Origin: Bacteroides fragilis
GTDB lineage: Bacteria; Bacteroidota; Bacteroidia; Bacteroidales; DTGW01
DNA length: 64,000 bases
Assembly: GCA_945889005.1 (NCBI GenBank)
Contig: CAMDBI010000009.1
Span: 1-64,000, forward strand
Direction of reading: 5' to 3'
Below are positions 1 to 64,000 of the stretch, one piece after another. The notes under the pieces were generated by a model that saw nothing but the letters and a program-made list of their open reading frames with translations, did no database searches and had not been told where the DNA came from. Every line of letters begins with the position of its first letter. Positions within the stretch are counted from its first letter, which is position 1. A program made the position numbers and the translations under genes.

Positions 1-101
1 TTGGTTATCTTAGCTGCCATAAAAGATAGTGTTGCTCACCTCAATGGTGATGTGTGTTTTTGTTTGTTTTACACCTCTAAGATACTCATTAATAATATAT
101 T

Positions 102-126
102 AAGCAAGCTATCTTTTGCTTTTTTT
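102..126 (+). terminator. Possible intrinsic terminator upstream of the helicase genes
   Basis: A 6-bp stem (AAGCAA at 102-107 with TTGCTT at 116-121) and an 8-nt loop are followed by a run of T. It probably ends a transcript entering from the left edge. No gene is recognisable in positions 1-101, although one frame stays open to about 145. Confidence 0.4.
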
Positions 127-154
127 AGTTTAAATCACTCAATTTAGGAATTAA

Positions 155-187
155 TTTGTTTTTACACAATACTTTCGCTTACCTTTG
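155..187 (+). promoter_or_regulatory. Bacteroidota-type promoter of the DEAD-box helicase gene
   Basis: TACCTTTG at 180-187 fits the -7 consensus TAnnTTTG, and TTTG at 155-158 fits the -33 box, with a 21-bp spacer. The -7 box covers the in-frame TTG at 185, so that codon cannot be the translation start. This points to the TTG at 212. Confidence 0.65.
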
Positions 188-211
188 TTCACAAATTTTA
201 ATAAAACACAT

Positions 212-1330
212 TTGAAAACATTCTCATCATTAGGCGTTTCCGACACATTTATAAAAGCGCTTCAGGAAAACAACATAGTAACACCCACCGAAATACAAGA
301 AAAAGCGATACCCTTTTTAATACAAAGTGGAACTGATTTTATAGGACAAGCACAAACAGGAACGGGCAAAACAGCAGCTTTTGGACTTCCTCTTTTGCAA
401 GCAATAGATCCCGATTTGAATGCTATTCAGGCATTGATACTTTCGCCCACCCGCGAATTGGGACAACAAATTGCCAAGCAATTGTTTCGTTTTACAAAAT
501 ACGTACCCAAGAAAATATTTGTCGAATCGGTTTATGGAGGAGCCTATATCGAAGACCAAATCAATGCTTTGAAACGCCCAACTCATATTGTAGTAGCCAC
601 TCCGGGTCGTTTGATCGATTTGTTGGAAAAAAAAGCCCTCACTATTAGCAACGTAAAAACCATAGTACTCGACGAAGCCGACGAAATGCTCAGTATGGGA
701 TTTAAACATGAACTCGACAGCATACTTCGTCAGACCAATGGGAAAAGGGCTACCTGGTTGTTTTCGGCAACCATGCCACAGGAAATAAAGTCAATTATTA
801 AAACCTATATGTCGCCCCACGCATTCAGAATTGAAGTGGGTAAAATGCAGGTAATAAACAAAAACATTGAACATCAATACGTTGTTTGTGGATCGGAAGA
901 AAAAGCAAGTATATTATTTCATTTTATCAAAACTCAGGGCGACAACCGGGGCATTATATTTTGTAGAACCAAAGCCGGAGCACAAAACCTAGCCAATCAA
1001 TTTGAAGAAAAAAAGATTGCAGGCGCTGCCATACATGGCGATTTGATGCAAAAAGAACGAGACAAAGTAATGAGGGCTTTTAAAAACAAAAAGTTAAAAA
1101 TACTGATCGCTACCGATCTTGCAGCACGTGGAATAGATGTCGAGAATTTGGCATACGTATTACACTTGCAGCAACCCGACAAAGACGAATATTATACCCA
1201 TAGAAGCGGACGTACAGCTAGAGCCGGAACAAAAGGTTTATCGATTAGTTTAGTTACTCCGTCGGAGCTTGTAGGCTTGAAAAGCCTTTCTCAAAAACTG
1301 GGTTTTCCGCTAAACGAAATAAAACGATAG
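212..1330 (+). CDS. DEAD-box ATP-dependent RNA helicase
   Basis: This is a cytoplasmic SF2 RNA helicase that would remodel RNA or RNP structures, for example in ribosome assembly or cold adaptation. The Q motif region (PTEIQ), motif I (AQTGTGKT), Ia (PTRELGQQ), Ib (TPGR), II (DEAD), III (SAT), V (ATDLAARGID) and VI (HRSGRTARAG) are all visible in order. At about 370 residues it is essentially just the two RecA lobes, without the basic C-terminal tail of larger family members. The reading frame is open from a TTG at 185, but that codon lies in the promoter -7 box. The TTG at 212, which gives a product beginning (M)KTFSSLGVSD, fits family N-termini better. The next gene follows after 12 bp and is probably co-transcribed. 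Confidence 0.9.
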   Translation: MKTFSSLGVSDTFIKALQENNIVTPTEIQEKAIPFLIQSGTDFIGQAQTGTGKTAAFGLPLLQAIDPDLNAIQALILSPTRELGQQIAKQLFRFTKYVPKKIFVESVYGGAYIEDQINALKRPTHIVVATPGRLIDLLEKKALTISNVKTIVLDEADEMLSMGFKHELDSILRQTNGKRATWLFSATMPQEIKSIIKTYMSPHAFRIEVGKMQVINKNIEHQYVVCGSEEKASILFHFIKTQGDNRGIIFCRTKAGAQNLANQFEEKKIAGAAIHGDLMQKERDKVMRAFKNKKLKILIATDLAARGIDVENLAYVLHLQQPDKDEYYTHRSGRTARAGTKGLSISLVTPSELVGLKSLSQKLGFPLNEIKR

Positions 1331-1342
1331 GAGGATTGTTTG

Positions 1343-3118
1343 ATGGAACTAACCACCGAACAAATGGAAATAATCAATTCGATTGGAAACATCAAGATAA
1401 ATGCAGTTGCAGGCTCGGGCAAGACCACAACTCTTATCGAATATGCCAAAGCCCGACCGTCGAACAGCAAAATACTATACCTCGCTTTCAACAAATCGGT
1501 AAAACTAGAAGCCGCACGAAAATTTTCTGAAAAAGGACTGCACAATGTTAAAGTAGAAACAGCACATTCGTTGGCATACCGACATATAGTAGTAAAATAT
1601 GGTTACAAAGTAAACGCTCATGAATACAAAACACACGAAGTAGCCGAATTGCTCGGCTTGCAAGCCAAAGGCGAGAAACACGCTCAATACATTGTAGCCA
1701 ATCACATCAACCGATTTATTGCCTATTTTTGCAATAGCAACAAGCCCAAAGTACAAGACCTAGACTACCGCCAAGTACTTAGCGACCCAAAAGCACTTGA
1801 ATTTGTTTCGAAATATTACGAATACATCGAAAACCAAACAAGACTCCTGCTCAAGAAAATGAACGATGGTGAACTGCCGGTTACACACGATTTCTATCTT
1901 AAAAAATTTCAACTTTCGAACCCCAACTTGCCTTTCGACTATATTCTTTTCGACGAGGGACAAGATGCCTCGCCTGCCATGCTCGATGTGTTTCTCAAAC
2001 AACGAGCTACCAAGGTTATAGTAGGCGATACCCATCAACAAATATACGGTTGGCGCTATGCCGTCAATTCGCTCGAACAAACCGATTTTCGTATTTTTAA
2101 CCTCTCGTCGAGTTTTCGGTTTAGCGACGATATTGCCAAATTGGCAATAGAAGTTGTAAACTGGAAAAAACATATAGCCGATGAACCCCAAATAAAAATA
2201 GTCGGAAAAGGAAATTCCAAAGAGCGCAAGATGAAAGCAGTACTAGCGCGTACCAACCTTGGTTTGCTATTGAAAGCCATCGAATACACGCAAGAACGCG
2301 ACAACGTGCAACGAATATATTTCGAAGGAAATATAAATTCTTACACCTACGCCGACGATGGCGCATCGCTCTACGATGTATTGAATCTTTACAATGGAAA
2401 CCGTCGATTGGTAAGAGACAAACTCATAGCAAATATGAAAGACCTCTATGAGCTAGAAGACTATATTAAAAAAACTGACGATGTGCAACTCTCTATGATG
2501 GTCGAGATTGTAAAGGAATATGGAAATGAAATTCCCGGTATCATTAAGAATATCAAAGACAAACATGTCGTGAACGACGATAGAGGAAAAGCTGATATTA
2601 TTTTTTCGACCGTACACAGAAGTAAAGGCATGGAATACGATACTGTTCAACTGGTTAACGATTTCATTACTGAAAAGAAAATTCAAAAGATAAAAGAAGA
2701 AAAAAAGGAATGGGATTTAAACAAGCTCAATGAAGAAATAAACCTTTTGTATGTAGCTATAACCCGAACAAAAAATAGTCTATTTATACCCGAAGCACTT
2801 GTTCCTATTGGAATTGCAGCATCGGCTCAAATACACATCGTCAAAGCTCCAGTACAAGATACAAAAGAATACGATAAACAAAACACGAAGCAATCAAAAC
2901 TTACTAATCAGTCTAAAGATAAAAGCTATAGGGTCGAAGAAGAACGTCAAAAGTACAGAGATGCTTACCAACCTTGGACCGACGAATTGGACGAAGAGCT
3001 AACCATCATGTATTGCGAAGGAGCAAGTGTGAAAGACCTCGCGATACATTTTGGTCGCACGTCTGGTTCTATAAGATCGAGAATAAAAAAACTTGAACTG
3101 GAAGACTTGTATGGATAG
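1343..3118 (+). CDS. UvrD/Rep-type superfamily 1 DNA helicase with C-terminal HTH-like domain
   Basis: Motifs of an SF1A DNA helicase are clear: Walker A AVAGSGKTT near residues 21-29, a Walker B variant DEGQD near 204, QQIYGWR, motif V/VI-like HRSKGMEYD near 423 and LYVAITRTK near 470. It would unwind or translocate on DNA using ATP. The architecture resembles the UvrD-like F-box-helicase/Dda group more than RecBCD, and no nuclease domain is visible. Residues from about 535 to the end form a small SANT/Myb- or HTH-like domain (PWTDELDEELTIMY, then RTSGSIRSRIKKL), an unusual addition suggesting DNA binding. I chose ATG 1343 because an AGGAGGA Shine-Dalgarno at 1329-1335, overlapping the upstream stop, sits 7 bases before it. 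Such a strong SD is unusual in Bacteroidota. Confidence 0.85.
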   Translation: MELTTEQMEIINSIGNIKINAVAGSGKTTTLIEYAKARPSNSKILYLAFNKSVKLEAARKFSEKGLHNVKVETAHSLAYRHIVVKYGYKVNAHEYKTHEVAELLGLQAKGEKHAQYIVANHINRFIAYFCNSNKPKVQDLDYRQVLSDPKALEFVSKYYEYIENQTRLLLKKMNDGELPVTHDFYLKKFQLSNPNLPFDYILFDEGQDASPAMLDVFLKQRATKVIVGDTHQQIYGWRYAVNSLEQTDFRIFNLSSSFRFSDDIAKLAIEVVNWKKHIADEPQIKIVGKGNSKERKMKAVLARTNLGLLLKAIEYTQERDNVQRIYFEGNINSYTYADDGASLYDVLNLYNGNRRLVRDKLIANMKDLYELEDYIKKTDDVQLSMMVEIVKEYGNEIPGIIKNIKDKHVVNDDRGKADIIFSTVHRSKGMEYDTVQLVNDFITEKKIQKIKEEKKEWDLNKLNEEINLLYVAITRTKNSLFIPEALVPIGIAASAQIHIVKAPVQDTKEYDKQNTKQSKLTNQSKDKSYRVEEERQKYRDAYQPWTDELDEELTIMYCEGASVKDLAIHFGRTSGSIRSRIKKLELEDLYG

Positions 3119-3129
3119 TTGATAAAGCA

Positions 3130-4494
3130 CTACCACATAGGAAATTTATTAAAAACTAAGCTTTCAAGATTTCCAATATTTATATTTTGCTCCATTGCAT
3201 GAAGTTCTATACAAGTTTTTCGAACATCAGATATTGTACTCTCATTCGTATTTTGAGTTTTTACTAAAAATTCGGCAAAATACCAAACACCAGTCAGCAA
3301 AGCATTCGTTCGGTATGAATTTAACCACATAAACTCTTTCAGTTTTAGCGATATATATCTATCCAATGACTTTTTGTCGAGAACAAAGTAATTGTCGTTT
3401 GAAACTATTTTTTCATCAAGAATAAACCAAAAATAAGCATTTAGTTCAAAACAAATTAAAAAAGCTGAAACCCAATCTTTTTTTAGGTCATGGAATAAAT
3501 GCCACTGAAATTTTTTCAGAAAATCGGAATAAGCAGAGTTGCGTTCGTTTTTAATTTTCAAATTACATGAAAATATTCCAGCATCAGCAAAGTATGAAGA
3601 GTGTTCAGTTTTCCAATATTCTTCTTGTAAAAATTGTTCTTTTATTTTAACATCTACACTATCCTTTATTTCATTACAAAATTGAGAATATTCAGCGTCT
3701 GTTTGGTTCGGGCCAATATATTTTCCTTCAATATGATACATCAAAGGGGTTAATATTTCATACCCATCTAAAATATTGTATGAATCAACAACTCTTTTAT
3801 GAATTTTTTTAATAAAAGGCACCAACAATGCCGACTCACCTTTTACAGCTAAAATATTCAACATTTCAAACATTTTATCAAGAAACGCCTCGGGATAAAG
3901 TTCAAAATTGACGAGCAACGACGGAATTTCGTTTAAGTTTCCATTGATTATTGAATAATATATTAAATCAGAATCGTGGTAGCCAAACATACGCTGGTAC
4001 ACATCTGGGAAACGCTTACGGAACAACATTAAAAAGTTTAATAATTCATCGTTCAAGCCTTGTTTCACACAATTGGTCTTCAAATCTAATAAATATTCAT
4101 CCTCGAAACCCCATGCCGGCACAAGACTTGGATACTCATCCATGAACTGTTCGGCTGCTTTTAATATTTCTATTGGTTTTTTAATCTTTTCAATTTTCTT
4201 ATACCAATTTTCAATAAAAGCTTCATCTTCAGCAGAAACTTCCGGAAAAGGCAGACCAACCTCAACCGAAGTAGCATCGTTCCAATTATCGGAATCCGAA
4301 TCTTCGCCAAATACACCATCGTAAGCACCATACGAACGAATCATTTCAGTGTCTGGTTCAATTTCGTGCGAAAAGAAATCGTCATTGTGCTTATGCAAAG
4401 CTGCTTCACTCGCTTGATCAGCAACCAAGCAACATTTCTTGTATTTTTTGCCACTTCCACAGTGACAAGGGTCGTTTCTTTCAATTTTACTCAT
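3130..4494 (-). CDS. SEC-C zinc-motif protein of unknown function
   Basis: The N-terminus is a textbook SEC-C zinc motif (C10-x-C12-x8-C21-C22, in NDPCHCGSGKKYKKCC), the module found at the C-terminus of SecA and in many accessory proteins. The remaining 430 residues are acidic, helix-rich and unfamiliar, and no enzyme motif was recognised. The gene faces the upstream helicase gene tail to tail, with only 11 bp between the stops. It lies on the same strand as the unknown protein at 4578-6287 and RhuM at 6309-7298, and may be the last gene of that accessory group. SEC-C proteins are common in defence and accessory islands, but no function is inferred from that alone. Confidence 0.7.
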   Translation of the reverse strand: MSKIERNDPCHCGSGKKYKKCCLVADQASEAALHKHNDDFFSHEIEPDTEMIRSYGAYDGVFGEDSDSDNWNDATSVEVGLPFPEVSAEDEAFIENWYKKIEKIKKPIEILKAAEQFMDEYPSLVPAWGFEDEYLLDLKTNCVKQGLNDELLNFLMLFRKRFPDVYQRMFGYHDSDLIYYSIINGNLNEIPSLLVNFELYPEAFLDKMFEMLNILAVKGESALLVPFIKKIHKRVVDSYNILDGYEILTPLMYHIEGKYIGPNQTDAEYSQFCNEIKDSVDVKIKEQFLQEEYWKTEHSSYFADAGIFSCNLKIKNERNSAYSDFLKKFQWHLFHDLKKDWVSAFLICFELNAYFWFILDEKIVSNDNYFVLDKKSLDRYISLKLKEFMWLNSYRTNALLTGVWYFAEFLVKTQNTNESTISDVRKTCIELHAMEQNINIGNLESLVFNKFPMW

Positions 4495-4577
4495 TTTGTA
4501 TTGATATTTAGGTATATATAAGTATTTAATTGTATTGTTTATTCAAACTTATTTCATCAAAGTGGTCTTGTTTTTCA

Positions 4578-6287
4578 TTAATGTAACAAATCATATATTC
4601 CTCCACTTCGCCATTTTTCCCATAAGTTACAATCCTGAACTATTTGAAGTCTGATAAACCCAAGCCCAGCATCATATATTCTAGTTGAGACCAATAAGCG
4701 CAGCATAAACAATACACTTTTATCGTTTTCTGCGTTTAACCACTCTATAAAATTTGGAGATACTGGTAATCTTTTTTCTATCAGATAGTAATAAATATTT
4801 TTGATAATTGTATCCTTAGATTCAGATTGAATATTTTGAATAGCTTTTTTGTTTTCATCTTTTGAAATAATACTAGAAAGTACCTCGTGTAACTTATTGA
4901 TAATAACATCCATATTTAACAAAGCGGTATTTATTTTTGCTGCTTTTTCAACGATGAATCGACTGTGTTCGGGGTATTGTGAAGTGTATATATCTATTTT
5001 ATTATCAAGAATTTCATTATCGGTTGATTTATTGACTATATTGCTTTGGATATTATTTTCAAATTTATTTAAAGACTCTGTCAACTTGCTAAATTTATCA
5101 TGGTTGTTTTCTATCCAATTATCAATAATTTCTTTGTATTTATTGCCATTTTTGGGGTCGAAGTACATAAAAGCCTCAAATAGAATTTCTTTATTTGTTG
5201 AAATAGGACAAATATCGACCCTGTAGCCCGACATTCGAAAGATAGAACCCATTAAGTCTTCGTTACCAGTTTCTATTGCTCGTTTATTGGTATATAGTTT
5301 CTCCAATTCTTCACGCATTTGAGGTGTCCAGAGGATAAAATCGTTGAGCAGCTTTTCCAGTAAATTATCGAGCTTGTATTTTTCAATTTTTTGCTGTTGA
5401 TATTCTGTAGGATTATTATTAGCAAGAAATCTTTTGCTTGCATCTACTATATTTAGTACACTTTCAAGGTCTTTGGTTGCTGCAATCCAGGCATCAAGCA
5501 CATCGGAAAAACCAAACGTACCAAATGTATATGTAGCCAATACTTCAGAATAAAACTCAAACGCAGCTTGGTAACCAATATTTTCGATAGCAAAAACCAT
5601 ATTTTGGTAAAATTGCTTTCTGAAAAGGTTTTCCATTCGTTCTACTGCATGTTTTTTACTTTCGCATGAGTCAATAAATGAATCGAGTAATCTAACTTTG
5701 TCAAAATAAATGGGTATTTCGTAGTGTTCATTCAATTGAAAATTAAGCCAGTTCAGTGTTTGGGTTATATCCTGTTGCTCTTGTTCCAATGCAATCATAA
5801 ATACACGTCCGGGAAGTTCATTTTCGAGCATTATTCCTATAGCTAGAATTGCATATTTATAAATGGCTCCATTCGTGTCAATCGCGTAACTTCCAATATG
5901 CTTGCCATTGGCATTAGGTAAAGTACCATCATCGTGAAATGCTTGTGAAGGATACCATGTTATAGGTTTTAAAGTATCTTTTTCTGAACCATAGAAATTT
6001 TTTTCAAGGTTTTTTTCAAAAAGCTTAAAAAAACACACCGTATTTCCCGCTGTATAGCTTTGAGTATCGCCATAAAATGAAATGTTTTCATCATCAGTTC
6101 CTTTATTGCGATATAAGTCGGAGTATTCAATCTCTAAATCAGACGAATTGTCAGGATTCCAAAAATCTATCGATTCAATTCGTTTTAATTGCAATGGAAA
6201 GGCTTCTGTAATAGCTTCAATCTTTTTGTAAACGGAAGCCCATTCATGAGGTTTAATAGCCGATATTTTGAAAAAAAGCTGAATCAT
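4578..6287 (-). CDS. Hypothetical protein (569 aa), accessory region
   Basis: I do not recognise this protein. It has no signal peptide or membrane segment and is predicted to be soluble. The first 190 residues look alpha/beta (YGDTQSYTAGNTVCFFKLF, then KPITWYPSQAFHDDG). The rest is strongly helical with charged Lys/Glu/Asn-rich stretches and no classical NTPase or nuclease motif. It starts 21 bp after the RhuM gene stop on the same strand, so the two are probably co-transcribed. The ATG at 6287 is used. Its position between RhuM and the SEC-C gene, just outside an integrated element at mnmE, suggests cargo from an older island or a variable locus. Confidence 0.55.
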   Translation of the reverse strand: MIQLFFKISAIKPHEWASVYKKIEAITEAFPLQLKRIESIDFWNPDNSSDLEIEYSDLYRNKGTDDENISFYGDTQSYTAGNTVCFFKLFEKNLEKNFYGSEKDTLKPITWYPSQAFHDDGTLPNANGKHIGSYAIDTNGAIYKYAILAIGIMLENELPGRVFMIALEQEQQDITQTLNWLNFQLNEHYEIPIYFDKVRLLDSFIDSCESKKHAVERMENLFRKQFYQNMVFAIENIGYQAAFEFYSEVLATYTFGTFGFSDVLDAWIAATKDLESVLNIVDASKRFLANNNPTEYQQQKIEKYKLDNLLEKLLNDFILWTPQMREELEKLYTNKRAIETGNEDLMGSIFRMSGYRVDICPISTNKEILFEAFMYFDPKNGNKYKEIIDNWIENNHDKFSKLTESLNKFENNIQSNIVNKSTDNEILDNKIDIYTSQYPEHSRFIVEKAAKINTALLNMDVIINKLHEVLSSIISKDENKKAIQNIQSESKDTIIKNIYYYLIEKRLPVSPNFIEWLNAENDKSVLFMLRLLVSTRIYDAGLGFIRLQIVQDCNLWEKWRSGGIYDLLH

Positions 6288-6308
6288 TTGAAATTTATTG
6301 AGTTTTGT

Positions 6309-7298
6309 TTATTTCTTCAGTTTTTTTATATCCTCCTCAATCTCTTTCAAACTCGCTTCTATAGAGAGTTTCTTTTGTTTCTCTTTGAACTTTTCATATT
6401 CGGCCCCCGACTTATCTAAAGCCATTTGGTGGCTTATTTTACCTGCATGGTCGAGTAATTCACGACCGTTGAGCTGGAGAATGGAATCGAGTCGTTGAAT
6501 CCAATCTTTCATGTACATGGGGGTATGCTGTTGTGCCATGGTTTCGGCAAAAGCAAGGTATTGTTCTACCAAAAGCCCCAACAGCTTTATTTCGTCTTCG
6601 GCAAGGTAATTTTTGGCTACACTTACATCTGCTTTCTTAATGCTTGCAGCCGTTTTCTTATCAAAAGACTGCATACCGAGCAATGGCAAAGTAGCATCAA
6701 CACGCCTGTACACCAATTCGGCGGCAGTTTGTTGGCTAATTGCCCATAGTAGTTTATTTTGTACTACTTTAAAGAAAGTAATAGTCTTTTCGTCGTTGGC
6801 ATCGTAATCGATGCTGGTTGAATAAATATCTTTGATTTTTTGGTAAAAAAAGCGTTCGGATATTCGAATTTCTCTGATACGTTCTTGTAGTTCAGAGAAG
6901 TAGTTCATTGAGTTGCCCGACTTGAAACGTTCATCGTTCAATGCAAAACCCTTTACAATGTATTCTTTGAGCCTTTGGGTAGCCCAAATTCGAAATTGAG
7001 TTCCTTGTTGTGATTTTACACGGTAGCCAACGGAAATAATGACATCGAGGTTGTAGTAATTGACATCGTATGATTTGCCATCGGAAGCAGTTGTCCGGAA
7101 ATTCCGGACAACTGAGCTTTCATTCAGTTCCCCTTCTTTAAATATATTGCTAATATGCTCGGAAATAGTACGTTTGTCCTTATTAAAAAGCATTCCCATT
7201 TGAGCCTGTGTGAGCCAAACAGTTTCTTGTTCGAGGCGTACATCAATTTTTATGCTGCCTTCGGAATTTTGATACAAGAGAATTTCGCCTGTGTTCAT
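6309..7298 (-). CDS. RhuM family protein, copy 1 (outside the left att site)
   Basis: This is a member of the RhuM family, named from a Salmonella pathogenicity-island gene. Family members recur beside type I restriction genes and in accessory islands, and the biochemical role is unknown. The N-terminus (TVWLTQAQMGMLF ... RTISEHISNIF, residues about 27-53) is an HTH/winged-helix-like segment. Residues 62-125 carry the conserved core (VVRNFRTTASDGKSYDVNYYNLDVIISVGYRV). The C-terminal third is helical and charged. It is about 90% identical to the RhuM at 14455-15453, and roughly a third of the substitutions fall in residues 34-60. It ends 21 bp before the unknown 569-aa gene and starts about 55 bp from the left direct repeat of the element. 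Confidence 0.85.
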   Translation of the reverse strand: MNTGEILLYQNSEGSIKIDVRLEQETVWLTQAQMGMLFNKDKRTISEHISNIFKEGELNESSVVRNFRTTASDGKSYDVNYYNLDVIISVGYRVKSQQGTQFRIWATQRLKEYIVKGFALNDERFKSGNSMNYFSELQERIREIRISERFFYQKIKDIYSTSIDYDANDEKTITFFKVVQNKLLWAISQQTAAELVYRRVDATLPLLGMQSFDKKTAASIKKADVSVAKNYLAEDEIKLLGLLVEQYLAFAETMAQQHTPMYMKDWIQRLDSILQLNGRELLDHAGKISHQMALDKSGAEYEKFKEKQKKLSIEASLKEIEEDIKKLKK

Positions 7299-7351
7299 GT
7301 AAATTCTTTTATTAAATTGTTTCTTTTGTCAATTAACAATTTTACAACAAT

Positions 7352-7370
7352 TTTATTTTCCGATACAGAA
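7352..7370. other. Left attachment-site direct repeat
   Basis: The 19-bp sequence TTTATTTTCCGATACAGAA matches 33564-33582 at 18 of 19 positions. On the minus strand it reads as the last codons of mnmE (Phe-Cys-Ile-Gly-Lys-stop) with AAA for the Lys codon instead of AAG. This is the signature of integration into a gene's 3' end, with the target duplicated at the far side. Confidence 0.8.
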
Positions 7371-7408
7371 TATAAACCAATATTGATTATCTGTTACTTA
7401 TAGGAATT

Positions 7409-7430
7409 GGGCAACAAATAGGCAACAAAA
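7409..7430 (+). repeat. Left-end GGCAACAAA repeats (candidate integrase arm sites)
   Basis: Two adjacent copies, GGGCAACAAATA at 7409-7420 and GGCAACAAAA at 7421-7430, lie 39 bp inside the left att repeat. The same motif occurs three times at the right end. Tyrosine integrases commonly bind such arm repeats; that role here is inferred. Confidence 0.55.
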
Positions 7431-7493
7431 GTTTAAATACTAAATGAAAACTGGTGGTAAAGATAGGAAAAAAGGGAGGGAATTTTAAAAAGT

Positions 7494-7515
7494 AAAACCG
7501 CCTCCAGGATGGAAG
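7494..7515 (-). terminator. Intrinsic terminator after the DUF6266 gene
   Basis: On the minus strand AAACCGCTTCC pairs with GGAGGCGGTTT around a short loop (one mismatch), followed by TTTTACTTTTT. It lies 30 bp beyond the stop of the 7545-8186 gene. Confidence 0.75.
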
Positions 7516-7544
7516 CGGTTTGTACCGAAAGAATCAATCCAATA

Positions 7545-8186
7545 TTAAGCAACTTCAACACTGCCAATGTAACGACTGTTTGAAACTTCTTTGCCATCAG
7601 CACTAATAAAAGCGATAAAGGCGTAAACAGTATCACCAGAATACTGGTTTGGAACTGTTAAGGTGTGAGCACCTGCACTGCGTGGCGAACCATCAGTTAC
7701 ATAAACCGCTTCGTTTCTGGTTGGATTGTAAGCCAGTACCATTGCACGGTCGGTAGGTCTTGCATTACCATCAATTGAGTTATCAACCCAGTTGAATTGA
7801 AGCACACCAGTCAAATCAGAACCAACTGTCGGGTTCAATGCTGCGGTTAAACCTCCTCTACTGATTAGAGCTGCCTCAAAATCAATAATAAAGTCGGGAT
7901 AATCGCCGATAATTGCGTTTTGTACATTGTACGACATCGCACTGTTAAACTCGGTCATTTTAACCGCATAATTGCGAAATCCGACCTTTAAGAAGCCCCT
8001 GAGAGGTTGCAAGAAACCTAACACAGTTGAGAACTTTGTACGTTGGTCAACCTGACCAGCCGTTTGAGGATTGGCTACACTTGCAGGTTTTACCCTCATG
8101 TAGTCGATTCCTTTCCAGTTTCCCCCGATAACGTTACCAACTTTACCAGAGAAACCGCCTAAGATACCTTGAGAAATTTTTCCCAT
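7545..8186 (-). CDS. DUF6266 family protein
   Basis: I recognise the N-terminal signature (MGKISQGILGGFSGKVGNVIGGNW, given here by its key residues GKISQGILGGFSGKVG) of the DUF6266 family. This is a Bacteroidota-specific family of about 210 residues that often lies in conjugative or integrative elements, and its function is unknown. The Gly-rich start is followed by a mixed alpha/beta body and a C-terminal half that looks like a fibronectin-III or Ig-type beta-sandwich (LQFNWVDNS, AMVLAYNPTRNEAVYVTDG, YAFIAFISADGKEVSNSRYIG). No signal peptide is visible. It is the leftmost gene of the element and has its own terminator. The upstream 230 bp to the next gene hold no other gene. Confidence 0.75.
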   Translation of the reverse strand: MGKISQGILGGFSGKVGNVIGGNWKGIDYMRVKPASVANPQTAGQVDQRTKFSTVLGFLQPLRGFLKVGFRNYAVKMTEFNSAMSYNVQNAIIGDYPDFIIDFEAALISRGGLTAALNPTVGSDLTGVLQFNWVDNSIDGNARPTDRAMVLAYNPTRNEAVYVTDGSPRSAGAHTLTVPNQYSGDTVYAFIAFISADGKEVSNSRYIGSVEVA

Positions 8187-8400
8187 TTTTCTACGATTTT
8201 AAATTAAACAATTCGGTTTTCGCTTGGACTTGGCACGGAGGAAATACGGCTTTGTCCTTGCTTTACGATGGAAAAATATATCAAATCTTATGCTTTTGTA
8301 TATAATTGGTTTCTAATGCAGTTAGTCGCTTTATTTTGCATAATTCAGGGCTAATATTTGGCGTGTCAGTATGTCAAAATGGGAAGCGAAGGAAGAAAGA

Positions 8401-8417
8401 AGCGGAAAAATTCCGCT
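8401..8417 (-). terminator. Hairpin at the stop codon of the 140-aa gene
   Basis: AGCGGAA and TTCCGCT form a 7-bp perfect stem with a 3-nt loop, overlapping the stop at 8416-8418. It is followed on the minus strand by the pyrimidine-rich TCTTTCTTCC. It is a plausible terminator without a perfect T-run. Confidence 0.5.
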
Positions 8418-8838
8418 ACCTTCTTCGGTACTTGTAGAAAATTGCTTTTCGGGCTTCTTCAATTAGTTTCAGGTTCTCGTGAAACTGCTTTTCTTTTAGT
8501 TCAAGTAGCTTCAAAATTTCAATGTTTTTCTGAAACTGGTTGATATTGGCTTTGGCTTCTACTTCCCCAGCTAAAATGCAGTTTCTTAAATCCCTGATGC
8601 TGATAAATGGGATAACTGAACCACGCAAAAAAGGATGAAAAGATTTTGAACGCCAAAGTCCGAAAAGAAGCCAGTAATAAAAATCTCGTTCGTTTTCGGA
8701 ATCCGAAGTAAAAACAAAACTGTTCGGACAAGGGATTTGAAGCGGTTTTCCGCTGTTCATTCCCTTGTTTAAGATGTAGAAATGTGGTTTGGAAAGTTGA
8801 TTACTTCCGCAATTGGATTTGATAATGTAAGTATTCAT
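8416..8838 (-). CDS. DUF6943-like small protein of integrative elements
   Basis: A 140-residue soluble protein. Features such as PHFYILNKGMNSGKPLQIPCPNSFV, given by the short cores YILNKGMNSGKP and CPNSFV, followed by FYYWLLFGLWRS and FLRGSVIPFI, match a family I associate with Bacteroidota conjugative transposons (DUF6943). The family name is from memory and unverified. The C-terminal 50 residues are a charged coiled-coil-like helix (EAKANINQFQKNIEILKLLELKEKQ). No function is known. It sits between DUF6266 and the long non-coding stretch at the element's left end, which supports an element-backbone role rather than cargo. Confidence 0.6.
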   Translation of the reverse strand: MNTYIIKSNCGSNQLSKPHFYILNKGMNSGKPLQIPCPNSFVFTSDSENERDFYYWLLFGLWRSKSFHPFLRGSVIPFISIRDLRNCILAGEVEAKANINQFQKNIEILKLLELKEKQFHENLKLIEEARKAIFYKYRRR

Positions 8839-8975
8839 AGTACGGGCGTTAAAAGTTAAGCTTCGCTTCGCTCCGCACTATTATTTTCACAAAGAAGAAA
8901 GAAAAAAAACGAGAAAAAAAAGAAAAAAGAAAGCCTTGTATCAGGCGGGCTGAGGGGTTTTGTCAAGGTTTTTTG

Positions 8976-9013
8976 GAAAAATACTACCCGACAAAGGAGG
9001 TGTGGAGATTTTT
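8976..9013 (+). repeat. Direct repeat, copy 1 (core ACTACCCGAC..AGGAGGTGTGGAGA)
   Basis: AAAAATACTACCCGAC, then three variable bases, then AGGAGGTGTGGAGATTTTT. It recurs at 9374-9412 with only a few mismatches, about 400 bp away in the same orientation. The strong conservation between copies inside non-coding DNA suggests function or recent duplication. Confidence 0.7.
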
Positions 9014-9373
9014 ACAAAAACCCGTAGGGCTTGACCTTGAAAAAACACTGTGGGAGGCAATGAGGGAAGCCCGCCTATCTTTGCTGTACTTTTTTATTTT
9101 TGAAAAATCAATAATTACCCGTCAAGGTTTAAATTCAGATATTCCAAAAAAAAGATAAGCCACCCTAAAAGGGCAGCTTACCAAGAGAACACTCAAGCCA
9201 CAAGAGCCGAAGGGAGAACAACGGCACAGAACCACCAATATGAGAAAGGCGGAAACGTGCAGAACTGTGAATGTAGGCGACCAACCACCAGCCAGCCAAC
9301 CTACGGCGTAATATACAGTTAAACATAATGCCCGATTGGCACAGGTTGGGGGGCAATGATGCAAGGGCAGACC

Positions 9374-9412
9374 AAAAAATACTACCCGACGTAGGAGGTG
9401 TGGAGATTTTTT
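9374..9412 (+). repeat. Direct repeat, copy 2 (core ACTACCCGAC..AGGAGGTGTGGAGA)
   Basis: Second copy of the repeat at 8976-9013. It is directly followed by GAGGCTGGCGAAGCGTACCC, which I recall as common in Bacteroidota conjugative elements (unverified). Confidence 0.7.
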
Positions 9413-10040
9413 GAGGCTGGCGAAGCGTACCCTTGTCAGCTTTGACAACCATACCTGTAACTTTGCTATTATGTTTTGGTGTATTTGATTATGAATTATT
9501 CTTTGTTTTTCAATTAATGTCAACTGCTGTTTTTATTTGTGGGTCGGGAAAGCAGGTTATGCAGCCTTGAGCTTTTCGGCTGGACATTGGCTGCAATGAG
9601 TGAAGCGATAGCGAAACGGGTTGCGGACAATGGACAAGCATCGCGAGCCGCCAGCGAGTGGAGCCACCGGTGGCAGACTGAGAGACCCGAAGAATGAGGG
9701 CGGAGGATGGCTACTGTTTACAGCAAGGGGCTGGCGTGTGTTTTTGTTCTTTGACTGGATACCGCTAAAAATCAATTGAAGTCAGACAGGCAAACACAAA
9801 AACCATGACAGCCCCGCAGCCGGTGGCGACCAGCAGGCGAGCCTAACACTGGCAGCGGATGGGCTGCAAGTGGCTGAAACGAATGTAGCCGGAATGAAAC
9901 GAAAGGTGTTGAGTTTGCGAAGCCCTGAAGTGTAATGTAGGCGAAATGAGTAAAGCGGCTTGCAGAACATTGAGAGCTGCCGTGACGATGACGATTGAGC
10001 TGCAAGGATTGTGACAGCCTTGCGATAGCAACCCGCAGGG

Positions 10041-10100
10041 CGTTGTAGTTTTTGCCTATACCTTAAAAATTAAACAACATTATAGGCAAATACTGCAACG
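10041..10100. repeat. 20-bp inverted repeat around a 20-bp AT-rich spacer
   Basis: CGTTGTAGTTTTTGCCTATA (10041-10060) and TATAGGCAAATACTGCAACG (10081-10100) are inverted copies matching at 18 of 20 positions, the inner 10 bp perfectly. The spacer is exactly 20 bp. The symmetry suits a dimeric protein site, a nicking or recombination site, or an RNA hairpin. Confidence 0.75.
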
Positions 10101-10131
10101 GGCTGGCGCAATACTTGCCGAAAGAGGAAGA

Positions 10132-10180
10132 GGAACACCATATAACCTGCTTTGTGCGGTAGGGGTTAGTGTGATGTTCC
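10132..10180. repeat. Imperfect inverted repeat next to the DUF262 gene end
   Basis: GGAACACCATATAACC (10132-10147) and GGGGTTAGTGTGATGTTCC (10162-10180) form an imperfect stem, followed on the plus strand by TTTTCTATTT. It may end transcription towards the DUF262 gene or form part of the non-coding structure. It lacks a T-run on the minus strand. Confidence 0.45.
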
Positions 10181-10197
10181 TTTTCTATTTCCGGGTT

Positions 10198-12282
10198 TTA
10201 AATCAATTCTACCTGTTCCTCAAACGCTTGAACGATTAAGTCCATTATATCGTCTAATTGGTTCAATTTTTCAAGGCCAACTTCAACATCACCATTGCCC
10301 CATCTGCCTAAACCTGAAACATCTTTACATAGGCTGTTAGGGTCTTTAATCTTATCATATTGGATGTTTAGTGAAAGCCTTAAACGTTTTTTCTGTGGTA
10401 CAATATCAACAAAATTTGTTTGGGCTTTAAATGCAATGTAAAGTTTCTTAAACTCAACCCTTACCGATGAATCGAGGTTAAGGATTCGCTTTTCAAGATT
10501 ACGGTATAATTCAAGCATTTCATCCTTTAAATATTCAAAATGCTCTAAATCATAAACAACTGTTTCTTTGGATTCTTCTGGTACACGGTATAATTCAAGC
10601 CTATCACTTGGTAATACAGGGCAAGCCCAAATTTTGCAAGCAATATTAGACAACTTTGAAGCTCTGGTATTGATGGCTGTTTCATTCCATACTGATTCAC
10701 ATCTAACAGATTCATTAAGAATAAGTGGGCTTGTATTAAAACCACCTTCTATTGTTTTTTTTACAGAGAATGGCTTGTCAGATAATTCTGAATTATAACC
10801 TGTTAACGTTAAATTGCCTAAAGTATGAAGATATTTTTCCTTTACTTTTTCCCAATCTGCACCGAGTTCATTTTGCCATTCAACAGGAGTGTTCGGGTTT
10901 TGAGGCAGAATATGTTCAATGGTGTAATTTTCGGCATTTACCAGTTCTTTACGTTTGAAGTTTTCGAGAGATTCAAGTAAATAATTGCGTGAACGGAAAT
11001 TATAAACATCTTTAATCGCCAATTCTTTGATAAATTCTGAATCATTGGGAAACCTACGATAACTATCCATGAGAATGAATGCAGCCTTTACCGATTCTAA
11101 ATAAGTTTCACGTTTTATCCTTTTGTAAAGCGTTGCGAATGTTTTGTTTAAGCTGTTGGTTGGTATTCCGCAAATTGCACGGCGAAATACATAGTCTTTA
11201 ACCAAATCAATTATGGTCAGAAAATCATCTTTAGAAATAACTTCACTTTCAAAATCGTTGTAAACAGCTATTAAAAAGGGGTACGAAGTATCTATCCTTA
11301 ATTTTGATATTTCTTTGAATTTTTTTTGTAGAGCTTCATCTGTTTCCTTCTGTAAAGCAATTCTTACGTAAAACTTTGAGAAAGCATGTAAATCTTTAAC
11401 TGCATCGGATATTGTTTTAGGACTGTTTTTTGATTTCAGGAATTTTTTATATCGTTCGTAAACTTCTTCAATGTTCGGAATTGAAGATTCTTTCATAGTA
11501 AGGTAGTCCCTAACAAACCAAGGTAAAACAGTAATGTTGTCGCCAAAGCTTTGTTCCATCGGAAACCAATACTTATCATACAATGTTTTTTGGGTTTCTT
11601 GATTTTGTCCCATTAACACATAATTACGGATTAAGTCGGCTTGAGATAAATCTAAACCAGTTGAGTTTAAACTTTCAAAAATCAATTGAGGGTTATCTTT
11701 ATCCCTTTCAAGAATAACATCAACAATAATAAGCTTCTTAATTCCAGTATAAATAGCAATGACATTGTCTTTATGAATTGAATCCCTAAAAAACACAAAA
11801 TTCTCCTGAATACGCTTTGAAATATTGCTATCCTGGTCTATTGATTCTAATAGGTTTATGTAAGTGTTTTTATCGTTTCTTGTCAGAAGCAATTTGTATT
11901 TGGTATCATCTTTACGGTGCTTATTTACAAGATAAGTTTCCTGAACTTCTTCCCATGTTTCATCTTCGAGTTTTATATCTGGATGCTTTTGTAAGAATTT
12001 AATCAATGCCATTAGCATTAAAGAAACTGTTGTAAGCCGCTGCTGACCATCAATTACTAATAATTCAGGTACGCTGGTAATCGGAGAGTTATCGGGTTTA
12101 AAGTAAACAACAGAACCAATAAAATGAGAAATTTGGCTTTCATCATTTCCAACACGGACTATATCGTTTAATAATTGCTGACATTGCTTTAAATGCCATG
12201 AATAGGTTCTTTGGTAGATGGGGATGATGAATTGTTTTTTACCATCTAATAAACTGAGTAATTGGGCTTGCGTTGCTTCCAT
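10198..12282 (-). CDS. DUF262-DUF1524 (GmrSD/BrxU/SspE-like) nuclease, putative Argonaute partner
   Basis: The N-terminal DUF262 domain (ParB-like NTPase fold) shows YQRTYSW at residues 23-29 and DGQQR at 78-82, the two signature motifs for nucleotide binding and hydrolysis. A DUF1524 HNH-type domain follows, with EHILPQN at 456-462 and GNLTLTGYN at 489-497 holding the catalytic His and Asn. Residues about 590-694 resemble a DUF5655-type tail. The family includes GmrSD, BrxU and SspE, which cut modified or invading DNA. The 694-residue reading begins at ATG 12282; an upstream TTG at 12315 would overlap the pAgo stop. It starts 20 bp after the pAgo gene, so the two are very likely co-translated from one mRNA. 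It could instead be a free-standing type IV restriction enzyme. Confidence 0.85.
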   Translation of the reverse strand: MEATQAQLLSLLDGKKQFIIPIYQRTYSWHLKQCQQLLNDIVRVGNDESQISHFIGSVVYFKPDNSPITSVPELLVIDGQQRLTTVSLMLMALIKFLQKHPDIKLEDETWEEVQETYLVNKHRKDDTKYKLLLTRNDKNTYINLLESIDQDSNISKRIQENFVFFRDSIHKDNVIAIYTGIKKLIIVDVILERDKDNPQLIFESLNSTGLDLSQADLIRNYVLMGQNQETQKTLYDKYWFPMEQSFGDNITVLPWFVRDYLTMKESSIPNIEEVYERYKKFLKSKNSPKTISDAVKDLHAFSKFYVRIALQKETDEALQKKFKEISKLRIDTSYPFLIAVYNDFESEVISKDDFLTIIDLVKDYVFRRAICGIPTNSLNKTFATLYKRIKRETYLESVKAAFILMDSYRRFPNDSEFIKELAIKDVYNFRSRNYLLESLENFKRKELVNAENYTIEHILPQNPNTPVEWQNELGADWEKVKEKYLHTLGNLTLTGYNSELSDKPFSVKKTIEGGFNTSPLILNESVRCESVWNETAINTRASKLSNIACKIWACPVLPSDRLELYRVPEESKETVVYDLEHFEYLKDEMLELYRNLEKRILNLDSSVRVEFKKLYIAFKAQTNFVDIVPQKKRLRLSLNIQYDKIKDPNSLCKDVSGLGRWGNGDVEVGLEKLNQLDDIMDLIVQAFEEQVELI

Positions 12283-12302
12283 TATTGTAATGTTATGATA
12301 TT

Positions 12303-14426
12303 CTACAAAAACCAAAGGTTATCTTTCCCAAATTCGGGTATTTCGTAGCCATCGAAGTATGGGAACATTTCGGCAACCATTTCGGGGTACTTGATGGTTA
12401 CTGGTAAATTCTGCTGAATTAATGATTTCCAATACACACGACTAAACTGATATACCTGGTCTAATAATTCGCCTATCACTTTGGTGTCTTTTTCTAATTC
12501 TTTATTTGAACAGCTTATCGAAAGCTTTATCGGGAACGGATAACCCGCAATACCGGGAACAGGATAATTGTTGTATCGTGAGTTATTGAAAAGCAGGTAT
12601 CTGTTGAATCCGATATTGATGTATGTGCCACTCAGGGGCATTATTTCGGAATAATCTTCGTCGAATGCCACAAAATCGGTTGATTCGGTTTTGTTTATGC
12701 TGACAATAAACACAGGAATTTCGAGTCTCAATTCTTTTAAGCCGTCTTCAATGGGTTGCAGTTCGTCCTGATTCATGCTTTTGTAGAAGTGAATGACCAA
12801 CTTTTTTAGGCTTTTATTATGAACTACATAGGCTCTAACTGCATCGAGAATTGAACCTGCCAGTTCGTCTATTTCATTCTTTCGGAAACATTCGAAGTGA
12901 GTGAATTTACCCGTGTTTTGAAAACTAAAGGCACTGCCGATATATTGAACATTGGAATTGACATGCTTAAATGCACCAACGCCAACAATCAATTCGTTCT
13001 TTATTTGCGTGTCTAAACGCCACGGAATACCGTTTAACTTTGCCAGCATTGCAATAGCAATGTTTGGCAAACTGTTGTGATATTTGACTTTGGGGTTTAA
13101 TATTTTTTCGGCATCGAGAACCTGTGATAGTATCTTGTTTTTAAGTAATAGCTCTTTCAGCTTGTAATATATTGCCTTGCGTTTTTCGTCGTTGGTAGTT
13201 TTGCTGTGAGGGCTGATATAGATTGCAAAATATTTTACATCGTCCTGAAATTTACGCTGCCTGAGAAGTTCTTCAACTTTGGGCAATGGATCGTCTTTAT
13301 CATCGAACATGAAGCTAAACCCCTTTTCAAAATGATAGTTGATGTGTGAATACTTCTGCAAACCTTTAAAGTTTTCAAATTCACCATCGAAGTATTTTTG
13401 AATGTTTTCGGCTTTTTTAAAGTCAGACTTGTGGAAGATAAAGAATATATGCACGTTTTGGAAATCGCCTATATCGTAAGGCCCCCATTTATTCATGCCT
13501 GTTATTGGGGAAATATCTCTTCCAACAATACCATCTTTTTTGCCAAATATGAGGCTGTTACTATTGAAACTCACTTTCCCTTTACGGACTTCATCGACCG
13601 GAATAAAGCCTTTGGCATGTAATGGAATAACCGCTTTAAAACTATCGTTATTGAGGTGATTGTTGTAGAATTTGGTTATGTGATTACGGAATTTTAGGTA
13701 TTTATTGCCCCGTTCGGGTGCTTCGGTGCTTTGGTTTAGGGCAGAACGAATATCGAAGTTCCAAACAGGAAACGAGTTTACGGGATACCTGCGGGCTTCT
13801 TCTGGTAGCTCGGAATGTCGGTAAAGTTGTTCGTTGAAGATTACCCATGTAAACTTTTCCGGGGCAACATCTTTGTATAGGGATGCAAGGCTTTTCTTGA
13901 ATACTTTTGCTGTACTCTCGAACGATATAATCAGTTCGGGGTGCGAAGTGATGCGGGCAATTTGGATTTTAAGCGTGAATTTATCGAAATAGCGGTATTG
14001 CCAGTCTTCCAATTTCTCGGATGGCAACCAGACTTCGGTATCTTTAATAAAATTGGGGCTTACGATGTACCCATTGCTTTTGAAATAGCTGTAAACCTTA
14101 AAATTGTAGTATCGTTTTAGAATGCTGAACCCGTAACATGAGTTTTCGACTTTAGCCCTTACTTTTTCGCCCTGCTTGTTGAGTTTTTCAGTATATGAAG
14201 GGGTACAGGGCTTTGAAACAGCGAAGCTGTTAGGAAAAGCATTATCGAACGAAGTGAAATAATGCTCCTGTTTGCCAAAGTGTTCAATTACTTCGGTGGG
14301 TACAAGTGAATTGTGCACACGGTTTAAGCCCTCGGCTTCATCGGCAACAAAATGAAATGTAAACTCATCGGCAGGATGGGTAAACGTGAGAATGTTAAAG
14401 GTAAGATTCGGGGTCTTTTCTGCCAT
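12303..14426 (-). CDS. Long prokaryotic Argonaute with degenerate PIWI catalytic site
   Basis: The C-terminal half is a MID-PIWI module. In the MID domain Y420, K424, Q435 and K463 have the spacing of the pAgo/eAgo YKQK pocket that holds a guide 5' phosphate. The PIWI domain follows, with KLNGIPW, the C-terminal pattern LPVTIKYPEMVAE and a hydrophobic C-terminus (NLWFL) typical of Argonautes. The catalytic Asp positions look lost: IVGVGA with G484 instead of GxD, HFYK with Y548 instead of HRDG, and YPE with E682 instead of YAD. The protein should therefore bind guide and target without slicing. The first 400 residues fit divergent N/PAZ regions, and 707 residues is normal for long pAgos. The gene is flanked by RhuM (28 bp upstream) and DUF262-DUF1524 (20 bp downstream). 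The family call is from motifs, not alignment. Confidence 0.82.
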   Translation of the reverse strand: MAEKTPNLTFNILTFTHPADEFTFHFVADEAEGLNRVHNSLVPTEVIEHFGKQEHYFTSFDNAFPNSFAVSKPCTPSYTEKLNKQGEKVRAKVENSCYGFSILKRYYNFKVYSYFKSNGYIVSPNFIKDTEVWLPSEKLEDWQYRYFDKFTLKIQIARITSHPELIISFESTAKVFKKSLASLYKDVAPEKFTWVIFNEQLYRHSELPEEARRYPVNSFPVWNFDIRSALNQSTEAPERGNKYLKFRNHITKFYNNHLNNDSFKAVIPLHAKGFIPVDEVRKGKVSFNSNSLIFGKKDGIVGRDISPITGMNKWGPYDIGDFQNVHIFFIFHKSDFKKAENIQKYFDGEFENFKGLQKYSHINYHFEKGFSFMFDDKDDPLPKVEELLRQRKFQDDVKYFAIYISPHSKTTNDEKRKAIYYKLKELLLKNKILSQVLDAEKILNPKVKYHNSLPNIAIAMLAKLNGIPWRLDTQIKNELIVGVGAFKHVNSNVQYIGSAFSFQNTGKFTHFECFRKNEIDELAGSILDAVRAYVVHNKSLKKLVIHFYKSMNQDELQPIEDGLKELRLEIPVFIVSINKTESTDFVAFDEDYSEIMPLSGTYINIGFNRYLLFNNSRYNNYPVPGIAGYPFPIKLSISCSNKELEKDTKVIGELLDQVYQFSRVYWKSLIQQNLPVTIKYPEMVAEMFPYFDGYEIPEFGKDNLWFL

Positions 14427-14454
14427 TCTAATTGATAATTTTATGGTTTCACTA

Positions 14455-15453
14455 TTACGGTTTTAATTTTTTCAGTTTATTAATATCTTCCTCAATCTCT
14501 TTCAAACTCGCTTCTTTGGAAAGTTTCTTTTGTTCTTCCTTGTATTTTTCGTACTCTACGCCCGACTTGTTTAATGCCATTTGATGGCTTATTGTGCCAG
14601 CGTGTGCGAGTAGTTCCCTACCATTTAATTGCAGAATAGAATCGAGGCGTTCAATCCAATCTTTCATGTACATGGGGGTTTGCTGTTGTGCCATTGTTTC
14701 GGCAAAAGCAAGGTATTGTTCTACCAAAAGCCCTAAAAGCTTTATTTCGGCTTCGTTTAGGTAATTTTTGGCTACGCTTACATCAGCTTTCTTAATGCTT
14801 ACAGCACTTTTTTTGTCATACGATTGCATTCCAAGTAAAGGCAAAGTTGCATCGACACGCCTGTACACCAATTCGGCTGCTGTTTGCTGACTAATAGCCC
14901 AAAGCAGTTTGTTTTGTACTACTTTAAAGAATGTAATGGTTTTTTCGTCGTTGGCATCGTAATCGATGCTGGTTGAATATATATCTTTGATTTTTTGATA
15001 AAAGAAACGTTCGGAAATTCGTATCTCCCTGATGCGTTCTTGCAGTTCGGAGAAATAGTTCATTGAATTGCCCGACTTAAAACGCTCATCGTTCAGCGTA
15101 AAGCCCTTTACTATGTATTCTTTAAGCCTTTGGGTAGCCCAAATACGGAACTGTGTACCTTGTTGCGATTTTACCCGGTAGCCAACGGAAATAATTACAT
15201 CGAGGTTGTAGTAGTTAACATCGTATGATTTGCCATCGGAAGCAGTTGTTCGGAAATTCCGAACAACTGAATTTTCGTACAGTTCTCCTTCCTCGAAAAC
15301 ATTTTTAATGTGTTCACTTATAGTAGCTTTAGACTTTTGAAAAAGGTCGCAAAGCTGGGCTTGTGTGAGCCAAACGGTTTCTTCTTCGAGGCGAACATCG
15401 AGTTTTATGCTACCCTCGGAGTTTTGATATATTAGTATTTCGCCAGTGTTCAT
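14455..15453 (-). CDS. RhuM family protein, copy 2 (inside the defence cassette)
   Basis: Paralogue of the protein at 6309-7298: residues 62-117 and most of 119-208 are identical. The N-terminal HTH-like region (AQLCDLFQKSKATISEHIKNVF) differs at about ten positions within 27 residues. That pattern suggests retargeting of a DNA- or protein-binding surface on a constant core. It lies 40 bp after hsdR and 28 bp before the pAgo gene, in the same direction, so one transcript may cover all three. RhuM genes are often neighbours of type I restriction genes. Whether RhuM serves the restriction system, the pAgo module or neither is unknown. Confidence 0.85.
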   Translation of the reverse strand: MNTGEILIYQNSEGSIKLDVRLEEETVWLTQAQLCDLFQKSKATISEHIKNVFEEGELYENSVVRNFRTTASDGKSYDVNYYNLDVIISVGYRVKSQQGTQFRIWATQRLKEYIVKGFTLNDERFKSGNSMNYFSELQERIREIRISERFFYQKIKDIYSTSIDYDANDEKTITFFKVVQNKLLWAISQQTAAELVYRRVDATLPLLGMQSYDKKSAVSIKKADVSVAKNYLNEAEIKLLGLLVEQYLAFAETMAQQQTPMYMKDWIERLDSILQLNGRELLAHAGTISHQMALNKSGVEYEKYKEEQKKLSKEASLKEIEEDINKLKKLKP

Positions 15454-15493
15454 TAATATGCTATTTAAGATATTGTCTTCATTTAATACTAAA

Positions 15494-18484
15494 TTAACCT
15501 ACCAAGCCTCTTACTTTCTGGTCGTACAAATCATTAAACCAAAGTCTTTTAAACATATAGTTTACACGGTCTTCCGTAAGTTTATTATAGAATTCAAGTT
15601 TTGTATTAATGAAGTTTAATAGTTCATTATCTATTTCCTCATTGAATTTATCCTGAATGTTGTCTTTACTATTTTTAGAATTAAAGAAACTCATCAATTC
15701 TTCATTGGAATAGATGTTTTTACGCATTCTTTCAAATTCTACCTTATCTTCATCTTTTAATTCCAAACCATAAGTATCGTTAAGCACTTTGATAATTTTA
15801 GTTAACCATTCAATTTCTTCAGATACTGCCGAAGCATCACCTCCCGGAGACATACCTTGCATTGCTGTATCCTGGCTTTGCAGTTGAAGGTCGGTGGTAA
15901 ATTGATGTTGCAGTTTATAACTATCCAGATTTATTTCCTCTAAAACCTCTATAGGCATTGGATTTGGATTGGATGGAAGCTTTTTAAATAAATCGGTCAG
16001 AAATACATAGAATTTTTCAAGCTGAACATCTGTAAAAGTGATTATTTGAGATAGAAATCTGTATAACCGAACGTAGCTTTTAATAGATGCTTTTAATGAA
16101 ACTTTAGCATCATCATCCAATTTTGATTCAAAACGATTTACAACTTCGTTTAATATTGGTTGTAGTTTTTCTTTATGGTCACCTTTTGTAAAGAATATCT
16201 TTGCATAAGCCTCTATATCATTTTTATATATGATGTTGTGAAATTCAATTTTTTGCAGAACATCATATAAACTATTGGGGTCTGTTTGGTCATCAAGTTC
16301 CATGTAATTACTACCATAGTAAGCCTGAAAATCAGTTTGAACTTGTTCCGGGTCGTTTACAAAGTCAAGAACCATGGTAGTATCTTTGCCAGGTGCAGTC
16401 CTGTTTAAACGACTCAATGTTTGCACAGTGCTGGTACCACCTAATTTTTTATCTACAAACATTGTATGCAATAAAGGCTCGTCAAAGCCTGTTTGATACA
16501 TATTTGCAACAATTAGGAATCTGAATTGTGGTAACTTAAAGGCATCAGGAATTTCAATTTTGCCACCTAAATTATTCATATTCTCTTTTGTGTAATCCTG
16601 ACCAGTTTCAGCATCTGTAACTGTACCACTAAAAGCAACGAGGGCACCATAAGGCAATTTCATTTCACGTAATATATCATCAAATTTACGCTTAAACCTA
16701 ACAGCATGTAAACGAGAACGTGTAACTAACATAGCTCTGGCTTTCCCTTGTATTTCATTTTGTGTTTGTGCTACAAAATGTTCAATCATTACACGAGCCT
16801 TTTTTTCTATTGCATGGTCCTGTAAATCGACATAAGATGACAATAACCGAACTGTTTTCTTTTTTTCATATTCTTTGTCATCTATTTCAGACCGTTTTAT
16901 GAGCTTATAGTAACGTTTCCAACTCATATAATTCTTTAGTACATCAAGAATAAAGCCTTCTTTAATAGCTTGTTCCATAGTGTACAAATCGAAAGCTTCT
17001 TTCTTGCCATTTCTTATAGTACCAAATAATTCGATGGTCTTAGGTTTTGGTGTTGCCGTAAAAGCAAAGAATGAAATATTCGTCTGGTCGCCCTTTCGTT
17101 TAATTTCTTCCTCAATAAGTTCATCAAGTTCTTTGTCTAATTTATCCGCATTTTCAGCATCTTCAAGAGATAATGCTTTTCTTAGATGTCGAGCAGCTTC
17201 ACCGGATTGAGAACTATGCGCTTCATCAATAATTACTGCATAGGTTTTATCTTTATTTTGAGCTATAGTTTCTGAAATAATCGGGAACTTTTGAAGAGTT
17301 GTTACGATGACCCTTTTACCCTGTTCTATTGCAGCTTTTAATTCCTGTGCTGTTTTACTTTCATCTATATATTCAACAACACCGGGAGTTTGTTCAAACT
17401 GACGGATATTATCCTGAATTTGCCTGTTTAATACTCTCCGGTCAGTTACTACAATAACACTGTTAAATAAAGCTCTATCGTCATCGGGATTTCTGAAAAA
17501 ATCGGATAACCGATGAGCAAGCCAAGAAATTGTATTTGACTTACCGGAACCAGCTGAATGTTGTATCAGATATTTTTGACCAACACCATCTATTTTAACT
17601 GCTTCTAATAAATTTTGTACAGCTCGTCGTTGATGGTAGCGAGGGAAAATGAGCCTTATTTTTTTGTCTTTACGTAGTGATTTGCTTTTGTTATCCCAAT
17701 AATTTTCTTCGGTTTCTTGTATATTGATGTAATTCTGTATCAGGTCTATTATTGAATCTTTACGCAAAACATCATGCCATAAGTATGCTGTTGCATAATC
17801 GTCATCCTGAGTATTAATAAGTGCTTTATTAAAAGGTAAAAAGAATGTGCTTTTTCCTTTTAGCTCGGTACACATGCTCACTTTTTCGGTACTTACCGCA
17901 AAATGGACAAGGCAACGTTTAAATTCAAAAAGCTTTTCCTTCGGGTCTCTGTCTTCGATATATTGTTTTATTGCATGGTGTAAATACTGACCAGTTAAAG
18001 CATTTTTTAACTCAATAGTGATAACCGGAATACCATTAATGAACAAAACAATGTCAATTGAATTTTGATTTTTTTTTGAATATCTGAGCTGGCGAACAAT
18101 AGTTAAACGATTTTTCTTATACCACTCGCTATGTTCAGGCGTTTTGCTATGAACCGGTTTGAAATAAATTAAATCAAGGGTTTGACCACGGTCTTTAACT
18201 TTCTCGCGGAAAACATGCAATGTTTTATATTTATTGAGATTTTCAGCAACACGCTCTAATATTTTACTATCTGTGGAATTTCCATACTGATTTGTTAAGG
18301 CTTCATATTTTTCAGGTTGAGTATCTTTTATAAAATCAATTACATCTTCGGGAATAAGGCATAAATCCTTGTCGTAACTCGAAGACTCCTTCTCCGAATA
18401 TTCAGGAAATTCGGGCTGTGCATATTTTGTAAGGTACTTTACAATATGCTCTTCAAAATGTATTTCTTTTGTTCCTTCTGACAT
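15494..18484 (-). CDS. hsdR: Type I restriction enzyme, restriction/translocase subunit HsdR
   Basis: A 996-residue HsdR. The N-terminal PD-(D/E)xK nuclease has D144 and E158-x-K160 (IELKN). The SF2 translocase has Walker A HSAGSGKSN at 309-317, DEAH at 420-423, FTATP near 505, QTGFDEP near 680 and LSRLNRTAPG near 705. The C-terminal part is helical and should bind the methylase core. With HsdM and HsdS it would translocate unmethylated foreign DNA and cut it. It begins 13 bp after the rmuC-like gene on the same strand. All catalytic motifs are present, so it looks functional. Confidence 0.95.
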   Translation of the reverse strand: MSEGTKEIHFEEHIVKYLTKYAQPEFPEYSEKESSSYDKDLCLIPEDVIDFIKDTQPEKYEALTNQYGNSTDSKILERVAENLNKYKTLHVFREKVKDRGQTLDLIYFKPVHSKTPEHSEWYKKNRLTIVRQLRYSKKNQNSIDIVLFINGIPVITIELKNALTGQYLHHAIKQYIEDRDPKEKLFEFKRCLVHFAVSTEKVSMCTELKGKSTFFLPFNKALINTQDDDYATAYLWHDVLRKDSIIDLIQNYINIQETEENYWDNKSKSLRKDKKIRLIFPRYHQRRAVQNLLEAVKIDGVGQKYLIQHSAGSGKSNTISWLAHRLSDFFRNPDDDRALFNSVIVVTDRRVLNRQIQDNIRQFEQTPGVVEYIDESKTAQELKAAIEQGKRVIVTTLQKFPIISETIAQNKDKTYAVIIDEAHSSQSGEAARHLRKALSLEDAENADKLDKELDELIEEEIKRKGDQTNISFFAFTATPKPKTIELFGTIRNGKKEAFDLYTMEQAIKEGFILDVLKNYMSWKRYYKLIKRSEIDDKEYEKKKTVRLLSSYVDLQDHAIEKKARVMIEHFVAQTQNEIQGKARAMLVTRSRLHAVRFKRKFDDILREMKLPYGALVAFSGTVTDAETGQDYTKENMNNLGGKIEIPDAFKLPQFRFLIVANMYQTGFDEPLLHTMFVDKKLGGTSTVQTLSRLNRTAPGKDTTMVLDFVNDPEQVQTDFQAYYGSNYMELDDQTDPNSLYDVLQKIEFHNIIYKNDIEAYAKIFFTKGDHKEKLQPILNEVVNRFESKLDDDAKVSLKASIKSYVRLYRFLSQIITFTDVQLEKFYVFLTDLFKKLPSNPNPMPIEVLEEINLDSYKLQHQFTTDLQLQSQDTAMQGMSPGGDASAVSEEIEWLTKIIKVLNDTYGLELKDEDKVEFERMRKNIYSNEELMSFFNSKNSKDNIQDKFNEEIDNELLNFINTKLEFYNKLTEDRVNYMFKRLWFNDLYDQKVRGLVG

Positions 18485-18497
18485 ATTAATGCTTGGT

Positions 18498-20144
18498 TTA
18501 TTCTTCTATTATATTACCTATTGCTTGGTTTACCAGTTCTGTATTTAATTCCTTTTTACTCTTTAAACCAAGTTTTTTTAGCTTTTCTGCTTGTAAAACA
18601 AGGTTGTCCTGACCTGTGCTTAATTGTTTAAAGGCATCAGAAAACTTATTTTGAGCTTTATCGATGTATTCACCGACACCAGTAAGATTATCAACGAAAC
18701 CAACAAATTTATCATACAATTTAGCTCCTCTGTCCGCAATTGCTAAAGCATTCTGATTTTGGTATTCACGTTTCCAAAGGTCAACAATAAGCTTTAATGA
18801 AGTAATAAGGTTTGTTGGATTTAATAGTAAAATTCGTTTGTCGTATGCGAAATTCCATAAATCAGGGTCTCCTTGCAAGGCTGCAATATAAGCTGGTTCA
18901 CTTGGAATAAACATCATTACAAAATCAAGGGCTTTATTATAATCATCATATCCTTTGGCGCTAAGTGATAAAATGTGATTTTTTATTGCAGTAACATGAG
19001 CATCCAATTCTTTCTTTTGTTCTTCGGCGTCAGAAGATGCAATCAGGCGAGTAAATGCGTTTAATGATACTTTTGAATCAATAATGACGCTTCTGTTATC
19101 AGGATATTTAATGACAGCATCAGGGCGCATTTTTTTACCTTCTGCATCAGATTTTAATGGAACTCCGTTTTCATCTAATAACTGATATTCCATAAAATAT
19201 TCTTCATCTTTACGAAGGCCTGATTTTTCAAGAATACTTTCCAAAATCATTTCGCCCCAGCGGCCCTGAGTTTTGGCCTCACCTTTTAAGGCTTTTGTAA
19301 GATTTCGGGCTTCTTCGCTAATTACCTGGTTTAATAGAGCTAATTCCTTTACTTTTTCGCCTAATGAAAACCGTTCTTTTGATTCTTTGTCGTAAACCTC
19401 TTCAACCTTGGTTTTAAATTCAGTTAAGTTTTTCCCCAATGGTTCAAGAATATCTTTTAAATTGGTTTTATTGAGTTCTGTAAACTTCTCCGACTTGGTT
19501 TCTAATATTTTGTTTGCAATGTTTTCAAATTCGGTATTGAACTTTTTACCCATTGCTTCCATTTCCTCTTTCTGGGTTTGCAACTTTTCATTTAATGCCT
19601 TATTATTGGCTGTTGCTGAAGCTAAAAGCTCATTAGCTTTATTAAACTCATCACGGGTATTTTTAAGTTCTTTCTTTAACTCTTCAAAGTCGTTTAACTT
19701 ATCGTTTAAACCTTTTATCTGGGCATTTGCAGTAGCCAGTGCCTGACTGGTTTGAGACAATTCGCTTTTGATATTTTTTAATTCTTCTTTTTGTGCTTCT
19801 AATTCTTTATTCTTATCGGAAATAGTTTGATTTGCAGCGTTTAAATTGGCATTAGCTGTTGATAACTGATTGTTCAAAGAAGTTTGGTCAGTAGCCATAT
19901 TTTTAATGGTTTCCTTCGAGCTTTCCAACTCTTTTTCTTTGGATTCAATATTTGAAGTTGCAGTTTGCAATTGAGAAGTGCTAGTAGCTTTATAAGCCAC
20001 AAATTCTTTTTCCAATTCACTATATTTTAATTGTGCATTGTCTTTCTCTGCTTGCAAAGATTTAATGGCAGCCGATTTGCCAATGAACCAACCAATTGCA
20101 GCCCCAAGGATTAAACCAAGTAATATAAAACCTATTATTTCCAT
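18498..20144 (-). CDS. rmuC: RmuC-domain protein with N-terminal membrane anchor and long coiled coil
   Basis: Residues about 3-21 are a single hydrophobic segment (IIGFILLGLILGAAIGWFIG) and residues about 30-220 a long coiled coil. From about 270 the RmuC domain follows, with landmarks GRWGEMILESILE, MRPDAVIKYPD, VIIDSKVSL, MMFIPSEPAY and LLLNPTNLI. RmuC proteins carry a PD-(D/E)xK-related fold and limit DNA inversions in E. coli. They are frequently found between hsdS and hsdR in type I loci, as here (10 bp after hsdS, 13 bp before hsdR). The membrane anchor implies action near the inner face of the cytoplasmic membrane. The role in restriction is not established. Confidence 0.9.
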   Translation of the reverse strand: MEIIGFILLGLILGAAIGWFIGKSAAIKSLQAEKDNAQLKYSELEKEFVAYKATSTSQLQTATSNIESKEKELESSKETIKNMATDQTSLNNQLSTANANLNAANQTISDKNKELEAQKEELKNIKSELSQTSQALATANAQIKGLNDKLNDFEELKKELKNTRDEFNKANELLASATANNKALNEKLQTQKEEMEAMGKKFNTEFENIANKILETKSEKFTELNKTNLKDILEPLGKNLTEFKTKVEEVYDKESKERFSLGEKVKELALLNQVISEEARNLTKALKGEAKTQGRWGEMILESILEKSGLRKDEEYFMEYQLLDENGVPLKSDAEGKKMRPDAVIKYPDNRSVIIDSKVSLNAFTRLIASSDAEEQKKELDAHVTAIKNHILSLSAKGYDDYNKALDFVMMFIPSEPAYIAALQGDPDLWNFAYDKRILLLNPTNLITSLKLIVDLWKREYQNQNALAIADRGAKLYDKFVGFVDNLTGVGEYIDKAQNKFSDAFKQLSTGQDNLVLQAEKLKKLGLKSKKELNTELVNQAIGNIIEE

Positions 20145-20154
20145 ACTTTAATTT

Positions 20155-21510
20155 TTAATTTGAACTATTATTGGATTGCCAATCTCTTACATCTATTTTG
20201 CCCGTTACAGCTTCGGAAATGATGGATTGGCGGTATTCTTTTAGTTTTCCGATTTGAGTTCTAAGAGCATCCAATGTTTTTAAGAATGTTGCATTTGAGC
20301 TTTGTAAAGATTCCAGTATTTGATTTTGAATTTGCAGAGGAGGAAGGATTAATTGTAAATTAGAAAATTTCTCTAGTGATATTCTTCTTAATGCAACACC
20401 GCTTAAAAGTCTATCAATTTGATAATTAATAACATTAGACCGTAACAAATATTCAAAATAGAAAGGATTTATTAGGTCAGGTTTAGGTCGGATTATAATC
20501 AAAGATGAAGCTACTACGAATTCTTTGTTTTCAGTGATAACCGTTGTTTTGCCGATAGTCCCATCTTTACTATATAGAATATCATTAATTATTGGTTTGC
20601 ATCCTGTGCGTACTAAGTATTCATAACTTTCTTTGGTTGTTTTCAAACAACTGTTCCAGTCAATTTCGCCTCTTGTTAAATCCACAGTAGAAATAAATGG
20701 AAAATCATCACTTGATGTATCAGGTGAAATATGAGCGCCATCAGTAATTAAGTTTGTTAAATGCTTTGACTTAGTAACTTTCCAATCTGTTGGAATTTTC
20801 CCCAACCAATCAATGCCACTATCTTTTATTTTAATATTGGGGTCAAGACCTTTGGTAACCGCTTCATTAATAATTGCCTGCTGTTTTTCTTTTAAGAGTT
20901 CTATTTGTTTTTCCTTTCGGTTTATGATTTCATCAATGAGGAAGGTTTGTTGGTTGAGAAAATATACAATTGAAAACTGTTCTTGAATTGAAGGTAATGG
21001 AAAATTAAAATTTCTAAGATTAGACAAACTTACACCCCCAATTAAACCTGTCAATGCGTTGTAGAATTGAGATTGAAAATGATTGCTTTGAAGAATATAA
21101 AAAATGAATTTTGATGTAACTTCATCTTCTACATTAAAACAAGCCAGCTTATTTACAAAATACACATCTTGGTTTGTAAACCCCATTTTTCTACCCGCGC
21201 TGCCACCTTCGATGCAAAGCAATGATGAATATTTAGGTGCAATTTTAAGATTTTCGAAATTTTTCGGAATTCGTGTTCCATTCTGATAGTTTATTTCTGT
21301 TGTTTCAACATTAATATCTTTTGATGCTATATATGGTAATTCTTCATCATTTTCAGATTCAAATTGTAGTTTATAATCATCATTTAAGCTGTTGCCATTA
21401 TAAATATTAGCAACATATTTTAATTTAATCATATCCCAACTAATGGGCACTTCAGTTATAAAATTGTTTTTTAACACTTTATATTGTTCGTATTTGCATA
21501 AGTTTCTCAT
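20155..21510 (-). CDS. hsdS: Type I restriction enzyme, specificity subunit HsdS
   Basis: A 451-residue HsdS with two target recognition domains (about 15-150 and 235-390). Each is followed by a conserved helical spacer (LPSIQEQFSIVYFLNQQTFLIDE near 165, and LPPLQIQNQILESLQ near 395), the second ending in LKEYRQSIISEAVTGKIDVRDW. The two TRDs set a bipartite target for methylation and restriction. The start ATG overlaps the hsdM stop as ATGA at 21507-21510, showing translational coupling. TRDs are the variable part of such systems and cannot be translated into a recognition sequence by eye. Confidence 0.93.
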   Translation of the reverse strand: MRNLCKYEQYKVLKNNFITEVPISWDMIKLKYVANIYNGNSLNDDYKLQFESENDEELPYIASKDINVETTEINYQNGTRIPKNFENLKIAPKYSSLLCIEGGSAGRKMGFTNQDVYFVNKLACFNVEDEVTSKFIFYILQSNHFQSQFYNALTGLIGGVSLSNLRNFNFPLPSIQEQFSIVYFLNQQTFLIDEIINRKEKQIELLKEKQQAIINEAVTKGLDPNIKIKDSGIDWLGKIPTDWKVTKSKHLTNLITDGAHISPDTSSDDFPFISTVDLTRGEIDWNSCLKTTKESYEYLVRTGCKPIINDILYSKDGTIGKTTVITENKEFVVASSLIIIRPKPDLINPFYFEYLLRSNVINYQIDRLLSGVALRRISLEKFSNLQLILPPLQIQNQILESLQSSNATFLKTLDALRTQIGKLKEYRQSIISEAVTGKIDVRDWQSNNSSN

Positions 21511-23288
21511 CCCAAAAGTTCTTTTAAAAGTTGAGTTATCCCTTTTTGTTCGGTTGTACCGTATTCCAAAGCTTCAATTTCTGCTTTAATTTCAGAAGAA
21601 GGACGCAATGCTTTGTATTCGTAATAGTATTTGGTAAAATTTATTTCGTAACCAATACGGGTTTTATCATAATCAATCCACGCATTTGGCAAATTGGGCA
21701 GTACCTCATTTTTAAAATATTCTTCAATATCCTCGGTTAAAGGAATGTTTTCTTTATCCCTCTTTTTTGAATCGGGTTTAAAGCCCCCTTTTTTATCTTT
21801 GACTGGCCTACCCTTTGCATCGTATTCCGGTTGTTCAATCGTTATCTGATAGTAACCAAAATCGTCGTTGTTGTATATCTTAGAATATTGATTTTCTTCG
21901 AATCGAGTATATATTTCAACCAGTTTTGCAATATGATTACTTTCAATTTTATTGCGTTTGTTGCCCAAACTTCTTTTTTCGGGGCGACAAAAACCTTCTA
22001 TACTATTAGCCTTGTCTTCAAGTATATTAGCATTTATTAGTTGTACCTTGCCTTTACGGCGGGCAGGCTTTTTATTATTTAAGAACCATATATAGGTGTT
22101 TATGCCAGTGTTGTAAAATAAATCCTTTGGCAGTGCAATGATGCAATCGAGCAAGTCGCTGCTAATTATCCATTTACGGATATCGCTTTCACCACTTCCG
22201 GCACCGCCTGAAAATAGGGGAGAACCATTAGTAACTACGGCAATTTTACCTCCTTCACGCTCCATTTTGCTTATCATGTGTTGTAAAAAGAGGAGCTGAC
22301 CATCGCTTTTCCCTGGTAATCCGGCATAAAAACGACCGGCGGGATTTGCACTCTCATTTATAATAAAATCGGCATCTTTATTCCATGTTACACCATAAGG
22401 AGGATTGGCAAACTGGTAATGAAACTGCTTATCGACAAAACGGTCTTCGGTAAAACTGTTACCATGTCTTATATTATCAGCATTTTCGCCTGTAATTAAA
22501 GCTTCCGATTTAGCAATTGCATAAGATTGTTCATTAATCTCCTGACCGAATGTTTTAATGGTTGGCTTGTGTTCGCTACCAACACATAATTCGTCGAGAA
22601 TATAGTTTTTAGCAAGGCTAATCATACCGCCAGTTCCTAAGGTCGGGTCATAAATTGTCCTGATAATACCTGATTGAGTAAGAATATCTTTCTCTGTACT
22701 AAAAACAATCTTTATCATTAGTTCAATTACATCACGAGGTGTAAAGTGTTCCCCAGCAGTTTCATTGCTTTGCTCGTTTGATATCCGGATTAATTCTTCG
22801 AAAACATAACCCATATCGTGATTATCAACAGTATCGGTATGTAAATCGACTTTACAAATGGCTTCTACCATCTGGTAAAGCAGTTTATTCTTTACTAAGC
22901 GGGCAAGTACCTTATCGAATTGAAAATTCTCAATAATGTCCCTTACTTCTTTATTGAATCCATTCAGGTAATTATTAAAGTCGATTTCAATTGTTTTGGT
23001 ATTTTCTTTTAATGATTCTAATGTGTGTTTAGAAGTATTATAAAATTGTAAGCCACCTGCAGCTTTCCTTAAAATAGGGTCGAGTTTATCTTCACTCACT
23101 TTATCTTTAAAGTTGTTGTAGGCATCACGCACTTTATGGTTTACAGGTTCAAGAATACAATCGAGCCTGCGAATAACAACGAAGGGAAGTAGAACATCGC
23201 CAATCTCGTTCTTTTTAAATACATTCCAAAGTACCTTATCGGTAATTTGGAAGATAAACCCTACATCTACTTTTCTATTGTTTGCCAT
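21507..23288 (-). CDS. hsdM: Type I restriction enzyme, N6-adenine methyltransferase subunit HsdM
   Basis: A 593-residue HsdM. The helical N-terminal domain (about 1-150) is followed by the AdoMet-binding motif DPTLGTGGM at 214-222 and the catalytic NPPY at 295-298, the signature of N6-adenine methyltransferases. GEHFTPRDVIELM at 179-191 is also typical. It methylates host sites and forms the M2S core to which HsdR binds. Upstream are a 69-bp gap and a 15-bp palindrome at 23340-23354, so hsdM may have its own promoter besides read-through from the WYL/ATPase genes. Downstream hsdS overlaps by 4 bp. Confidence 0.95.
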   Translation of the reverse strand: MANNRKVDVGFIFQITDKVLWNVFKKNEIGDVLLPFVVIRRLDCILEPVNHKVRDAYNNFKDKVSEDKLDPILRKAAGGLQFYNTSKHTLESLKENTKTIEIDFNNYLNGFNKEVRDIIENFQFDKVLARLVKNKLLYQMVEAICKVDLHTDTVDNHDMGYVFEELIRISNEQSNETAGEHFTPRDVIELMIKIVFSTEKDILTQSGIIRTIYDPTLGTGGMISLAKNYILDELCVGSEHKPTIKTFGQEINEQSYAIAKSEALITGENADNIRHGNSFTEDRFVDKQFHYQFANPPYGVTWNKDADFIINESANPAGRFYAGLPGKSDGQLLFLQHMISKMEREGGKIAVVTNGSPLFSGGAGSGESDIRKWIISSDLLDCIIALPKDLFYNTGINTYIWFLNNKKPARRKGKVQLINANILEDKANSIEGFCRPEKRSLGNKRNKIESNHIAKLVEIYTRFEENQYSKIYNNDDFGYYQITIEQPEYDAKGRPVKDKKGGFKPDSKKRDKENIPLTEDIEEYFKNEVLPNLPNAWIDYDKTRIGYEINFTKYYYEYKALRPSSEIKAEIEALEYGTTEQKGITQLLKELLG

Positions 23289-23339
23289 TCTATTTTAATC
23301 TTTCGTTTTAATTGATGATACAAAGTAAAATTGTAATTA

Positions 23340-23354
23340 TGCAGTAGAACTGCA
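23340..23354. promoter_or_regulatory. Perfect inverted repeat TGCAGT-n3-ACTGCA upstream of hsdM
   Basis: A 6-bp arm palindrome with a 3-bp spacer lies in the 69-bp gap between the 323-aa gene and hsdM. It is a candidate operator, for instance for the cassette's XRE or WYL regulator. It has no T-run and is a poor terminator. Confidence 0.5.
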
Positions 23355-23357
23355 TTG

Positions 23358-24329
23358 TTATTGAAAATTTAAAAAATTAGAAATTTTGTCGCCTTCAACT
23401 CCATCATTTTTTAAAGCAAAATCAATAATTATTTGCACGTCTGATAAGGCTTTAAGAGCATTATCGTGAAATTCTGTTTTTGCAAAACTCTTTACTGATA
23501 TTTCTTTCCCTTTAGTGATTTTCACACCAGCATCGTTCCAATATGTAAAGGTATTTCCTGTAATTCTTAGGTAATTTGTGATTATTGACCTGTCGTGTTC
23601 TTTTACCGTTTTAATAAATGTTACTTGAGGTTTTTTACCGACAACACCTTCAATCCTATTTATTATTTTAGTTCTAATTTCTGCAATGTTATAACTCATT
23701 TCATTGGGATTTAGAACGATAACAATATTGATTTTAATGTTGGATTTAGAACAAATGATTCCTAACCAATGAATTAGGTTAACATCTATGGTATTGATAT
23801 TTACTTCCCCATTTTTTAAAATAAATGGGTCAATTATAATAATGTCTGTTAATGGAGTTGCAAATTTTTCAAGGTCTTCCCAACAAGTAAAATCTGCGTC
23901 ACCAATCCTTAATTCTCTTTCAAATAGATAATCATCTTGAAATAGAAATAATTGATTAAATATTGCAAATTCATCACCTACGGCACCAATTAATATTGAA
24001 CCAGCATTTATCAGCTTAGTAATATCAGGGTCATCTAATAAATATATAGATGATAGTTGCTTTGTGTCGAAAGTATTTGAAGTGTTAGATTTTAAAGGTC
24101 TGACAGGAAATTTCTCAGGAGTAAAAGATTGTTTGTTATTTTCTCCCATGCCTGAAGTAAAAAACTTAAACCATGCCATGAGATTAACATCAGAAGCAAT
24201 TGTTTCTTTAGTAAAATTGAAATTAACATTAAGTTGCTTTTGCATTGTTTTAAGACTATCAGAATAAAGATTATTATCCTGATTTTTAATTAGACTTAAA
24301 ACATTTTCTTTATCAATATATAAATCCAT
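23358..24329 (-). CDS. Unknown protein paired with the AAA15 ATPase
   Basis: A 323-residue soluble protein without a confident family. The N-terminal part is helical. The central part alternates hydrophobic strands and helices (TDIIIIDPFIL, INIVIVLNPNEM). HDRSIITNY at 245-253 resembles the HDRxI-type motif of PLD-like/MIT_C domains, but this is a weak resemblance. It starts 2 bp after the stop of the DUF3696-type ATPase, so the two are almost certainly translated together and probably form a complex. In ATPase-plus-effector defence pairs the second gene is usually the toxic part; that is inference here. Confidence 0.6.
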   Translation of the reverse strand: MDLYIDKENVLSLIKNQDNNLYSDSLKTMQKQLNVNFNFTKETIASDVNLMAWFKFFTSGMGENNKQSFTPEKFPVRPLKSNTSNTFDTKQLSSIYLLDDPDITKLINAGSILIGAVGDEFAIFNQLFLFQDDYLFERELRIGDADFTCWEDLEKFATPLTDIIIIDPFILKNGEVNINTIDVNLIHWLGIICSKSNIKINIVIVLNPNEMSYNIAEIRTKIINRIEGVVGKKPQVTFIKTVKEHDRSIITNYLRITGNTFTYWNDAGVKITKGKEISVKSFAKTEFHDNALKALSDVQIIIDFALKNDGVEGDKISNFLNFQ

Positions 24330-24331
24330 AA

Positions 24332-25906
24332 TTAGAGAAGGCTTAATGTTAATAATGCTGATTCGTCATAAAAGCCTTTTCCAAACTCATCAATAAATTT
24401 ACCATCTTCACGGTAATTCATTTTCCACTGTTCTTCTTTATCAAAATATAATACACAGAAAGGATTCTCATTAGGTTTTACTTCAAACTCATTCTCTTTA
24501 ACTAACAATTGGGTTTTCCTTATTAGATATTCTGAATGAGTTTCGACAATTAATTTTATGTCATTTTTACTTACTTCAAAAAACAATTCAGCAAGCTTAC
24601 TTTGTAATGCAGGATGCAGATTTAATTCAGGTTCTTCAATTAATACCAATGGCTTGATTGAATTTATTTTGCTTTTATGGATAATACAAGCAAGTCGCAG
24701 AATCAACAACATTGCTTGAATAGAACCCATTCCCTTATCAGCAAGAGGTAATTTATTGCCACCTAATTCGATTTCAACCTGATATGCTTCACCTGCGCAT
24801 AGTCCAATATTTATTTTTTCGCCAATTTCAAAATATTCACTACCCATCCATTTTTTTACAAAAAGGAAAGCTTCGCTTGCAGGCATTTTATCAATACCTA
24901 ATTGATAATAATCGTGAATTGACTGTGCAAGTGCATTGTTTTTATCTCTAATAGAAAATAGTGCGGATTGCTTTGCCGGATTGGCTCCCAAGTAAATAAA
25001 TGTCTGTTCCTGGGTTTTTTGAATAAATTCTTTAATTGAATCCTCAATTTTTAATCTTTCCTGATAAAAGGAACGGTAATTAATTTTTTCCGGTTCTTCA
25101 TATTCGCCTGAATCACTTCTGCTTTCAAAGTATTTGTTAATTGCATCAATTTGAAATGAGTCAAAAATTTCTTTCAACGTTTTTTCTTTACCGTATTCGT
25201 AGGAAACTGAGAAATTGTCTACTTTACCATATTCTTCTATTGGTTCCTTAACTATTGAGTTATCTTCTTCACTATCGATATTGGAATCTATATCATTAAA
25301 GCCATGAGCAAGCATATTCCTTCTGCTCCTCAATAAATTTAACTTATCCACTTTTTCGAGGTATTCCTTACTTGATTTCTTTAAATCACTTTTATTGAGT
25401 TCAAATTGAAGGGTTTCAATTTCATTTTCAAGGATTTGTAACTGACTGCTACTCGTTTTTTCCTCTTTTGATGTAAAATCCTCGCTAACAGTTATTGATG
25501 AAATTTGAGGCTCAATTTTTATCGAGATATTTTCACTTTGATTCTTAATTAAAAATTGATGCACATCAGCGCAGGTTTTATCTGGTGTACCCGAAATGGA
25601 TATTTCTATCAGATAGTTGTCAATCTGATAATTAAACCAGATAAAATCTTCCTTTCTTTTTAATGCAGTGTTATTAAGTGCTCTGCTATATGTAACTATA
25701 TTGGCATCTTCCAAAACATTATTGCCAAAATGAAATTCTTTCAGGTTACCTGATTTTAAGTAATCGGATATAAGGAGTAATGCTTTTACCAATGTGGATT
25801 TACCAGAATTATTTCTTCCAACCAAAAAGGTAATATCTTTATATTCTAAAGGTTTGAAATCTACAAACCGTCTGAAATTTTTAAAACCAATTTTATTCAT
25901 ATACAA
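24332..25906 (-). CDS. AAA15/DUF3696-type ABC-like ATPase
   Basis: An SMC/RecF-like ATPase of 524 residues. It has Walker A GRNNSGKST at 30-38, an inserted coiled coil around 150-215, Walker B IEEPELNLHP at 423-432 and the H-loop ETHSE near 455. The C-terminal GFYDESALLTLSLL is typical of DUF3696 ATPases. No TOPRIM domain follows, so it is not a complete OLD nuclease. Such ATPases act as sensors in defence systems, with the neighbouring gene as effector. It follows the WYL regulator by 21 bp and precedes the 323-aa gene by 2 bp. The start could also be the Met two codons downstream. Confidence 0.85.
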   Translation of the reverse strand: MYMNKIGFKNFRRFVDFKPLEYKDITFLVGRNNSGKSTLVKALLLISDYLKSGNLKEFHFGNNVLEDANIVTYSRALNNTALKRKEDFIWFNYQIDNYLIEISISGTPDKTCADVHQFLIKNQSENISIKIEPQISSITVSEDFTSKEEKTSSSQLQILENEIETLQFELNKSDLKKSSKEYLEKVDKLNLLRSRRNMLAHGFNDIDSNIDSEEDNSIVKEPIEEYGKVDNFSVSYEYGKEKTLKEIFDSFQIDAINKYFESRSDSGEYEEPEKINYRSFYQERLKIEDSIKEFIQKTQEQTFIYLGANPAKQSALFSIRDKNNALAQSIHDYYQLGIDKMPASEAFLFVKKWMGSEYFEIGEKINIGLCAGEAYQVEIELGGNKLPLADKGMGSIQAMLLILRLACIIHKSKINSIKPLVLIEEPELNLHPALQSKLAELFFEVSKNDIKLIVETHSEYLIRKTQLLVKENEFEVKPNENPFCVLYFDKEEQWKMNYREDGKFIDEFGKGFYDESALLTLSLL

Positions 25907-25927
25907 AGCTTGTATTTAATAATGCAT

Positions 25928-26953
25928 TCAAACTGCATTCTTGTTTTTATAATTATTTCCAATTGCATCAGCTCTTTCAGACATTCTATTTCTTAATGAT
26001 ACCGGAGACAAAACTTCAATACCTTCACCAAGGGAAAGAAGCAAAGATTCAAGCTCATAATTTGGAATGAGACTCAAAGTAATTGTCGTAAAATCGGTTT
26101 GTTTTTCTTTAATTTTTTGAGAACCGTGAAGCGGTTTGGTCTGAATATATGGAAAAAGCTGATTACTAACTTTTAATACAATAAGCTGAGTTGGTTCATT
26201 ATTTTGAACACTAACACCAATAACATCATCGAAATACTCTTCAAAATCAATGGAATCGTTTATAAGATACTTCTCTTTGCTTTCAACTATTGAAACAATT
26301 CTATCTAATGCAAGATTAATAATTAGTTTATTCTTGTCATTTTTACCGAAGATATACCAACGATTGTTGTATTGTTTAAGAAAATAAGGATGTAAAACAA
26401 TTGTATAGGGTACATCTTGCTTGAAACTTCTATATTCAATATCGAGTGTCTTCTGATATAAAATAGCATTATACAAAGGAGTTATATAGTCTAAGCCTTT
26501 AAGATAGTCGTTTTGCTCAAATTGAATTATTTGATACTTGGTATGTGACAAACCTAAACCTGAATCAAGCCGGGCAGTGATTTCACTAACCCATTCAAAT
26601 TGTGGCATCCCTTTGAATCTTGAAAGTGTTAAGAGAGCTTCCTTTAGCTGCCTTTCTTCGCTTTCGTTAAGTGGTTGATTATTTATGGAAAAGGTCAAAT
26701 CAGAATATCTGTAAAATACTTTATGACCATCACGGTTATGCTCCAAAGGAATGTTCCAACCTTGCGGGCTTTCCATAAACCTAATATCATCAAAAACCTG
26801 TCGTTTTTTTATGCCTTCATTAATGCCAGTAAAATCATAAATAGCATCATTGCACGCATTAATAAGGTCATCGATATAATATTTTCGGCCTGGATTCCGA
26901 AAACACTTATCCAATGTTTGATATCTTATTATTGCATGTTTATTTGTAGCCAC
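25928..26953 (-). CDS. WYL-domain transcriptional regulator
   Basis: A 341-residue regulator. The N-terminal region (about 1-75) looks like a winged HTH. The middle carries the WYL domain, with RSFKQDVPYTIVLHPYFLKQYNNRWYIFG given by its cores LHPYFLKQYNNRWYIFG and NLALDRI near 215-235. A WCX-like C-terminal extension ends near ESLLLSLGEGIEVLSP. WYL proteins sense nucleic acids or nucleotides and repress or activate phage-defence operons (BrxR, CapW). It sits at the head of the cassette, 9 bp after the XRE gene and 21 bp before the ATPase gene, so it probably controls this operon. Confidence 0.85.
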   Translation of the reverse strand: MATNKHAIIRYQTLDKCFRNPGRKYYIDDLINACNDAIYDFTGINEGIKKRQVFDDIRFMESPQGWNIPLEHNRDGHKVFYRYSDLTFSINNQPLNESEERQLKEALLTLSRFKGMPQFEWVSEITARLDSGLGLSHTKYQIIQFEQNDYLKGLDYITPLYNAILYQKTLDIEYRSFKQDVPYTIVLHPYFLKQYNNRWYIFGKNDKNKLIINLALDRIVSIVESKEKYLINDSIDFEEYFDDVIGVSVQNNEPTQLIVLKVSNQLFPYIQTKPLHGSQKIKEKQTDFTTITLSLIPNYELESLLLSLGEGIEVLSPVSLRNRMSERADAIGNNYKNKNAV

Positions 26954-26962
26954 TGTAATTAT

Positions 26963-27247
26963 CTATTTCTTTATTAATGATGCTTCAGCCATTTTTAATG
27001 CAGACACACCTGTTTTTTCATCCTTAATGATTTCAAGGATTTTATCTGTAAGCCAAAGTGTCAATAAATCCTCTGGATTTGCTTGATAAATTTTTGCCAA
27101 TTGCAAAACATATTCCCGTTTGATACTTTTTTCGCCCCGTTCCATTTTGCTAATATAAGCAGTATCAACTTCAAGTGATGCAGCAACTTGCCTTAGTAAT
27201 AGTCCTTTTTTCTCTCGAAGTTCCCGAAGGTGTTTTCCTATTATCAT
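26963..27247 (-). CDS. XRE-family helix-turn-helix regulator heading the defence cassette
   Basis: A 94-residue protein with a classical Cro/CI HTH in residues 3-61 (LRELREKKGLLLRQVAASLEVDTAYISKMERG). The helical tail probably dimerises. It is the first gene of an 11-gene minus-strand series and lies 9 bp before the WYL gene. An inverted repeat TTTTAGA-n11-TCTAAAA directly upstream (27249-27273) is a good autoregulatory operator candidate. It may act like the C-protein regulators of restriction-modification systems, which delay restriction on entry to a new host; that is inference. Confidence 0.88.
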   Translation of the reverse strand: MIIGKHLRELREKKGLLLRQVAASLEVDTAYISKMERGEKSIKREYVLQLAKIYQANPEDLLTLWLTDKILEIIKDEKTGVSALKMAEASLIKK

Positions 27248-27248
27248 C

Positions 27249-27273
27249 TTTTAGATATTTGACTTGTCTAAAA
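27249..27273 (-). promoter_or_regulatory. Inverted repeat upstream of the XRE gene (candidate operator)
   Basis: TTTTAGA (27249-27255) and TCTAAAA (27267-27273) are perfect inverted copies separated by 11 bp, immediately before the start codon. The arm centres are 18 bp apart, compatible with an HTH dimer. Confidence 0.55.
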
Positions 27274-27352
27274 TAGGCAAATAAGAGAGAATAAAAGAAG
27301 GAAAATAAAGAAAGTTATAGAATAGTTTTCAACAAGGATTTTGAGGATTTTG

Positions 27353-27401
27353 AGGAAACTGGGGAATTGTTCCTAACAATCCCCCAAATACTTAGTTTCC
27401 T
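27353..27401. repeat. Hairpin over the 3' end of the DUF3987 gene, beside a tandem GGATTTTGA repeat
   Basis: AGGAAACT (27353-27360) pairs with AGTTTCCT (27394-27401), with further pairing inside (TTGTT with AACAA). It covers the last codons and TAG stop of the DUF3987 gene. There is no T-run on the minus strand, so terminator function is uncertain. GGATTTTGAGGATTTTGAGG lies next to it. Confidence 0.4.
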
Positions 27402-29124
27402 TAGTAGGTGTTTTTATGTAAAAATCTTGTTTATCACGATGGATTAAGCCTTTCTTTAAATATTTAGAAATGTAGTTTTGGGCTGTTTTATCAGGTATTT
27501 CAAGACTTTCAGCCACTTCAACATAATCTTTACGGGTAAATGTATCATTAAGCGAATTGTAAAAACGCTCCTCACGGTTTTCTCTTTTAACCACCGGAGC
27601 CGATTGTGGAAGTTCAGAGAATACTTTTTTGGCATGAAGCATAAGTACCTCGGTAATTGCAATTGCATTTTGAAAATCACGTTCTTCGCATATGATTTGC
27701 CTTGATAAATCGCCAGTTTCGAGCACACGAAGAACCGAAAAAATTAATGCCATGCGAAAGGTGATAAGCCCTAAACGGCGAACGGTTGCTGTATATTCAG
27801 AGCCTAAAAGCGTGTCGTACATGGTTTGCCAACGGGCAAAGATGTTGTTGAACTGGCTTTTTTGACTGGCAGAGAGTGTAAACTCGATGGCAATGGATGA
27901 ATTTAATTCTTTGAAAAGCTGATAATAATCCTCGCCATATTTTGCGAAAAAGGCATCAAAACCATTTTCAACCTTGCGTTCAAAAACATCTTTCCAATCG
28001 TTGGTAATTTGCAGATAATAGAACATGAACCTACTAAATAAACCATTCTCGGCGTCGGGAATAAGGTTTTGAACTTGTTTTGGAGTACCCGAAAGAACTG
28101 TTGACAAACAGGGAAATTCGAGGTCGACAAACTCACGGTCGGTTTTACGATAATAACGAATTGTTTCGTGATGAAAGGCTTTTCGGAAAGCATCGGAATA
28201 ATTACCGTAGTCGCTTTTGAAAGTGTATGCCATTGTATCTCCTTCGGTCTCGAACATTAAACCACGCCCGTTATTATCGTGTAACAATTGCAATACACCT
28301 GCTGCGCTATTGTTGGCAGGGATAAAAAGCATTTTTTCGGGTGGTCGTTGTGGTTTTTCTGCGGCGGGGTTTTTCTTACGAATGTTTAAATATTCGTTGT
28401 ATTCACGTTCGTATTCAGCTTTTAAGACTAAACTTTCTTCTCTCATTTGCTTTTGAATTGGAGCAACCAAATGAGCACAGTGTGTTAATATGCCTTTCCC
28501 TGCTGAAGCTTGTGCGGTAATGAAAAGATAGAGGTTAGAAAACACTTTACGATTATGGTAATAACCATAAACATTAGGCATACTGCTACTAAGTGTAACG
28601 ATTGAACCTAAAAGAAGTAAATCTTTTTCATCGGGTGAAGTTGAGATATTGCACAAGTCCTGTAAGAACAATGGGAGGTTGTCGTAAACGGTTATAGGAA
28701 AATAAGGAAGGCGTTCTTCTTCTGTTCTCTTTGGTGGTTTTACGGCAATATTTACCCCTGCCGTTTTAGCCATGTGGAAGAAAGTTTTAAGGGTTACACC
28801 AGTGCCACGGGCTTTAAGGCATTTATCGAATTGTTTATCGCATTCACCAGCAGAATAATCGGAATAAAAACGGCTAATACGATGAAAATACTCCCTGCCA
28901 GCCTCTCCAAATTCGGTTGCAAAAGCAAAGCCAATATCACGCCAATCGCTGTAAGCGTTGGCAATATCCAATTGTTTTGCTTCGATACGAGAAATTATTT
29001 CTTCAACTTCGGATTGTTGAAATGTTTTGTTGCTTTGTGTCTCAGTAGATTCAAAATTAAGGGCAGTATTCTCAGTGTTGTTATCTTGAAGCCACTCTTG
29101 CGGATTAAATTCTTTCTTGCTCAT
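27373..29124 (-). CDS. PriCT-2/DUF3987 domain protein (replication primase-helicase module)
   Basis: A 583-residue protein. Residues about 45-110 fit a PriCT-2 helical domain (IANAYSDWRDIGFAFATEFGEAGREYF). From about 130 the DUF3987 domain follows, a degenerate helicase-like fold with ITAQASAGKGILTH near 210 as a Walker A-like loop and FETEGDTMAY near 290. The last 60 residues look like a winged helix (TFTRKDYVEVAESLEIPDKTAQNYISKYLKKG). Such proteins follow VirE/BT4734-like proteins in NBU-type elements and probably support replication of the excised element. Its ATG overlaps the previous stop (TAATG at 29122-29126). After it come 125 bp and then the defence cassette. Confidence 0.85.
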   Translation of the reverse strand: MSKKEFNPQEWLQDNNTENTALNFESTETQSNKTFQQSEVEEIISRIEAKQLDIANAYSDWRDIGFAFATEFGEAGREYFHRISRFYSDYSAGECDKQFDKCLKARGTGVTLKTFFHMAKTAGVNIAVKPPKRTEEERLPYFPITVYDNLPLFLQDLCNISTSPDEKDLLLLGSIVTLSSSMPNVYGYYHNRKVFSNLYLFITAQASAGKGILTHCAHLVAPIQKQMREESLVLKAEYEREYNEYLNIRKKNPAAEKPQRPPEKMLFIPANNSAAGVLQLLHDNNGRGLMFETEGDTMAYTFKSDYGNYSDAFRKAFHHETIRYYRKTDREFVDLEFPCLSTVLSGTPKQVQNLIPDAENGLFSRFMFYYLQITNDWKDVFERKVENGFDAFFAKYGEDYYQLFKELNSSIAIEFTLSASQKSQFNNIFARWQTMYDTLLGSEYTATVRRLGLITFRMALIFSVLRVLETGDLSRQIICEERDFQNAIAITEVLMLHAKKVFSELPQSAPVVKRENREERFYNSLNDTFTRKDYVEVAESLEIPDKTAQNYISKYLKKGLIHRDKQDFYIKTPTKETKYLGDC

Positions 29125-30050
29125 TATTGTAAATATTTTGGATTGATATACACGTTATTGTCGTATGGAAGGAAACAAGCCCTTGAGATGTCTTTACCGG
29201 ATTTGTCAACTTCTAATTGATAGGTTTTCTTTAAATATTCTGCAATTGCATTAAAAAGAAGCTGGTGCGAACCTTTTGTCAAGTCGATTGGAATAATCCA
29301 TTTAAGGCCATCGCCCGAAGGGGAAACGAATAATAATTCGGTGTCGAAATACTCATCGTTAAGAAGTTGCTTTTTAAGATTTTCAACTTCGGGTATATGG
29401 TCAAAATCTATGGTGATTAAACCAGAGTGTTTTAAAAGATTGGTGTCGCTCCGCTTGCTGAATATTCCTGAAAACGTTACATAGTCGAAGTTTTCGGCTT
29501 TAAATTGACGTGCCTGTACTTTATCTACAATCTGATGAAAAGCAAGCGTATTGCCTTTGTATGTATCACTTTTAATGAGGTTATACATATCGAGCAAACT
29601 TGTTTCTTTGGCAGGGGTGATGTTCTTTACAGGACGTTTGTAAAAGCTGAATTTTGGAATCGTTACTTTCGGCTTTTTTACTTCTGGTATTAGAGGAACA
29701 TCGTTTTGAGCGTAAGCGTAAAAACCTTTCTTTTTCGCAATGCCTAAATTCAGTTCTTCGTCAATCTTTTTAAGTAATTCTTTACCATTGAGTTTAAAAT
29801 GCAATTCAGCAAAATCGAACGGATTCCCTTTAAATTCAGCGTTTGCAGCATCTTCGTAATAAAATACCCAATCCCGATTTTCTAAGAGTAATGTTTCAGA
29901 ACCATCGGTAAATGGATTGCGTGCAGGTTTACATTTCTTGCCTGATAAATGAATTACTGTTTCATCAGGGTAATGTGACCGCAAAACATGAGCGTAAATA
30001 TTGAGCCCGTAATGGGTTTTATCCAATATTGCTTTTTCGTTAATTTCCAT
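29124..30050 (-). CDS. BT4734/VirE N-terminal domain protein, element replication module
   Basis: A 308-residue protein with the BT4734-like/VirE_N pattern: VTFSGIFSKRSDTNLLKHSGLITIDFDHI near the middle (key DFDHI acidic motif), VSPSGDGLKWIIPID and DKSGKDISRACFLPYDNNVYINP near the end. These are features of the archaeo-eukaryotic-primase-like/RepB-like group used by Bacteroidota mobile elements. I chose ATG 30050, giving MEINEKAILDKTHYG. The frame is open upstream but that stretch overlaps the HTH gene at 30040-30339. It overlaps that gene by 11 bp, and the DUF3987 start by 1 bp, so it is translationally coupled on both sides. Probably initiates replication together with DUF3987. Confidence 0.8.
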   Translation of the reverse strand: MEINEKAILDKTHYGLNIYAHVLRSHYPDETVIHLSGKKCKPARNPFTDGSETLLLENRDWVFYYEDAANAEFKGNPFDFAELHFKLNGKELLKKIDEELNLGIAKKKGFYAYAQNDVPLIPEVKKPKVTIPKFSFYKRPVKNITPAKETSLLDMYNLIKSDTYKGNTLAFHQIVDKVQARQFKAENFDYVTFSGIFSKRSDTNLLKHSGLITIDFDHIPEVENLKKQLLNDEYFDTELLFVSPSGDGLKWIIPIDLTKGSHQLLFNAIAEYLKKTYQLEVDKSGKDISRACFLPYDNNVYINPKYLQ

Positions 30051-30339
30051 ACCTGTCAAGCCCTTTAAGTTTACCAGAATAATTGCTTTCGAGTAATGCT
30101 TCCAGGTCGGAAACCTTGTAATAGAATTTGCCACTAATACGGGAAAATGGCAAAGTGCCATTATCCCGTAATGTTTGGAGTGTTCGCTGGCTGATATTGA
30201 GGGCAAGCATCACATCCTGCCCATCAATCCAGAGTTCTTTAAACTTTTCTGCCCGTGTTTGCTTCATGGTCTGCAAACATACCTTTACCTCTTTAATGTC
30301 GTTGGCTAAGGCAAGCAATGATTGAATTACTTCGTTCAT
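30040..30339 (-). CDS. Helix-turn-helix (HTH_17/excisionase-like) protein
   Basis: A 99-residue protein with an HTH in residues 38-85 (DGQDVMLALNISQRTLQTLRDNGTLPFSRISGKFYYKVSDLEALL, cores DVMLALNISQRTLQTLRDNG and KFYYKVSDLEALL). This is the MerR-like fold of excisionases and small element regulators. It overlaps the upstream HTH gene by 4 bp (ATGA at 30336-30339) and the downstream VirE-like gene by 11 bp. In Bacteroidota elements such pairs regulate excision or replication. Which of the two, if either, is the true directionality factor cannot be told from sequence. Confidence 0.8.
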   Translation of the reverse strand: MNEVIQSLLALANDIKEVKVCLQTMKQTRAEKFKELWIDGQDVMLALNISQRTLQTLRDNGTLPFSRISGKFYYKVSDLEALLESNYSGKLKGLDRYGN

Positions 30340-30638
30340 AGCCTAACCCTCCCTTTTTTCATTAAATACTCGTTGGCTTGTTCCTCCAATTCGCCTGTGG
30401 AAACTTGCTTGTTACTTAGAAGCCAAGTATCAAGCTCTTTACGGTTGAAATAGAGTTTTTTGCCATTAGGCTTGTAAGCCGGAATGGCACCGGAACTGGT
30501 TAATTTATAGAGGTGTGAATGCGATACCTCTAAATAGACCGCTGCTTCGGTAAAGTTTAATACTTCTTTTTTAAGTAAACTTTGCTCAATAAGCATTCTT
30601 TCAATGCATTCGAGTTTTTCAAAAATCTTCTCGTCCAT
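30336..30638 (-). CDS. Helix-turn-helix (HTH_17) protein, first gene of the replication operon
   Basis: A 100-residue HTH_17 protein. NFTEAAVYLEVSHSHLYKLTSSGAIPAYKPNGKKLYFNRKELDTWL (cores FTEAAVYLEVSHSHLYKLTS and KKLYFNRKELDTWL) is the excisionase-like winged HTH in residues 28-76. The N-terminal 25 residues are helical. It leads the HTH-HTH-VirE-DUF3987 operon. A promoter -7 box (30707-30714) and a perfect 14-bp palindrome (30668-30681) lie just upstream. It is likely an excision or copy-control regulator, possibly acting at that palindrome. Confidence 0.82.
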   Translation of the reverse strand: MDEKIFEKLECIERMLIEQSLLKKEVLNFTEAAVYLEVSHSHLYKLTSSGAIPAYKPNGKKLYFNRKELDTWLLSNKQVSTGELEEQANEYLMKKGRVRL

Positions 30639-30667
30639 CTTTTAACGATTAAGAATTAATAAATGGA

Positions 30668-30681
30668 CTTCTGGCCAGAAG
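30668..30681. promoter_or_regulatory. Perfect palindrome CTTCTGGCCAGAAG upstream of the HTH operon
   Basis: A 14-bp perfect palindrome, 30 bp before the start codon at 30638 and downstream of the predicted -7 box. It therefore lies near or just after the transcription start. A repressor site here would block the replication operon. Confidence 0.6.
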
Positions 30682-30706
30682 ACATCAAGACGTTTGCTTG
30701 ACGATA

Positions 30707-30714
30707 CAAACATA
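30707..30714 (-). promoter_or_regulatory. Promoter -7 box of the HTH/replication operon
   Basis: TATGTTTG on the minus strand matches TAnnTTTG exactly. No clear -33 TTG was seen at the usual distance, so activation by a regulator is possible. Confidence 0.5.
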
Positions 30715-30742
30715 CATTGAGAAAATGCCCTGTTTTAAAGGT

Positions 30743-30780
30743 TTGTAGAGTGCGTAGAGTAGAGCGTAGAGCGTAGAGTG
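30743..30780 (+). repeat. Clustered GCGTAGAG direct repeats
   Basis: Four to five copies of GTAGAG/GCGTAGAG in tandem, with two more variants at 30849-30863 across the terminator. This iteron-like cluster lies between the 341-aa gene and the HTH operon promoter and might bind an element replication or regulatory protein. Confidence 0.5.
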
Positions 30781-30799
30781 ATGAAAAAAGGAAAAAAAA

Positions 30800-30825
30800 A
30801 CCGATACAAAGGATAATGTATCGGT
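30800..30825 (-). terminator. Intrinsic terminator after the 341-aa gene
   Basis: ACCGATACA and TGTATCGGT form a 9-bp perfect stem with an 8-nt loop. On the minus strand it is followed directly by nine T residues. It ends the HTH-integrase-341-aa transcript. Confidence 0.85.
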
Positions 30826-30868
30826 AAAAAAGAATAAAATATTTTGAGAGCGTAAAGCGTAGAGTTGA

Positions 30869-31894
30869 TTAATTGAGGAGCGAAGCGACCTTTTTAATCA
30901 TTTCGGCATTTTGCTTTGGTATTTTTTGGGATTTAAGTTGTGTAGGTTCAAAAGAAGTGCCATCAGGTTTGATAAAACAATTACAAGTTACCTGCCAATG
31001 ATATGGCTTAATGCTTTCGATTGTTTGAAATTCGTTATGGATTAAGATAATGAAATAATAGAGGTCGCTAATGTTACCAGTCCAGACAATGGGTTTAAAG
31101 TTCTCATCGTCGGTAAAGATTTTTTTCAATTCGTAGATGCTGGTTTTGCTATCTACTAAATTGTTGTGTTTGAGAGAATCGAGTAAGTCTTTTAAAGAAT
31201 CTGCTTTTTTGTTTATATGCTTGTATTTGAATGTATTAGGTTTTGATTTTTTGGACTTATCAGCTATTGGAGTTTTGACCACTTCTTTAACATGCTGAAT
31301 ATCAGATATATGTGTAATTGATTTAAGGAAAGTGTTTTCGGGAATAGATTCAGAAAGGAATTGAAGGTATAAATCTTCAATTTCCATGATGTTATCGGTA
31401 ATTTGTTCTTTAAATGCTTCCTGAATTTCGATGTAAACCTTAACGAGAGCGACTTTTAACAATTGTATGATATATGTTTCGGTTTTATGGTCTGCATCAA
31501 TGCTTGGATTAACCTTATTGGGATTGATATATAAAAGGTCGTAATCGTTGGCTTTTATGAGTTTTGCAATATCCTTAAAAAGCGTTGGGAGCTTCTTTTT
31601 CAGTATTTGCCCAAGACGATATTTAATTACCCTTGAATCATCACCGGAACCAATATAAGCGATGCATGTATTACAGTAATTGTTTGCTTCATTAACTATT
31701 AACTTATTGAAATAGCGAGTTCTCGCATTGAAAAAGCGATAAAAGACAATTTCAAATAGTGGCTGAAATTGGGGTTCAGAATTTGCAATATCATTTATAA
31801 TAGGTGCAAACTTCTCATCCACCTTGTTATCATCAAGCCAAGGGCGTAAATCGCCCCTGATTATATCTTCAAATATTAAGGGTTGGTTGCTCAT
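30869..31894 (-). CDS. Hypothetical protein coupled to the integrase
   Basis: A 341-residue, mostly helical soluble protein. I do not recognise a characterised domain, though similar genes sit beside integrases in Bacteroidota elements (possibly DUF6617-type, unverified). The N-terminal half is rich in aromatic and charged helices. The middle (about 215-240) is Lys/Ser-rich and probably a linker. The C-terminal third (LKDLLDSLKHNNLVDSKTSIYELKKIF, then IVWTGNISDLYYFIILIHNEF) may be a small domain seen in element-borne proteins. Its start overlaps the integrase stop by 4 bp (ATGA at 31891-31894) and a strong terminator follows. The coupling suggests a role in integration or excision. Confidence 0.6.
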   Translation of the reverse strand: MSNQPLIFEDIIRGDLRPWLDDNKVDEKFAPIINDIANSEPQFQPLFEIVFYRFFNARTRYFNKLIVNEANNYCNTCIAYIGSGDDSRVIKYRLGQILKKKLPTLFKDIAKLIKANDYDLLYINPNKVNPSIDADHKTETYIIQLLKVALVKVYIEIQEAFKEQITDNIMEIEDLYLQFLSESIPENTFLKSITHISDIQHVKEVVKTPIADKSKKSKPNTFKYKHINKKADSLKDLLDSLKHNNLVDSKTSIYELKKIFTDDENFKPIVWTGNISDLYYFIILIHNEFQTIESIKPYHWQVTCNCFIKPDGTSFEPTQLKSQKIPKQNAEMIKKVASLLN

Positions 31895-32985
31895 AGATTT
31901 AGTTTTATTCGGTTTGCTGCTGCTATTTTCTTTTCATCAATGATTTTTGCATACACCTCGGTTGTTTTTAGGTTTCTATGGCCTAAAAGCTTTGAAACTG
32001 TGTAAATATCAGTCCCTAAAGTTAATTGAAGTGTAGCATAAGTATGACGGGCGCAATGGAAAGTGATATATTTTTCAATACCTGCCCGAATCATCCACTC
32101 CCGTATTTTCTGATTATTGTACTCGCTGTAAGTTAAATCACGAAACACAGGTTCATCGTTTGAATGTCTTTCACCTAATAATGTAACAGCATCTTCCGAA
32201 ATAGGAAGTGTTTCCTGTCCTTTGGTCTTTTTCTGTTTGAAACGAATGTAATAGCCATTTTCCTCTGAAAACTGTATTTCGCTCCAGGTAAGTTTTTGAA
32301 TATCCGAAAATCTGAGACCCGTTAAAGCACTAAAAATAAAAGCATCTTTCACGACTTGTATATCACACTTTGCTCCAACAGCTTTTTGTAGTTCATCGAG
32401 GGTGAGAAATTCCCTTTTTGTTTCTGCTTCTTTGATACCCTCAATGTCATCGGCAGGGTTCCGTATCATGTAGCCATCTTTAACAGCTTCTTTTAATGCA
32501 GCCCTCACTTTATTGAAATAAGATACACAGGAGTTTTGAGAAAGTTTCTGCTTATGCTTTGTACCTGCATCACGAACGAAATATTGCTTTAAATCTTCGA
32601 GCCACTGTTTGTCAATGTCTGCGAAGCTCACATTGGATTTTGAGAAACCTTTCAAGTGTTTTAAGGCACTGCGCCAGTTACCATAATTACCGTCGCTCTC
32701 TTTCCTTTTTTCGGTTAAAAGTTCAAAGTAGGCTATAAAACTGCTGTTGATTCGCTCTAAATCATTTACACCAAACAGCCCGTTTTGTATTTCAAGCTGT
32801 CTTTTAGCCCTTATCGTTTCTGCCAGTTGCACTGTTTTCTTGTTTTGGTTTCGTTCTTCGGGTGTTCTTGGCTTGGCAATCAAGTACAAGCGTAAATATT
32901 CATACTGACGTTTTCCTTTGTGGTAGTAATCGAGATACAGGCTAATTTGCCCTTTTTTCTCACGTTCTCTTAATGTTACTTTCAT
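31891..32985 (-). CDS. int: Tyrosine recombinase (site-specific integrase) of the element
   Basis: A 364-residue integrase with an N-terminal arm-binding beta domain (about 1-85), a SAM-like core-binding domain (about 95-190) and a C-terminal catalytic domain. Catalytic features are LTGLRFSDIQKL (first Arg), KKTKG (Lys), HCARHTYAT (His/Arg), LLGHRNLKTTEVYAKI (His, nucleophile Tyr). It should catalyse integration at the mnmE 3' end and excision with a helper. It overlaps both neighbours by 4 bp. It is intact, lies about 580 bp from the right att repeat, and the two-domain DNA-binding layout matches the NBU/CTnDOT class of Bacteroidota integrases. Confidence 0.93.
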   Translation of the reverse strand: MKVTLREREKKGQISLYLDYYHKGKRQYEYLRLYLIAKPRTPEERNQNKKTVQLAETIRAKRQLEIQNGLFGVNDLERINSSFIAYFELLTEKRKESDGNYGNWRSALKHLKGFSKSNVSFADIDKQWLEDLKQYFVRDAGTKHKQKLSQNSCVSYFNKVRAALKEAVKDGYMIRNPADDIEGIKEAETKREFLTLDELQKAVGAKCDIQVVKDAFIFSALTGLRFSDIQKLTWSEIQFSEENGYYIRFKQKKTKGQETLPISEDAVTLLGERHSNDEPVFRDLTYSEYNNQKIREWMIRAGIEKYITFHCARHTYATLQLTLGTDIYTVSKLLGHRNLKTTEVYAKIIDEKKIAAANRIKLNL

Positions 32986-33350
32986 ATTGCAAAAAGATTA
33001 TCGATTATACTTCGTTTTATGATGGTCCTACCACCCAACTTTGTTGCGAGAATAGTACCTTCTTTCATAAGCCTGTAAAACGTGCGTTCACTAACACCAA
33101 GTAAGGTATAAGCCTCTTTGATGGAAAGAAAATCTTTTTGCTTAATGACTTCCAGTTGAACATCGGAAGCGGTGAGGATTTTTTGCTGATTGGTTTCCTC
33201 TATTGCCCATCCGATTTTACTTTCCCTTTTTCGTTGCTTGTATGAGCGAGAAGCACATTTATGACTACAAAAACGGGTAACAGTAGTTTGGGCGGTAAAC
33301 TCGTTACCGCAACACTCGCAAACCTTTTGAATTTTGATTGTACTGCTCAT
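32982..33350 (-). CDS. Zinc-ribbon plus HTH protein upstream of the integrase
   Basis: A 122-residue protein. An N-terminal zinc-binding segment (CECCGNEF, then CSHKCASRSYKQRKR, residues about 11-40) is followed by an excisionase-type HTH (LSIKEAYTLLGVSERTFYRLMKEGTILATKLGGRTIIKRSII, cores SIKEAYTLLGVSERTFYRLM and GGRTIIKRSIIDNL, residues 74-118). It is the first gene of the integrase operon, and its stop overlaps the int start (ATGA at 32982-32985). Three 20-bp-spaced repeats lie immediately upstream. It is probably a regulator or directionality factor acting at the right end of the element. Confidence 0.82.
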   Translation of the reverse strand: MSSTIKIQKVCECCGNEFTAQTTVTRFCSHKCASRSYKQRKRESKIGWAIEETNQQKILTASDVQLEVIKQKDFLSIKEAYTLLGVSERTFYRLMKEGTILATKLGGRTIIKRSIIDNLFAI

Positions 33351-33355
33351 GCCTG

Positions 33356-33403
33356 TTACTGCCTTTTAATGTCAATTACTGTCGGTAGGTGTCATTTACT
33401 GCC
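33356..33403 (+). repeat. Three TTACTGYC repeats at exact 20-bp spacing before the zinc-HTH gene
   Basis: TTACTGCC at 33356, TTACTGTC at 33376 and TTACTGCC at 33396; the last two are in the larger unit TGTCAnTTACTG. The two-helical-turn spacing places them on one DNA face, as expected for cooperative binding by a regulator or excisionase. Confidence 0.65.
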
Positions 33404-33426
33404 ATCGTTTCCCCCTTAAAGTTGCC

Positions 33427-33501
33427 GGGCAACAAATAAGGAAACTTGGGCAACAACTACACAACAAAAATAAACAAAAAAGTGTAATCGGGCAACAAAA
33501 A
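33427..33501 (+). repeat. Right-end GGGCAACAA repeats (candidate integrase arm sites)
   Basis: GGGCAACAAATA at 33427-33438, GGGCAACAAC at 33448-33457, a partial ACAACAAAAA at 33461-33470 and GGGCAACAAAAA at 33490-33501. All share the orientation of the left-end copies at 7409-7430. Confidence 0.6.
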
Positions 33502-33563
33502 TACGATAAAATAAAACGCTAAAAGTCAGTAAAAGAAAGGAAAAGAAAACAAGAGATAAATAC

Positions 33564-33582
33564 TTTACTTTCCGATACAGAA
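33564..33582. other. Right attachment-site direct repeat (3' end of mnmE)
   Basis: TTTACTTTCCGATACAGAA, 18 of 19 positions identical to 7352-7370. On the minus strand it encodes the last mnmE codons TTC TGT ATC GGA AAG plus TAA. Confidence 0.8.
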
Positions 33583-34959
33583 ATTCTTAAATATATTTCC
33601 AAGCACCTCATTTGTAGTTATTTCACCAGTTATTTCGGCTATATACCTAAGCATTTCGCGAATATCTTCGGCAAGTAGGTCGGAGGGTAGATTGTTTTCC
33701 AATCCCTCTACAACACTTAGACCAGAATGATATGTATTTACCAGCGATTCGTAGTGCCGGGCATTGGTAACAATGGTGTCAGATTCGTTAATTTTCTTAT
33801 AATTGACCGTTTGCAATATAAAATCGTGAATTTGATGAAGACCAGTTTGGGGTTTGGCTGCTATGCCAATAACTTTGTATGGCAAGTCTGACATAAGTTC
33901 CATCTTTTCTTGTAGTAAATCTGGCATGAGTTTATCGATTTTGTTCATCACTACAGCCATGGTTTGATGCTCCGATAGTTTAATCTTTTTAATTTGATTA
34001 TGAACTTCTTGCATATTGTCTGTTGCATCGGTCATTAAAAGAATGACGGTAGCTTTTTTGATTTTTTCAAACGTACGTTCAATTCCCAACGATTCGATAG
34101 TATCGGTGGTGTCGCGTATACCGGCAGTATCGATAAAACGCACCTGAAGACCTTCAATAGTAATAACATCTTCAATTACATCGCGGGTGGTACCGGCAAT
34201 TTCAGAAACAATGGCCTTTTCCTCGTTGAGCAAAGCATTCAAAAGAGTCGATTTGCCCGAATTGGGTTTACCCACAATAGCAACAGGTACACCATTTTTA
34301 ATCACATTGCCCAGTTTGAACGATTCGGCCAATTGATAACAAACTAAATTGATTTGTTCGATAAGCTTTTGGAGTTCGGCACGATTGGCAAATTCGACCT
34401 CTTCTTCGCTAAAATCGAGTTCCAATTCGATCATTGAAATGAAATGCAACAATTGACCTCGTAAACCCTCCAATTGGTGCGAGAAACCTCCACGCATCTG
34501 ATTCATTGCAACATGGTGCGAAGCTTTGGAATGCGACGAAATTAGATCGGCAACCGCTTCGGCTTGCGATAAATCCATTTTGCCATTCATAAAGGCACGC
34601 ATGGTAAATTCGCCGGCTTGAGCCATACGTGCTCCATTTCTAATGAGCAATTGTACAATTGCCTGCTGTATAAAAACAGAACCATGACAACTGATTTCAA
34701 CAGTATCTTCGCTGGTATATGAGTGCGGATTTTTAAACAAAGTAATTAATACTTCGTCGACAATTTCATTTTTATCGACAATATATGTCAAATGAACAGA
34801 ATGAGAGGGTAGTGTACTTATTAATTTCTTATTCTTGCTTTGAGTTACTTTTTCAATTATAGAAAAAGTATGGCTACCACTCATTCGAATCACTGCAATG
34901 GCTCCATGTCCGGCAGCAGTAGCAATGGCGCAAATGGTGTCGTTTTGTTTTCCAATCAT
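33565..34959 (-). CDS. mnmE: tRNA modification GTPase MnmE (TrmE)
   Basis: A 464-residue MnmE, full length for the family. The N-terminal formyl-THF-binding domain begins MIGKQNDTICAIATAAGHGAIAVIR. The helical domain is interrupted by a GTPase domain with P-loop VGKPNSGKSTLLNA near 227-240, the switch region GTTRDVIED, DTAGIRDT and the NKID base-specificity motif. The C-terminus is CIGK, which carries the Cys needed for activity. With MnmG it forms cmnm5U/nm5U at tRNA wobble uridines. The element is inserted exactly at its 3' end and leaves the coding sequence intact. The gene is divergent from the Lgt-like gene, 29 bp apart. Confidence 0.97.
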   Translation of the reverse strand: MIGKQNDTICAIATAAGHGAIAVIRMSGSHTFSIIEKVTQSKNKKLISTLPSHSVHLTYIVDKNEIVDEVLITLFKNPHSYTSEDTVEISCHGSVFIQQAIVQLLIRNGARMAQAGEFTMRAFMNGKMDLSQAEAVADLISSHSKASHHVAMNQMRGGFSHQLEGLRGQLLHFISMIELELDFSEEEVEFANRAELQKLIEQINLVCYQLAESFKLGNVIKNGVPVAIVGKPNSGKSTLLNALLNEEKAIVSEIAGTTRDVIEDVITIEGLQVRFIDTAGIRDTTDTIESLGIERTFEKIKKATVILLMTDATDNMQEVHNQIKKIKLSEHQTMAVVMNKIDKLMPDLLQEKMELMSDLPYKVIGIAAKPQTGLHQIHDFILQTVNYKKINESDTIVTNARHYESLVNTYHSGLSVVEGLENNLPSDLLAEDIREMLRYIAEITGEITTNEVLGNIFKNFCIGK

Positions 34960-34974
34960 TTTTTTATAAATTTG
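34943..34974 (+). promoter_or_regulatory. Promoter of the Lgt-like gene, overlapping the mnmE start
   Basis: TAAATTTG at 34967-34974 (-7) and TTTTG at 34943-34947 (-33), spacer 19 bp. The -33 box lies inside the first mnmE codons, so the divergent genes share a very compact control region. Confidence 0.65.
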
Positions 34975-34988
34975 AAATAAAAAACCCT

Positions 34989-36764
34989 ATGATGCTGAAC
35001 GTACATTTCAACTGTCCATATCCCGGTTTTTTCTACATGTTGTTTTATTCACTGGCATTTTTGGTGGCAGCGATTTGGCAAATGTACGAAGGAAAAAAAA
35101 GAAAATTTTCATTATTCCCCTGGATTGTTTTTGTTATCGTTTCAAAAATCATTTTTATATCGGGCACTAAGCTGGTAACCTTTTCAATAGCCGACTGGCA
35201 GCAATTTTTCCAAACCTTTTCATTTCCCGACACACACCAACGTTCTCTTATAGGCGGATTATTTGCATTTGGATTAGTATATCTATTGGCTCGTTTTGTT
35301 TTTCGATACAGCAACTCATTCTTAGACACCCTCGTATTCCCTATGCTGGCAGCTATGGCCATTCAGCGATTGGGATGCTTTTGCGCAGGTTGTTGTTATG
35401 GCACACCCTCTGAAATGCCTTGGTCTGTTGCTTTTGGAGAACACGCACAAGCGTTTAAAGCTCATTTATACCACCATCAAATTCCCGATAATGCCTTGCA
35501 TTCAATGTCGGTTCACCCGGTTCAATTGTACCAAAGTTTGGCAAGCCTTATTGGTATCGTGTTGGCTATTATGTTTAAAAGAAAACTACACGCAAGCGGA
35601 AACCTATTTATTGCAGCATTGGCGTACGTATTGTTGACCCGTTTTATGTTTGAATTTTTGATAGACCCGTTGGCCGATGTTGTTGGAAATACCCTGATCT
35701 TTCACCTTAAAATGGTTCAGTGGCTTTTACTACCAGTAATAATTGGCTTGATAGTGGTTGTTTTTTACCGAGAAAAAATGAATGTTCAAACTGCATCAAA
35801 TAAAACCACAATTTCTAACATTTATATATACTCTCTACTAATATTGACATTTGGTTTGTTTACAATAGGCAAAAACTGGTTTTCGACCATCGAATTTATT
35901 GCAGTTTTTGTTATATTTGGGGCACTGTTTGTTGGCTTGACCATAAAATGGTTTAGAAACATCGAATCGCCCACGAGGCGCTATGTACCGATTGGTTTGA
36001 GTCTTGCTGCTTTTATACTCATGAGTCAACAAGTCGATACAAGCTCAATTTCAAAGAAAATACCTGATTATTTTACATTAGATTTTTCGGCAATGGCAGG
36101 ACAATTTGAAGATTCCGAAGGCTTATGTGCAAAAACTTATGATAAACAAACTGTTTTGGCCTCTGCCGGTTTTTCAAAATTTCACTTTATATCAAACAAT
36201 CGATTTGATTATAATATATTAAATGTTAGTGCCATAGGTGGGTCGACAAATTATAGATATACTTACGATGGAGAAAGATTTGTTTCACCTTATTACTCAG
36301 AACATTATTCAAAAGATACTTTAGAAACATTACCATTTTTTTGTTTAAAAGTCAGTTATTTGATCAATCGAAAGTGGTTTGGTATAGGTATAGGTTCTTA
36401 TATGGGGAGTGTTACTAGTTTTTCAGAACCTAAATACAATCAATTTATACCATCTTTTTATTCACGATTGGGACAAGAGAAATATCTATATATTTCAGGA
36501 TCTTTTTTTGAAAATTACCCATTAGCCTCATTTCATCCATCTTCGACTTTAAAAATTGGAAGTAATTTTGGCTTAACAAATGGGTTAAATTTAGAGACTG
36601 GTTTAGTTTTTATTGGTCAATTTAGTGGTGGATGGATGTTTTCTGGATCAATCGATTTTTTTAAGAATTATAGAATTAAACCATTGGTAATCATTGACGA
36701 TTATAACAAACCTATTATTATGACCTCTTTTCAAATCCTCAATTTAAAGTTCAATAGAAAATAA
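34989..36764 (+). CDS. Prolipoprotein diacylglyceryl transferase-like membrane protein with C-terminal beta-rich domain
   Basis: Residues 1-270 look like Lgt: several membrane helices, RLGCFCAGCCYG near 124-135 and HPVQLYQS near 178. This is the Cys-rich Bacteroidota variant of the signature rather than the classical RxGNFxNxE motif. Two or three more helices extend to about 345. The remaining 250 residues are unlike Lgt: beta-rich with alternating aromatic residues (FCLKVSYLINRKWFGIGIGSYMG, cores KVSYLINRKWFGIGIGSY), reminiscent of an outer-membrane barrel fragment. An ordinary Lgt is about 270 residues, so this is a fusion-like architecture. It may transfer a lipid group to a specific substrate. 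A second, in-frame ATG follows at 34992. Function of the C-terminal part is unknown. Confidence 0.7.
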   Translation: MMLNVHFNCPYPGFFYMLFYSLAFLVAAIWQMYEGKKRKFSLFPWIVFVIVSKIIFISGTKLVTFSIADWQQFFQTFSFPDTHQRSLIGGLFAFGLVYLLARFVFRYSNSFLDTLVFPMLAAMAIQRLGCFCAGCCYGTPSEMPWSVAFGEHAQAFKAHLYHHQIPDNALHSMSVHPVQLYQSLASLIGIVLAIMFKRKLHASGNLFIAALAYVLLTRFMFEFLIDPLADVVGNTLIFHLKMVQWLLLPVIIGLIVVVFYREKMNVQTASNKTTISNIYIYSLLILTFGLFTIGKNWFSTIEFIAVFVIFGALFVGLTIKWFRNIESPTRRYVPIGLSLAAFILMSQQVDTSSISKKIPDYFTLDFSAMAGQFEDSEGLCAKTYDKQTVLASAGFSKFHFISNNRFDYNILNVSAIGGSTNYRYTYDGERFVSPYYSEHYSKDTLETLPFFCLKVSYLINRKWFGIGIGSYMGSVTSFSEPKYNQFIPSFYSRLGQEKYLYISGSFFENYPLASFHPSSTLKIGSNFGLTNGLNLETGLVFIGQFSGGWMFSGSIDFFKNYRIKPLVIIDDYNKPIIMTSFQILNLKFNRK

Positions 36765-36922
36765 GGCATATTATTTGCACTATTGTATACTATATATTCT
36801 TTATTAGGTATATTGTGCTTGTATATCAATACGATAAATTGATATGTTAAACATAGAAAAGATACTTAATTGTAAAAGAAATTAAAAAAGTAACAAAAAT
36901 GTAGAACTTAAAACGAGGTGCC

Positions 36923-37180
36923 ATGTCAATTCAAAATGCCATCAATATGCTCAATCGCATCGAAACCGATGCCGATTTTCGAAAGGGAATTTATAAGTGC
37001 AATTCGAAAGCCGATTTTGCCAATTATCTAAAATCTAACAAATTGTTGTTTACCGACGATGAGTTCGAAGATGCAGTTAATACCTTGCATGTTAAATGTC
37101 AAACCTACGAGCAAGCATCTATGTTGCTTCAACGAGCCGAAATGGTTAAATTTCTGATACATTCATTCGAGTATTTATAA
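36923..37180 (+). CDS. Nif11-like small protein
   Basis: An 85-residue protein resembling the Nif11 domain: AINMLNRIETDADFRKGIYKC, then FANYLKSNKLLFTDDEFEDAVN. In other bacteria such domains occur near nitrogen-fixation genes or as leader peptides of ribosomally made natural products. Here there is no double-Gly cleavage site and the C-terminus continues into an extra helix (YEQASMLLQRAEMVKFLIHSFEYL, core SMLLQRAEMVKFL), so a precursor-peptide role is unlikely. A GAGGTG precedes the ATG. The next gene follows after 17 bp and they probably form an operon. No nif gene is visible in the window. Confidence 0.65.
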   Translation: MSIQNAINMLNRIETDADFRKGIYKCNSKADFANYLKSNKLLFTDDEFEDAVNTLHVKCQTYEQASMLLQRAEMVKFLIHSFEYL

Positions 37181-37197
37181 TTTTAAAAACAGTTGCC

Positions 37198-37515
37198 ATG
37201 AGTATTACATTCCGTCCATTAGACAAAGCAATTATGCTGATAGAAGCAGCCAAACTTGAAATGACTTATGCTTATGAAGATTTGGTTTTTGCTAGCCATT
37301 CTTTGTTTATTCTTCGGTTCGACGATGCCGATTCAACAATTTTTCATTTACATTTCAATAGCGATTGCGAAAAAAATGAAAAAGACAGGATTTTTAGTGC
37401 CTTGTCGCTAAAAGCTTCGGAAATAGGAGTTTTTATTAAAAACGATGCTGCATTTTCAATCACCAACGAACCCGACAGTGAAGAATTAAAGATTGTTTTT
37501 CAAGAACTAGCATAA
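37198..37515 (+). CDS. Hypothetical small protein paired with the Nif11-like gene
   Basis: A 105-residue soluble alpha/beta protein that I do not recognise. The core alternates strand-like segments (SLFILRFD, TIFHLHF, IGVFIKND) and acidic helices, and no cysteine cluster or enzyme motif is evident. It follows the Nif11-like gene by 17 bp and precedes a methyltransferase-type membrane protein by about 50 bp. It is probably co-transcribed with the Nif11-like gene and may bind it. Confidence 0.55.
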   Translation: MSITFRPLDKAIMLIEAAKLEMTYAYEDLVFASHSLFILRFDDADSTIFHLHFNSDCEKNEKDRIFSALSLKASEIGVFIKNDAAFSITNEPDSEELKIVFQELA

Positions 37516-37564
37516 TTTCGAATAATATTTGTAATTTGGTATTCAAAGTTTTATTTCATAAACA

Positions 37565-38113
37565 ATGAATACAATAGTTCTATTTCTAATTCTGAGCATA
37601 CCAATTCTATGGTTTTCGCGAAAACCACTGCTACATTTCAATAGCCATGGTTTTTATCGTTTTTTTGGATGGGAAGCAACTTTGTTTTTATTTGTAAACA
37701 ATTATCTCTATTGGTTCGACAATAAGTTTCAATGGCACCAAATAGTATCTTATATTTTGCTGATTTATGCATTTATCATTGTACTTTGGGGAGGATGGTT
37801 TCTTCTCAAAAAAGGTAAAAGAGACCATTCTCGTGAAGATCCCCATTTATTTGGGTTCGAGAAAACTGCAAACTTGGTCGAATCTGGAATATACCGTTAT
37901 ATAAGGCATCCGTTATATGCATCTCTTGTTTTTCTGACCTGGGGCATATTTTTCAAAAACATTTCAGGGCTTTTGTTTGTTATATGTTTATTAGCAACAT
38001 TTTTCTACTATAAAACCATGAAAATAGAAGAAAAAGAAAATATTGCCTATTTTGGTAATTCTTATTCCGATTACATGAAACGTTCAAAAATGATGCTTCC
38101 ATTTATTTTATAG
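37565..38113 (+). CDS. Isoprenylcysteine carboxyl methyltransferase (ICMT/PEMT)-family membrane protein
   Basis: A 182-residue inner-membrane protein with about five hydrophobic segments. The ICMT-like core is recognisable: GIYRYIRHPLYAS (RHPxY) near 118-130, and near the end the paired acidic KIEEKENIAYFGNSYSDYMKR (EE..Y). In the family these form the AdoMet-binding pocket. The bacterial substrate is unknown, as protein prenylation is not expected here. It has its own 49-bp leader after the previous gene and is separated from sucD by about 90 bp. Confidence 0.8.
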   Translation: MNTIVLFLILSIPILWFSRKPLLHFNSHGFYRFFGWEATLFLFVNNYLYWFDNKFQWHQIVSYILLIYAFIIVLWGGWFLLKKGKRDHSREDPHLFGFEKTANLVESGIYRYIRHPLYASLVFLTWGIFFKNISGLLFVICLLATFFYYKTMKIEEKENIAYFGNSYSDYMKRSKMMLPFIL

Positions 38114-38202
38114 AGTTTTATATTTAATGTATAGCCATCTATAATTAAAATTAAACATCAGTTTTTAAACTTCTAACTTTATAAACTTTTAACATATTTA
38201 AC

Positions 38203-39084
38203 ATGAGCGTACTGGTCAACAAAAACTCACGTGTCATTGTACAGGGTATCACCGGCAAAGAAGGTGGATTTCACACCTCACAAATGATCGAATACGGAAC
38301 CAATATTGTTGGCGGTGTTACACCTGGAAAAGGCGGAACAACAAGTTACGAACGCCCAGTATTCAATACCGTGCACGAAGCAGTGGAGCATACAGGAGCA
38401 AACGTATCGTGTATATTTGTACCTCCTGCATACGCTGCCGATGCCATAATGGAAGCCGCCGATGCTGGAATAGGTGTAATAATATGTATTACCGAAGGTA
38501 TTCCGGTTGCAGATATGGTTATGGTGCGCTCGTACCTCGAAGAACACTGTTCGACCCGATTGATAGGCCCCAACTGCCCGGGTGTAATTACACCCGGTGA
38601 ATGTAAAATTGGTATTATGCCCGGTTTTATTCATAAAAAAGGTACTATCGGCATTGTATCACGCTCAGGGACACTTACCTATGAAGCTGTCGATCAGGTA
38701 ACTAAAGCCGGACTGGGACAATCGACCTGTATAGGCATTGGTGGCGACCCAATTATTGGTACACCCACCAAAGAAGCCATTAAGCTGCTTATGAATGACC
38801 CCGAAACTGAAGGCATCATAATGATTGGCGAAATTGGTGGCGATATGGAAATTAAAGCTGCCGAGTGGATACGCGACAATGGCACAAAGCCCGTGGTGGG
38901 ATTTATCGCAGGACAAACCGCTCCAAAAGGTCGACGAATGGGACATGCCGGTGCTATTATTGGTGGAAAAAACGATACAGCCGAGGCTAAAATGAAAATA
39001 ATGACCGAATGCGGCATTCATGTTGTTCATTCGCCTGCCGACATGGGAAAAACCATGCTTGAAGTGTTGAAAAAGAAAAGTTAA
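38203..39084 (+). CDS. sucD: Succinyl-CoA ligase (ADP/GDP-forming) alpha subunit
   Basis: A 293-residue SucD. The CoA-binding N-terminal Rossmann domain ([18 protein letters not shown]) is followed by [30 protein letters not shown] and the phosphorylated active-site His in GHAGAIIGG (H248). It catalyses succinyl-CoA plus NDP plus Pi to succinate, CoA and NTP, together with SucC. No sucC is adjacent, whereas many bacteria place sucC directly upstream. The beta subunit must be elsewhere in the genome. Confidence 0.95.
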
Positions 39085-39087
39085 ATG

Positions 39088-39108
39088 CTTAGATACGAAG
39101 TATCTAAG
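39088..39108. repeat. Perfect 9-bp hairpin between convergent sucD and queA
   Basis: CTTAGATAC and GTATCTAAG with a 3-nt loop, 3 bp after the sucD stop. It lacks a T-run, so it may be an mRNA-stabilising or weak terminator hairpin. Confidence 0.5.
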
Positions 39109-39152
39109 ACGTTAAACGATTGTTGAATCGCTGTAATTATCATCACTCATAA

Positions 39153-40349
39153 CTAATAGCTCTTATTCAAAAGGCTTCCATCGCCATAGCTCAAGAATCG
39201 GAAATCGTTTACGAGCGCATAATCATAAACCCGCCTCCAATCGCCGCCAATAAAGGCTGCAACTAGCAACAATAGTGTACTTTGTGGTTGATGAAAATTT
39301 GTAATTAATCGGTCTACCATACGAAACCGATAGCCTGGTACTATCATTATTTGTGTTTGGGCATGTATTGTTTCTAAGCCCTCGTTTTTCATGTGGTTTA
39401 TTAAAGCCGATATTGCAGTGTGTGCATTGATCGATTGCTCGAGCTCATATACTTCCCATTGCTCGATAAAAGTCGATAAGTGTCCGTTTTTGATTAATTT
39501 AACACCGATCCAATAAATACTTTCGAGGGTGCGAAGAGTTGTGGTGCCTACAGATGTTATATTTCCAAGGTGAGATAGTATATCATTCAATCCACCCAAA
39601 GAAACCACAAATTGTTCGGTGTGCATCACGTGTTTCGAAACATCGTCTTCTTTAACGGGTTTAAAAGTTCCGGCTCCAACATGTAAAGTAATAGTCGAAA
39701 ATTTGATATTTTTTGATTCCAACTTTTCGATAATTACGGGTGTAATATGCAATCCGGCTGTTGGGGCAGCTACCGAACCTCGGTGCTGTGAGTAAATAGT
39801 CTGGTAACGTTGTTGATCAATGGATTCGTCGCTTCGGTTGAGATAAGGCGGAATGGGAATATGCCCAAATAGTTCGAGTATTTCGGAAAAAGTCAATGAA
39901 TTGCCCGACCAACTGAATTCGATCAATTGCCAATCGTCGTGATGCTCTAACCTATTTGCATTTAGTACAATACCATCGTGTTCGAGTTTCAAGGAGCCTT
40001 CTTTCCATTTCTTCGAGTTGCCAACAATACATTTCCATTGACATTTGTCTTTTTTCGAGAAAACAGTATCGAAACTTTCGCCAATAGGTTCTAAGCAAAA
40101 AATCTCGACCATTGCTCCGGTTTCTTTATAAAACAACAATCGTGCCTGTACTACCTTGGTGTCGTTAGCTACCAGCAAGCCATCGGGCGGCACAAAATCG
40201 GACAAATGGAAAAAAATATTTTTTGAAATAACGCCTTCGTTGTAGACCAATAGCTGTGATTCGTCTCTGCGTTCCAAAGGGTAACGAGCAATACGTTCGT
40301 CGGGCAATGAATAGGTAAAATCGTTAATCAATATTTTATTGGCTTGCAT
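39153..40349 (-). CDS. queA: S-adenosylmethionine:tRNA ribosyltransferase-isomerase
   Basis: A 398-residue QueA, somewhat longer than the usual 340-350. Recognisable parts are FTYSLPDERIARYPLERRDESQLLVY at the N-terminus (cores YSLPDERIARYPLERRD), GLLVANDTKVVQARLLF, HRGSVAAPTAGLHITP and LHVGAGTFKPVKEDDVSKHVMHTE (core HVGAGTFKPV), ending MVDRLITNFHQPQSTLLLLVAAFIG. It transfers the ribosyl part of AdoMet to preQ1 in tRNA to make epoxyqueuosine. The extra length sits in the middle beta region. It is convergent with sucD and divergent from the DUF2027 gene. Confidence 0.95.
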   Translation of the reverse strand: MQANKILINDFTYSLPDERIARYPLERRDESQLLVYNEGVISKNIFFHLSDFVPPDGLLVANDTKVVQARLLFYKETGAMVEIFCLEPIGESFDTVFSKKDKCQWKCIVGNSKKWKEGSLKLEHDGIVLNANRLEHHDDWQLIEFSWSGNSLTFSEILELFGHIPIPPYLNRSDESIDQQRYQTIYSQHRGSVAAPTAGLHITPVIIEKLESKNIKFSTITLHVGAGTFKPVKEDDVSKHVMHTEQFVVSLGGLNDILSHLGNITSVGTTTLRTLESIYWIGVKLIKNGHLSTFIEQWEVYELEQSINAHTAISALINHMKNEGLETIHAQTQIMIVPGYRFRMVDRLITNFHQPQSTLLLLVAAFIGGDWRRVYDYALVNDFRFLSYGDGSLLNKSY

Positions 40350-40377
40350 GGCTTTATCGTGTTCCGTTTTTTATTTG

Positions 40378-40385
40378 TAAGTTTG
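40378..40385 (+). promoter_or_regulatory. Promoter -7 box of the DUF2027-Smr gene
   Basis: TAAGTTTG fits TAnnTTTG and lies 15 bp before ATG 40401. This supports that start over an open frame extending upstream into the queA start. A -33 box at normal spacing is not obvious. Confidence 0.5.
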
Positions 40386-40400
40386 CCAAAAATACAGAAT

Positions 40401-41444
40401 ATGCAATTATCTAAAGGCGATAAAGTAAAATTTTTAAATGATATTGGTGGTGGCGTGGTGGCTAAGGTTATTGATGCCAAAACAGTGCTTATTACCGACA
40501 ACGATGGCTTCGAAGCTCCTTTCCTTATGTCTGACCTTGTGTTGATCGAAGATTTTAAACCAAAAGTGTTTGCTAAGCCCGATTATAAACAACAAGCGGT
40601 TGTACAAAACCAGCATGTTGTCGAAAATTCAAAGAAAGCTAGCATTTCGAAACTCAAAGCACAGGAAGTAAAAGTATTTTTGGCTATTGTGCCCAAAAAC
40701 GATTTGAGTTCGCCTGCATTGAGCTTCGATTTGTATTTGCTCAACGATGGAAGTATGGGATGTTACTTTGTTGCAACCTACGACAAAGCCGGAAAGCAGC
40801 GCCTCATTGACAAAGGAGAGGTCGAACCCGACACATCGCTTTTGTTGACCAACATTTCCAAAACTCGGTTACAGGAATATGCCGCTATAAATCTTCAACT
40901 GATTTTTTTCGACGAAAACGATTTCCAATTAGAAAAACCTTTGGTATTTAACTATCCGATTGATGCTATGAATATTGCTAAGTCTATTTTATTTACCGAA
41001 AACGATTATTTCGACGAAAAAGCATTGGTGATTAATTTAAAAGCTGTCGCAAAGCCCGAAAATTATTCAATAAAAGAGGTCGATCTCAACAAAGTAATTG
41101 CCGAGAAAGAACAATCGACTTTTGTAAAAAAGAAAATTGAGAAGATCGACAAACAATGCGAAATGGAGGAAATTGATCTGCATATAGAGGAAATAGTAGA
41201 TAATCATAGCCTTATGGAACCGGGCGAGATTATAACGATTCAACTTGCACGCTTCACCACAGCGCTCGAAACTGCTATGAATGCCAAAACAAAACGAATT
41301 GTGTTTATACATGGTGTTGGCAATGGAAAGCTAAAATTCGAGCTGCGTAAAACGCTCGATCAAAAATATTCATTTCTCAAATACCAGGATGCATCTTTTG
41401 CCGAATATGGCTTTGGAGCAACTATGGTGATAATAAAATCGTGA
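40401..41444 (+). CDS. DUF2027 protein with C-terminal Smr domain
   Basis: A 347-residue Bacteroidota protein. The N-terminus (MQLSKGDKVKFLNDIGGGVV) is an SH3-like/KOW-type barrel, followed by a beta-rich DUF2027 region (SFDLYLLNDGSMGCYFVATY, core YLLNDGSMGCYFV). The C-terminal Smr domain has EIDLHIEEI near 270 and the loop FIHGVGNGKLK near 312, resembling the H-G-x-G-x-G-x-L motif of MutS2 and Smr nucleases. It may act on branched DNA or on mRNA of colliding ribosomes, but the family function is not established. ATG 40401 is preferred because it follows the -7 box. Its TGA stop lies inside the first unit of the 7-bp tandem repeat. Confidence 0.85.
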   Translation: MQLSKGDKVKFLNDIGGGVVAKVIDAKTVLITDNDGFEAPFLMSDLVLIEDFKPKVFAKPDYKQQAVVQNQHVVENSKKASISKLKAQEVKVFLAIVPKNDLSSPALSFDLYLLNDGSMGCYFVATYDKAGKQRLIDKGEVEPDTSLLLTNISKTRLQEYAAINLQLIFFDENDFQLEKPLVFNYPIDAMNIAKSILFTENDYFDEKALVINLKAVAKPENYSIKEVDLNKVIAEKEQSTFVKKKIEKIDKQCEMEEIDLHIEEIVDNHSLMEPGEIITIQLARFTTALETAMNAKTKRIVFIHGVGNGKLKFELRKTLDQKYSFLKYQDASFAEYGFGATMVIIKS

Positions 41445-41604
41445 ACAGTGAACAGTGAACAGTGAACAGTGAACCGTGGACAGTGAACAGTGAACCGTGG
41501 ACAGTGAACAGTGAATAGTGGACAGTGAACCGTGGACAGTGAACTAAAGTTCACGAACCACGGTTCACGGTTCACGAACCACGGTTCACGAACCACGGTT
41601 CACG
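41441..41604. repeat. 7-bp minisatellite with inverted second half, directly before rnpB
   Basis: Fifteen tandem 7-bp units of GTGAACA and variants (GTGAACC, GTGGACA, GTGAATA) run from 41441 to 41544. After TAAA, eight units in the opposite sense (GGTTCAC, GAACCAC) run from 41549 to 41603. The halves can fold into a long hairpin. No TAnnTTTG box occurs inside it, so the rnpB promoter is not where expected. Confidence 0.9.
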
Positions 41605-41613
41605 AAATTTAAA

Positions 41614-41967
41614 AAGCGGGCCGTCCTGTCGATCCAAACTCACTTTGGGTAGGAAAGTCCGGGCAGCATAGGACACCATGCTTCCTAACGGGAAGATGGT
41701 CGTGAGGTTGTGTAAGTGTAACAGAAAATAACCGCCCGGTTTCGATCGGGTAAGGGTGAAAAGGTGGGGTAAGAGCCCACCGGGGCTTTGGCGACAAAGT
41801 TGCCGTACACTCCATGGGCTGTAAGGTCATGTATACCGGCGTTTGAGGGTTGTCCACCCGATGCCGGAGGGTAGACTGCTAACGATCAGGCTGGCAACAG
41901 TCTGGCTAGATAAATGACAGGAGTCCCCGAGCAATTGGGAACACAGAACCCGGCTTACAGGTCCGCT
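41614..41967 (+). ncRNA. rnpB: RNase P RNA (class A)
   Basis: Conserved bacterial RNase P RNA elements are present in order: GAGGAAAGTCCGGGC-like GGAAAGTCCGGGC near 41650, ACAGAAAATAACCGCC near 41720, GGTAAGGGTGAAAAGGTGGGGTAAGAGCCCACC (cores GGGTGAAAAGGTG and GGTAAGAGCCCACC), AGATAAATGACAG near 41910, and ACAGAACCCGGCTTACAGGTC near the end. The first and last bases pair (AGCGGGCC with GGTCCGCTT) and a T-run follows. It processes tRNA 5' leaders with RnpA. Ends are estimated from the terminal helix. Confidence 0.95.
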
Positions 41968-41971
41968 TTTT

Positions 41972-42490
41972 TTATATTTCCCAACGAACTATCTCGGTCA
42001 GCATTTTGCGACTGGCAGTGTGACGGTTCGGATTGCACTGGTCGTCGGGATAACCTATGGGCAACATCACAATGGGTTCAATATGACTGGGCAAATTCAA
42101 GGTGTCAATTGTTTTTTGCTTATCGAAATTACAAACCCAACATGTTGCCAAGCCCAAACTGGTTGCTGCCAATGTCATGTGATCAACAGCTATAGTAACA
42201 TCGACATCGGCATGGTCTTTACCATCGGCTCGTTTCCAACTCATGCTATGGTCGGCACAAGCAACTATAACCAATGGCACCTCCTTGAACCATTCACGGG
42301 TATAGCATGCCTTAATCTTTTGCAAATCGTCTTCTTTTCGAAGCACATACAACAACCATGGTTGCTTGTTGGTAGCCGAGGGAGCTATACGAGCAGCTTC
42401 TAAAATGGCAAACAGTTTTTCTTTTTCAACTTCCTGTTTCTTATAAAGTCGCGATGAATATCGCTGCCGGGCTAATTGAATGAAATCCAT
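41972..42490 (-). CDS. Nitroreductase family protein
   Basis: A 172-residue FMN-dependent nitroreductase-like protein. The N-terminus (LARQRYSSRLYKKQEV) has the RxSxR-type FMN phosphate contact, PSATNKQPWLLYVL follows near 37-50, and the C-terminus shows GLATCWVCNFD and PIVMLPIGYP, typical of the family. It should use NAD(P)H to reduce nitro or quinone compounds or act in flavin chemistry; the substrate is unknown. It is among the shorter members. Its stop lies 4 bp beyond the rnpB end in a convergent arrangement, so the rnpB T-run may terminate both. Confidence 0.9.
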   Translation of the reverse strand: MDFIQLARQRYSSRLYKKQEVEKEKLFAILEAARIAPSATNKQPWLLYVLRKEDDLQKIKACYTREWFKEVPLVIVACADHSMSWKRADGKDHADVDVTIAVDHMTLAATSLGLATCWVCNFDKQKTIDTLNLPSHIEPIVMLPIGYPDDQCNPNRHTASRKMLTEIVRWEI

Positions 42491-42491
42491 A

Positions 42492-42541
42492 AATTAATGA
42501 CTAATTACAAATTACTAATGACAAATTACTAATTACTAATT
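42492..42541. repeat. TAATTAGTCATTAGTAATT-type dispersed repeat
   Basis: Runs of ACTAATTACAAATTACTAATGACAAATTACTAATT-like words (cores ACTAATTAC and ATTACTAATGACAAATTAC) just upstream of the nitroreductase gene. The same word family appears at about 43684-43710, 48829-48860 and 51358-51391, always between genes. Confidence 0.6.
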
Positions 42542-42629
42542 GAATGAGAGAACTACAAATGTGAAAATGTGAAAATGATTTCTACGTTTCAACTGCTGTC
42601 TTCCGTCTTCAGACTTTCAACTTTATAAA

Positions 42630-43448
42630 CTATAACCCATTCACCGTTTGTCTAATTTTAACTAATCGACTCAACAAGCCTTCGAGCAAATCTAAATGTA
42701 ACATATTAGCGCCATCGGACTTTGCTATAGAAGGATTGGGGTGAGTTTCGATAAAAAGACCATCGGCACCAACTGCAATGGCAGCACGAGCAATGGTTTC
42801 GATCATATCGGGTCGGCCACCCGAAACCCCTGAGCTTTGGTTGGGTTGCTGCAATGAATGAGTACAATCCATTATTACCGGGCAACCAAACGATTTCATG
42901 GTTGGAATGCCTCTAAAGTCGACAATAAGATCCTGATAGCCAAATTGAGTGCCACGGTCGGTAAGCATTACACGTTTGTTGCCACAGTCTATAACTTTCT
43001 GCATTGCAAATAGCATCGACTCGGGCGACATAAACTGTCCTTTTTTAATATTAACCATTAACCCAGTTTTAGCAGCAGCAATCAATAAGTCGGTTTGACG
43101 TGCCAAGAAAGCCGGAATCTGAAGCGCATCGACATATTGCGACGAAACCAGTGCATCTTCGGGGCTGTGGATGTCAGTAATTACAGGTACTTCGTATATT
43201 TCTCTAACCCGGTCCAGTACTTTAAGTGCCTCGGCATCGCCAATGCCTGTAAATGAATCGACTTTCGATCTGTTTGCTTTTTTAAACGACGATTTAAAAA
43301 TTAATGGAATTTCGAGCTTATCGCATATTTCTACAATACGCTCGGCAGTGGTATAGGTTATGTCTTCATTTTCGACCACGCAAGGTCCTGCAATCAAAAA
43401 GAAATTTCCACTTTTGCTGTGCCTGATGTTTTCAAGGGTGTTTATCAT
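42630..43448 (-). CDS. kdsA: 3-deoxy-8-phosphooctulonate synthase (KDO-8-P synthase)
   Basis: A 272-residue KdsA. Landmarks are FFLIAGPCVVENED at the N-terminus, FKSSFKKANRSKVDSFTGIG near 50-70, VITDIHSP near 93 and MLTDRGTQFGYQDLIVD near 160. SGVSGGRPDMIETIARA near 205 and FIETHPNPS near 232 complete the set. It condenses arabinose-5-phosphate with PEP to make KDO-8-P for lipopolysaccharide core synthesis, confirming a Gram-negative envelope. It stands alone between repeats-rich intergenic regions of about 140 and 260 bp. Confidence 0.96.
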   Translation of the reverse strand: MINTLENIRHSKSGNFFLIAGPCVVENEDITYTTAERIVEICDKLEIPLIFKSSFKKANRSKVDSFTGIGDAEALKVLDRVREIYEVPVITDIHSPEDALVSSQYVDALQIPAFLARQTDLLIAAAKTGLMVNIKKGQFMSPESMLFAMQKVIDCGNKRVMLTDRGTQFGYQDLIVDFRGIPTMKSFGCPVIMDCTHSLQQPNQSSGVSGGRPDMIETIARAAIAVGADGLFIETHPNPSIAKSDGANMLHLDLLEGLLSRLVKIRQTVNGL

Positions 43449-43683
43449 ATTTTATTTGAGGTTAATTATTTCGGTAATACTTCATTTTTTGCTTGAAGAT
43501 GGAAGTCAGAATACCGAAGCCAGAAGTAACTACTCTTCCGACTTCCGACTTTCGTCCTCTAACTTCTACAAAAATAGGAGTAGAACCATTATTTCATTTA
43601 TATTTTTTACTTTTCTCTTATTTTTATTATCACATCTCATTTCTTCCGCTTTTTAAAATTTCCTAATTCCTCATTCTTCATTC

Positions 43684-43708
43684 TACATTAGTCATTAGTA
43701 ATTAGTAA
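43684..43708. repeat. TTAGTCATTAGTAATTAGTAATTA dispersed repeat copy
   Basis: Member of the TAATTAGTCATTAGTAATT word family, at the 3' end of rarA. The rest of the 43449-43683 gap holds the GAAGATGGAAGTCAGAA/CTTCCGACTTCCGAC inverted words and no gene. Confidence 0.6.
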
Positions 43709-44995
43709 TTAATATCCATACTTGCCTTTCCACAAAGCCGATAGCCACTTTTGGTTTTCCGTTTCACGTGCATTTTTTTGAGGTTTATACAAACAAGTAT
43801 TTTTAATACCATCGGGCAAAAATTCTTGTTCGGCAAAGTTATTATTAAAATCGTGAGCATATTTATAACCCATCCCGTAATTGAGTTCTTTCATAAGCTT
43901 TGTTGGCGCATTGCGAATATCGAGCGGCACCGGCAAATCACCTGTCCTTCTCACTAGTTCAATTGCCTGATCGATCGAAAGGTATGCCGAATTGCTTTTG
44001 GGCGAAGTAGCCAAATAAATAGCAGTTTGCGAAAGTATAATACGAGCCTCGGGCATACCAATAACATGTATAGCCTGAAAACAGGAGTTGGCCATAAGCA
44101 AAGCATTGGGATTGGCAAGGCCGATATCCTCAGCAGCTAGTATAACTAAGCGACGGGCAATAAATTCAATATCTTCGCCACCCTCGAGCATACGAGCCAA
44201 ATAGTACACCGCAGCATTGGGGTCGCTACCCCTAATACTTTTTATAAAAGCTGAAATAATATCGTAATGTTGCTCTCCCTGTTTGTCGTACATAGCAAGA
44301 TTTTGCTGTACAAGCTCCAATACTTTATCGTTGGTAATAATTATCGTCCCCTCATCTTCGTTCGACAGGGCATTTACAACCAGTTCAAGGGCATTGAGCA
44401 GTTTGCGGGCATCGCCACCCGAGATACGAAGCAATGCCTCGCTTTCTTCAAGTATAATCGTATGCTGCTTCAGTTCAAAGTCTTTTGTAATGGCTTGTTG
44501 CGCAATTGCAATAAGTTCATCTTTCGAAAGAGATTTGAGCACATAAACCTGACAGCGCGAAAGCAAAGGGGTAATAACCTCGAACGATGGATTTTCGGTA
44601 GTAGCACCTATGAGTGTTACAATTCCTTTTTCAACTGCACCCAATAAGCTATCCTGTTGCGATTTGCTAAAACGGTGAATTTCATCGATAAACAAAATGG
44701 GAGAGGGCTTACTAAAAAATTGTTGACTTTTAGCACTCTCAATGGTTTCGCGTACATCTTTGACCCCGGCATGAACGGCACTCAATTGGTAAAAAGGCCG
44801 ATCGAGCTCACGAGCCAACAGGTTTGCCAAAGTGGTTTTGCCTACTCCCGGAGGGCCCCATAAAAGTAATGAAGGAATAGTCCCGGCATCGAGATTTTTG
44901 CGCAATGCACCTTTAGAACCAATAATATGGCTCTGCCCAACATACTCATCGAGAGTTTTGGGGCGCATGCGATCGGGAAGGGGTTGGTTGCTCAA
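43709..44995 (-). CDS. rarA: Replication-associated recombination protein RarA (MgsA) AAA+ ATPase
   Basis: A 428-residue RarA. Clamp-loader-like AAA+ core with LLWGPPGVGKTTLANLLA (Walker A) near 43-60, FIDEIHRFSKSQQDSLL (Walker B) near 100-116, GATTENPSFEV (sensor 1) near 130 and SGGDARKLLNALE (sensor 2). It is followed by the helical tetramerisation domain (SIRGSDPNAAVYYLARMLEGGED, YLATSPKSNSAY). It acts at stalled replication forks. Upstream towards kdsA are 260 bp with dispersed repeats and no gene. It is divergent from the DUF6588 gene. Confidence 0.95.
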   Translation of the reverse strand: MSNQPLPDRMRPKTLDEYVGQSHIIGSKGALRKNLDAGTIPSLLLWGPPGVGKTTLANLLARELDRPFYQLSAVHAGVKDVRETIESAKSQQFFSKPSPILFIDEIHRFSKSQQDSLLGAVEKGIVTLIGATTENPSFEVITPLLSRCQVYVLKSLSKDELIAIAQQAITKDFELKQHTIILEESEALLRISGGDARKLLNALELVVNALSNEDEGTIIITNDKVLELVQQNLAMYDKQGEQHYDIISAFIKSIRGSDPNAAVYYLARMLEGGEDIEFIARRLVILAAEDIGLANPNALLMANSCFQAIHVIGMPEARIILSQTAIYLATSPKSNSAYLSIDQAIELVRRTGDLPVPLDIRNAPTKLMKELNYGMGYKYAHDFNNNFAEQEFLPDGIKNTCLYKPQKNARETENQKWLSALWKGKYGY

Positions 44996-45101
44996 TACTT
45001 TTATTTTTTTGCGAATATGCTAATTTATACAATACTTAAAACAATTTTGTATTTTTTTATGAAAAAAAATGAAATCGTCTGTTGATATTTTTTTTTTACT
45101 G

Positions 45102-45135
45102 TTTTGATTATATCTAAATAATATTTATACATTTG
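45102..45135 (+). promoter_or_regulatory. Promoter of the DUF6588 gene
   Basis: TTTTG at 45102-45106 (-33) and TACATTTG at 45128-45135 (-7), spacer 21 bp. The -7 box covers the TTG at 45133 where the frame first opens, so ATG 45163 is the start. Confidence 0.7.
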
Positions 45136-45162
45136 TTAAACAAACTTAAAATATCTAAAAAA

Positions 45163-46491
45163 ATGAAGAAAATATTTATTATCTTATTCATGGTTATTTG
45201 CTTTAACAACTTTAAAGCATATTCCCAATTTGAACAATTGAGTCAATTAATTCAATCTGGTGTTACTGATGCAGAAAAACTTTCAGGAGCTTATTTAAAA
45301 CCTATTACAACTGGATTTATATTCGGAATGGGTAATGGTTGGTACAATACAGCCAAAACTCATAAACTTGGTGGTTTTGACATAGGTTTTGGGGTTGGAT
45401 ATGTTACAGCACCTGCTTCTGCAAAGAATTTTAATATTAAGGACTTAAAATTAAATGCTATTCAGTTGACAGATTCTTCAAAAACTATGGCTCCTACTAT
45501 TTTTGGGAATACTGAAAACAATTTAACAATTCGGATTAAACAGCAATTATCTTTCAGTGTTGAAAATATTACTTCTATTGTAAATGAAGCAACATCAGAA
45601 TACCAATTAACAGGTCCCCAAAAAGACATATTAAATCAAATATTAACATCTCAAACAGCATCAACATTAACAACTAAGACTTTTCAAATTGATCAAGAAA
45701 TTACAAGCTTTGATTTAAAAGGTCTAAAAGGATATGTTGGAGATATGCCTCTGCCAGAAGAATATCTTGGAGTACCGGAAGTAACTTTGTTACAGGCCGC
45801 AGTTGGTTTACCATTAGATTTCGAAGTTGGTGTTCGATATGTCCCAACACTTTCTTTTAGTGGATGGAATTTTAATCAAATAGGATTTCAGGTAAAACAT
45901 GAATTTAAAAGATGGATTCCTGGTTTTAAGACAGTACCTATTGATGTTTCAGCTTTACTTGGATATAATCACATGGCATTTTATACAGATAATCTAGATT
46001 ATAACTCTATGCTTCCTATAAATTCTGCTAGTTTTATTCGAGATAATTCTTTCACATTGTTTAATGATCAAAAATTTTCTACAACTATTAATAGTTTTAC
46101 TACACAAATAATAATTTCTAAAAAATTATTAATATTTACTCCTTATATTGGTTTTGGTTTTACGTCTGGTTCATTTAATATGGGATTCAAAGGACATTAT
46201 GCAATTCCAGGTGTTGCCTTAGATAAGAATGCTTTAAAAACATCTGCTTTAAATAATACACCAATTAATGAACTTGTTAAACCAGCATTAGTAGATCCCA
46301 ATAGTACTGAATATGTTTTCCTTGTAAAACCTGAAAATAAAAAAGATCCTATTACAATTAAAGATAATGCTACAGCAATGAATGCTACTGTAGGTTTTAG
46401 ATTGCAGCTATTATTATTATCATTGAACTTACAATATACAATCCAGCCATATGCAATGTATCACTTTGGAATGGGTTTTAGTTTCAGATAA
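45163..46491 (+). CDS. DUF6588 family outer-membrane protein
   Basis: A 442-residue secreted protein. MKKIFIILFMVICFNNFKAYSQ (first 22 residues, cleaved near AYSQ-F) is a clear signal peptide. The mature protein resembles Bacteroidota DUF6588: long-barrel beta pattern with repeated Gly/aromatic strands (FDIGFGVGYVTAP, LDFEVGVRYVPTLSFSGW, YIGFGFTSGSFNMGFKG) and a C-terminal strand ending HFGMGFSFR. That ending fits barrel insertion by the BAM complex. Function is unknown. The gene has its own promoter and terminator, so it is monocistronic. Confidence 0.75.
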   Translation: MKKIFIILFMVICFNNFKAYSQFEQLSQLIQSGVTDAEKLSGAYLKPITTGFIFGMGNGWYNTAKTHKLGGFDIGFGVGYVTAPASAKNFNIKDLKLNAIQLTDSSKTMAPTIFGNTENNLTIRIKQQLSFSVENITSIVNEATSEYQLTGPQKDILNQILTSQTASTLTTKTFQIDQEITSFDLKGLKGYVGDMPLPEEYLGVPEVTLLQAAVGLPLDFEVGVRYVPTLSFSGWNFNQIGFQVKHEFKRWIPGFKTVPIDVSALLGYNHMAFYTDNLDYNSMLPINSASFIRDNSFTLFNDQKFSTTINSFTTQIIISKKLLIFTPYIGFGFTSGSFNMGFKGHYAIPGVALDKNALKTSALNNTPINELVKPALVDPNSTEYVFLVKPENKKDPITIKDNATAMNATVGFRLQLLLLSLNLQYTIQPYAMYHFGMGFSFR

Positions 46492-46511
46492 TAAAATCAA
46501 AAAACAATTTC

Positions 46512-46543
46512 AAAAACCCCAACTCAAACGGTTGGGGTTTTTT
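46512..46543 (+). terminator. Intrinsic terminator after the DUF6588 gene
   Basis: AAAACCCCAAC and GTTGGGGTTTT form a strong stem with a 7-nt loop followed by T residues, 20 bp after the stop. Confidence 0.9.
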
Positions 46544-46544
46544 G

Positions 46545-46574
46545 TTGCATGCTTGCCAAAAAATGATAAATTTG
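46545..46574 (+). promoter_or_regulatory. Promoter of the relA/spoT gene
   Basis: TTG at 46545-46547 (-33) and TAAATTTG at 46567-46574 (-7), spacer 19 bp; the ATG lies 24 bp downstream. Confidence 0.6.
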
Positions 46575-46598
46575 TAGTGCTATCAGATTATACAACGA

Positions 46599-48809
46599 AT
46601 GAAGGGACGTGAAAAAATAATGTTGTCGCCACCGGTTACTGCCCAGTACCGACGCTTGCTCAAAATGGCAAATGACTCGGTACACGAGGTCGATACAGCC
46701 GAAGTGCGTAAAGCTTTTTTGCTCATAGGTCGCAAATGCAATGCTATAAACAATTGCATTGTCGAAGACCTCATGATCGAATCTATTCAAATTGCGCAGA
46801 TTGTTGTAAAAGAAATTGGACTGGGTACTTCGTCGGTCACCTGTAGTATGCTTTACAAGCTGGTAGAGAAAGAGATAGTGTCGCCACAGGAGGTCGAACA
46901 GGCTTTTGGCGAAAAGCTAGGCAACATGATGACCGATATGCTTCGTATTGCACAAGTCGACACATCTAATACCCGCACCCAAGCCGAAAATTTCAGAAAA
47001 CTTTTGCTCACATTGGTAAGCGATGTGCGGGTTATTCTCATTAAAATAGCCGAACGCCTTCACCTCATGCGCAATTTGGCAGTTTTTGCTGTCGACATTC
47101 AGAAACAAAATGCAAACGAGGTATTCGATCTGTATGCCCCGCTGGCACATCGATTGGGCCTATACAATATAAAAACCGAGCTCGAGGACTTGGCTTTGAG
47201 ATTTCGAAACCCCGAAATGTACCATTTTATAGAGAAAAAAATGGAAGAAACGGCAAGCGAACGCAGTCGTTTTATCAAAAATTTTATTGCACCAATCAAG
47301 GAACAATTAGATACACAGGGTTTCAAGTACGAGATAAAAAGCCGTACCAAATCCATAAATTCGATTTGGAACAAAATGCGCAAACAGCAAGTCGAATTCG
47401 ACGAGGTTTTTGACCTTTTTGCCATTCGTATTATTACCAATAGTGAACCAAAAGACGAGAAAACCGATTGTTGGCGAGTTTTCTCGGTAGTAACGAGCCT
47501 CTACCAACCTAACCCAGAACGTATGCGCGATTGGATATCGGTACCCAAGTCGACCGGTTACGAATCGCTACATTCGACTGTAGTTGTACCCGGAGGGCAA
47601 TGGGTAGAGGTGCAGATTCGCAGCCGTCGTATGGACGAAATTGCCGAAAAAGGACTTGCTGCACATTGGAAATATAAAGGCCAGAAAGCCGAAAACTCAG
47701 GACTTGACGAGTGGCTCAACCGCATTCGCGAATTGCTCGAAACAACCGACACCAACACCCAATCGTTGATGGACGACCTCAAGGAAGGACTCGATGCCAA
47801 CGAAATATTTGTTTTTACTCCCAAAGGTGAATTGCGTAAATTCCCCAAAGGAGCTACTGCTCTCGATTTTGCATTTGAAATACATAGCAACGTTGGTATG
47901 ACTTGTGTAGGAGCACGTATCAATGGCAAAAGCGTGCCCATTCGGTATGTGATGAACAATGGCGACAAGGTTGAAGTAATAACCTCAAAAAATCAAAAAC
48001 CAAAGCACGATTGGCTCGATTTTGTGGCAACTTCAAAAGCCAAAAACAAAATTCGTCAAGCTCTCAAAGAAGAAAAACAAAAAGAAGCCGACGATGGAAA
48101 AGAAATTCTGCAACGTAGATTAAAAAACTGGAAAATTGAGTTTAACGATCTCATTATTAACAAACTCATAAAGCATTTTAAGTTAAAAAATGCCGTCGAT
48201 TTATATACACTTGTTGCCACAGAAGAGCTCAATATTGCCGATCTAAAAAATGTTATCAGCGATTTTGAAAAGCCTGAAACATCGAGCCCGACCGAACGAT
48301 TGGGCGATGTTGCAGTCGAAAAAATAATTCCAGCATTTTCAGAGAAATCTGACGATGTAATGATCATTGAAGAAAAACTTGTCAATGTCGATTACAAACT
48401 TGCCAAATGCTGCAACCCTATATTTGGCGACGAGGTATTTGGTTTTGTAACCATTAGCGAAGGTATTAAAATACACCGGCACAATTGTCCCAATGCCAAA
48501 GAAATGTTGTCGAAATATGGATATCGATTAGTTCATGCTCGTTGGGCAGGAACCGATAGCAAAATCGATTATCAAACAGCAATTAAAGTTTCCGGATTGG
48601 ACGAAATTGGTATTCTTAGTAAAATAACCGATGTGGTTTCCAAAGATCTGAAAGTCAATGTCCGATCTATCAATTTCGATACCAAAGATGGTGTATTCGA
48701 AGGCGTTGTAAAAGTCTTTGTAAAAGATACTTCACACCTCGATGTGCTTATTCATAAATTTTTAAAAGTAAAAGGTATTATTTCGGCTCATAGAATCGAT
48801 TTAGTCTGA
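46599..48809 (+). CDS. RelA/SpoT (p)ppGpp synthetase with degenerate hydrolase domain
   Basis: A 736-residue long RSH protein. In the N-terminal HD domain the usual LLHDVVEDT is MLYKLVEKE and the ADRLHNMRT motif is AERLHLMRN, so the ppGpp hydrolase is probably inactive. The synthetase domain keeps FDLFAIRIITNS, RMRDWISVPKSTGYESLHSTV and EVQIRSRRMDEIAEKGLAAHWKYK (cores GYESLHSTV and EVQIRS). A TGS domain (IFVFTPKGELRKFPKGATALDFAF, core TPKGELRKFPKGATALDFA), a zinc-finger/CC region (AKCCNPIFGDEVFGFV) and a C-terminal ACT domain follow. It would make the alarmone in the stringent response. A second RSH with active hydrolase should exist elsewhere in the genome. Confidence 0.92.
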   Translation: MKGREKIMLSPPVTAQYRRLLKMANDSVHEVDTAEVRKAFLLIGRKCNAINNCIVEDLMIESIQIAQIVVKEIGLGTSSVTCSMLYKLVEKEIVSPQEVEQAFGEKLGNMMTDMLRIAQVDTSNTRTQAENFRKLLLTLVSDVRVILIKIAERLHLMRNLAVFAVDIQKQNANEVFDLYAPLAHRLGLYNIKTELEDLALRFRNPEMYHFIEKKMEETASERSRFIKNFIAPIKEQLDTQGFKYEIKSRTKSINSIWNKMRKQQVEFDEVFDLFAIRIITNSEPKDEKTDCWRVFSVVTSLYQPNPERMRDWISVPKSTGYESLHSTVVVPGGQWVEVQIRSRRMDEIAEKGLAAHWKYKGQKAENSGLDEWLNRIRELLETTDTNTQSLMDDLKEGLDANEIFVFTPKGELRKFPKGATALDFAFEIHSNVGMTCVGARINGKSVPIRYVMNNGDKVEVITSKNQKPKHDWLDFVATSKAKNKIRQALKEEKQKEADDGKEILQRRLKNWKIEFNDLIINKLIKHFKLKNAVDLYTLVATEELNIADLKNVISDFEKPETSSPTERLGDVAVEKIIPAFSEKSDDVMIIEEKLVNVDYKLAKCCNPIFGDEVFGFVTISEGIKIHRHNCPNAKEMLSKYGYRLVHARWAGTDSKIDYQTAIKVSGLDEIGILSKITDVVSKDLKVNVRSINFDTKDGVFEGVVKVFVKDTSHLDVLIHKFLKVKGIISAHRIDLV

Positions 48810-48828
48810 TTACCAGTCATTTCACTAA

Positions 48829-48860
48829 TTAGTAATTAGTCATTAGTAATTAGTCATTAT
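48829..48860. repeat. TAATTAGTAATTAGTCATTAG dispersed repeat copy
   Basis: Three overlapping copies of the ATTAGTAATTAGTCATT word family between the RSH gene and the SpoIIE-type gene. Confidence 0.6.
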
Positions 48861-48865
48861 TTCCA

Positions 48866-48896
48866 TTGTTATTCTAAAGCCTTTTTACTATATTTG
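48866..48896 (+). promoter_or_regulatory. Promoter of the CHASE4-SpoIIE gene
   Basis: TTG at 48866-48868 (-33) and TATATTTG at 48889-48896 (-7), spacer 20 bp, with the GTG start 20 bp downstream. Confidence 0.65.
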
Positions 48897-48915
48897 ATAG
48901 GTAAGTATTATTAAT

Positions 48916-51207
48916 GTGAAAGTACAACAAAAATTTATGATCCTTTTGTTATCAACTTCGTTGGTAATAATATCTTCTTTAATTGGTTATCAATACCTTT
49001 CGCTTCAGCAAAAAAAAATATTTTACAAAATCAATGAACAAAGCCATGCCGATGTAATCGACAATGTAATTCACTTACGATCAGAACAATTCGAAGATTT
49101 TGCACGCGACTATTCCGGATGGGACGAAATGCTAGATTTTTCAAAAAAAGTAGATAAACAATGGGCAGAACACAATATTGACCTTTCATTATATACATAC
49201 AAGCTCTCTTTTTGGTCGGTCTATAATAAAAATGAGGAAAATATTTATTTCTTTAAAGACACAACTTGTTCTTTAAAAGATACTAGATTGTTGACCGAAA
49301 ATCTAAATAAAATTTTTTCAAAGAATCCGATCAATCATTTCTATTTGTTTATCGATGAGCATTTGTATGAAATAATTGGAGCAACCATAGTTTCATCGCA
49401 ATTTGTTAATTATAGAGTTGGTATACCAGCAAATGGCTATATGTTTGTTGCCAAAGAGTGGAGCAAACAATTTGTTACTAATCTCGAAAAGGCTGTAAAT
49501 TTTAACATTATTATACATCCTTACCCCGATCTCGATTCATCAAATTTCCATACCAACGACCAATATATTATTAATAACAAAACATTAAACGATTTTGAAG
49601 GCAAACCAATTGCCGATATTCATTTTATTAAACCCAACAGTTTGAAAAGAGAACTAAGTTCTTCTTTAACTATTACCTATTTTATTATTGGCTCAATAAT
49701 TCTTACTTTAATTATTTTTCTCATTCTATTTCGAATTTATTTTGTAAAACCCATAAAGTCTATTACCAATGCTTTAATTGAAGGAGAACAAAGCAACATT
49801 TCTCAACTAAAAAAAAATAAAGACGAATTTGGAGAAATAGCTCGCATGATCGAAAAATCTTTTGAACACGATTTATTAATAAAAGAGGTGAATAATAAAT
49901 TAATAAATCAGACAGAAGAAATACAGGCACAAAAAGATCTTTTGGTCGAATCAAAAGAAGAGCTTACTGCCATTAACCGCGAATTGTGGTTTCAGACTCA
50001 TGCTCTCAACGAAACTTCGTATGTTACCATTACCGACTCTTGTGGAAATATTACCTATGCCAACGACAAATTTTGCAGCATTATGGGATATCCATTCGAA
50101 GAGTTGATTGGACAAAACCATAGAATATTAAAATCAGGTATCCATACCGATGAAGTATTTAGTATCATGTGGCAAACTATTTCGGTCGAAAAACGAATTT
50201 GGCGTTCGGAAGTTTGCAATAAAACAAAAAATGGAGATCTCGTTTGGTTCGATTCATTTATCGTTCCTTTTCTCAACGAAAAAGCAGAACCTTATCAGTA
50301 CATGGCTATGCGTTTCGACATAACCGACAAAAAACGCGCTGAAGAAGAAAGTATTTTTAAAAACAACGAGTTGAAAAGAAAGAATCAAGAAATTGAAAAT
50401 ATTACCAATCAAATAATGTCGAGTTTGGAATATGCTCATACGATTCAATTAGCTTTATTACCATCCGACGAATTCTTAACACAGCTTATTCCCGATCATT
50501 TTGTTTTTTACAATCCATTAGAAATCGTTAGTGGCGACTTTTATTGGGCCAATATTTACAAGGAAAAAATAATGTTTGCAGTTGGCGATTGTACAGGTCA
50601 CGGAGTTCCTGGGGCAATGATGAGTATGTTGGGTATTTCGTTTCTGAACGATATATATAAAAGCCACGAACTCAGCGAAGCGCATTTAATGATCAATGAA
50701 CTTCGAAACCGAATCATTAATAATTTACATCAAACCGGTAAAATTGGTGAGCATCACGATGGAATGGATATTGCTTTGGGAATAATCAATCTCGAAACTT
50801 ACGATTTAGAATATTCTGGAGCATTCAATCCAATTGTAATTATTAGAAAAGATTGTGAAGAAATAAGTGGATACGAAAATATGTCGCTCAATGGGTTTAC
50901 TGCTCACGTTTTGAAAGGCGATAGAATGCCTGTTGGATTCTACCACGGTGCTCAACAAAGTTTTTCGAAACATACTTGGAAACTACAAAAAGACGACACT
51001 TTATACTTCTTTACCGATGGTTTTATCGATCAAACAGGAGGTGGAGATCATAAAAAATACAGACTCAACAACTTTGTAAAAACACTTCTTCAAATACAGG
51101 AATACCCAATGCAAGTTCAACACCTGGCTTTGAATCAGGTTTTAATAGACTGGATGGGAGATTCGCACCAAGTCGACGATATACTGGTGATGGGAGTGAA
51201 GATATAG
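48916..51207 (+). CDS. Membrane-bound CHASE4-HAMP-PAS-SpoIIE serine/threonine phosphatase
   Basis: A 763-residue signalling protein. A membrane helix (about 7-28) leads to a periplasmic CHASE4-like sensor (about 40-245, with SGWDEMLDF). A second membrane helix (about 250-275) leads to a HAMP linker (YFVKPIKSITNALIEGE), a coiled coil, a PAS domain (YVTITDSCGNITYANDKFCSIMGYP, core ITYANDKFCSIMGYP) with PAC motif, and a C-terminal PP2C-like SpoIIE domain with VSGDFYWAN, VGDCTGHGVPGAMMSMLG and FFTDGFIDQTGG metal-binding aspartates. It probably dephosphorylates an anti-sigma antagonist or signals to another partner. The start codon is GTG at 48916. No anti-sigma factor is adjacent. Confidence 0.9.
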   Translation: MKVQQKFMILLLSTSLVIISSLIGYQYLSLQQKKIFYKINEQSHADVIDNVIHLRSEQFEDFARDYSGWDEMLDFSKKVDKQWAEHNIDLSLYTYKLSFWSVYNKNEENIYFFKDTTCSLKDTRLLTENLNKIFSKNPINHFYLFIDEHLYEIIGATIVSSQFVNYRVGIPANGYMFVAKEWSKQFVTNLEKAVNFNIIIHPYPDLDSSNFHTNDQYIINNKTLNDFEGKPIADIHFIKPNSLKRELSSSLTITYFIIGSIILTLIIFLILFRIYFVKPIKSITNALIEGEQSNISQLKKNKDEFGEIARMIEKSFEHDLLIKEVNNKLINQTEEIQAQKDLLVESKEELTAINRELWFQTHALNETSYVTITDSCGNITYANDKFCSIMGYPFEELIGQNHRILKSGIHTDEVFSIMWQTISVEKRIWRSEVCNKTKNGDLVWFDSFIVPFLNEKAEPYQYMAMRFDITDKKRAEEESIFKNNELKRKNQEIENITNQIMSSLEYAHTIQLALLPSDEFLTQLIPDHFVFYNPLEIVSGDFYWANIYKEKIMFAVGDCTGHGVPGAMMSMLGISFLNDIYKSHELSEAHLMINELRNRIINNLHQTGKIGEHHDGMDIALGIINLETYDLEYSGAFNPIVIIRKDCEEISGYENMSLNGFTAHVLKGDRMPVGFYHGAQQSFSKHTWKLQKDDTLYFFTDGFIDQTGGGDHKKYRLNNFVKTLLQIQEYPMQVQHLALNQVLIDWMGDSHQVDDILVMGVKI

Positions 51208-51287
51208 TAAAAAGTTTATATAGTTGAAAGTTGAAAATGGAAAGTTGGAAGACAAAAGACAGAAGACAGAAGTTGAAAAGATGAAAG

Positions 51288-51345
51288 CCATTTTCACACT
51301 TCGGCACTTCGACTTCGCTCAGTGACCGAAAGCTCAGTGCATCGC
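51288..51345. repeat. CTTCGACTTCGCTCAGTG-type dispersed repeat
   Basis: GGCACTTCGACTTCGCTCAG followed by TGACCGAAAGCTCAGTG, a word family common between genes in Bacteroidota. A related inverted-orientation copy is at 51863-51912, upstream of leuA. Two GACAAAAGACAGAAGACAGAAG-like words (core AAGACAGAAGACAGAAG) precede it from 51250. Confidence 0.6.
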
Positions 51346-51357
51346 ATTTTCACATTC

Positions 51358-51391
51358 CATTAGTCATTTGTAATTTGTCATTAGTAATTTT
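51358..51391. repeat. CATTAGTCATTTGTAATTTG dispersed repeat copy
   Basis: Fourth copy of the TAATTAGTCATTAGTAATT word family, between the SpoIIE-type gene and the XRE gene (convergent). Confidence 0.55.
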
Positions 51392-51592
51392 TTAGTCATA
51401 CTCTTCGAGCCAAAACAATTCATCAACTCTTTTTTGCAATACCCTTGCTATTTTCAATGACAAAAGCGTTGATGGAATGAATTTTCCTGATTCAATAGAT
51501 ATTATAGTCTGCCTACTAACCCCTGTATTACTAGCCAATTCCTCTTGTGTAATTTTTTTTAAATCCCGTTCTATTTTTAAAGTATTCTTCAT
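51392..51592 (-). CDS. Small XRE-family HTH regulator
   Basis: A 66-residue protein that is almost only an HTH domain: MKNTLKIERDLKKITQEELA, then ASNTGVSRQTIISIESGKFIPSTLLSLKIA (core GVSRQTIISIESGKFIPS). This is the compact XRE class whose members usually autoregulate and control a neighbouring membrane-protein gene. I chose ATG 51592; the frame is open a little further, but that would run towards the promoter. A -7 box (51619-51626) and a perfect 16-bp palindrome (51633-51648) lie directly upstream. No DUF3784-type partner gene is visible next to it; the leucine leader region is divergent. Confidence 0.88.
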   Translation of the reverse strand: MKNTLKIERDLKKITQEELASNTGVSRQTIISIESGKFIPSTLLSLKIARVLQKRVDELFWLEEYD

Positions 51593-51618
51593 GAATTGTT
51601 TACAAATTTTTTTGTACA

Positions 51619-51648
51619 CAAATATATTAAAAGTAAAGTTAACTTTAC
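51619..51648 (-). promoter_or_regulatory. Promoter with perfect 16-bp palindromic operator for the XRE gene
   Basis: TATATTTG on the minus strand (51619-51626) is the -7 box. GTAAAGTTAACTTTAC (51633-51648) is a perfect palindrome filling the -7/-33 spacer. Binding there would block RNA polymerase, fitting autorepression. Confidence 0.75.
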
Positions 51649-51692
51649 ATCTTTATTTTGACTAAAAATTTTTTTTTTCAAAATAGCATTTG

Positions 51693-51700
51693 TATGTTTG
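51693..51700 (+). promoter_or_regulatory. Promoter -7 box of the leucine operon leader
   Basis: TATGTTTG fits TAnnTTTG and lies 20 bp before the leader-peptide ATG at 51721. No convincing -33 TTG at normal spacing. Confidence 0.55.
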
Positions 51701-51720
51701 CATAGTGAAAGAAAAAAACG

Positions 51721-51792
51721 ATGAAAAACTTAACAATTATATTGTACATTATAGCGATCGATAGTATTATACTACTTCTCCAAGTGGTCTAA
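51721..51792 (+). CDS. Branched-chain amino-acid-rich leader peptide of the leucine operon
   Basis: A 23-codon frame starting ATG AAA AAC TTA and ending GTG GTC TAA. Of 23 residues, 7 are Ile, 5 Leu and 2 Val (14 in total), with runs such as IILYIIAID and IILLLQVV. It lies between a promoter -7 box and an intrinsic hairpin, 191 bp before leuA. This is the classical design of an attenuator peptide. Ribosome stalling at Leu/Ile/Val codons during starvation would prevent terminator folding and let transcription continue into leuA-leuC-leuD-cimA-leuB. The mix of all three amino acids suggests multivalent sensing rather than leucine alone. Confidence 0.85.
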   Translation: MKNLTIILYIIAIDSIILLLQVV

Positions 51793-51816
51793 TGTTCCTA
51801 TTTGCAAGATTTAATA

Positions 51817-51849
51817 AAAGCGTAGGAAATAGAATCTTACGCTTTTTTT
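51817..51849 (+). terminator. Attenuator terminator upstream of leuA
   Basis: AAAGCGTA (51817-51824) pairs with TACGCTTT (51838-51845), followed by T residues to 51849. An alternative pairing of TTCCTA (51795-51800) with TAGGAA (51823-51828) would invade the 5' arm and could serve as antiterminator. Confidence 0.8.
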
Positions 51850-51862
51850 ATTAATAAAACTG

Positions 51863-51912
51863 TCATTCCGAACGACTTGTGCTGAGTGCAGTCGAAGTAA
51901 GTGAGGAATCTC
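51863..51912. repeat. GTCATTCCGAACGACTTGTG...GAGGAATCT dispersed repeat in the leuA leader
   Basis: TGTCATTCCGAACG, CTGAGTGCAGTCGAAG and GAGGAATCT form an imperfectly symmetric element of a family scattered in Bacteroidota genomes. It lies between the attenuator and leuA. Confidence 0.6.
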
Positions 51913-51983
51913 TAAGTTGAAATTTTAACCTGACAATAATATAATAAATATTAAAAATACAAAATAGCTAAAATCAAATTATT

Positions 51984-53480
51984 ATGGCAAACGACAAAGT
52001 ATATATTTTCGACACTACCCTTCGCGATGGCGAACAAGTGCCTGGTTGTCAATTGAACACAATTGAAAAAATTGAAGTGGCAAAAGCTTTAGAAGCATTA
52101 GGAGTAGATGTTATAGAAGCAGGTTTTCCAATTTCGAGCCCTGGCGATTTTAAATCGGTGGTAGAGATTTCTAAAGCAGTAAAAGATGTTACGGTCTGCG
52201 GCTTGACTCGTGCAGTAAAAAAAGATATTGAAGTTGCTGCCGATGCACTTAAATCTGCTAAACGACCACGTATTCATACGGGTATTGGTACGTCGTACTA
52301 CCACATTCACTACAAGTTAAAATCAAATCCGGAAGAAATTATTAAACGTGCGATAGATGCAGTAGCTTATGCTAAAACATTTGTAGAGGACGTTGAGTTT
52401 TATGCCGAAGATGCCGGAAGAACCGAAAACGAATACTTGGCTCGTGTTATTGAGGCTGTTATTGGAGCCGGAGCTACAGTAGTAAATATTCCCGACACTA
52501 CAGGTTATACTGTTCCTGATGAATATGGAAGAAAAATACGTTTCTTGAAAGAAAACGTAAAAAACATCGACAAAGCAATTATTGCTACACACTGTCACAA
52601 CGACTTGGGTATGGCTACAGCAAACTCAATTGCCGGTATTATGAATGGTGCTCGTCAGGTTGAATGTACCATCAATGGTATTGGCGAACGTGCCGGAAAT
52701 ACTTCGCTCGAAGAAATCGCTATGATTCTTAAATGCCGTAAGGATATTAAACTTACTACTGGTATTAATACAAAAAAGATAATATCGACAAGCCGTTTAG
52801 TATCTACTTTGATGCGTATGCCTGTACAGCCTAATAAAGCAATTGTGGGTCGCAATGCATTTGCTCATTCATCGGGTATTCATCAGGATGGAATATTGAA
52901 AAACCGCGAGAATTATGAGATTATGGATCCTAAAGATGTAGGGTTGAGCGAATCGTCTATTAAGCTTACTGCCCGTAGTGGACGTGCAGCACTTAAACAC
53001 AGACTTGAGCGCTTAGGTCATACTATCGAAGGCGAAAAACTTGAAAAAGCTTATGAGCAATTCCTTGCTTTAGCAGATAAAAAGAAAGAAATAAACGACG
53101 AAGATTTGTTGTTGTTGATTGGCGAAGAACGCAGCGACAAAAACAAAATTAAACTTGAATATTTGCAAGTTGTTTGTGGAAAGTCGGCTAAACCAATGGC
53201 CACTGTAACTTTGAAGTATAATGGTGAGAAATTAACTGAAACAACATCGGGCAATGGACCTGTCGATGCAGCATTTCATGCCATTCGCAAGATTGTGAAA
53301 TCGAAAGCCAATGTCGAAGAGTTTTTGGTTCAGGCAATTACTCGTGGAAGCGACGATTTAGGAAAGGTACACATCCAATTGGCTTATAAAGGTTCAACTT
53401 TTTACGGTTTTGGCGCCAATACCGATATTATTACAGCATCGGTCGAGGCTTATGTAGATGCATTAAACAATTGTATATAA
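51984..53480 (+). CDS. leuA: 2-isopropylmalate synthase
   Basis: A 498-residue LeuA. The TIM-barrel has [16 protein letters not shown] near 9-24 (metal Asp and catalytic Arg), [13 protein letters not shown] near 94 and [15 protein letters not shown] near 200 (metal His pair). The C-terminal LeuA dimerisation/regulatory domain (about 370-498) ends YVDALNNCI. It condenses acetyl-CoA with 2-oxoisovalerate, the first committed step of leucine synthesis, and is normally inhibited by leucine. It heads the operon and is the gene closest to the attenuator. A 146-bp gap with a 14-bp tandem repeat separates it from leuC. Confidence 0.95.
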
Positions 53481-53565
53481 AAAAACAGATAAAAGACTAC
53501 CTGATATTAGTATCAAAATAAAAAAAATAAAAGATGATTAATCTTATTTTTTCTTGTGACTTGTA

Positions 53566-53607
53566 TCTATTATCTTGTGTCTATTATCTTATGTCTATTA
53601 TCTAATA
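53566..53607 (+). repeat. Three tandem 14-bp repeats in the leuA-leuC gap
   Basis: TCTATTATCTTGTG, TCTATTATCTTATG and TCTATTATCTAATA follow each other without gaps. They lie 20 bp before leuC and may affect translation or be simple slippage products. Confidence 0.8.
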
Positions 53608-53626
53608 ATCTAATATCAAATTAAAT

Positions 53627-54997
53627 ATGAAAACATTATTTGAAAAAGTATGGGAAAAGCATGTGGTACATCAAATACAAGATGGACCTGCTGTATTGTA
53701 CATCGACAAACATTTGATACACGAAGTTACCAGTCCTGTAGCTTTTAAAGGTCTCGACCGACGTGGCATTAAAGTTCGCCGACCAGACCGCACTGTAGCT
53801 ACTCCCGATCACAATATACCTACTATTGAGCAAGAATTGCCTATCAAAGAAGAATTGTCGCGTTTGCAGGTTCAGCAATTGACCGATAATACAACGAATC
53901 ATAATATTCAATTATATGGTTTAGGGCATCAATACAATGGTGTTGTACATATAATTGGACCCGAATTGGGCATCACTCAACCGGGTATGACAATTGTATG
54001 TGGCGATAGTCACACAGCTACGCACGGAGCATTTGGGTCTATCGCTTTTGGAATAGGCACATCTGAAGTCGAAATGGTTTTGGCTTCGCAATGCTTATTT
54101 CAATCGAAACCCAAAACTATGCGTATTACAGTAAATGGTCAATTGAGCAAAGGGGTTACATCAAAAGATATTATCCTATATATTATTGCAAAATTAACAG
54201 CTGGTGGTGGTACAGGATATTTTGTCGAATTTGCGGGTTCAGCCATTACAAGTTTAAGCATGGAAGCTCGTATGACCATCTGTAACATGGCTATTGAAAT
54301 GGGTGCTCGTGGAGGCATTATTGCTCCCGATCAAACTACTTTCGATTATATCAAAGGTCGCGAATTTGCCCCAAAAGGTGCCGACTGGGATAAGGCAGTT
54401 GCATACTGGAAAACATTGCCTACCGACTCAGGCGCAAAGTTCGATTTAGAATTGACTTACGATGCAGCTGATATTGAACCCATGATAACATACGGAACCA
54501 ATCCGGGTATGGGTTTGAAAGTAACTCAAAACATACCGGCCAATGAACCCAATGTGAAAGCATTGGAATATATGGGCTTGAAAGCAGGTCAACCAATGAT
54601 TGGTCAGCCTATCGATTATGTTTTTATTGGTAGTTGTACCAATGGACGTATCGAAGATTTCCGCTCATTTGCATCGATTGTGAAAGGAAAAAAGAAAGCC
54701 GAAAATGTTACTGTTTGGATTGTTCCCGGTTCGAAACAAGTTGAAAAACAAATTATTGCAGAGGGTCTGAAAGATATATTCGAAGCAGCCGGAATGCCAC
54801 TTCGTCAACCTGGTTGCTCTGCATGTTTGGCAATGAACGAGGACAAGGTACCTGCCGGAAAATATAGTGTAGCTACATCGAACCGTAACTTCGAAGGTCG
54901 TCAAGGACCCGGATCTAGAACTTTTTTGGTAAGCCCACTTACTGCTGCAGCTGCTGCTATTACAGGTAAAGTAAGCGATGTGAGAGAATTAATTTAA
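53627..54997 (+). CDS. leuC: 3-isopropylmalate dehydratase large subunit
   Basis: A 456-residue LeuC with the aconitase-fold motifs: [25 protein letters not shown] (core [12 protein letters not shown]) near 126-150, [13 protein letters not shown] near 333-345 (first cluster Cys) and [12 protein letters not shown] near 392-403 (second and third cluster Cys). These hold the [4Fe-4S] cluster. With LeuD it isomerises 2- to 3-isopropylmalate. ATG 53627 gives the family N-terminus [14 protein letters not shown]. The cluster should make it sensitive to oxygen. Confidence 0.97.
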
Positions 54998-55012
54998 TGT
55001 GTAAATTACAAA

Positions 55013-55064
55013 TGTGAAAATGTGCAAATGGGAAAATTTTCACATTTGCCACATCTTCACAATT
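55013..55064. repeat. Long imperfect palindrome between leuC and leuD
   Basis: GTGAAAATGTGCAAATGGGAAAA is nearly complementary to TTTTCACATTTGCCACATCTTCAC across zero loop, with only two or three mismatches. Related words (AATGTGAAAATGTG) occur at about 42552. It is a candidate mobile or intra-operon processing hairpin. Confidence 0.7.
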
Positions 55065-55077
55065 TAAAATAAAAAAA

Positions 55078-55668
55078 ATGGAAAAATTTCAAACAATAAC
55101 AAGTACTTGTGTTCCCCTTCAGATCGAAAATGTGGACACTGACCAAATAATACCAGCACGATTCTTGAAAGCAACATCGCGCGAAGGTTTTGGCGATAAT
55201 CTTTTCCGCGACTGGCGATACGAGAACAACATCCAGCCTAAGAAAGATTTTATTTTAAATAATTCGACTTACAAGGGCGAAATATTGGTTGCAGCCAAAA
55301 ACTTTGGTTGCGGATCGAGCCGCGAACACGCTGTTTGGGCAATTTACGATTATGGCTTCCGAATTGTTGTTTCGAGCTTTTTTGCCGATATCTTTAAAAA
55401 CAATTCGCTCAATTGTGGGTTATTACCTGTACAAGTTACCGATGCGTTTTTATCGAAGATTTTTGCGGCTATTGAAAAGAATGCAAATGCCGAATTGAAA
55501 GTCGATTTACAAAATCAAACCATTACCATTGTTGCAAGTGGTGAGTCAGAGAAATTTGACGTAAACACATACAAAAAAGAATGTATGTTAATGGGTTTCG
55601 ACGATGTAGATTACCTTTTAAATCTTAAAGACAAAATTGTAGCATACGAAGAAGCTGAAAATAAATAA
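55078..55668 (+). CDS. leuD: 3-isopropylmalate dehydratase small subunit
   Basis: A 196-residue LeuD: NVDTDQIIPARFLKATSREGFG near 18-39, NFGCGSSREHAVWAIYDYG near 75-93 and the FFADIFKNNSLNCGLLP segment near 101-117. It forms the swivelling domain of the dehydratase with LeuC. It starts 80 bp after leuC and precedes the cimA-like gene by 132 bp, a gap containing an ACTGAGACACAAAGACACAGAG word common in Bacteroidota intergenic DNA. Confidence 0.97.
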   Translation: MEKFQTITSTCVPLQIENVDTDQIIPARFLKATSREGFGDNLFRDWRYENNIQPKKDFILNNSTYKGEILVAAKNFGCGSSREHAVWAIYDYGFRIVVSSFFADIFKNNSLNCGLLPVQVTDAFLSKIFAAIEKNANAELKVDLQNQTITIVASGESEKFDVNTYKKECMLMGFDDVDYLLNLKDKIVAYEEAENK

Positions 55669-55800
55669 GAACACTGAGACACAAAGACACAGAGTTCTAA
55701 ATAATTCAATAGTAACTAAACTTTTTGAGTTTTAATTGTTTATTAAGTAATAGTTTTTAATCCTCTGTGGCTCCGACGCTCAGTGTTAATACAAAAAAAT

Positions 55801-57312
55801 ATGAGAATAGAAATAATGGATACTACCTTACGCGATGGAGAACAAACCAGCGGCGTATCGTATACCGATGGCGAAAAGCTTAGTATTGCAAAGGTATTAT
55901 TAGACGATGTTAAAGTCGATCGTATAGAAGTAGCTTCAGCTCGTATCTCGGAAGGTGAGTACAAAGGTGTTGAAATGATTACTTCTTGGGCTCGAAAAAA
56001 TGGACATATCGATAAAATTGAGGTGCTTGGCTTTGTCGATGGTACTGCTTCATTAGACTGGATTGTTAAAGCCGGAGGGAAGGTTATCAATTTATTGACA
56101 AAAGGTTCTGAAAAGCATTGCATAAAACAATTGCGCAAACAACCAGCCGAACATATTGCAGACATTAAGAATTCTATTGCATACGCTCGAAAAGTAGGTG
56201 TAACTGTCAATGTGTATCTCGAAGATTGGTCAAACGGCATGCGTAACTCTAAAGATTATGTATATTATTTGCTCGACCAGCTTAGAAACGAAGGAATTGT
56301 TCGTTTTCTTTTACCCGATACTTTGGGTGTTTTAAACCCAGACGAATCGTATGAATTTGTTCACGATATCGTAAATCGCTACCCCGAACTTCATTTCGAC
56401 TTTCATGCACACAACGATTACGATTTAGCAGCAGGCAATGTTTATGCAGCAATTAAAGCTGGGGCACATGGAATACACACAACCGTAAATGGACTTGGCG
56501 AAAGAGCTGGTAATGTGCCTTTAGCCAGTGTTGTAGCTATTATGCGCGATCAACTAAAACTTGAAGTAGTTATTAACGAATCGAAACTTACTCAAGTAAG
56601 CCGTTTGGTTGAATCATTCTCTGGAATACGTATACCTGGCAATAAACCAGTAGTAGGGGAGTATGTATTTACTCAAACTGCTGGCATTCATGCCGATGGC
56701 GACGCAAAAAACAACTTGTATTACAACGACTTGCTACCTGAACGATTTGGCAGACAACGTCAGTATGCATTGGGTAAAATGTCGGGAAAAGCTAGTATTC
56801 AGAAAAACCTCGAGGAACTTGGAATAGATCTATCGTCCGACGATATGAAAATTCTTACTGCTCGCATTATTGAACTTGGCGACAAAAAAGAAACCATTAC
56901 CAAAGAAGATCTTCCTTACATTATTGCAGATGTTCTCAGCAGTTCATCTATAGAAAATAAAATTATTATTAAAAATTATTGTCTTTCTGTAGCCGAAGGA
57001 CTAAAATCTTCTGCAACCTTAAAGCTTGATGTCAATGGTACAGAATATCAAGCAACAGCTTCTGGCGATGGTCAATACGATGCTTTTATGAACTCGCTAC
57101 AAAGTATTTATAGCAAACTCGATCGCTCCCTTCCTCAACTTACCGACTATGTTGTAACTATTCCTCCTGGTGGACACACCGATGCTTTGGTAGAGTGTAT
57201 TATAACATGGCGTATAAATGAAAAAGATGTAAAAACACGAGGACTCGATCCCGATCAAAGTATAGCTGCCATAAAAGCAACTGTTAAAATGTTGAATATA
57301 TTAGAAAAATAA
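55801..57312 (+). CDS. Second LeuA-family enzyme, citramalate synthase-like
   Basis: A 503-residue paralogue of Leu[18 protein letters not shown] at 5-21, FHAHNDYDLAAGN near 200-212 (metal His pair; HAHNDYDLA instead of HCHNDLGMA) and a C-terminal LeuA regulatory domain (about 375-503). Bacteroidota leu operons usually carry such a gene, annotated as either citramalate synthase (pyruvate plus acetyl-CoA, giving 2-oxobutyrate for isoleucine) or a second 2-isopropylmalate synthase. The location with leuC, leuD and leuB, which also process citramalate, and an attenuator rich in Ile codons favour the citramalate role. That choice is inference. ATG 55801 is used; the frame is open six codons further. 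Confidence 0.8.
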   Translation: MRIEIMDTTLRDGEQTSGVSYTDGEKLSIAKVLLDDVKVDRIEVASARISEGEYKGVEMITSWARKNGHIDKIEVLGFVDGTASLDWIVKAGGKVINLLTKGSEKHCIKQLRKQPAEHIADIKNSIAYARKVGVTVNVYLEDWSNGMRNSKDYVYYLLDQLRNEGIVRFLLPDTLGVLNPDESYEFVHDIVNRYPELHFDFHAHNDYDLAAGNVYAAIKAGAHGIHTTVNGLGERAGNVPLASVVAIMRDQLKLEVVINESKLTQVSRLVESFSGIRIPGNKPVVGEYVFTQTAGIHADGDAKNNLYYNDLLPERFGRQRQYALGKMSGKASIQKNLEELGIDLSSDDMKILTARIIELGDKKETITKEDLPYIIADVLSSSSIENKIIIKNYCLSVAEGLKSSATLKLDVNGTEYQATASGDGQYDAFMNSLQSIYSKLDRSLPQLTDYVVTIPPGGHTDALVECIITWRINEKDVKTRGLDPDQSIAAIKATVKMLNILEK

Positions 57313-57318
57313 AAAACA

Positions 57319-58377
57319 ATGAGTAGAACATTCAAAATTGCTGTAATGCCCGGCGACGGAATTGGTCCCGAGGTTACAGCGCAGGCCATAAAAGTATTAA
57401 AGGCATTAGAGCCAAAATTTGACGTAACGTTCGATTTTAACGAAGTATTAATTGGAGCTATTGCTATAGACCAAACTGGCAACCCACTACCCGACGAAAC
57501 CATTGCCGCCTGCAAGGCTTCGGACGCTGTATTGTTGGGCGCTGTTGGGCACCCTCGTTTCGACAATGACCCTGGTGCAAAAGTGCGCCCCGAACAAGGA
57601 TTGTTGAAAATACGCAAAGAATTAGGCTTATATGCCAATATTCGCCCTGTTGCTACTTATGCTTTGTTAAACGAAGCATCGCCTATCAAAACTCACCTTC
57701 TAAAAGACGTTGATATGGTAGTATATCGCGAACTTACCGGAGGTATTTATTTTGGCGAAAAAGGTCGTAAAGATGATGGAAAAACAGCATACGACAATTG
57801 CATTTATACCGAAGAAGAAGTTCGTCGTGTGGCGCATTTGGCCTTTAAAATGGCTCGTACACGTCGTAAAAAACTAACCTTGGTCGACAAGGCCAATGTG
57901 CTCGAAACAAGTCGTTTGTGGCGAGAAGTGGTTAAGAAAATGGAGGCCGAATATGCCGATGTAACTGTTGATTATATGTTTGTAGACTCGGCTGCCATGA
58001 AATTAGTTACTTGGCCAGCTTACTTCGACGTTATTTTAACCGAAAATATGTTTGGCGACATACTTACCGACGAAGCTTCGGTAATTACTGGTTCAATAGG
58101 TTTATTGCCTTCGGCATCGGTAGGCGATACATTTGCTCTTTTTGAACCAATTCATGGTTCTTATCCACAGGCAGCAGGTAAAAATATTGCCAATCCTTAT
58201 GGCACAATTTTAAGCGCGGCAATGTTGTGCGATCACATTGGCTTACCCGAAGCTGCTAAAGCAATTCGTAATGCTGTTGACAAAGGTCTTGAAAACGGTA
58301 TTGTTACTGTTGACATTAACGCTAGCAACAACAATTCGACATCGGAAGTTGGCGATTGGATAGCTAAGAACTTATAA
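57319..58377 (+). CDS. leuB: 3-isopropylmalate dehydrogenase
   Basis: A 352-residue LeuB: AVMPGDGIGPEVTAQA at the N-terminus, AVGHPRFDND...RPEQGLLKIRKELGLYANIRP (core LGLYANIRP) near 95-108, ELTGGIYFGEKGR near 138 and VDSAAMKLVTWPAYFDVILTENMFGDILTDEAS (core TENMFGDILTDEA) near 222-255. The NAD-binding EPIHGSYPQAAGKNIANP follows near 275-292. It oxidises and decarboxylates 3-isopropylmalate (or 3-methylmalate) with NAD. It starts 6 bp after the cimA-like gene and is the last operon gene before a very strong terminator. Confidence 0.97.
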   Translation: MSRTFKIAVMPGDGIGPEVTAQAIKVLKALEPKFDVTFDFNEVLIGAIAIDQTGNPLPDETIAACKASDAVLLGAVGHPRFDNDPGAKVRPEQGLLKIRKELGLYANIRPVATYALLNEASPIKTHLLKDVDMVVYRELTGGIYFGEKGRKDDGKTAYDNCIYTEEEVRRVAHLAFKMARTRRKKLTLVDKANVLETSRLWREVVKKMEAEYADVTVDYMFVDSAAMKLVTWPAYFDVILTENMFGDILTDEASVITGSIGLLPSASVGDTFALFEPIHGSYPQAAGKNIANPYGTILSAAMLCDHIGLPEAAKAIRNAVDKGLENGIVTVDINASNNNSTSEVGDWIAKNL

Positions 58378-58386
58378 GTAAATATA

Positions 58387-58444
58387 ATAACCACAGTATT
58401 CAAATTGTAAAAAATTGCAATTTGAATACTGTGGTTATTTTTTA
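58387..58444 (+). terminator. Terminator with a perfect 21-bp stem at the end of the leu operon
   Basis: ATAACCACAGTATTCAAATTG (58387-58407, 21 bp: first ATAACCACAG, last CAAATTG) is perfectly complementary to 58418-58438, loop 10 nt, followed by TTTTTT. The stem is unusually long and could terminate both directions; cheA reads towards it. Confidence 0.9.
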
Positions 58445-58571
58445 TATATCAATTCTCCAAGGCATATAAACAGTTAATGAATAGGCGCTAATAAATCGGC
58501 TACTTACTTATGTGTTTTTTTAAGAAAGTTTCATGTCAATGTGTAAAAATTGCGAATAATGAGTTGAGATC

Positions 58572-60629
58572 TTAAACAATTAATTTACTCTTATTTGAGA
58601 TTCCTTTTCTCATGTTTTGAAATAAAATGTGTGTATTGAGCATATATGCCCATTGTCCGTCGCCATGTTGCGACACATTCATAATTACAGAATCTTTTTC
58701 AAATGCTTGACCCAAAGGTTTTAATACAGCCTGTTGTTCTCCAAATATTTCGTCGCAAAGCAATGCCAAATAATCGTTACCTTCTTTCAAAATCAGGGTT
58801 TTAACTGTATCGGGGTAGCTACCGCCAAGATGGAACATAGCCCTTAGATCGAGAAAAGGTATCATATTGTTGTTGAAATGAATTGTAGAAGTGTTTTGTT
58901 TAAGTATCAGATCCGATTTTAAGATATGCATACACACTTCAATCTCGGTTAAAGGTAAAATAAAAAAGCTCCGTTCGACTCTAAATAACAACGAGTCGAT
59001 GATTGCTATCGATTGTTGAATCTTAAGTGTAAAGGTACTACCTTTGTCTTTTTCGGTATCAATAAATATTTCACCACGGAGTTCCGTAATTTTCTTTTTA
59101 ACTACATCCATACCTACTCCGCGTCCCGAAACATCGGTAACAGCATTGGCTGTCGATAGCCCCGAATGGAAGATCAAATTTATCAACTCTTGCTTGGTCA
59201 ATACATCGGTAACTTTAATTAAACCTTTATTAATGGCTTTTTTTTGTATCTTTTCAAGATCGAGTCCGGCTCCATCGTCTTCTATTTTTATATGTATGAA
59301 GTTGCCAACATGATGAGCACTGAGCTTAATAGTGCCCATTTCTGATTTTCCTTTTAATTTGCGTTCTTCGGGAGTTTCTATACCATGATCGACACAATTG
59401 CGCAAAATATGTATCATCGGGTCTGCTATAAGATCGATGGTATTTTTGTCGAGTTCGGTGTCGGTTCCTACTGTTATGAATTCAATGTTTTTACTTGTTT
59501 TTTTCGACAAATCGCGAACCAAACGTTGGAATTTTATTATAATATCACCCAATGGTACTAATCTTATTTCAAGAGCGTTGTTTCGAAAAAGTTTCGATAA
59601 ATTCTCCAACTTTTCGATTTGAGGCCTTATGTTTTCATAATAATCGTCTTTTGTGGTTTGTAGTAATTGTGTATTGAGTGTAATTAACTCACTTACCAAG
59701 AACATGAGGTAGTCGAGCTTAGACGAATCTACATTGATTCGTTTTATGCTTAGGAAGTTTTGGGCTGTAATATTGTTTGCTACTTTTTTCCTTGCGTCTG
59801 TTTCTATATGATTTACAGCTTCCGTTTTTACAATGGTTTGGTCGAATTCGGTGTTGGTTCGTGCAATGACTTCATCTATAGACAAATTTGTTAAACCAGA
59901 AATTTGATCCGCTGCATTTTCATCTTGTTGCAAGATATCGCCTTCTTTGAGCAATATAAAACTACAGTTGTCTTCTATAAACATGAAAACCTCTTTAATA
60001 TCGTTGATATGGGATTGCGATATCAATACTATGCCCCAAGTTTCTGAGGTTTCATTGCTTAACGATTGAATTCGATGAGTTTTATAAGTACCCAAACTTG
60101 CCAAATCGCTTAGAATATTAACTAAACTTACACCTCTGAAAAATATTTGTTCATCGGCTTTTAATAAAATATACCATGTTCGAACATTTGCTTTATCTAA
60201 TTCTTCGAGCTCTTTAAAAACTTTTAATTCTGTATTAACTTCTGAGGTCGAATAGTTTTGAATATTGGCCATAAGTTCAGCATGTTTATGCTGGTTAACA
60301 GGGTTTGTAAGATTTTCGTCGTTGAGCAATTGCCTAATATGATCGAGCGACGAAAGCGATATTTCTATTATATTACGTTCAAATGGAGTATTTGAATCGC
60401 GTATTTCTTGAAAAATGTTTTCTAAATGGTGCGTATAGTCATTGATATGTTTAAAACCATACATTGAACTGGTACCTTTTATGGTATGCATAGCTCTAAA
60501 AACAGCATCAATCAAGGTTCTATTGTTCGAATCGGTTTCCAATTTCAATATATCTGACTCGAACTGCTCTAAAAGCCCGACAACTTCATCGATAAACTTT
60601 CCTCTAAATTTTTGAAAAAAATCTTCCAT
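58572..60629 (-). CDS. CheA-like histidine kinase
   Basis: A 685-residue chemotaxis-type kinase. The N-terminal Hpt domain has the phospho-accepting His48 in AMHTIKGTSSMYGF. A middle region of unclear fold (about 150-260) follows, then the dimerisation helices, the HATPase (RNCVDHGIETPEER, DDGAGLD, DVSGRGVGMDVVKKKI) and a C-terminal CheW-like domain (about 555-685). The usual P2 response-regulator-binding domain is replaced by this middle region. No cheW, cheB, cheR or receptor gene is present nearby, so it may serve a non-chemotactic pathway, perhaps with the adjacent NarL-type regulator. The gap to that gene is 68 bp. Confidence 0.88.
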   Translation of the reverse strand: MEDFFQKFRGKFIDEVVGLLEQFESDILKLETDSNNRTLIDAVFRAMHTIKGTSSMYGFKHINDYTHHLENIFQEIRDSNTPFERNIIEISLSSLDHIRQLLNDENLTNPVNQHKHAELMANIQNYSTSEVNTELKVFKELEELDKANVRTWYILLKADEQIFFRGVSLVNILSDLASLGTYKTHRIQSLSNETSETWGIVLISQSHINDIKEVFMFIEDNCSFILLKEGDILQQDENAADQISGLTNLSIDEVIARTNTEFDQTIVKTEAVNHIETDARKKVANNITAQNFLSIKRINVDSSKLDYLMFLVSELITLNTQLLQTTKDDYYENIRPQIEKLENLSKLFRNNALEIRLVPLGDIIIKFQRLVRDLSKKTSKNIEFITVGTDTELDKNTIDLIADPMIHILRNCVDHGIETPEERKLKGKSEMGTIKLSAHHVGNFIHIKIEDDGAGLDLEKIQKKAINKGLIKVTDVLTKQELINLIFHSGLSTANAVTDVSGRGVGMDVVKKKITELRGEIFIDTEKDKGSTFTLKIQQSIAIIDSLLFRVERSFFILPLTEIEVCMHILKSDLILKQNTSTIHFNNNMIPFLDLRAMFHLGGSYPDTVKTLILKEGNDYLALLCDEIFGEQQAVLKPLGQAFEKDSVIMNVSQHGDGQWAYMLNTHILFQNMRKGISNKSKLIV

Positions 60630-60697
60630 ACCAATAATGTACTATAGAGACTTAAAAAAATGGATTGTATTAAAATTAATGAAAAAAAACGAAAGGT

Positions 60698-61342
60698 CTA
60701 TATTGAAAACAGTTTATTTTTTATTGCATAAAGAACCAATCCAGAAGAACTTAAGCTGTTTGTTTTAGTATGTAACAAATTTGTAATTGTTTTAACTTCG
60801 TTTATCGATAATTTTGTTAGCATTGCAATATCGTCATTGCTTTGGTTTTTGCAGATACCATTTAAAACCATCAGCTCTTCTTGTGACAATATTGGAATCT
60901 CTTGCGAGGGTTTATTTTCAGAAATATTAACAATTACATGTTGCAACAATTCGGGCGAAAAATAACTCGAATTTTTCGATATTTCTACTATTGCTTTTTC
61001 CAATTCATTAATTCCCGACGATTTAAGAACAAAACCCTTGACACCAGCATTAAGCATTTTGTAATAATATTCTTCATCGCCAAACATAGACAGACATAGA
61101 ATTTTAAGTTCAGGACATTTTGCTAAAGCAAGCTGACTCGCCTCAATTCCATCCATCACGGGCATTCTAATATCCATAAGTACAACATCTGGCATGTTTT
61201 TCTCAAAATTTTCTATAAAAATTCTTCCATTTTCAGCTTCTGCAACTATTTCTATTTTATCGCTTTTGCCAAGCAACACACGCAATCCAGATCGAAACAT
61301 TACGTGATCTTCAACAATGAATACTTTTATTTTTCGTTCCAT
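60698..61342 (-). CDS. NarL/FixJ-like response regulator
   Basis: A 214-residue regulator. The receiver has the acidic pocket E11-D12, the phospho-acceptor D57 (VVLMDIRMPVMDG) and the conserved Lys in FVLKSSG near 105. The C-terminal part (LSQEELMVLNGICKNQSNDDIAMLTKLSINEVKTITNLL, cores SQEELMVLNGICKNQSNDDIA and INEVKTI) is a diverged LuxR-type HTH. It starts 4 bp after the REC-histidine kinase gene (61347-62366), so these are an obvious cognate pair. It probably controls genes elsewhere, as none nearby carries a clear operator. Confidence 0.88.
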   Translation of the reverse strand: MERKIKVFIVEDHVMFRSGLRVLLGKSDKIEIVAEAENGRIFIENFEKNMPDVVLMDIRMPVMDGIEASQLALAKCPELKILCLSMFGDEEYYYKMLNAGVKGFVLKSSGINELEKAIVEISKNSSYFSPELLQHVIVNISENKPSQEIPILSQEELMVLNGICKNQSNDDIAMLTKLSINEVKTITNLLHTKTNSLSSSGLVLYAIKNKLFSI

Positions 61343-61346
61343 TTTT

Positions 61347-62366
61347 TTAAATATTAAATTTCATTTTTACTTGAAAGCCATTATCTGGCGAAGTAAGAAT
61401 TTGAATATCGCCACCAATCGATTTTATTCGATTTTTTATATTTTGTAATCCCATACCAATGCTTTTTTGGTTAATTGTCAGAAAATCAAATCCTTTGCCA
61501 TTGTCGCAATAATTTATTAGAAGTGTTTCATTTATTTTTTCGATATTGATAGATGCTTCGTTTGCTTGAGAATGCTTCTGTGTATTGGTTATACATTCTT
61601 TCAAAACTCTGAATATTGATACTTCCATATTGGAACTTAATCTAAAATTTGTATTGGTGTTGAATGTGAAATGTATGGTCGATACCCTCTTAATATTTTC
61701 GATATACGATTGCAGGGTGGTAATAAAACCAAATTTTTCTAAAATATGAGGACTAATATTGTAAGCAATTGCTCTTACTTGTGCTATCGATTCGTTGACA
61801 AGTTGCAAAGAGTTACAAAGAATATCGTCGATTTCTTGAGTTTTATGATTTTTTACCATCCACTCAATATACATTTTGAGGCTCGAAAGCATAGGCCCAA
61901 TACCATCGTGTAGGTCTACAGCAAAGCGCGAGCGCTCATCTTCTTCAATTCTTACAAGTGTATTTACCAATTGTTTGTTTTCGAGTCGCAGATCGTATGC
62001 CATTAGTGCATTGTCGATGGTTATTAAAATATCGTCTTTGTTATATGGCTTGAGTAAATATTGAAATACACTTCCCGAATTAATTGCATCCAATACATTA
62101 CGAACGTCCATTAAAGCTGTAAGGATTATATATATTATATCGGGATATTGTTGGCGAATGCGCAAAATAAAATCTAACCCATTTTCGTGAGGCATAACAA
62201 AATCAGAAACAACAACCTTTATATTGTTTTGTGCAATTATTTGACTGCCAATTTCAGTATTCTCTGCTGTTAGTATATGGTAATAAGTCGAGAACATTTC
62301 CTCAAATAAAAGCAGATTGATGCTTTCATCATCGACATACAATATTGTCGGCTTATTGTTTTCCAT
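61347..62366 (-). CDS. Response-regulator-histidine kinase hybrid (REC-HisKA_3)
   Basis: A 339-residue cytoplasmic protein. The N-terminal REC domain has D55 (VVSDFVMPHENG) and Lys in LLKPYNK near 105. The C-terminal kinase is of the NarX/DesK type: HisKA_3 with DLHDGIGPMLSSL (His153) and HATPase with TQKHSQANEASI, DNGKGFDF and GMGLQNIKNRIKSIGG. It has no sensory membrane domain, so its input is probably phosphorylation of its own REC by another kinase, such as the one at 62792-63868 or CheA. It is co-transcribed with the NarL-type regulator downstream (4-bp gap). Confidence 0.9.
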   Translation of the reverse strand: MENNKPTILYVDDESINLLLFEEMFSTYYHILTAENTEIGSQIIAQNNIKVVVSDFVMPHENGLDFILRIRQQYPDIIYIILTALMDVRNVLDAINSGSVFQYLLKPYNKDDILITIDNALMAYDLRLENKQLVNTLVRIEEDERSRFAVDLHDGIGPMLSSLKMYIEWMVKNHKTQEIDDILCNSLQLVNESIAQVRAIAYNISPHILEKFGFITTLQSYIENIKRVSTIHFTFNTNTNFRLSSNMEVSIFRVLKECITNTQKHSQANEASINIEKINETLLINYCDNGKGFDFLTINQKSIGMGLQNIKNRIKSIGGDIQILTSPDNGFQVKMKFNI

Positions 62367-62477
62367 AAATAAAACGATTTCTGATACTCCACATGAAATT
62401 ACAAAAAAAAGAATCGATTATTTAGATTATGTAAAAAGATTATTTACTAAAAATATTTTCATGTGTATCCAAAAAAC

Positions 62478-62510
62478 AAACCCCTGCAAGTATTTAACAA
62501 ACAGGGGTTT
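62478..62510 (-). terminator. Terminator after tRNA-Arg
   Basis: AAACCCCTG and CAGGGGTTT form a 9-bp perfect stem with a 15-nt loop, followed on the minus strand by GTTTTTTGG. It lies 12 bp beyond the tRNA 3' end. Confidence 0.8.
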
Positions 62511-62522
62511 TATTATTTAAGA

Positions 62523-62599
62523 TGGTGACCGCGGAGGGATTCAAACCCCCAACCTTCTGATCCGTAGTCAGATGCTCTATTCAGTTAAGCTACGCAGCC
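62523..62599 (-). tRNA. tRNA-Arg (anticodon ACG), CCA encoded
   Basis: On the minus strand the 77-nt gene begins GGCTGCG and ends CGCGGTC-A-CCA, so the acceptor stem pairs fully (two G-U pairs). The D arm, the anticodon arm TCTGA/TCAGA with loop CTACGGA (anticodon ACG, read ICG for CGU/CGC/CGA), and the T arm GGGGGTTTGAATCCCTC are all present. The CCA end is encoded. The 190 bp upstream (62600-62791) hold no gene. Confidence 0.95.
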
Positions 62600-62791
62600 A
62601 ATAATTTCGATTTTTATGTCGCCCATTAAAATCGGGTGCAAAAATAAACATTTTATGAAATATAAAAAACAAAAAATGAATTTTATATATATTAAACAGT
62701 CTTTCATTTTTATGATTGTGACAAATAGTTGAATACCAAACATGCTTAGAATTTATTTTTATAAACACTTCGGGGCTTATGAAAAAGTTTA

Positions 62792-63868
62792 CTAAGGTAG
62801 TGTAAACCAAAAACTGCTACCTTCGTTTTCTTTACTTTCGACACCAATTGCTCCATTATGCTTTTCGACAAATTCTTTACAAAGCATAAGCCCCAAACCT
62901 GTTCCTTGCTCGTTGTTTGTTCCTAAAGTCGAAACCTTTTTGTCGATATTAAATATGGATGATAGTCTGTTTTTTGGTATGCCAACTCCCGAATCGCTAA
63001 CAACAAACATAATATTAGAATTTTCTTTTTTGATGGTTAATGATATATGTCCATTTTCTGGAGTAAATTTAACTGCATTGTTTAATATGTTGCGCAAAAT
63101 GGTAGAAAGCATATTCTCGTCGACAACAACATTCAGATCAGGTTCAATAGCCGTTTCTAATTTTATTTTCTTTTGATCTGAATTGATTTTAATTATTGAA
63201 ACAATGTTTCGTGCAATTTCATTAATATTAACCAATTCGGGATAAAACTCAATTTTGCCGGTTTGTGAACGTGCCCACAACAATAAATTTTCGAGCAAAC
63301 TATAATTGAGTTGCAAGGTTTCATTCATTGTTTTTGCAATTTTATAGGCATCGTCATGATGCTTGTTTTCAATGTATTCAATTAGGTATTCACTAAGTCC
63401 CAATAAACCAGAAAATGGACTTTTAAGATCATGTGCAATTATTGAAAAAAATTTATCTTTTGTAGCATTGAGTTCGGCAAGTTTTTGACGTTGAAGGTTT
63501 ATATCTATATGTGTTTTGATACGCGAAAGCAGTTCGTGTGTATTAAATGGCTTTGAGACATAGTCGACTCCTCCAGTTTCAAAGGCTTTAGTTATACTTT
63601 CGGAACTATCGAGTGCTGTCAAAAATATAACTGGAATTTCTTTTGTTCCCGGAATTTCTTTCATTTTCTGACAAACTTCATATCCATTCATTTCGGGCAT
63701 CATTATGTCGAGCAACACAAGATTGAAGGTTTTATTTTTGATCCACTCTAAAGCTTCATAGCCATTAAGAGCAAATTCAATCTTATAATCTGCTTCGGTC
63801 AAAACCTTTGCCAATAACTGAATATTGCGTGGGTTGTCGTCGACAATGAGTATATAATTATTTGTCAT
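62792..63868 (-). CDS. REC-HisKA-HATPase hybrid histidine kinase
   Basis: A 358-residue soluble protein. The REC domain has acidic pocket D10-D11, phospho-acceptor D54 (LVLLDIMMPEMNG) and FVSKPF-type Lys (YVSKPFNT near 104-110). It is followed by HisKA (FSIIAHDLKSPFSGLLG, His146) and HATPase with N box (ILRNILNNAVKFTP), G1 (VSDSGVGIP) and G2 (GTGLGLMLCKEF). It lacks membrane segments and its input must come from a partner. Its start overlaps the 3' end of the truncated upstream frame by 11 bp, so the two genes are likely one operon. Confidence 0.92.
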   Translation of the reverse strand: MTNNYILIVDDNPRNIQLLAKVLTEADYKIEFALNGYEALEWIKNKTFNLVLLDIMMPEMNGYEVCQKMKEIPGTKEIPVIFLTALDSSESITKAFETGGVDYVSKPFNTHELLSRIKTHIDINLQRQKLAELNATKDKFFSIIAHDLKSPFSGLLGLSEYLIEYIENKHHDDAYKIAKTMNETLQLNYSLLENLLLWARSQTGKIEFYPELVNINEIARNIVSIIKINSDQKKIKLETAIEPDLNVVVDENMLSTILRNILNNAVKFTPENGHISLTIKKENSNIMFVVSDSGVGIPKNRLSSIFNIDKKVSTLGTNNEQGTGLGLMLCKEFVEKHNGAIGVESKENEGSSFWFTLP

Positions 63869-64000
63869 GATTTCCTAGATTTTTGAGTAGTAATTCGAAT
63901 TGTTTGATATGACTTATCATTTTTTCGATATCAAAATCTTTAATATAGGTATTTAAAGCGCTGCCATAATCGATAAATGGTTTGTAATTAAATTGATTTC
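63858..64000 (-). CDS. 3' end of an upstream signalling gene (partial, cut by window edge)
   Basis: A frame open from the window edge to TAA at 63858-63860 encodes the last 46 residues of a protein. YGSALNTYIKDFDIEKMISHIKQFELLLKNLG (cores YGSALNTYIKDFDIEKM) resembles the helical tail seen after sensor or hybrid histidine kinases in Bacteroidota. It overlaps the start of the REC-HK gene by 11 bp, which supports translational coupling. The full protein cannot be judged. Confidence 0.6.
   Translation of the reverse strand, partial: NQFNYKPFIDYGSALNTYIKDFDIEKMISHIKQFELLLKNLGNHDK

What the first reader, a model, noticed from the sequence alone, without database searches (positions are those of the whole stretch)
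10198..14426. Inactive long Argonaute paired with a DUF262-DUF1524 nuclease: candidate undescribed defence system
The pAgo keeps the guide 5'-phosphate pocket (Y420, K424, Q435, K463, with 4- and 11-residue spacings) but lacks PIWI catalytic Asp residues (G484, Y548, E682 instead). Known inactive long-B pAgos depend on a co-encoded effector nuclease or membrane protein. The only gene directly after this pAgo, 20 bp away, is a GmrSD/BrxU/SspE-like NTPase-HNH protein with intact YQRTYSW, DGQQR and EHILP motifs. Hypothesis: guide-directed recognition by pAgo activates or recruits the DUF262-HNH protein. I am not aware of DUF262-DUF1524 as a described pAgo effector.
Basis: partly seen in the sequence, partly recalled or inferred. 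Interest (0 to 1): 0.93.

Follow-up and report, generated by a model that had tools for sequence, protein, structure and literature searches.

The report
Island Argonaute beside separate restriction gene
A catalytically dead bacterial Argonaute sits next to a restriction-type nuclease gene, but a survey shows the two are separate, interchangeable defence genes carried on the same kind of mobile island, and the Argonaute usually manages without that nuclease.

Summary
Window 14426-12303(-) encodes a 707-aa long-B-like pAgo with an intact guide-binding pocket and no catalytic Asp. Twenty bp downstream, 12282-10198(-) encodes a 694-aa DUF262-HNH-DUF5655 (GmrSD-type) protein with intact motifs. 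The adjacency recurs: 9 genomes of several Bacteroidota families have this DUF262 gene 7-20 bp after a pAgo. A dedicated pAgo-effector pair is nevertheless unlikely. (1) Only 8 of 81 loci of this pAgo clade carry it, scattered on the pAgo tree (7 changes forced; 8.7 by shuffling). (2) pAgos 96-98% identical to carriers lack it, with dN/dS 0.05-0.07 between non-carriers. (3) Junctions are cassette-like: one island lacks exactly the DUF262 cassette. (4) DUF262 proteins 96% identical sit beside pAgos 57% identical. (5) A member of the same DUF262 clade ends a type I RM operon in a genome without detectable pAgo; more distant full-length homologues examined are pAgo-free. Both genes are cargo of a 26-kb island in mnmE (att 7357-7370 / 33569-33582) with VirE_N and DUF3987 genes, matching the VirE-N-associated long-B group noted in 2023. 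Best reading: two independent defence modules in one operon. How this dead pAgo works without a fixed partner stays open.

The parts
12303..14426 (-). Catalytically inactive long-B-type pAgo, 707 aa; usual last defence gene of the island cargo
10198..12282 (-). DUF262-HNH(GmrSD_C)-DUF5655 protein, 694 aa; GmrSD/type IV-like restriction cassette
   Evidence: motifs intact; the model of this protein was poor
14455..15453 (-). RhuM-family protein directly upstream of pAgo (28 bp gap)
   Evidence: PF13310 1.3e-100; RhuM at -1 of pAgo in 7 other loci
15494..18484 (-). Type I restriction subunit HsdR
18498..20144 (-). RmuC-family protein inside the type I RM operon
20155..21510 (-). Type I specificity subunit HsdS
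21507..23288 (-). Type I methylase HsdM
24332..25906 (-). AAA_15/AAA_21 ATPase (OLD/AbiEii-like)
25928..26953 (-). WYL/WCX regulator
27373..29124 (-). Island backbone: PriCT_2-DUF3987 primase/helicase-like protein
   Evidence: conserved in island relatives
29124..30206 (-). Island backbone: BT4734-like/VirE_N protein
30869..31894 (-). Island backbone: DUF6617 protein
31891..32985 (-). Island backbone gene next to mnmE, presumed integrase (named from position and conservation; no domain search was run on it)
   Evidence: conserved at 61-63% beside mnmE in other islands
33565..34959 (-). mnmE, host gene used as integration site
33569..33582 (.). attL: last codons of mnmE (TTCTGTATCGGAAA on the coding strand)
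7357..7370 (.). attR: exact 14-bp copy of the mnmE tail, distal island end
   Evidence: equivalent copies past pAgo in other loci
7545..8186 (-). Island right-end backbone: DUF6266 protein
   Evidence: same place in other islands
8416..8838 (-). Island right-end backbone: DUF6943 protein

Best explanation
The two genes are independent defence modules in the cargo operon of one mnmE-integrated mobile island. Shown: the pAgo ORF and the DUF262 ORF behave as separate exchangeable cassettes, and the pAgo is kept under purifying selection without the DUF262 gene. Inferred: the pAgo loads a short guide, probably RNA as in RsAgo and EcAgo, and recognises invading plasmid or phage DNA; without a fixed neighbour it acts by binding alone or through an effector encoded elsewhere. 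Also inferred: the DUF262 protein works like GmrSD/BrxU/TgvAB, its DUF262 domain hydrolysing NTP and licensing its HNH domain to cut DNA with foreign (probably modified) bases, which complements the upstream type I system that cuts unmodified DNA. Fixed adjacency would follow from homologous exchange between islands in the slot between the conserved pAgo 3' end and the island's right end.
For: Adjacency in only 8 of 81 clade loci. DUF262 carriers scattered on the pAgo tree, 7 changes forced vs 8.7 shuffled. L028 vs L031: pAgo 97% aa identical, then the island right end resumes 5 bp after pAgo in L031 but 2,128 bp after it in L028. L068 vs L063/L067: homology covers only the pAgo ORF, from about 13 bp before it to 12 bp after it. 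The genomes of L031, L033, L036 and L029 have no strong DUF262 match at all. dN/dS 0.05-0.07 between DUF262-less pAgos. DUF262 96% vs pAgo 57% identity in L061/L068. L109, inside the DUF262 clade, ends an hsdR-M-S operon in a genome without detectable pAgo. Full-length homologues on cyanobacterial and alphaproteobacterial plasmids and in a phage have no annotated pAgo neighbour. A search from the island primase finds pAgo in the three closest islands, none with the DUF262 gene. Precedent for GmrSD-type genes embedded in a type I RM cluster: PMC11411939.
Against: Nine of ten members of the close DUF262 clade are pAgo-linked, always at +1 with 7-20 bp spacing, and the label needs only 2 changes on the DUF262 tree, such as one gain and one loss. 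The count is biased, since seven were found through pAgo and one is the window; of the two found by DUF262 alone, one is linked (G879) and one is not (G1227). No island with this DUF262 at another position was seen.
Confidence: 0.76

Rival explanations
1. The DUF262-HNH protein is an optional, dedicated effector: guide-directed target recognition by the pAgo activates or recruits it, as bAgaN is activated in BPAN.
For: Recurrent +1 position with 7-20 bp spacing in 9 genomes; pAgo-linked DUF262 proteins cluster on the DUF262 tree, 2 changes vs 7.5 shuffled; known long-B systems have the effector just downstream of pAgo (PMC10620215).
Against: Near-identical, constrained pAgos lack it; DUF262 proteins 96% identical sit beside pAgos 57% identical; a same-clade DUF262 occurs without pAgo; no pAgo-specific feature was seen in the DUF262 proteins, whose DUF5655 domain is equally conserved in pAgo-free homologues. 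In BPAN/BPAS/BPAM pAgo and effector coevolve in separate subclades, unlike here.
Confidence: 0.13
2. The DUF5655 domain is a shared adaptor through which different nucleases (DUF262-HNH at +1; an HsdR_N-like 303-aa protein at -1) dock on this pAgo clade.
For: All 14 DUF5655-bearing ORFs among 1,059 ORFs of the surveyed loci lie at -2, -1 or +1 of pAgo.
Against: RhuM proteins, a different family, are concentrated the same way (10 of 11 at -2 or -1), so single-gene cassettes may simply collect at the end of the cargo operon; DUF5655 is conserved in pAgo-free homologues; the linked cases are few lineages.
Confidence: 0.04
3. The DUF262 protein cooperates with the type I RM system, not with pAgo.
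For: Homologues follow HsdS in L109 and lie beside or near type I RM genes in L090, L091, L111, L118 and L119.
Against: Aequorivita L011 and L013 share pAgo and DUF262 (97-99% identical) behind different upstream genes, and L017/L018 have a ResIII-type system instead.
Confidence: 0.07

Closest known systems
VirE-N (og_54)-associated long-B pAgo subclade of Song et al. 2023 (PMC10620215)
   Same: Inactive long-B pAgo with a VirE_N gene several genes upstream on the same strand; function stated there to be open.
   Different: In the passages read, that paper does not describe the mnmE island, its att sites, the ORF-precise cassette exchange or a DUF262 neighbour.
BPAN / BPAS / BPAM systems (long-B pAgo plus bAgaN, bAgaS or bAgaM)
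   Same: Inactive long-B pAgo with a gene directly downstream.
   Different: There the effector is constant within subclades and coevolves with pAgo; here the downstream gene changes between near-identical pAgos.
RsAgo (5awh, 6d8p) and AfAgo
   Same: Closest solved folds (Z 31 and about 26); no catalytic tetrad; YK guide pocket.
   Different: About 16-21% sequence identity; island setting.
GmrSD / BrxU / TgvAB modification-dependent restriction enzymes; SspE
   Same: DUF262 with DGQQR and an HNH-type GmrSD_C domain with intact motifs; type IV genes embedded in type I RM clusters are known (PMC11411939).
   Different: Carries an extra C-terminal DUF5655 domain; substrate unknown.

Membership tests
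Long-B pAgo | Full-length Argonaute fold (not short pAgo) | tested here: met
   Model pLDDT 90, aligned to RsAgo over residues 5-706, Z 31.1, 612-621 residues
Long-B pAgo | Substituted DEDX catalytic residues | tested here: met
   G484 invariant, Y548 and E682 nearly invariant in 52 homologues; aligned with AfAgo, EcAgo, RsAgo sites
Long-B pAgo | YK-type 5'-guide pocket in MID | tested here: met
   Y420, K424, Q435, K463 invariant; YK is typical of long-B (PMC6299218)
Long-B pAgo | Place in the long-B branch of a tree with long-A and short pAgos | tested here: inconclusive
   No such tree was built; best profile matches in PDB are AfAgo, EcAgo and RsAgo, ahead of all others
BPAN/BPAS/BPAM-type effector pair | Effector gene constant in the pAgo subclade and coevolving with pAgo | tested here: not met
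   8 of 81 loci; scattered on pAgo tree; identity mismatch
BPAN/BPAS/BPAM-type effector pair | Target-dependent activation of the effector | not testable with these tools
   Needs biochemistry
GmrSD family (type IV restriction) | DUF262 and GmrSD_C (DUF1524) domains with intact motifs | tested here: met
   PF03235 1.3e-34, PF07510 7.1e-23; DGQQR, EHIxPQN conserved
GmrSD family (type IV restriction) | Cleavage of modified DNA | not testable with these tools
   Needs biochemistry
mnmE-integrated mobile island | Direct repeat of the mnmE 3' end at the distal end | tested here: met
   14/14 bp at 33569-33582 and 7357-7370; mnmE-tail copies 2.7-6 kb past pAgo in other loci

The most novel reading that the evidence does not exclude
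This clade of inactive island-borne pAgos uses swappable, optional effectors, of which the DUF262-HNH-DUF5655 protein is one: guide-directed target binding would switch on a GmrSD-type nuclease when that gene happens to be present.
Probability: 0.12. Interest if true: 0.75.

Novelty: new member of a known kind. Interest (0 to 1): 0.38.

Why it matters
The pairing as a new defence system is probably not real. The survey gives a more useful question: an inactive Argonaute, kept under strong purifying selection across Bacteroidota mobile islands, has no constant neighbouring effector. Either it works by binding alone, or its effector is in trans. The survey also suggests why earlier neighbourhood studies linked pAgos to HsdS and efflux genes: these are other cargo of the same islands.

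Tried and rejected
Literature search for Argonaute plus DUF262: five papers; the most relevant one, read with the find tool, treats them as separate topics. AlphaFold of the DUF262 protein from eight close sequences gave pLDDT 45 and was not used. Viral contigs: no relative of the DUF262 protein by single-sequence query, one clade pAgo (L103). Plasmids and phages: no close pAgo; DUF262 homologues at most 49%. DUF5655 as a pAgo adaptor was considered and set aside because RhuM shows the same positional concentration. Association with one RM type was considered and set aside. A joint model of the two proteins could not be run; a full pAgo tree with long-A and short members was not built.
Full report
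What is there. The pAgo (14426-12303, minus strand, 707 aa) and the DUF262 protein (12282-10198, 694 aa) are intact ORFs 20 bp apart. The second protein is GmrSD_N + GmrSD_C + a C-terminal DUF5655 domain, with DGQQR, YQRTYSW and EHILPQN intact and conserved. The pAgo has an invariant Y420/K424/Q435/K463 pocket and G484/Y548/E682 where catalytic residues belong. Its closest sequence profiles with structures are AfAgo, EcAgo and RsAgo, and its model (pLDDT 90) aligns to RsAgo over its whole length, Z 31.

Setting. The genes lie at the end of the cargo of a mobile island. The island runs from the 3' end of mnmE (33565-34959) to a 14-bp copy of the mnmE tail at 7357-7370, about 26 kb. Its backbone is a presumed integrase, DUF6617, VirE_N and PriCT_2-DUF3987 on one side and DUF6943 and DUF6266 on the other. 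The cargo between them includes a WYL regulator, an AAA protein, a type I RM operon with RmuC, then RhuM, pAgo and the DUF262 gene. The same backbone and order occur in other Bacteroidota; mnmE-tail copies lie 2.7-6 kb beyond pAgo in several. Starting from the island primase alone in 296 genomes, the three closest other islands (46-54% identity) all carry a pAgo of this clade and none carries the DUF262 gene. Three of the more distant ones showed no pAgo in the stretches fetched, and one could not be judged because the contig ends. Song et al. 2023 reported a long-B subclade with VirE-N genes 2-8 genes upstream and left its function open (PMC10620215); this island pAgo fits that description.

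Survey of the pAgo. A scan of about 85,000 species genomes gave 80 loci, almost all labelled Bacteroidota. This DUF262 gene follows pAgo in 7 of them plus the window: Aequorivita (2), Roseivirga, a Cyclobacteriaceae bacterium, Owenweeksia, Psychroserpens and a Crocinitomicaceae bacterium. A ninth case (G879) came from a DUF262 search in the family of Aequorivita. The gap is 7-20 bp. In the other loci the next gene is a Fur-like or AraC regulator of an efflux cluster, an unrelated gene, or a gene on the other strand.

Dependence of pAgo on DUF262. On an 80-tip pAgo tree the carriers are scattered: 7 changes forced, 8.7 expected by shuffling. Owenweeksia L028 has DUF262; its 96-97%-identical pAgo relatives L031, L036, L033 and L029 do not, and their genomes have no strong DUF262 match. 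The L028/L031 alignment shows the island's right end starting 5 bp after pAgo in L031 and 2,128 bp after it in L028: presence or absence of exactly one cassette. L068 against L063 and L067 is 94-96% identical in DNA over the pAgo ORF only, with different flanks. pAgos lacking DUF262 have dN/dS of 0.05-0.07 between themselves (L063/L067, L031/L033, L036/L029). So the pAgo is maintained without it.

Dependence of DUF262 on pAgo. On the DUF262 tree the nine pAgo-linked proteins and one unlinked protein (L109) form one fully supported clade, with 2 changes of label against 7.5 shuffled. It is weakened by ascertainment, since seven were found through pAgo and one is the window; among cases found by DUF262 alone, one of two is linked. 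L109 closes an hsdR-hsdM-hsdS operon outside any such island in a genome where pAgo was not detected. Homologues at 45-59% identity are pAgo-free where examined. Within the linked set, L061 and L068 have DUF262 proteins 96% identical beside pAgos 57% identical.

Mechanism. I commit to two independent modules. DUF262-HNH: NTP-driven, probably modification-dependent cleavage, as in GmrSD, BrxU and TgvAB (PMC10952713; PMC11411939); inferred from family and motifs. pAgo: guide-directed recognition of invading DNA without cleavage; inferred from fold and residues. Its effector step is unknown, and no constant neighbour was found apart from the island backbone. Fixed adjacency is explained by homologous exchange in the slot between the conserved pAgo 3' end and the island end; inferred from the junctions. 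Optional cooperation is not excluded (about 12%).

Limits. The genome survey returned only the best 80 of 207 relatives. ORF calls in the loci were mechanical. The DUF262 model failed. The plasmid annotation tables are incomplete. 'No pAgo' in genomes means no match of this clade's query or profile, and those empty searches carried the tool's own warning that they had no positive control, although the same kind of search recovered pAgo where it was present.

Noticed in passing
window 6309-7298 and 14455-15453: Two RhuM-family genes 91% identical; the first lies just outside the island's right att site, so it may belong to a second, tandem island or an older remnant.
   Followed up: partly
window 18498-20144: An RmuC-family gene inserted between hsdS and hsdR of the type I operon.
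   Followed up: no
window 7409-7420 and 33427-33438: A 12-bp direct repeat (GGGCAACAAATA) just inside both island ends, possibly integrase arm sites.
   Followed up: no
L021, L024, L036, L039, L040, L041: A roughly 303-aa HsdR_N-like + DUF5655 protein (PDC-S18-like) lies immediately or one gene upstream of pAgo.
   Followed up: partly
L044 10161-11963: A different DUF262-type gene (600 aa) 105 bp after pAgo, not of the window's clade.
   Followed up: no
L004 1520-2927: The pAgo of a genome in the window's own family is followed by a 358-aa gene and a gene that looks RelA/SpoT-like by eye (untested).
   Followed up: no
L010, L012, L014, L025-L027 and others, after pAgo: Fur- or AraC-regulated metal or multidrug efflux genes follow pAgo, apparently as island cargo, which may explain the reported 14% association of long-B pAgos with efflux transporters.
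   Followed up: partly
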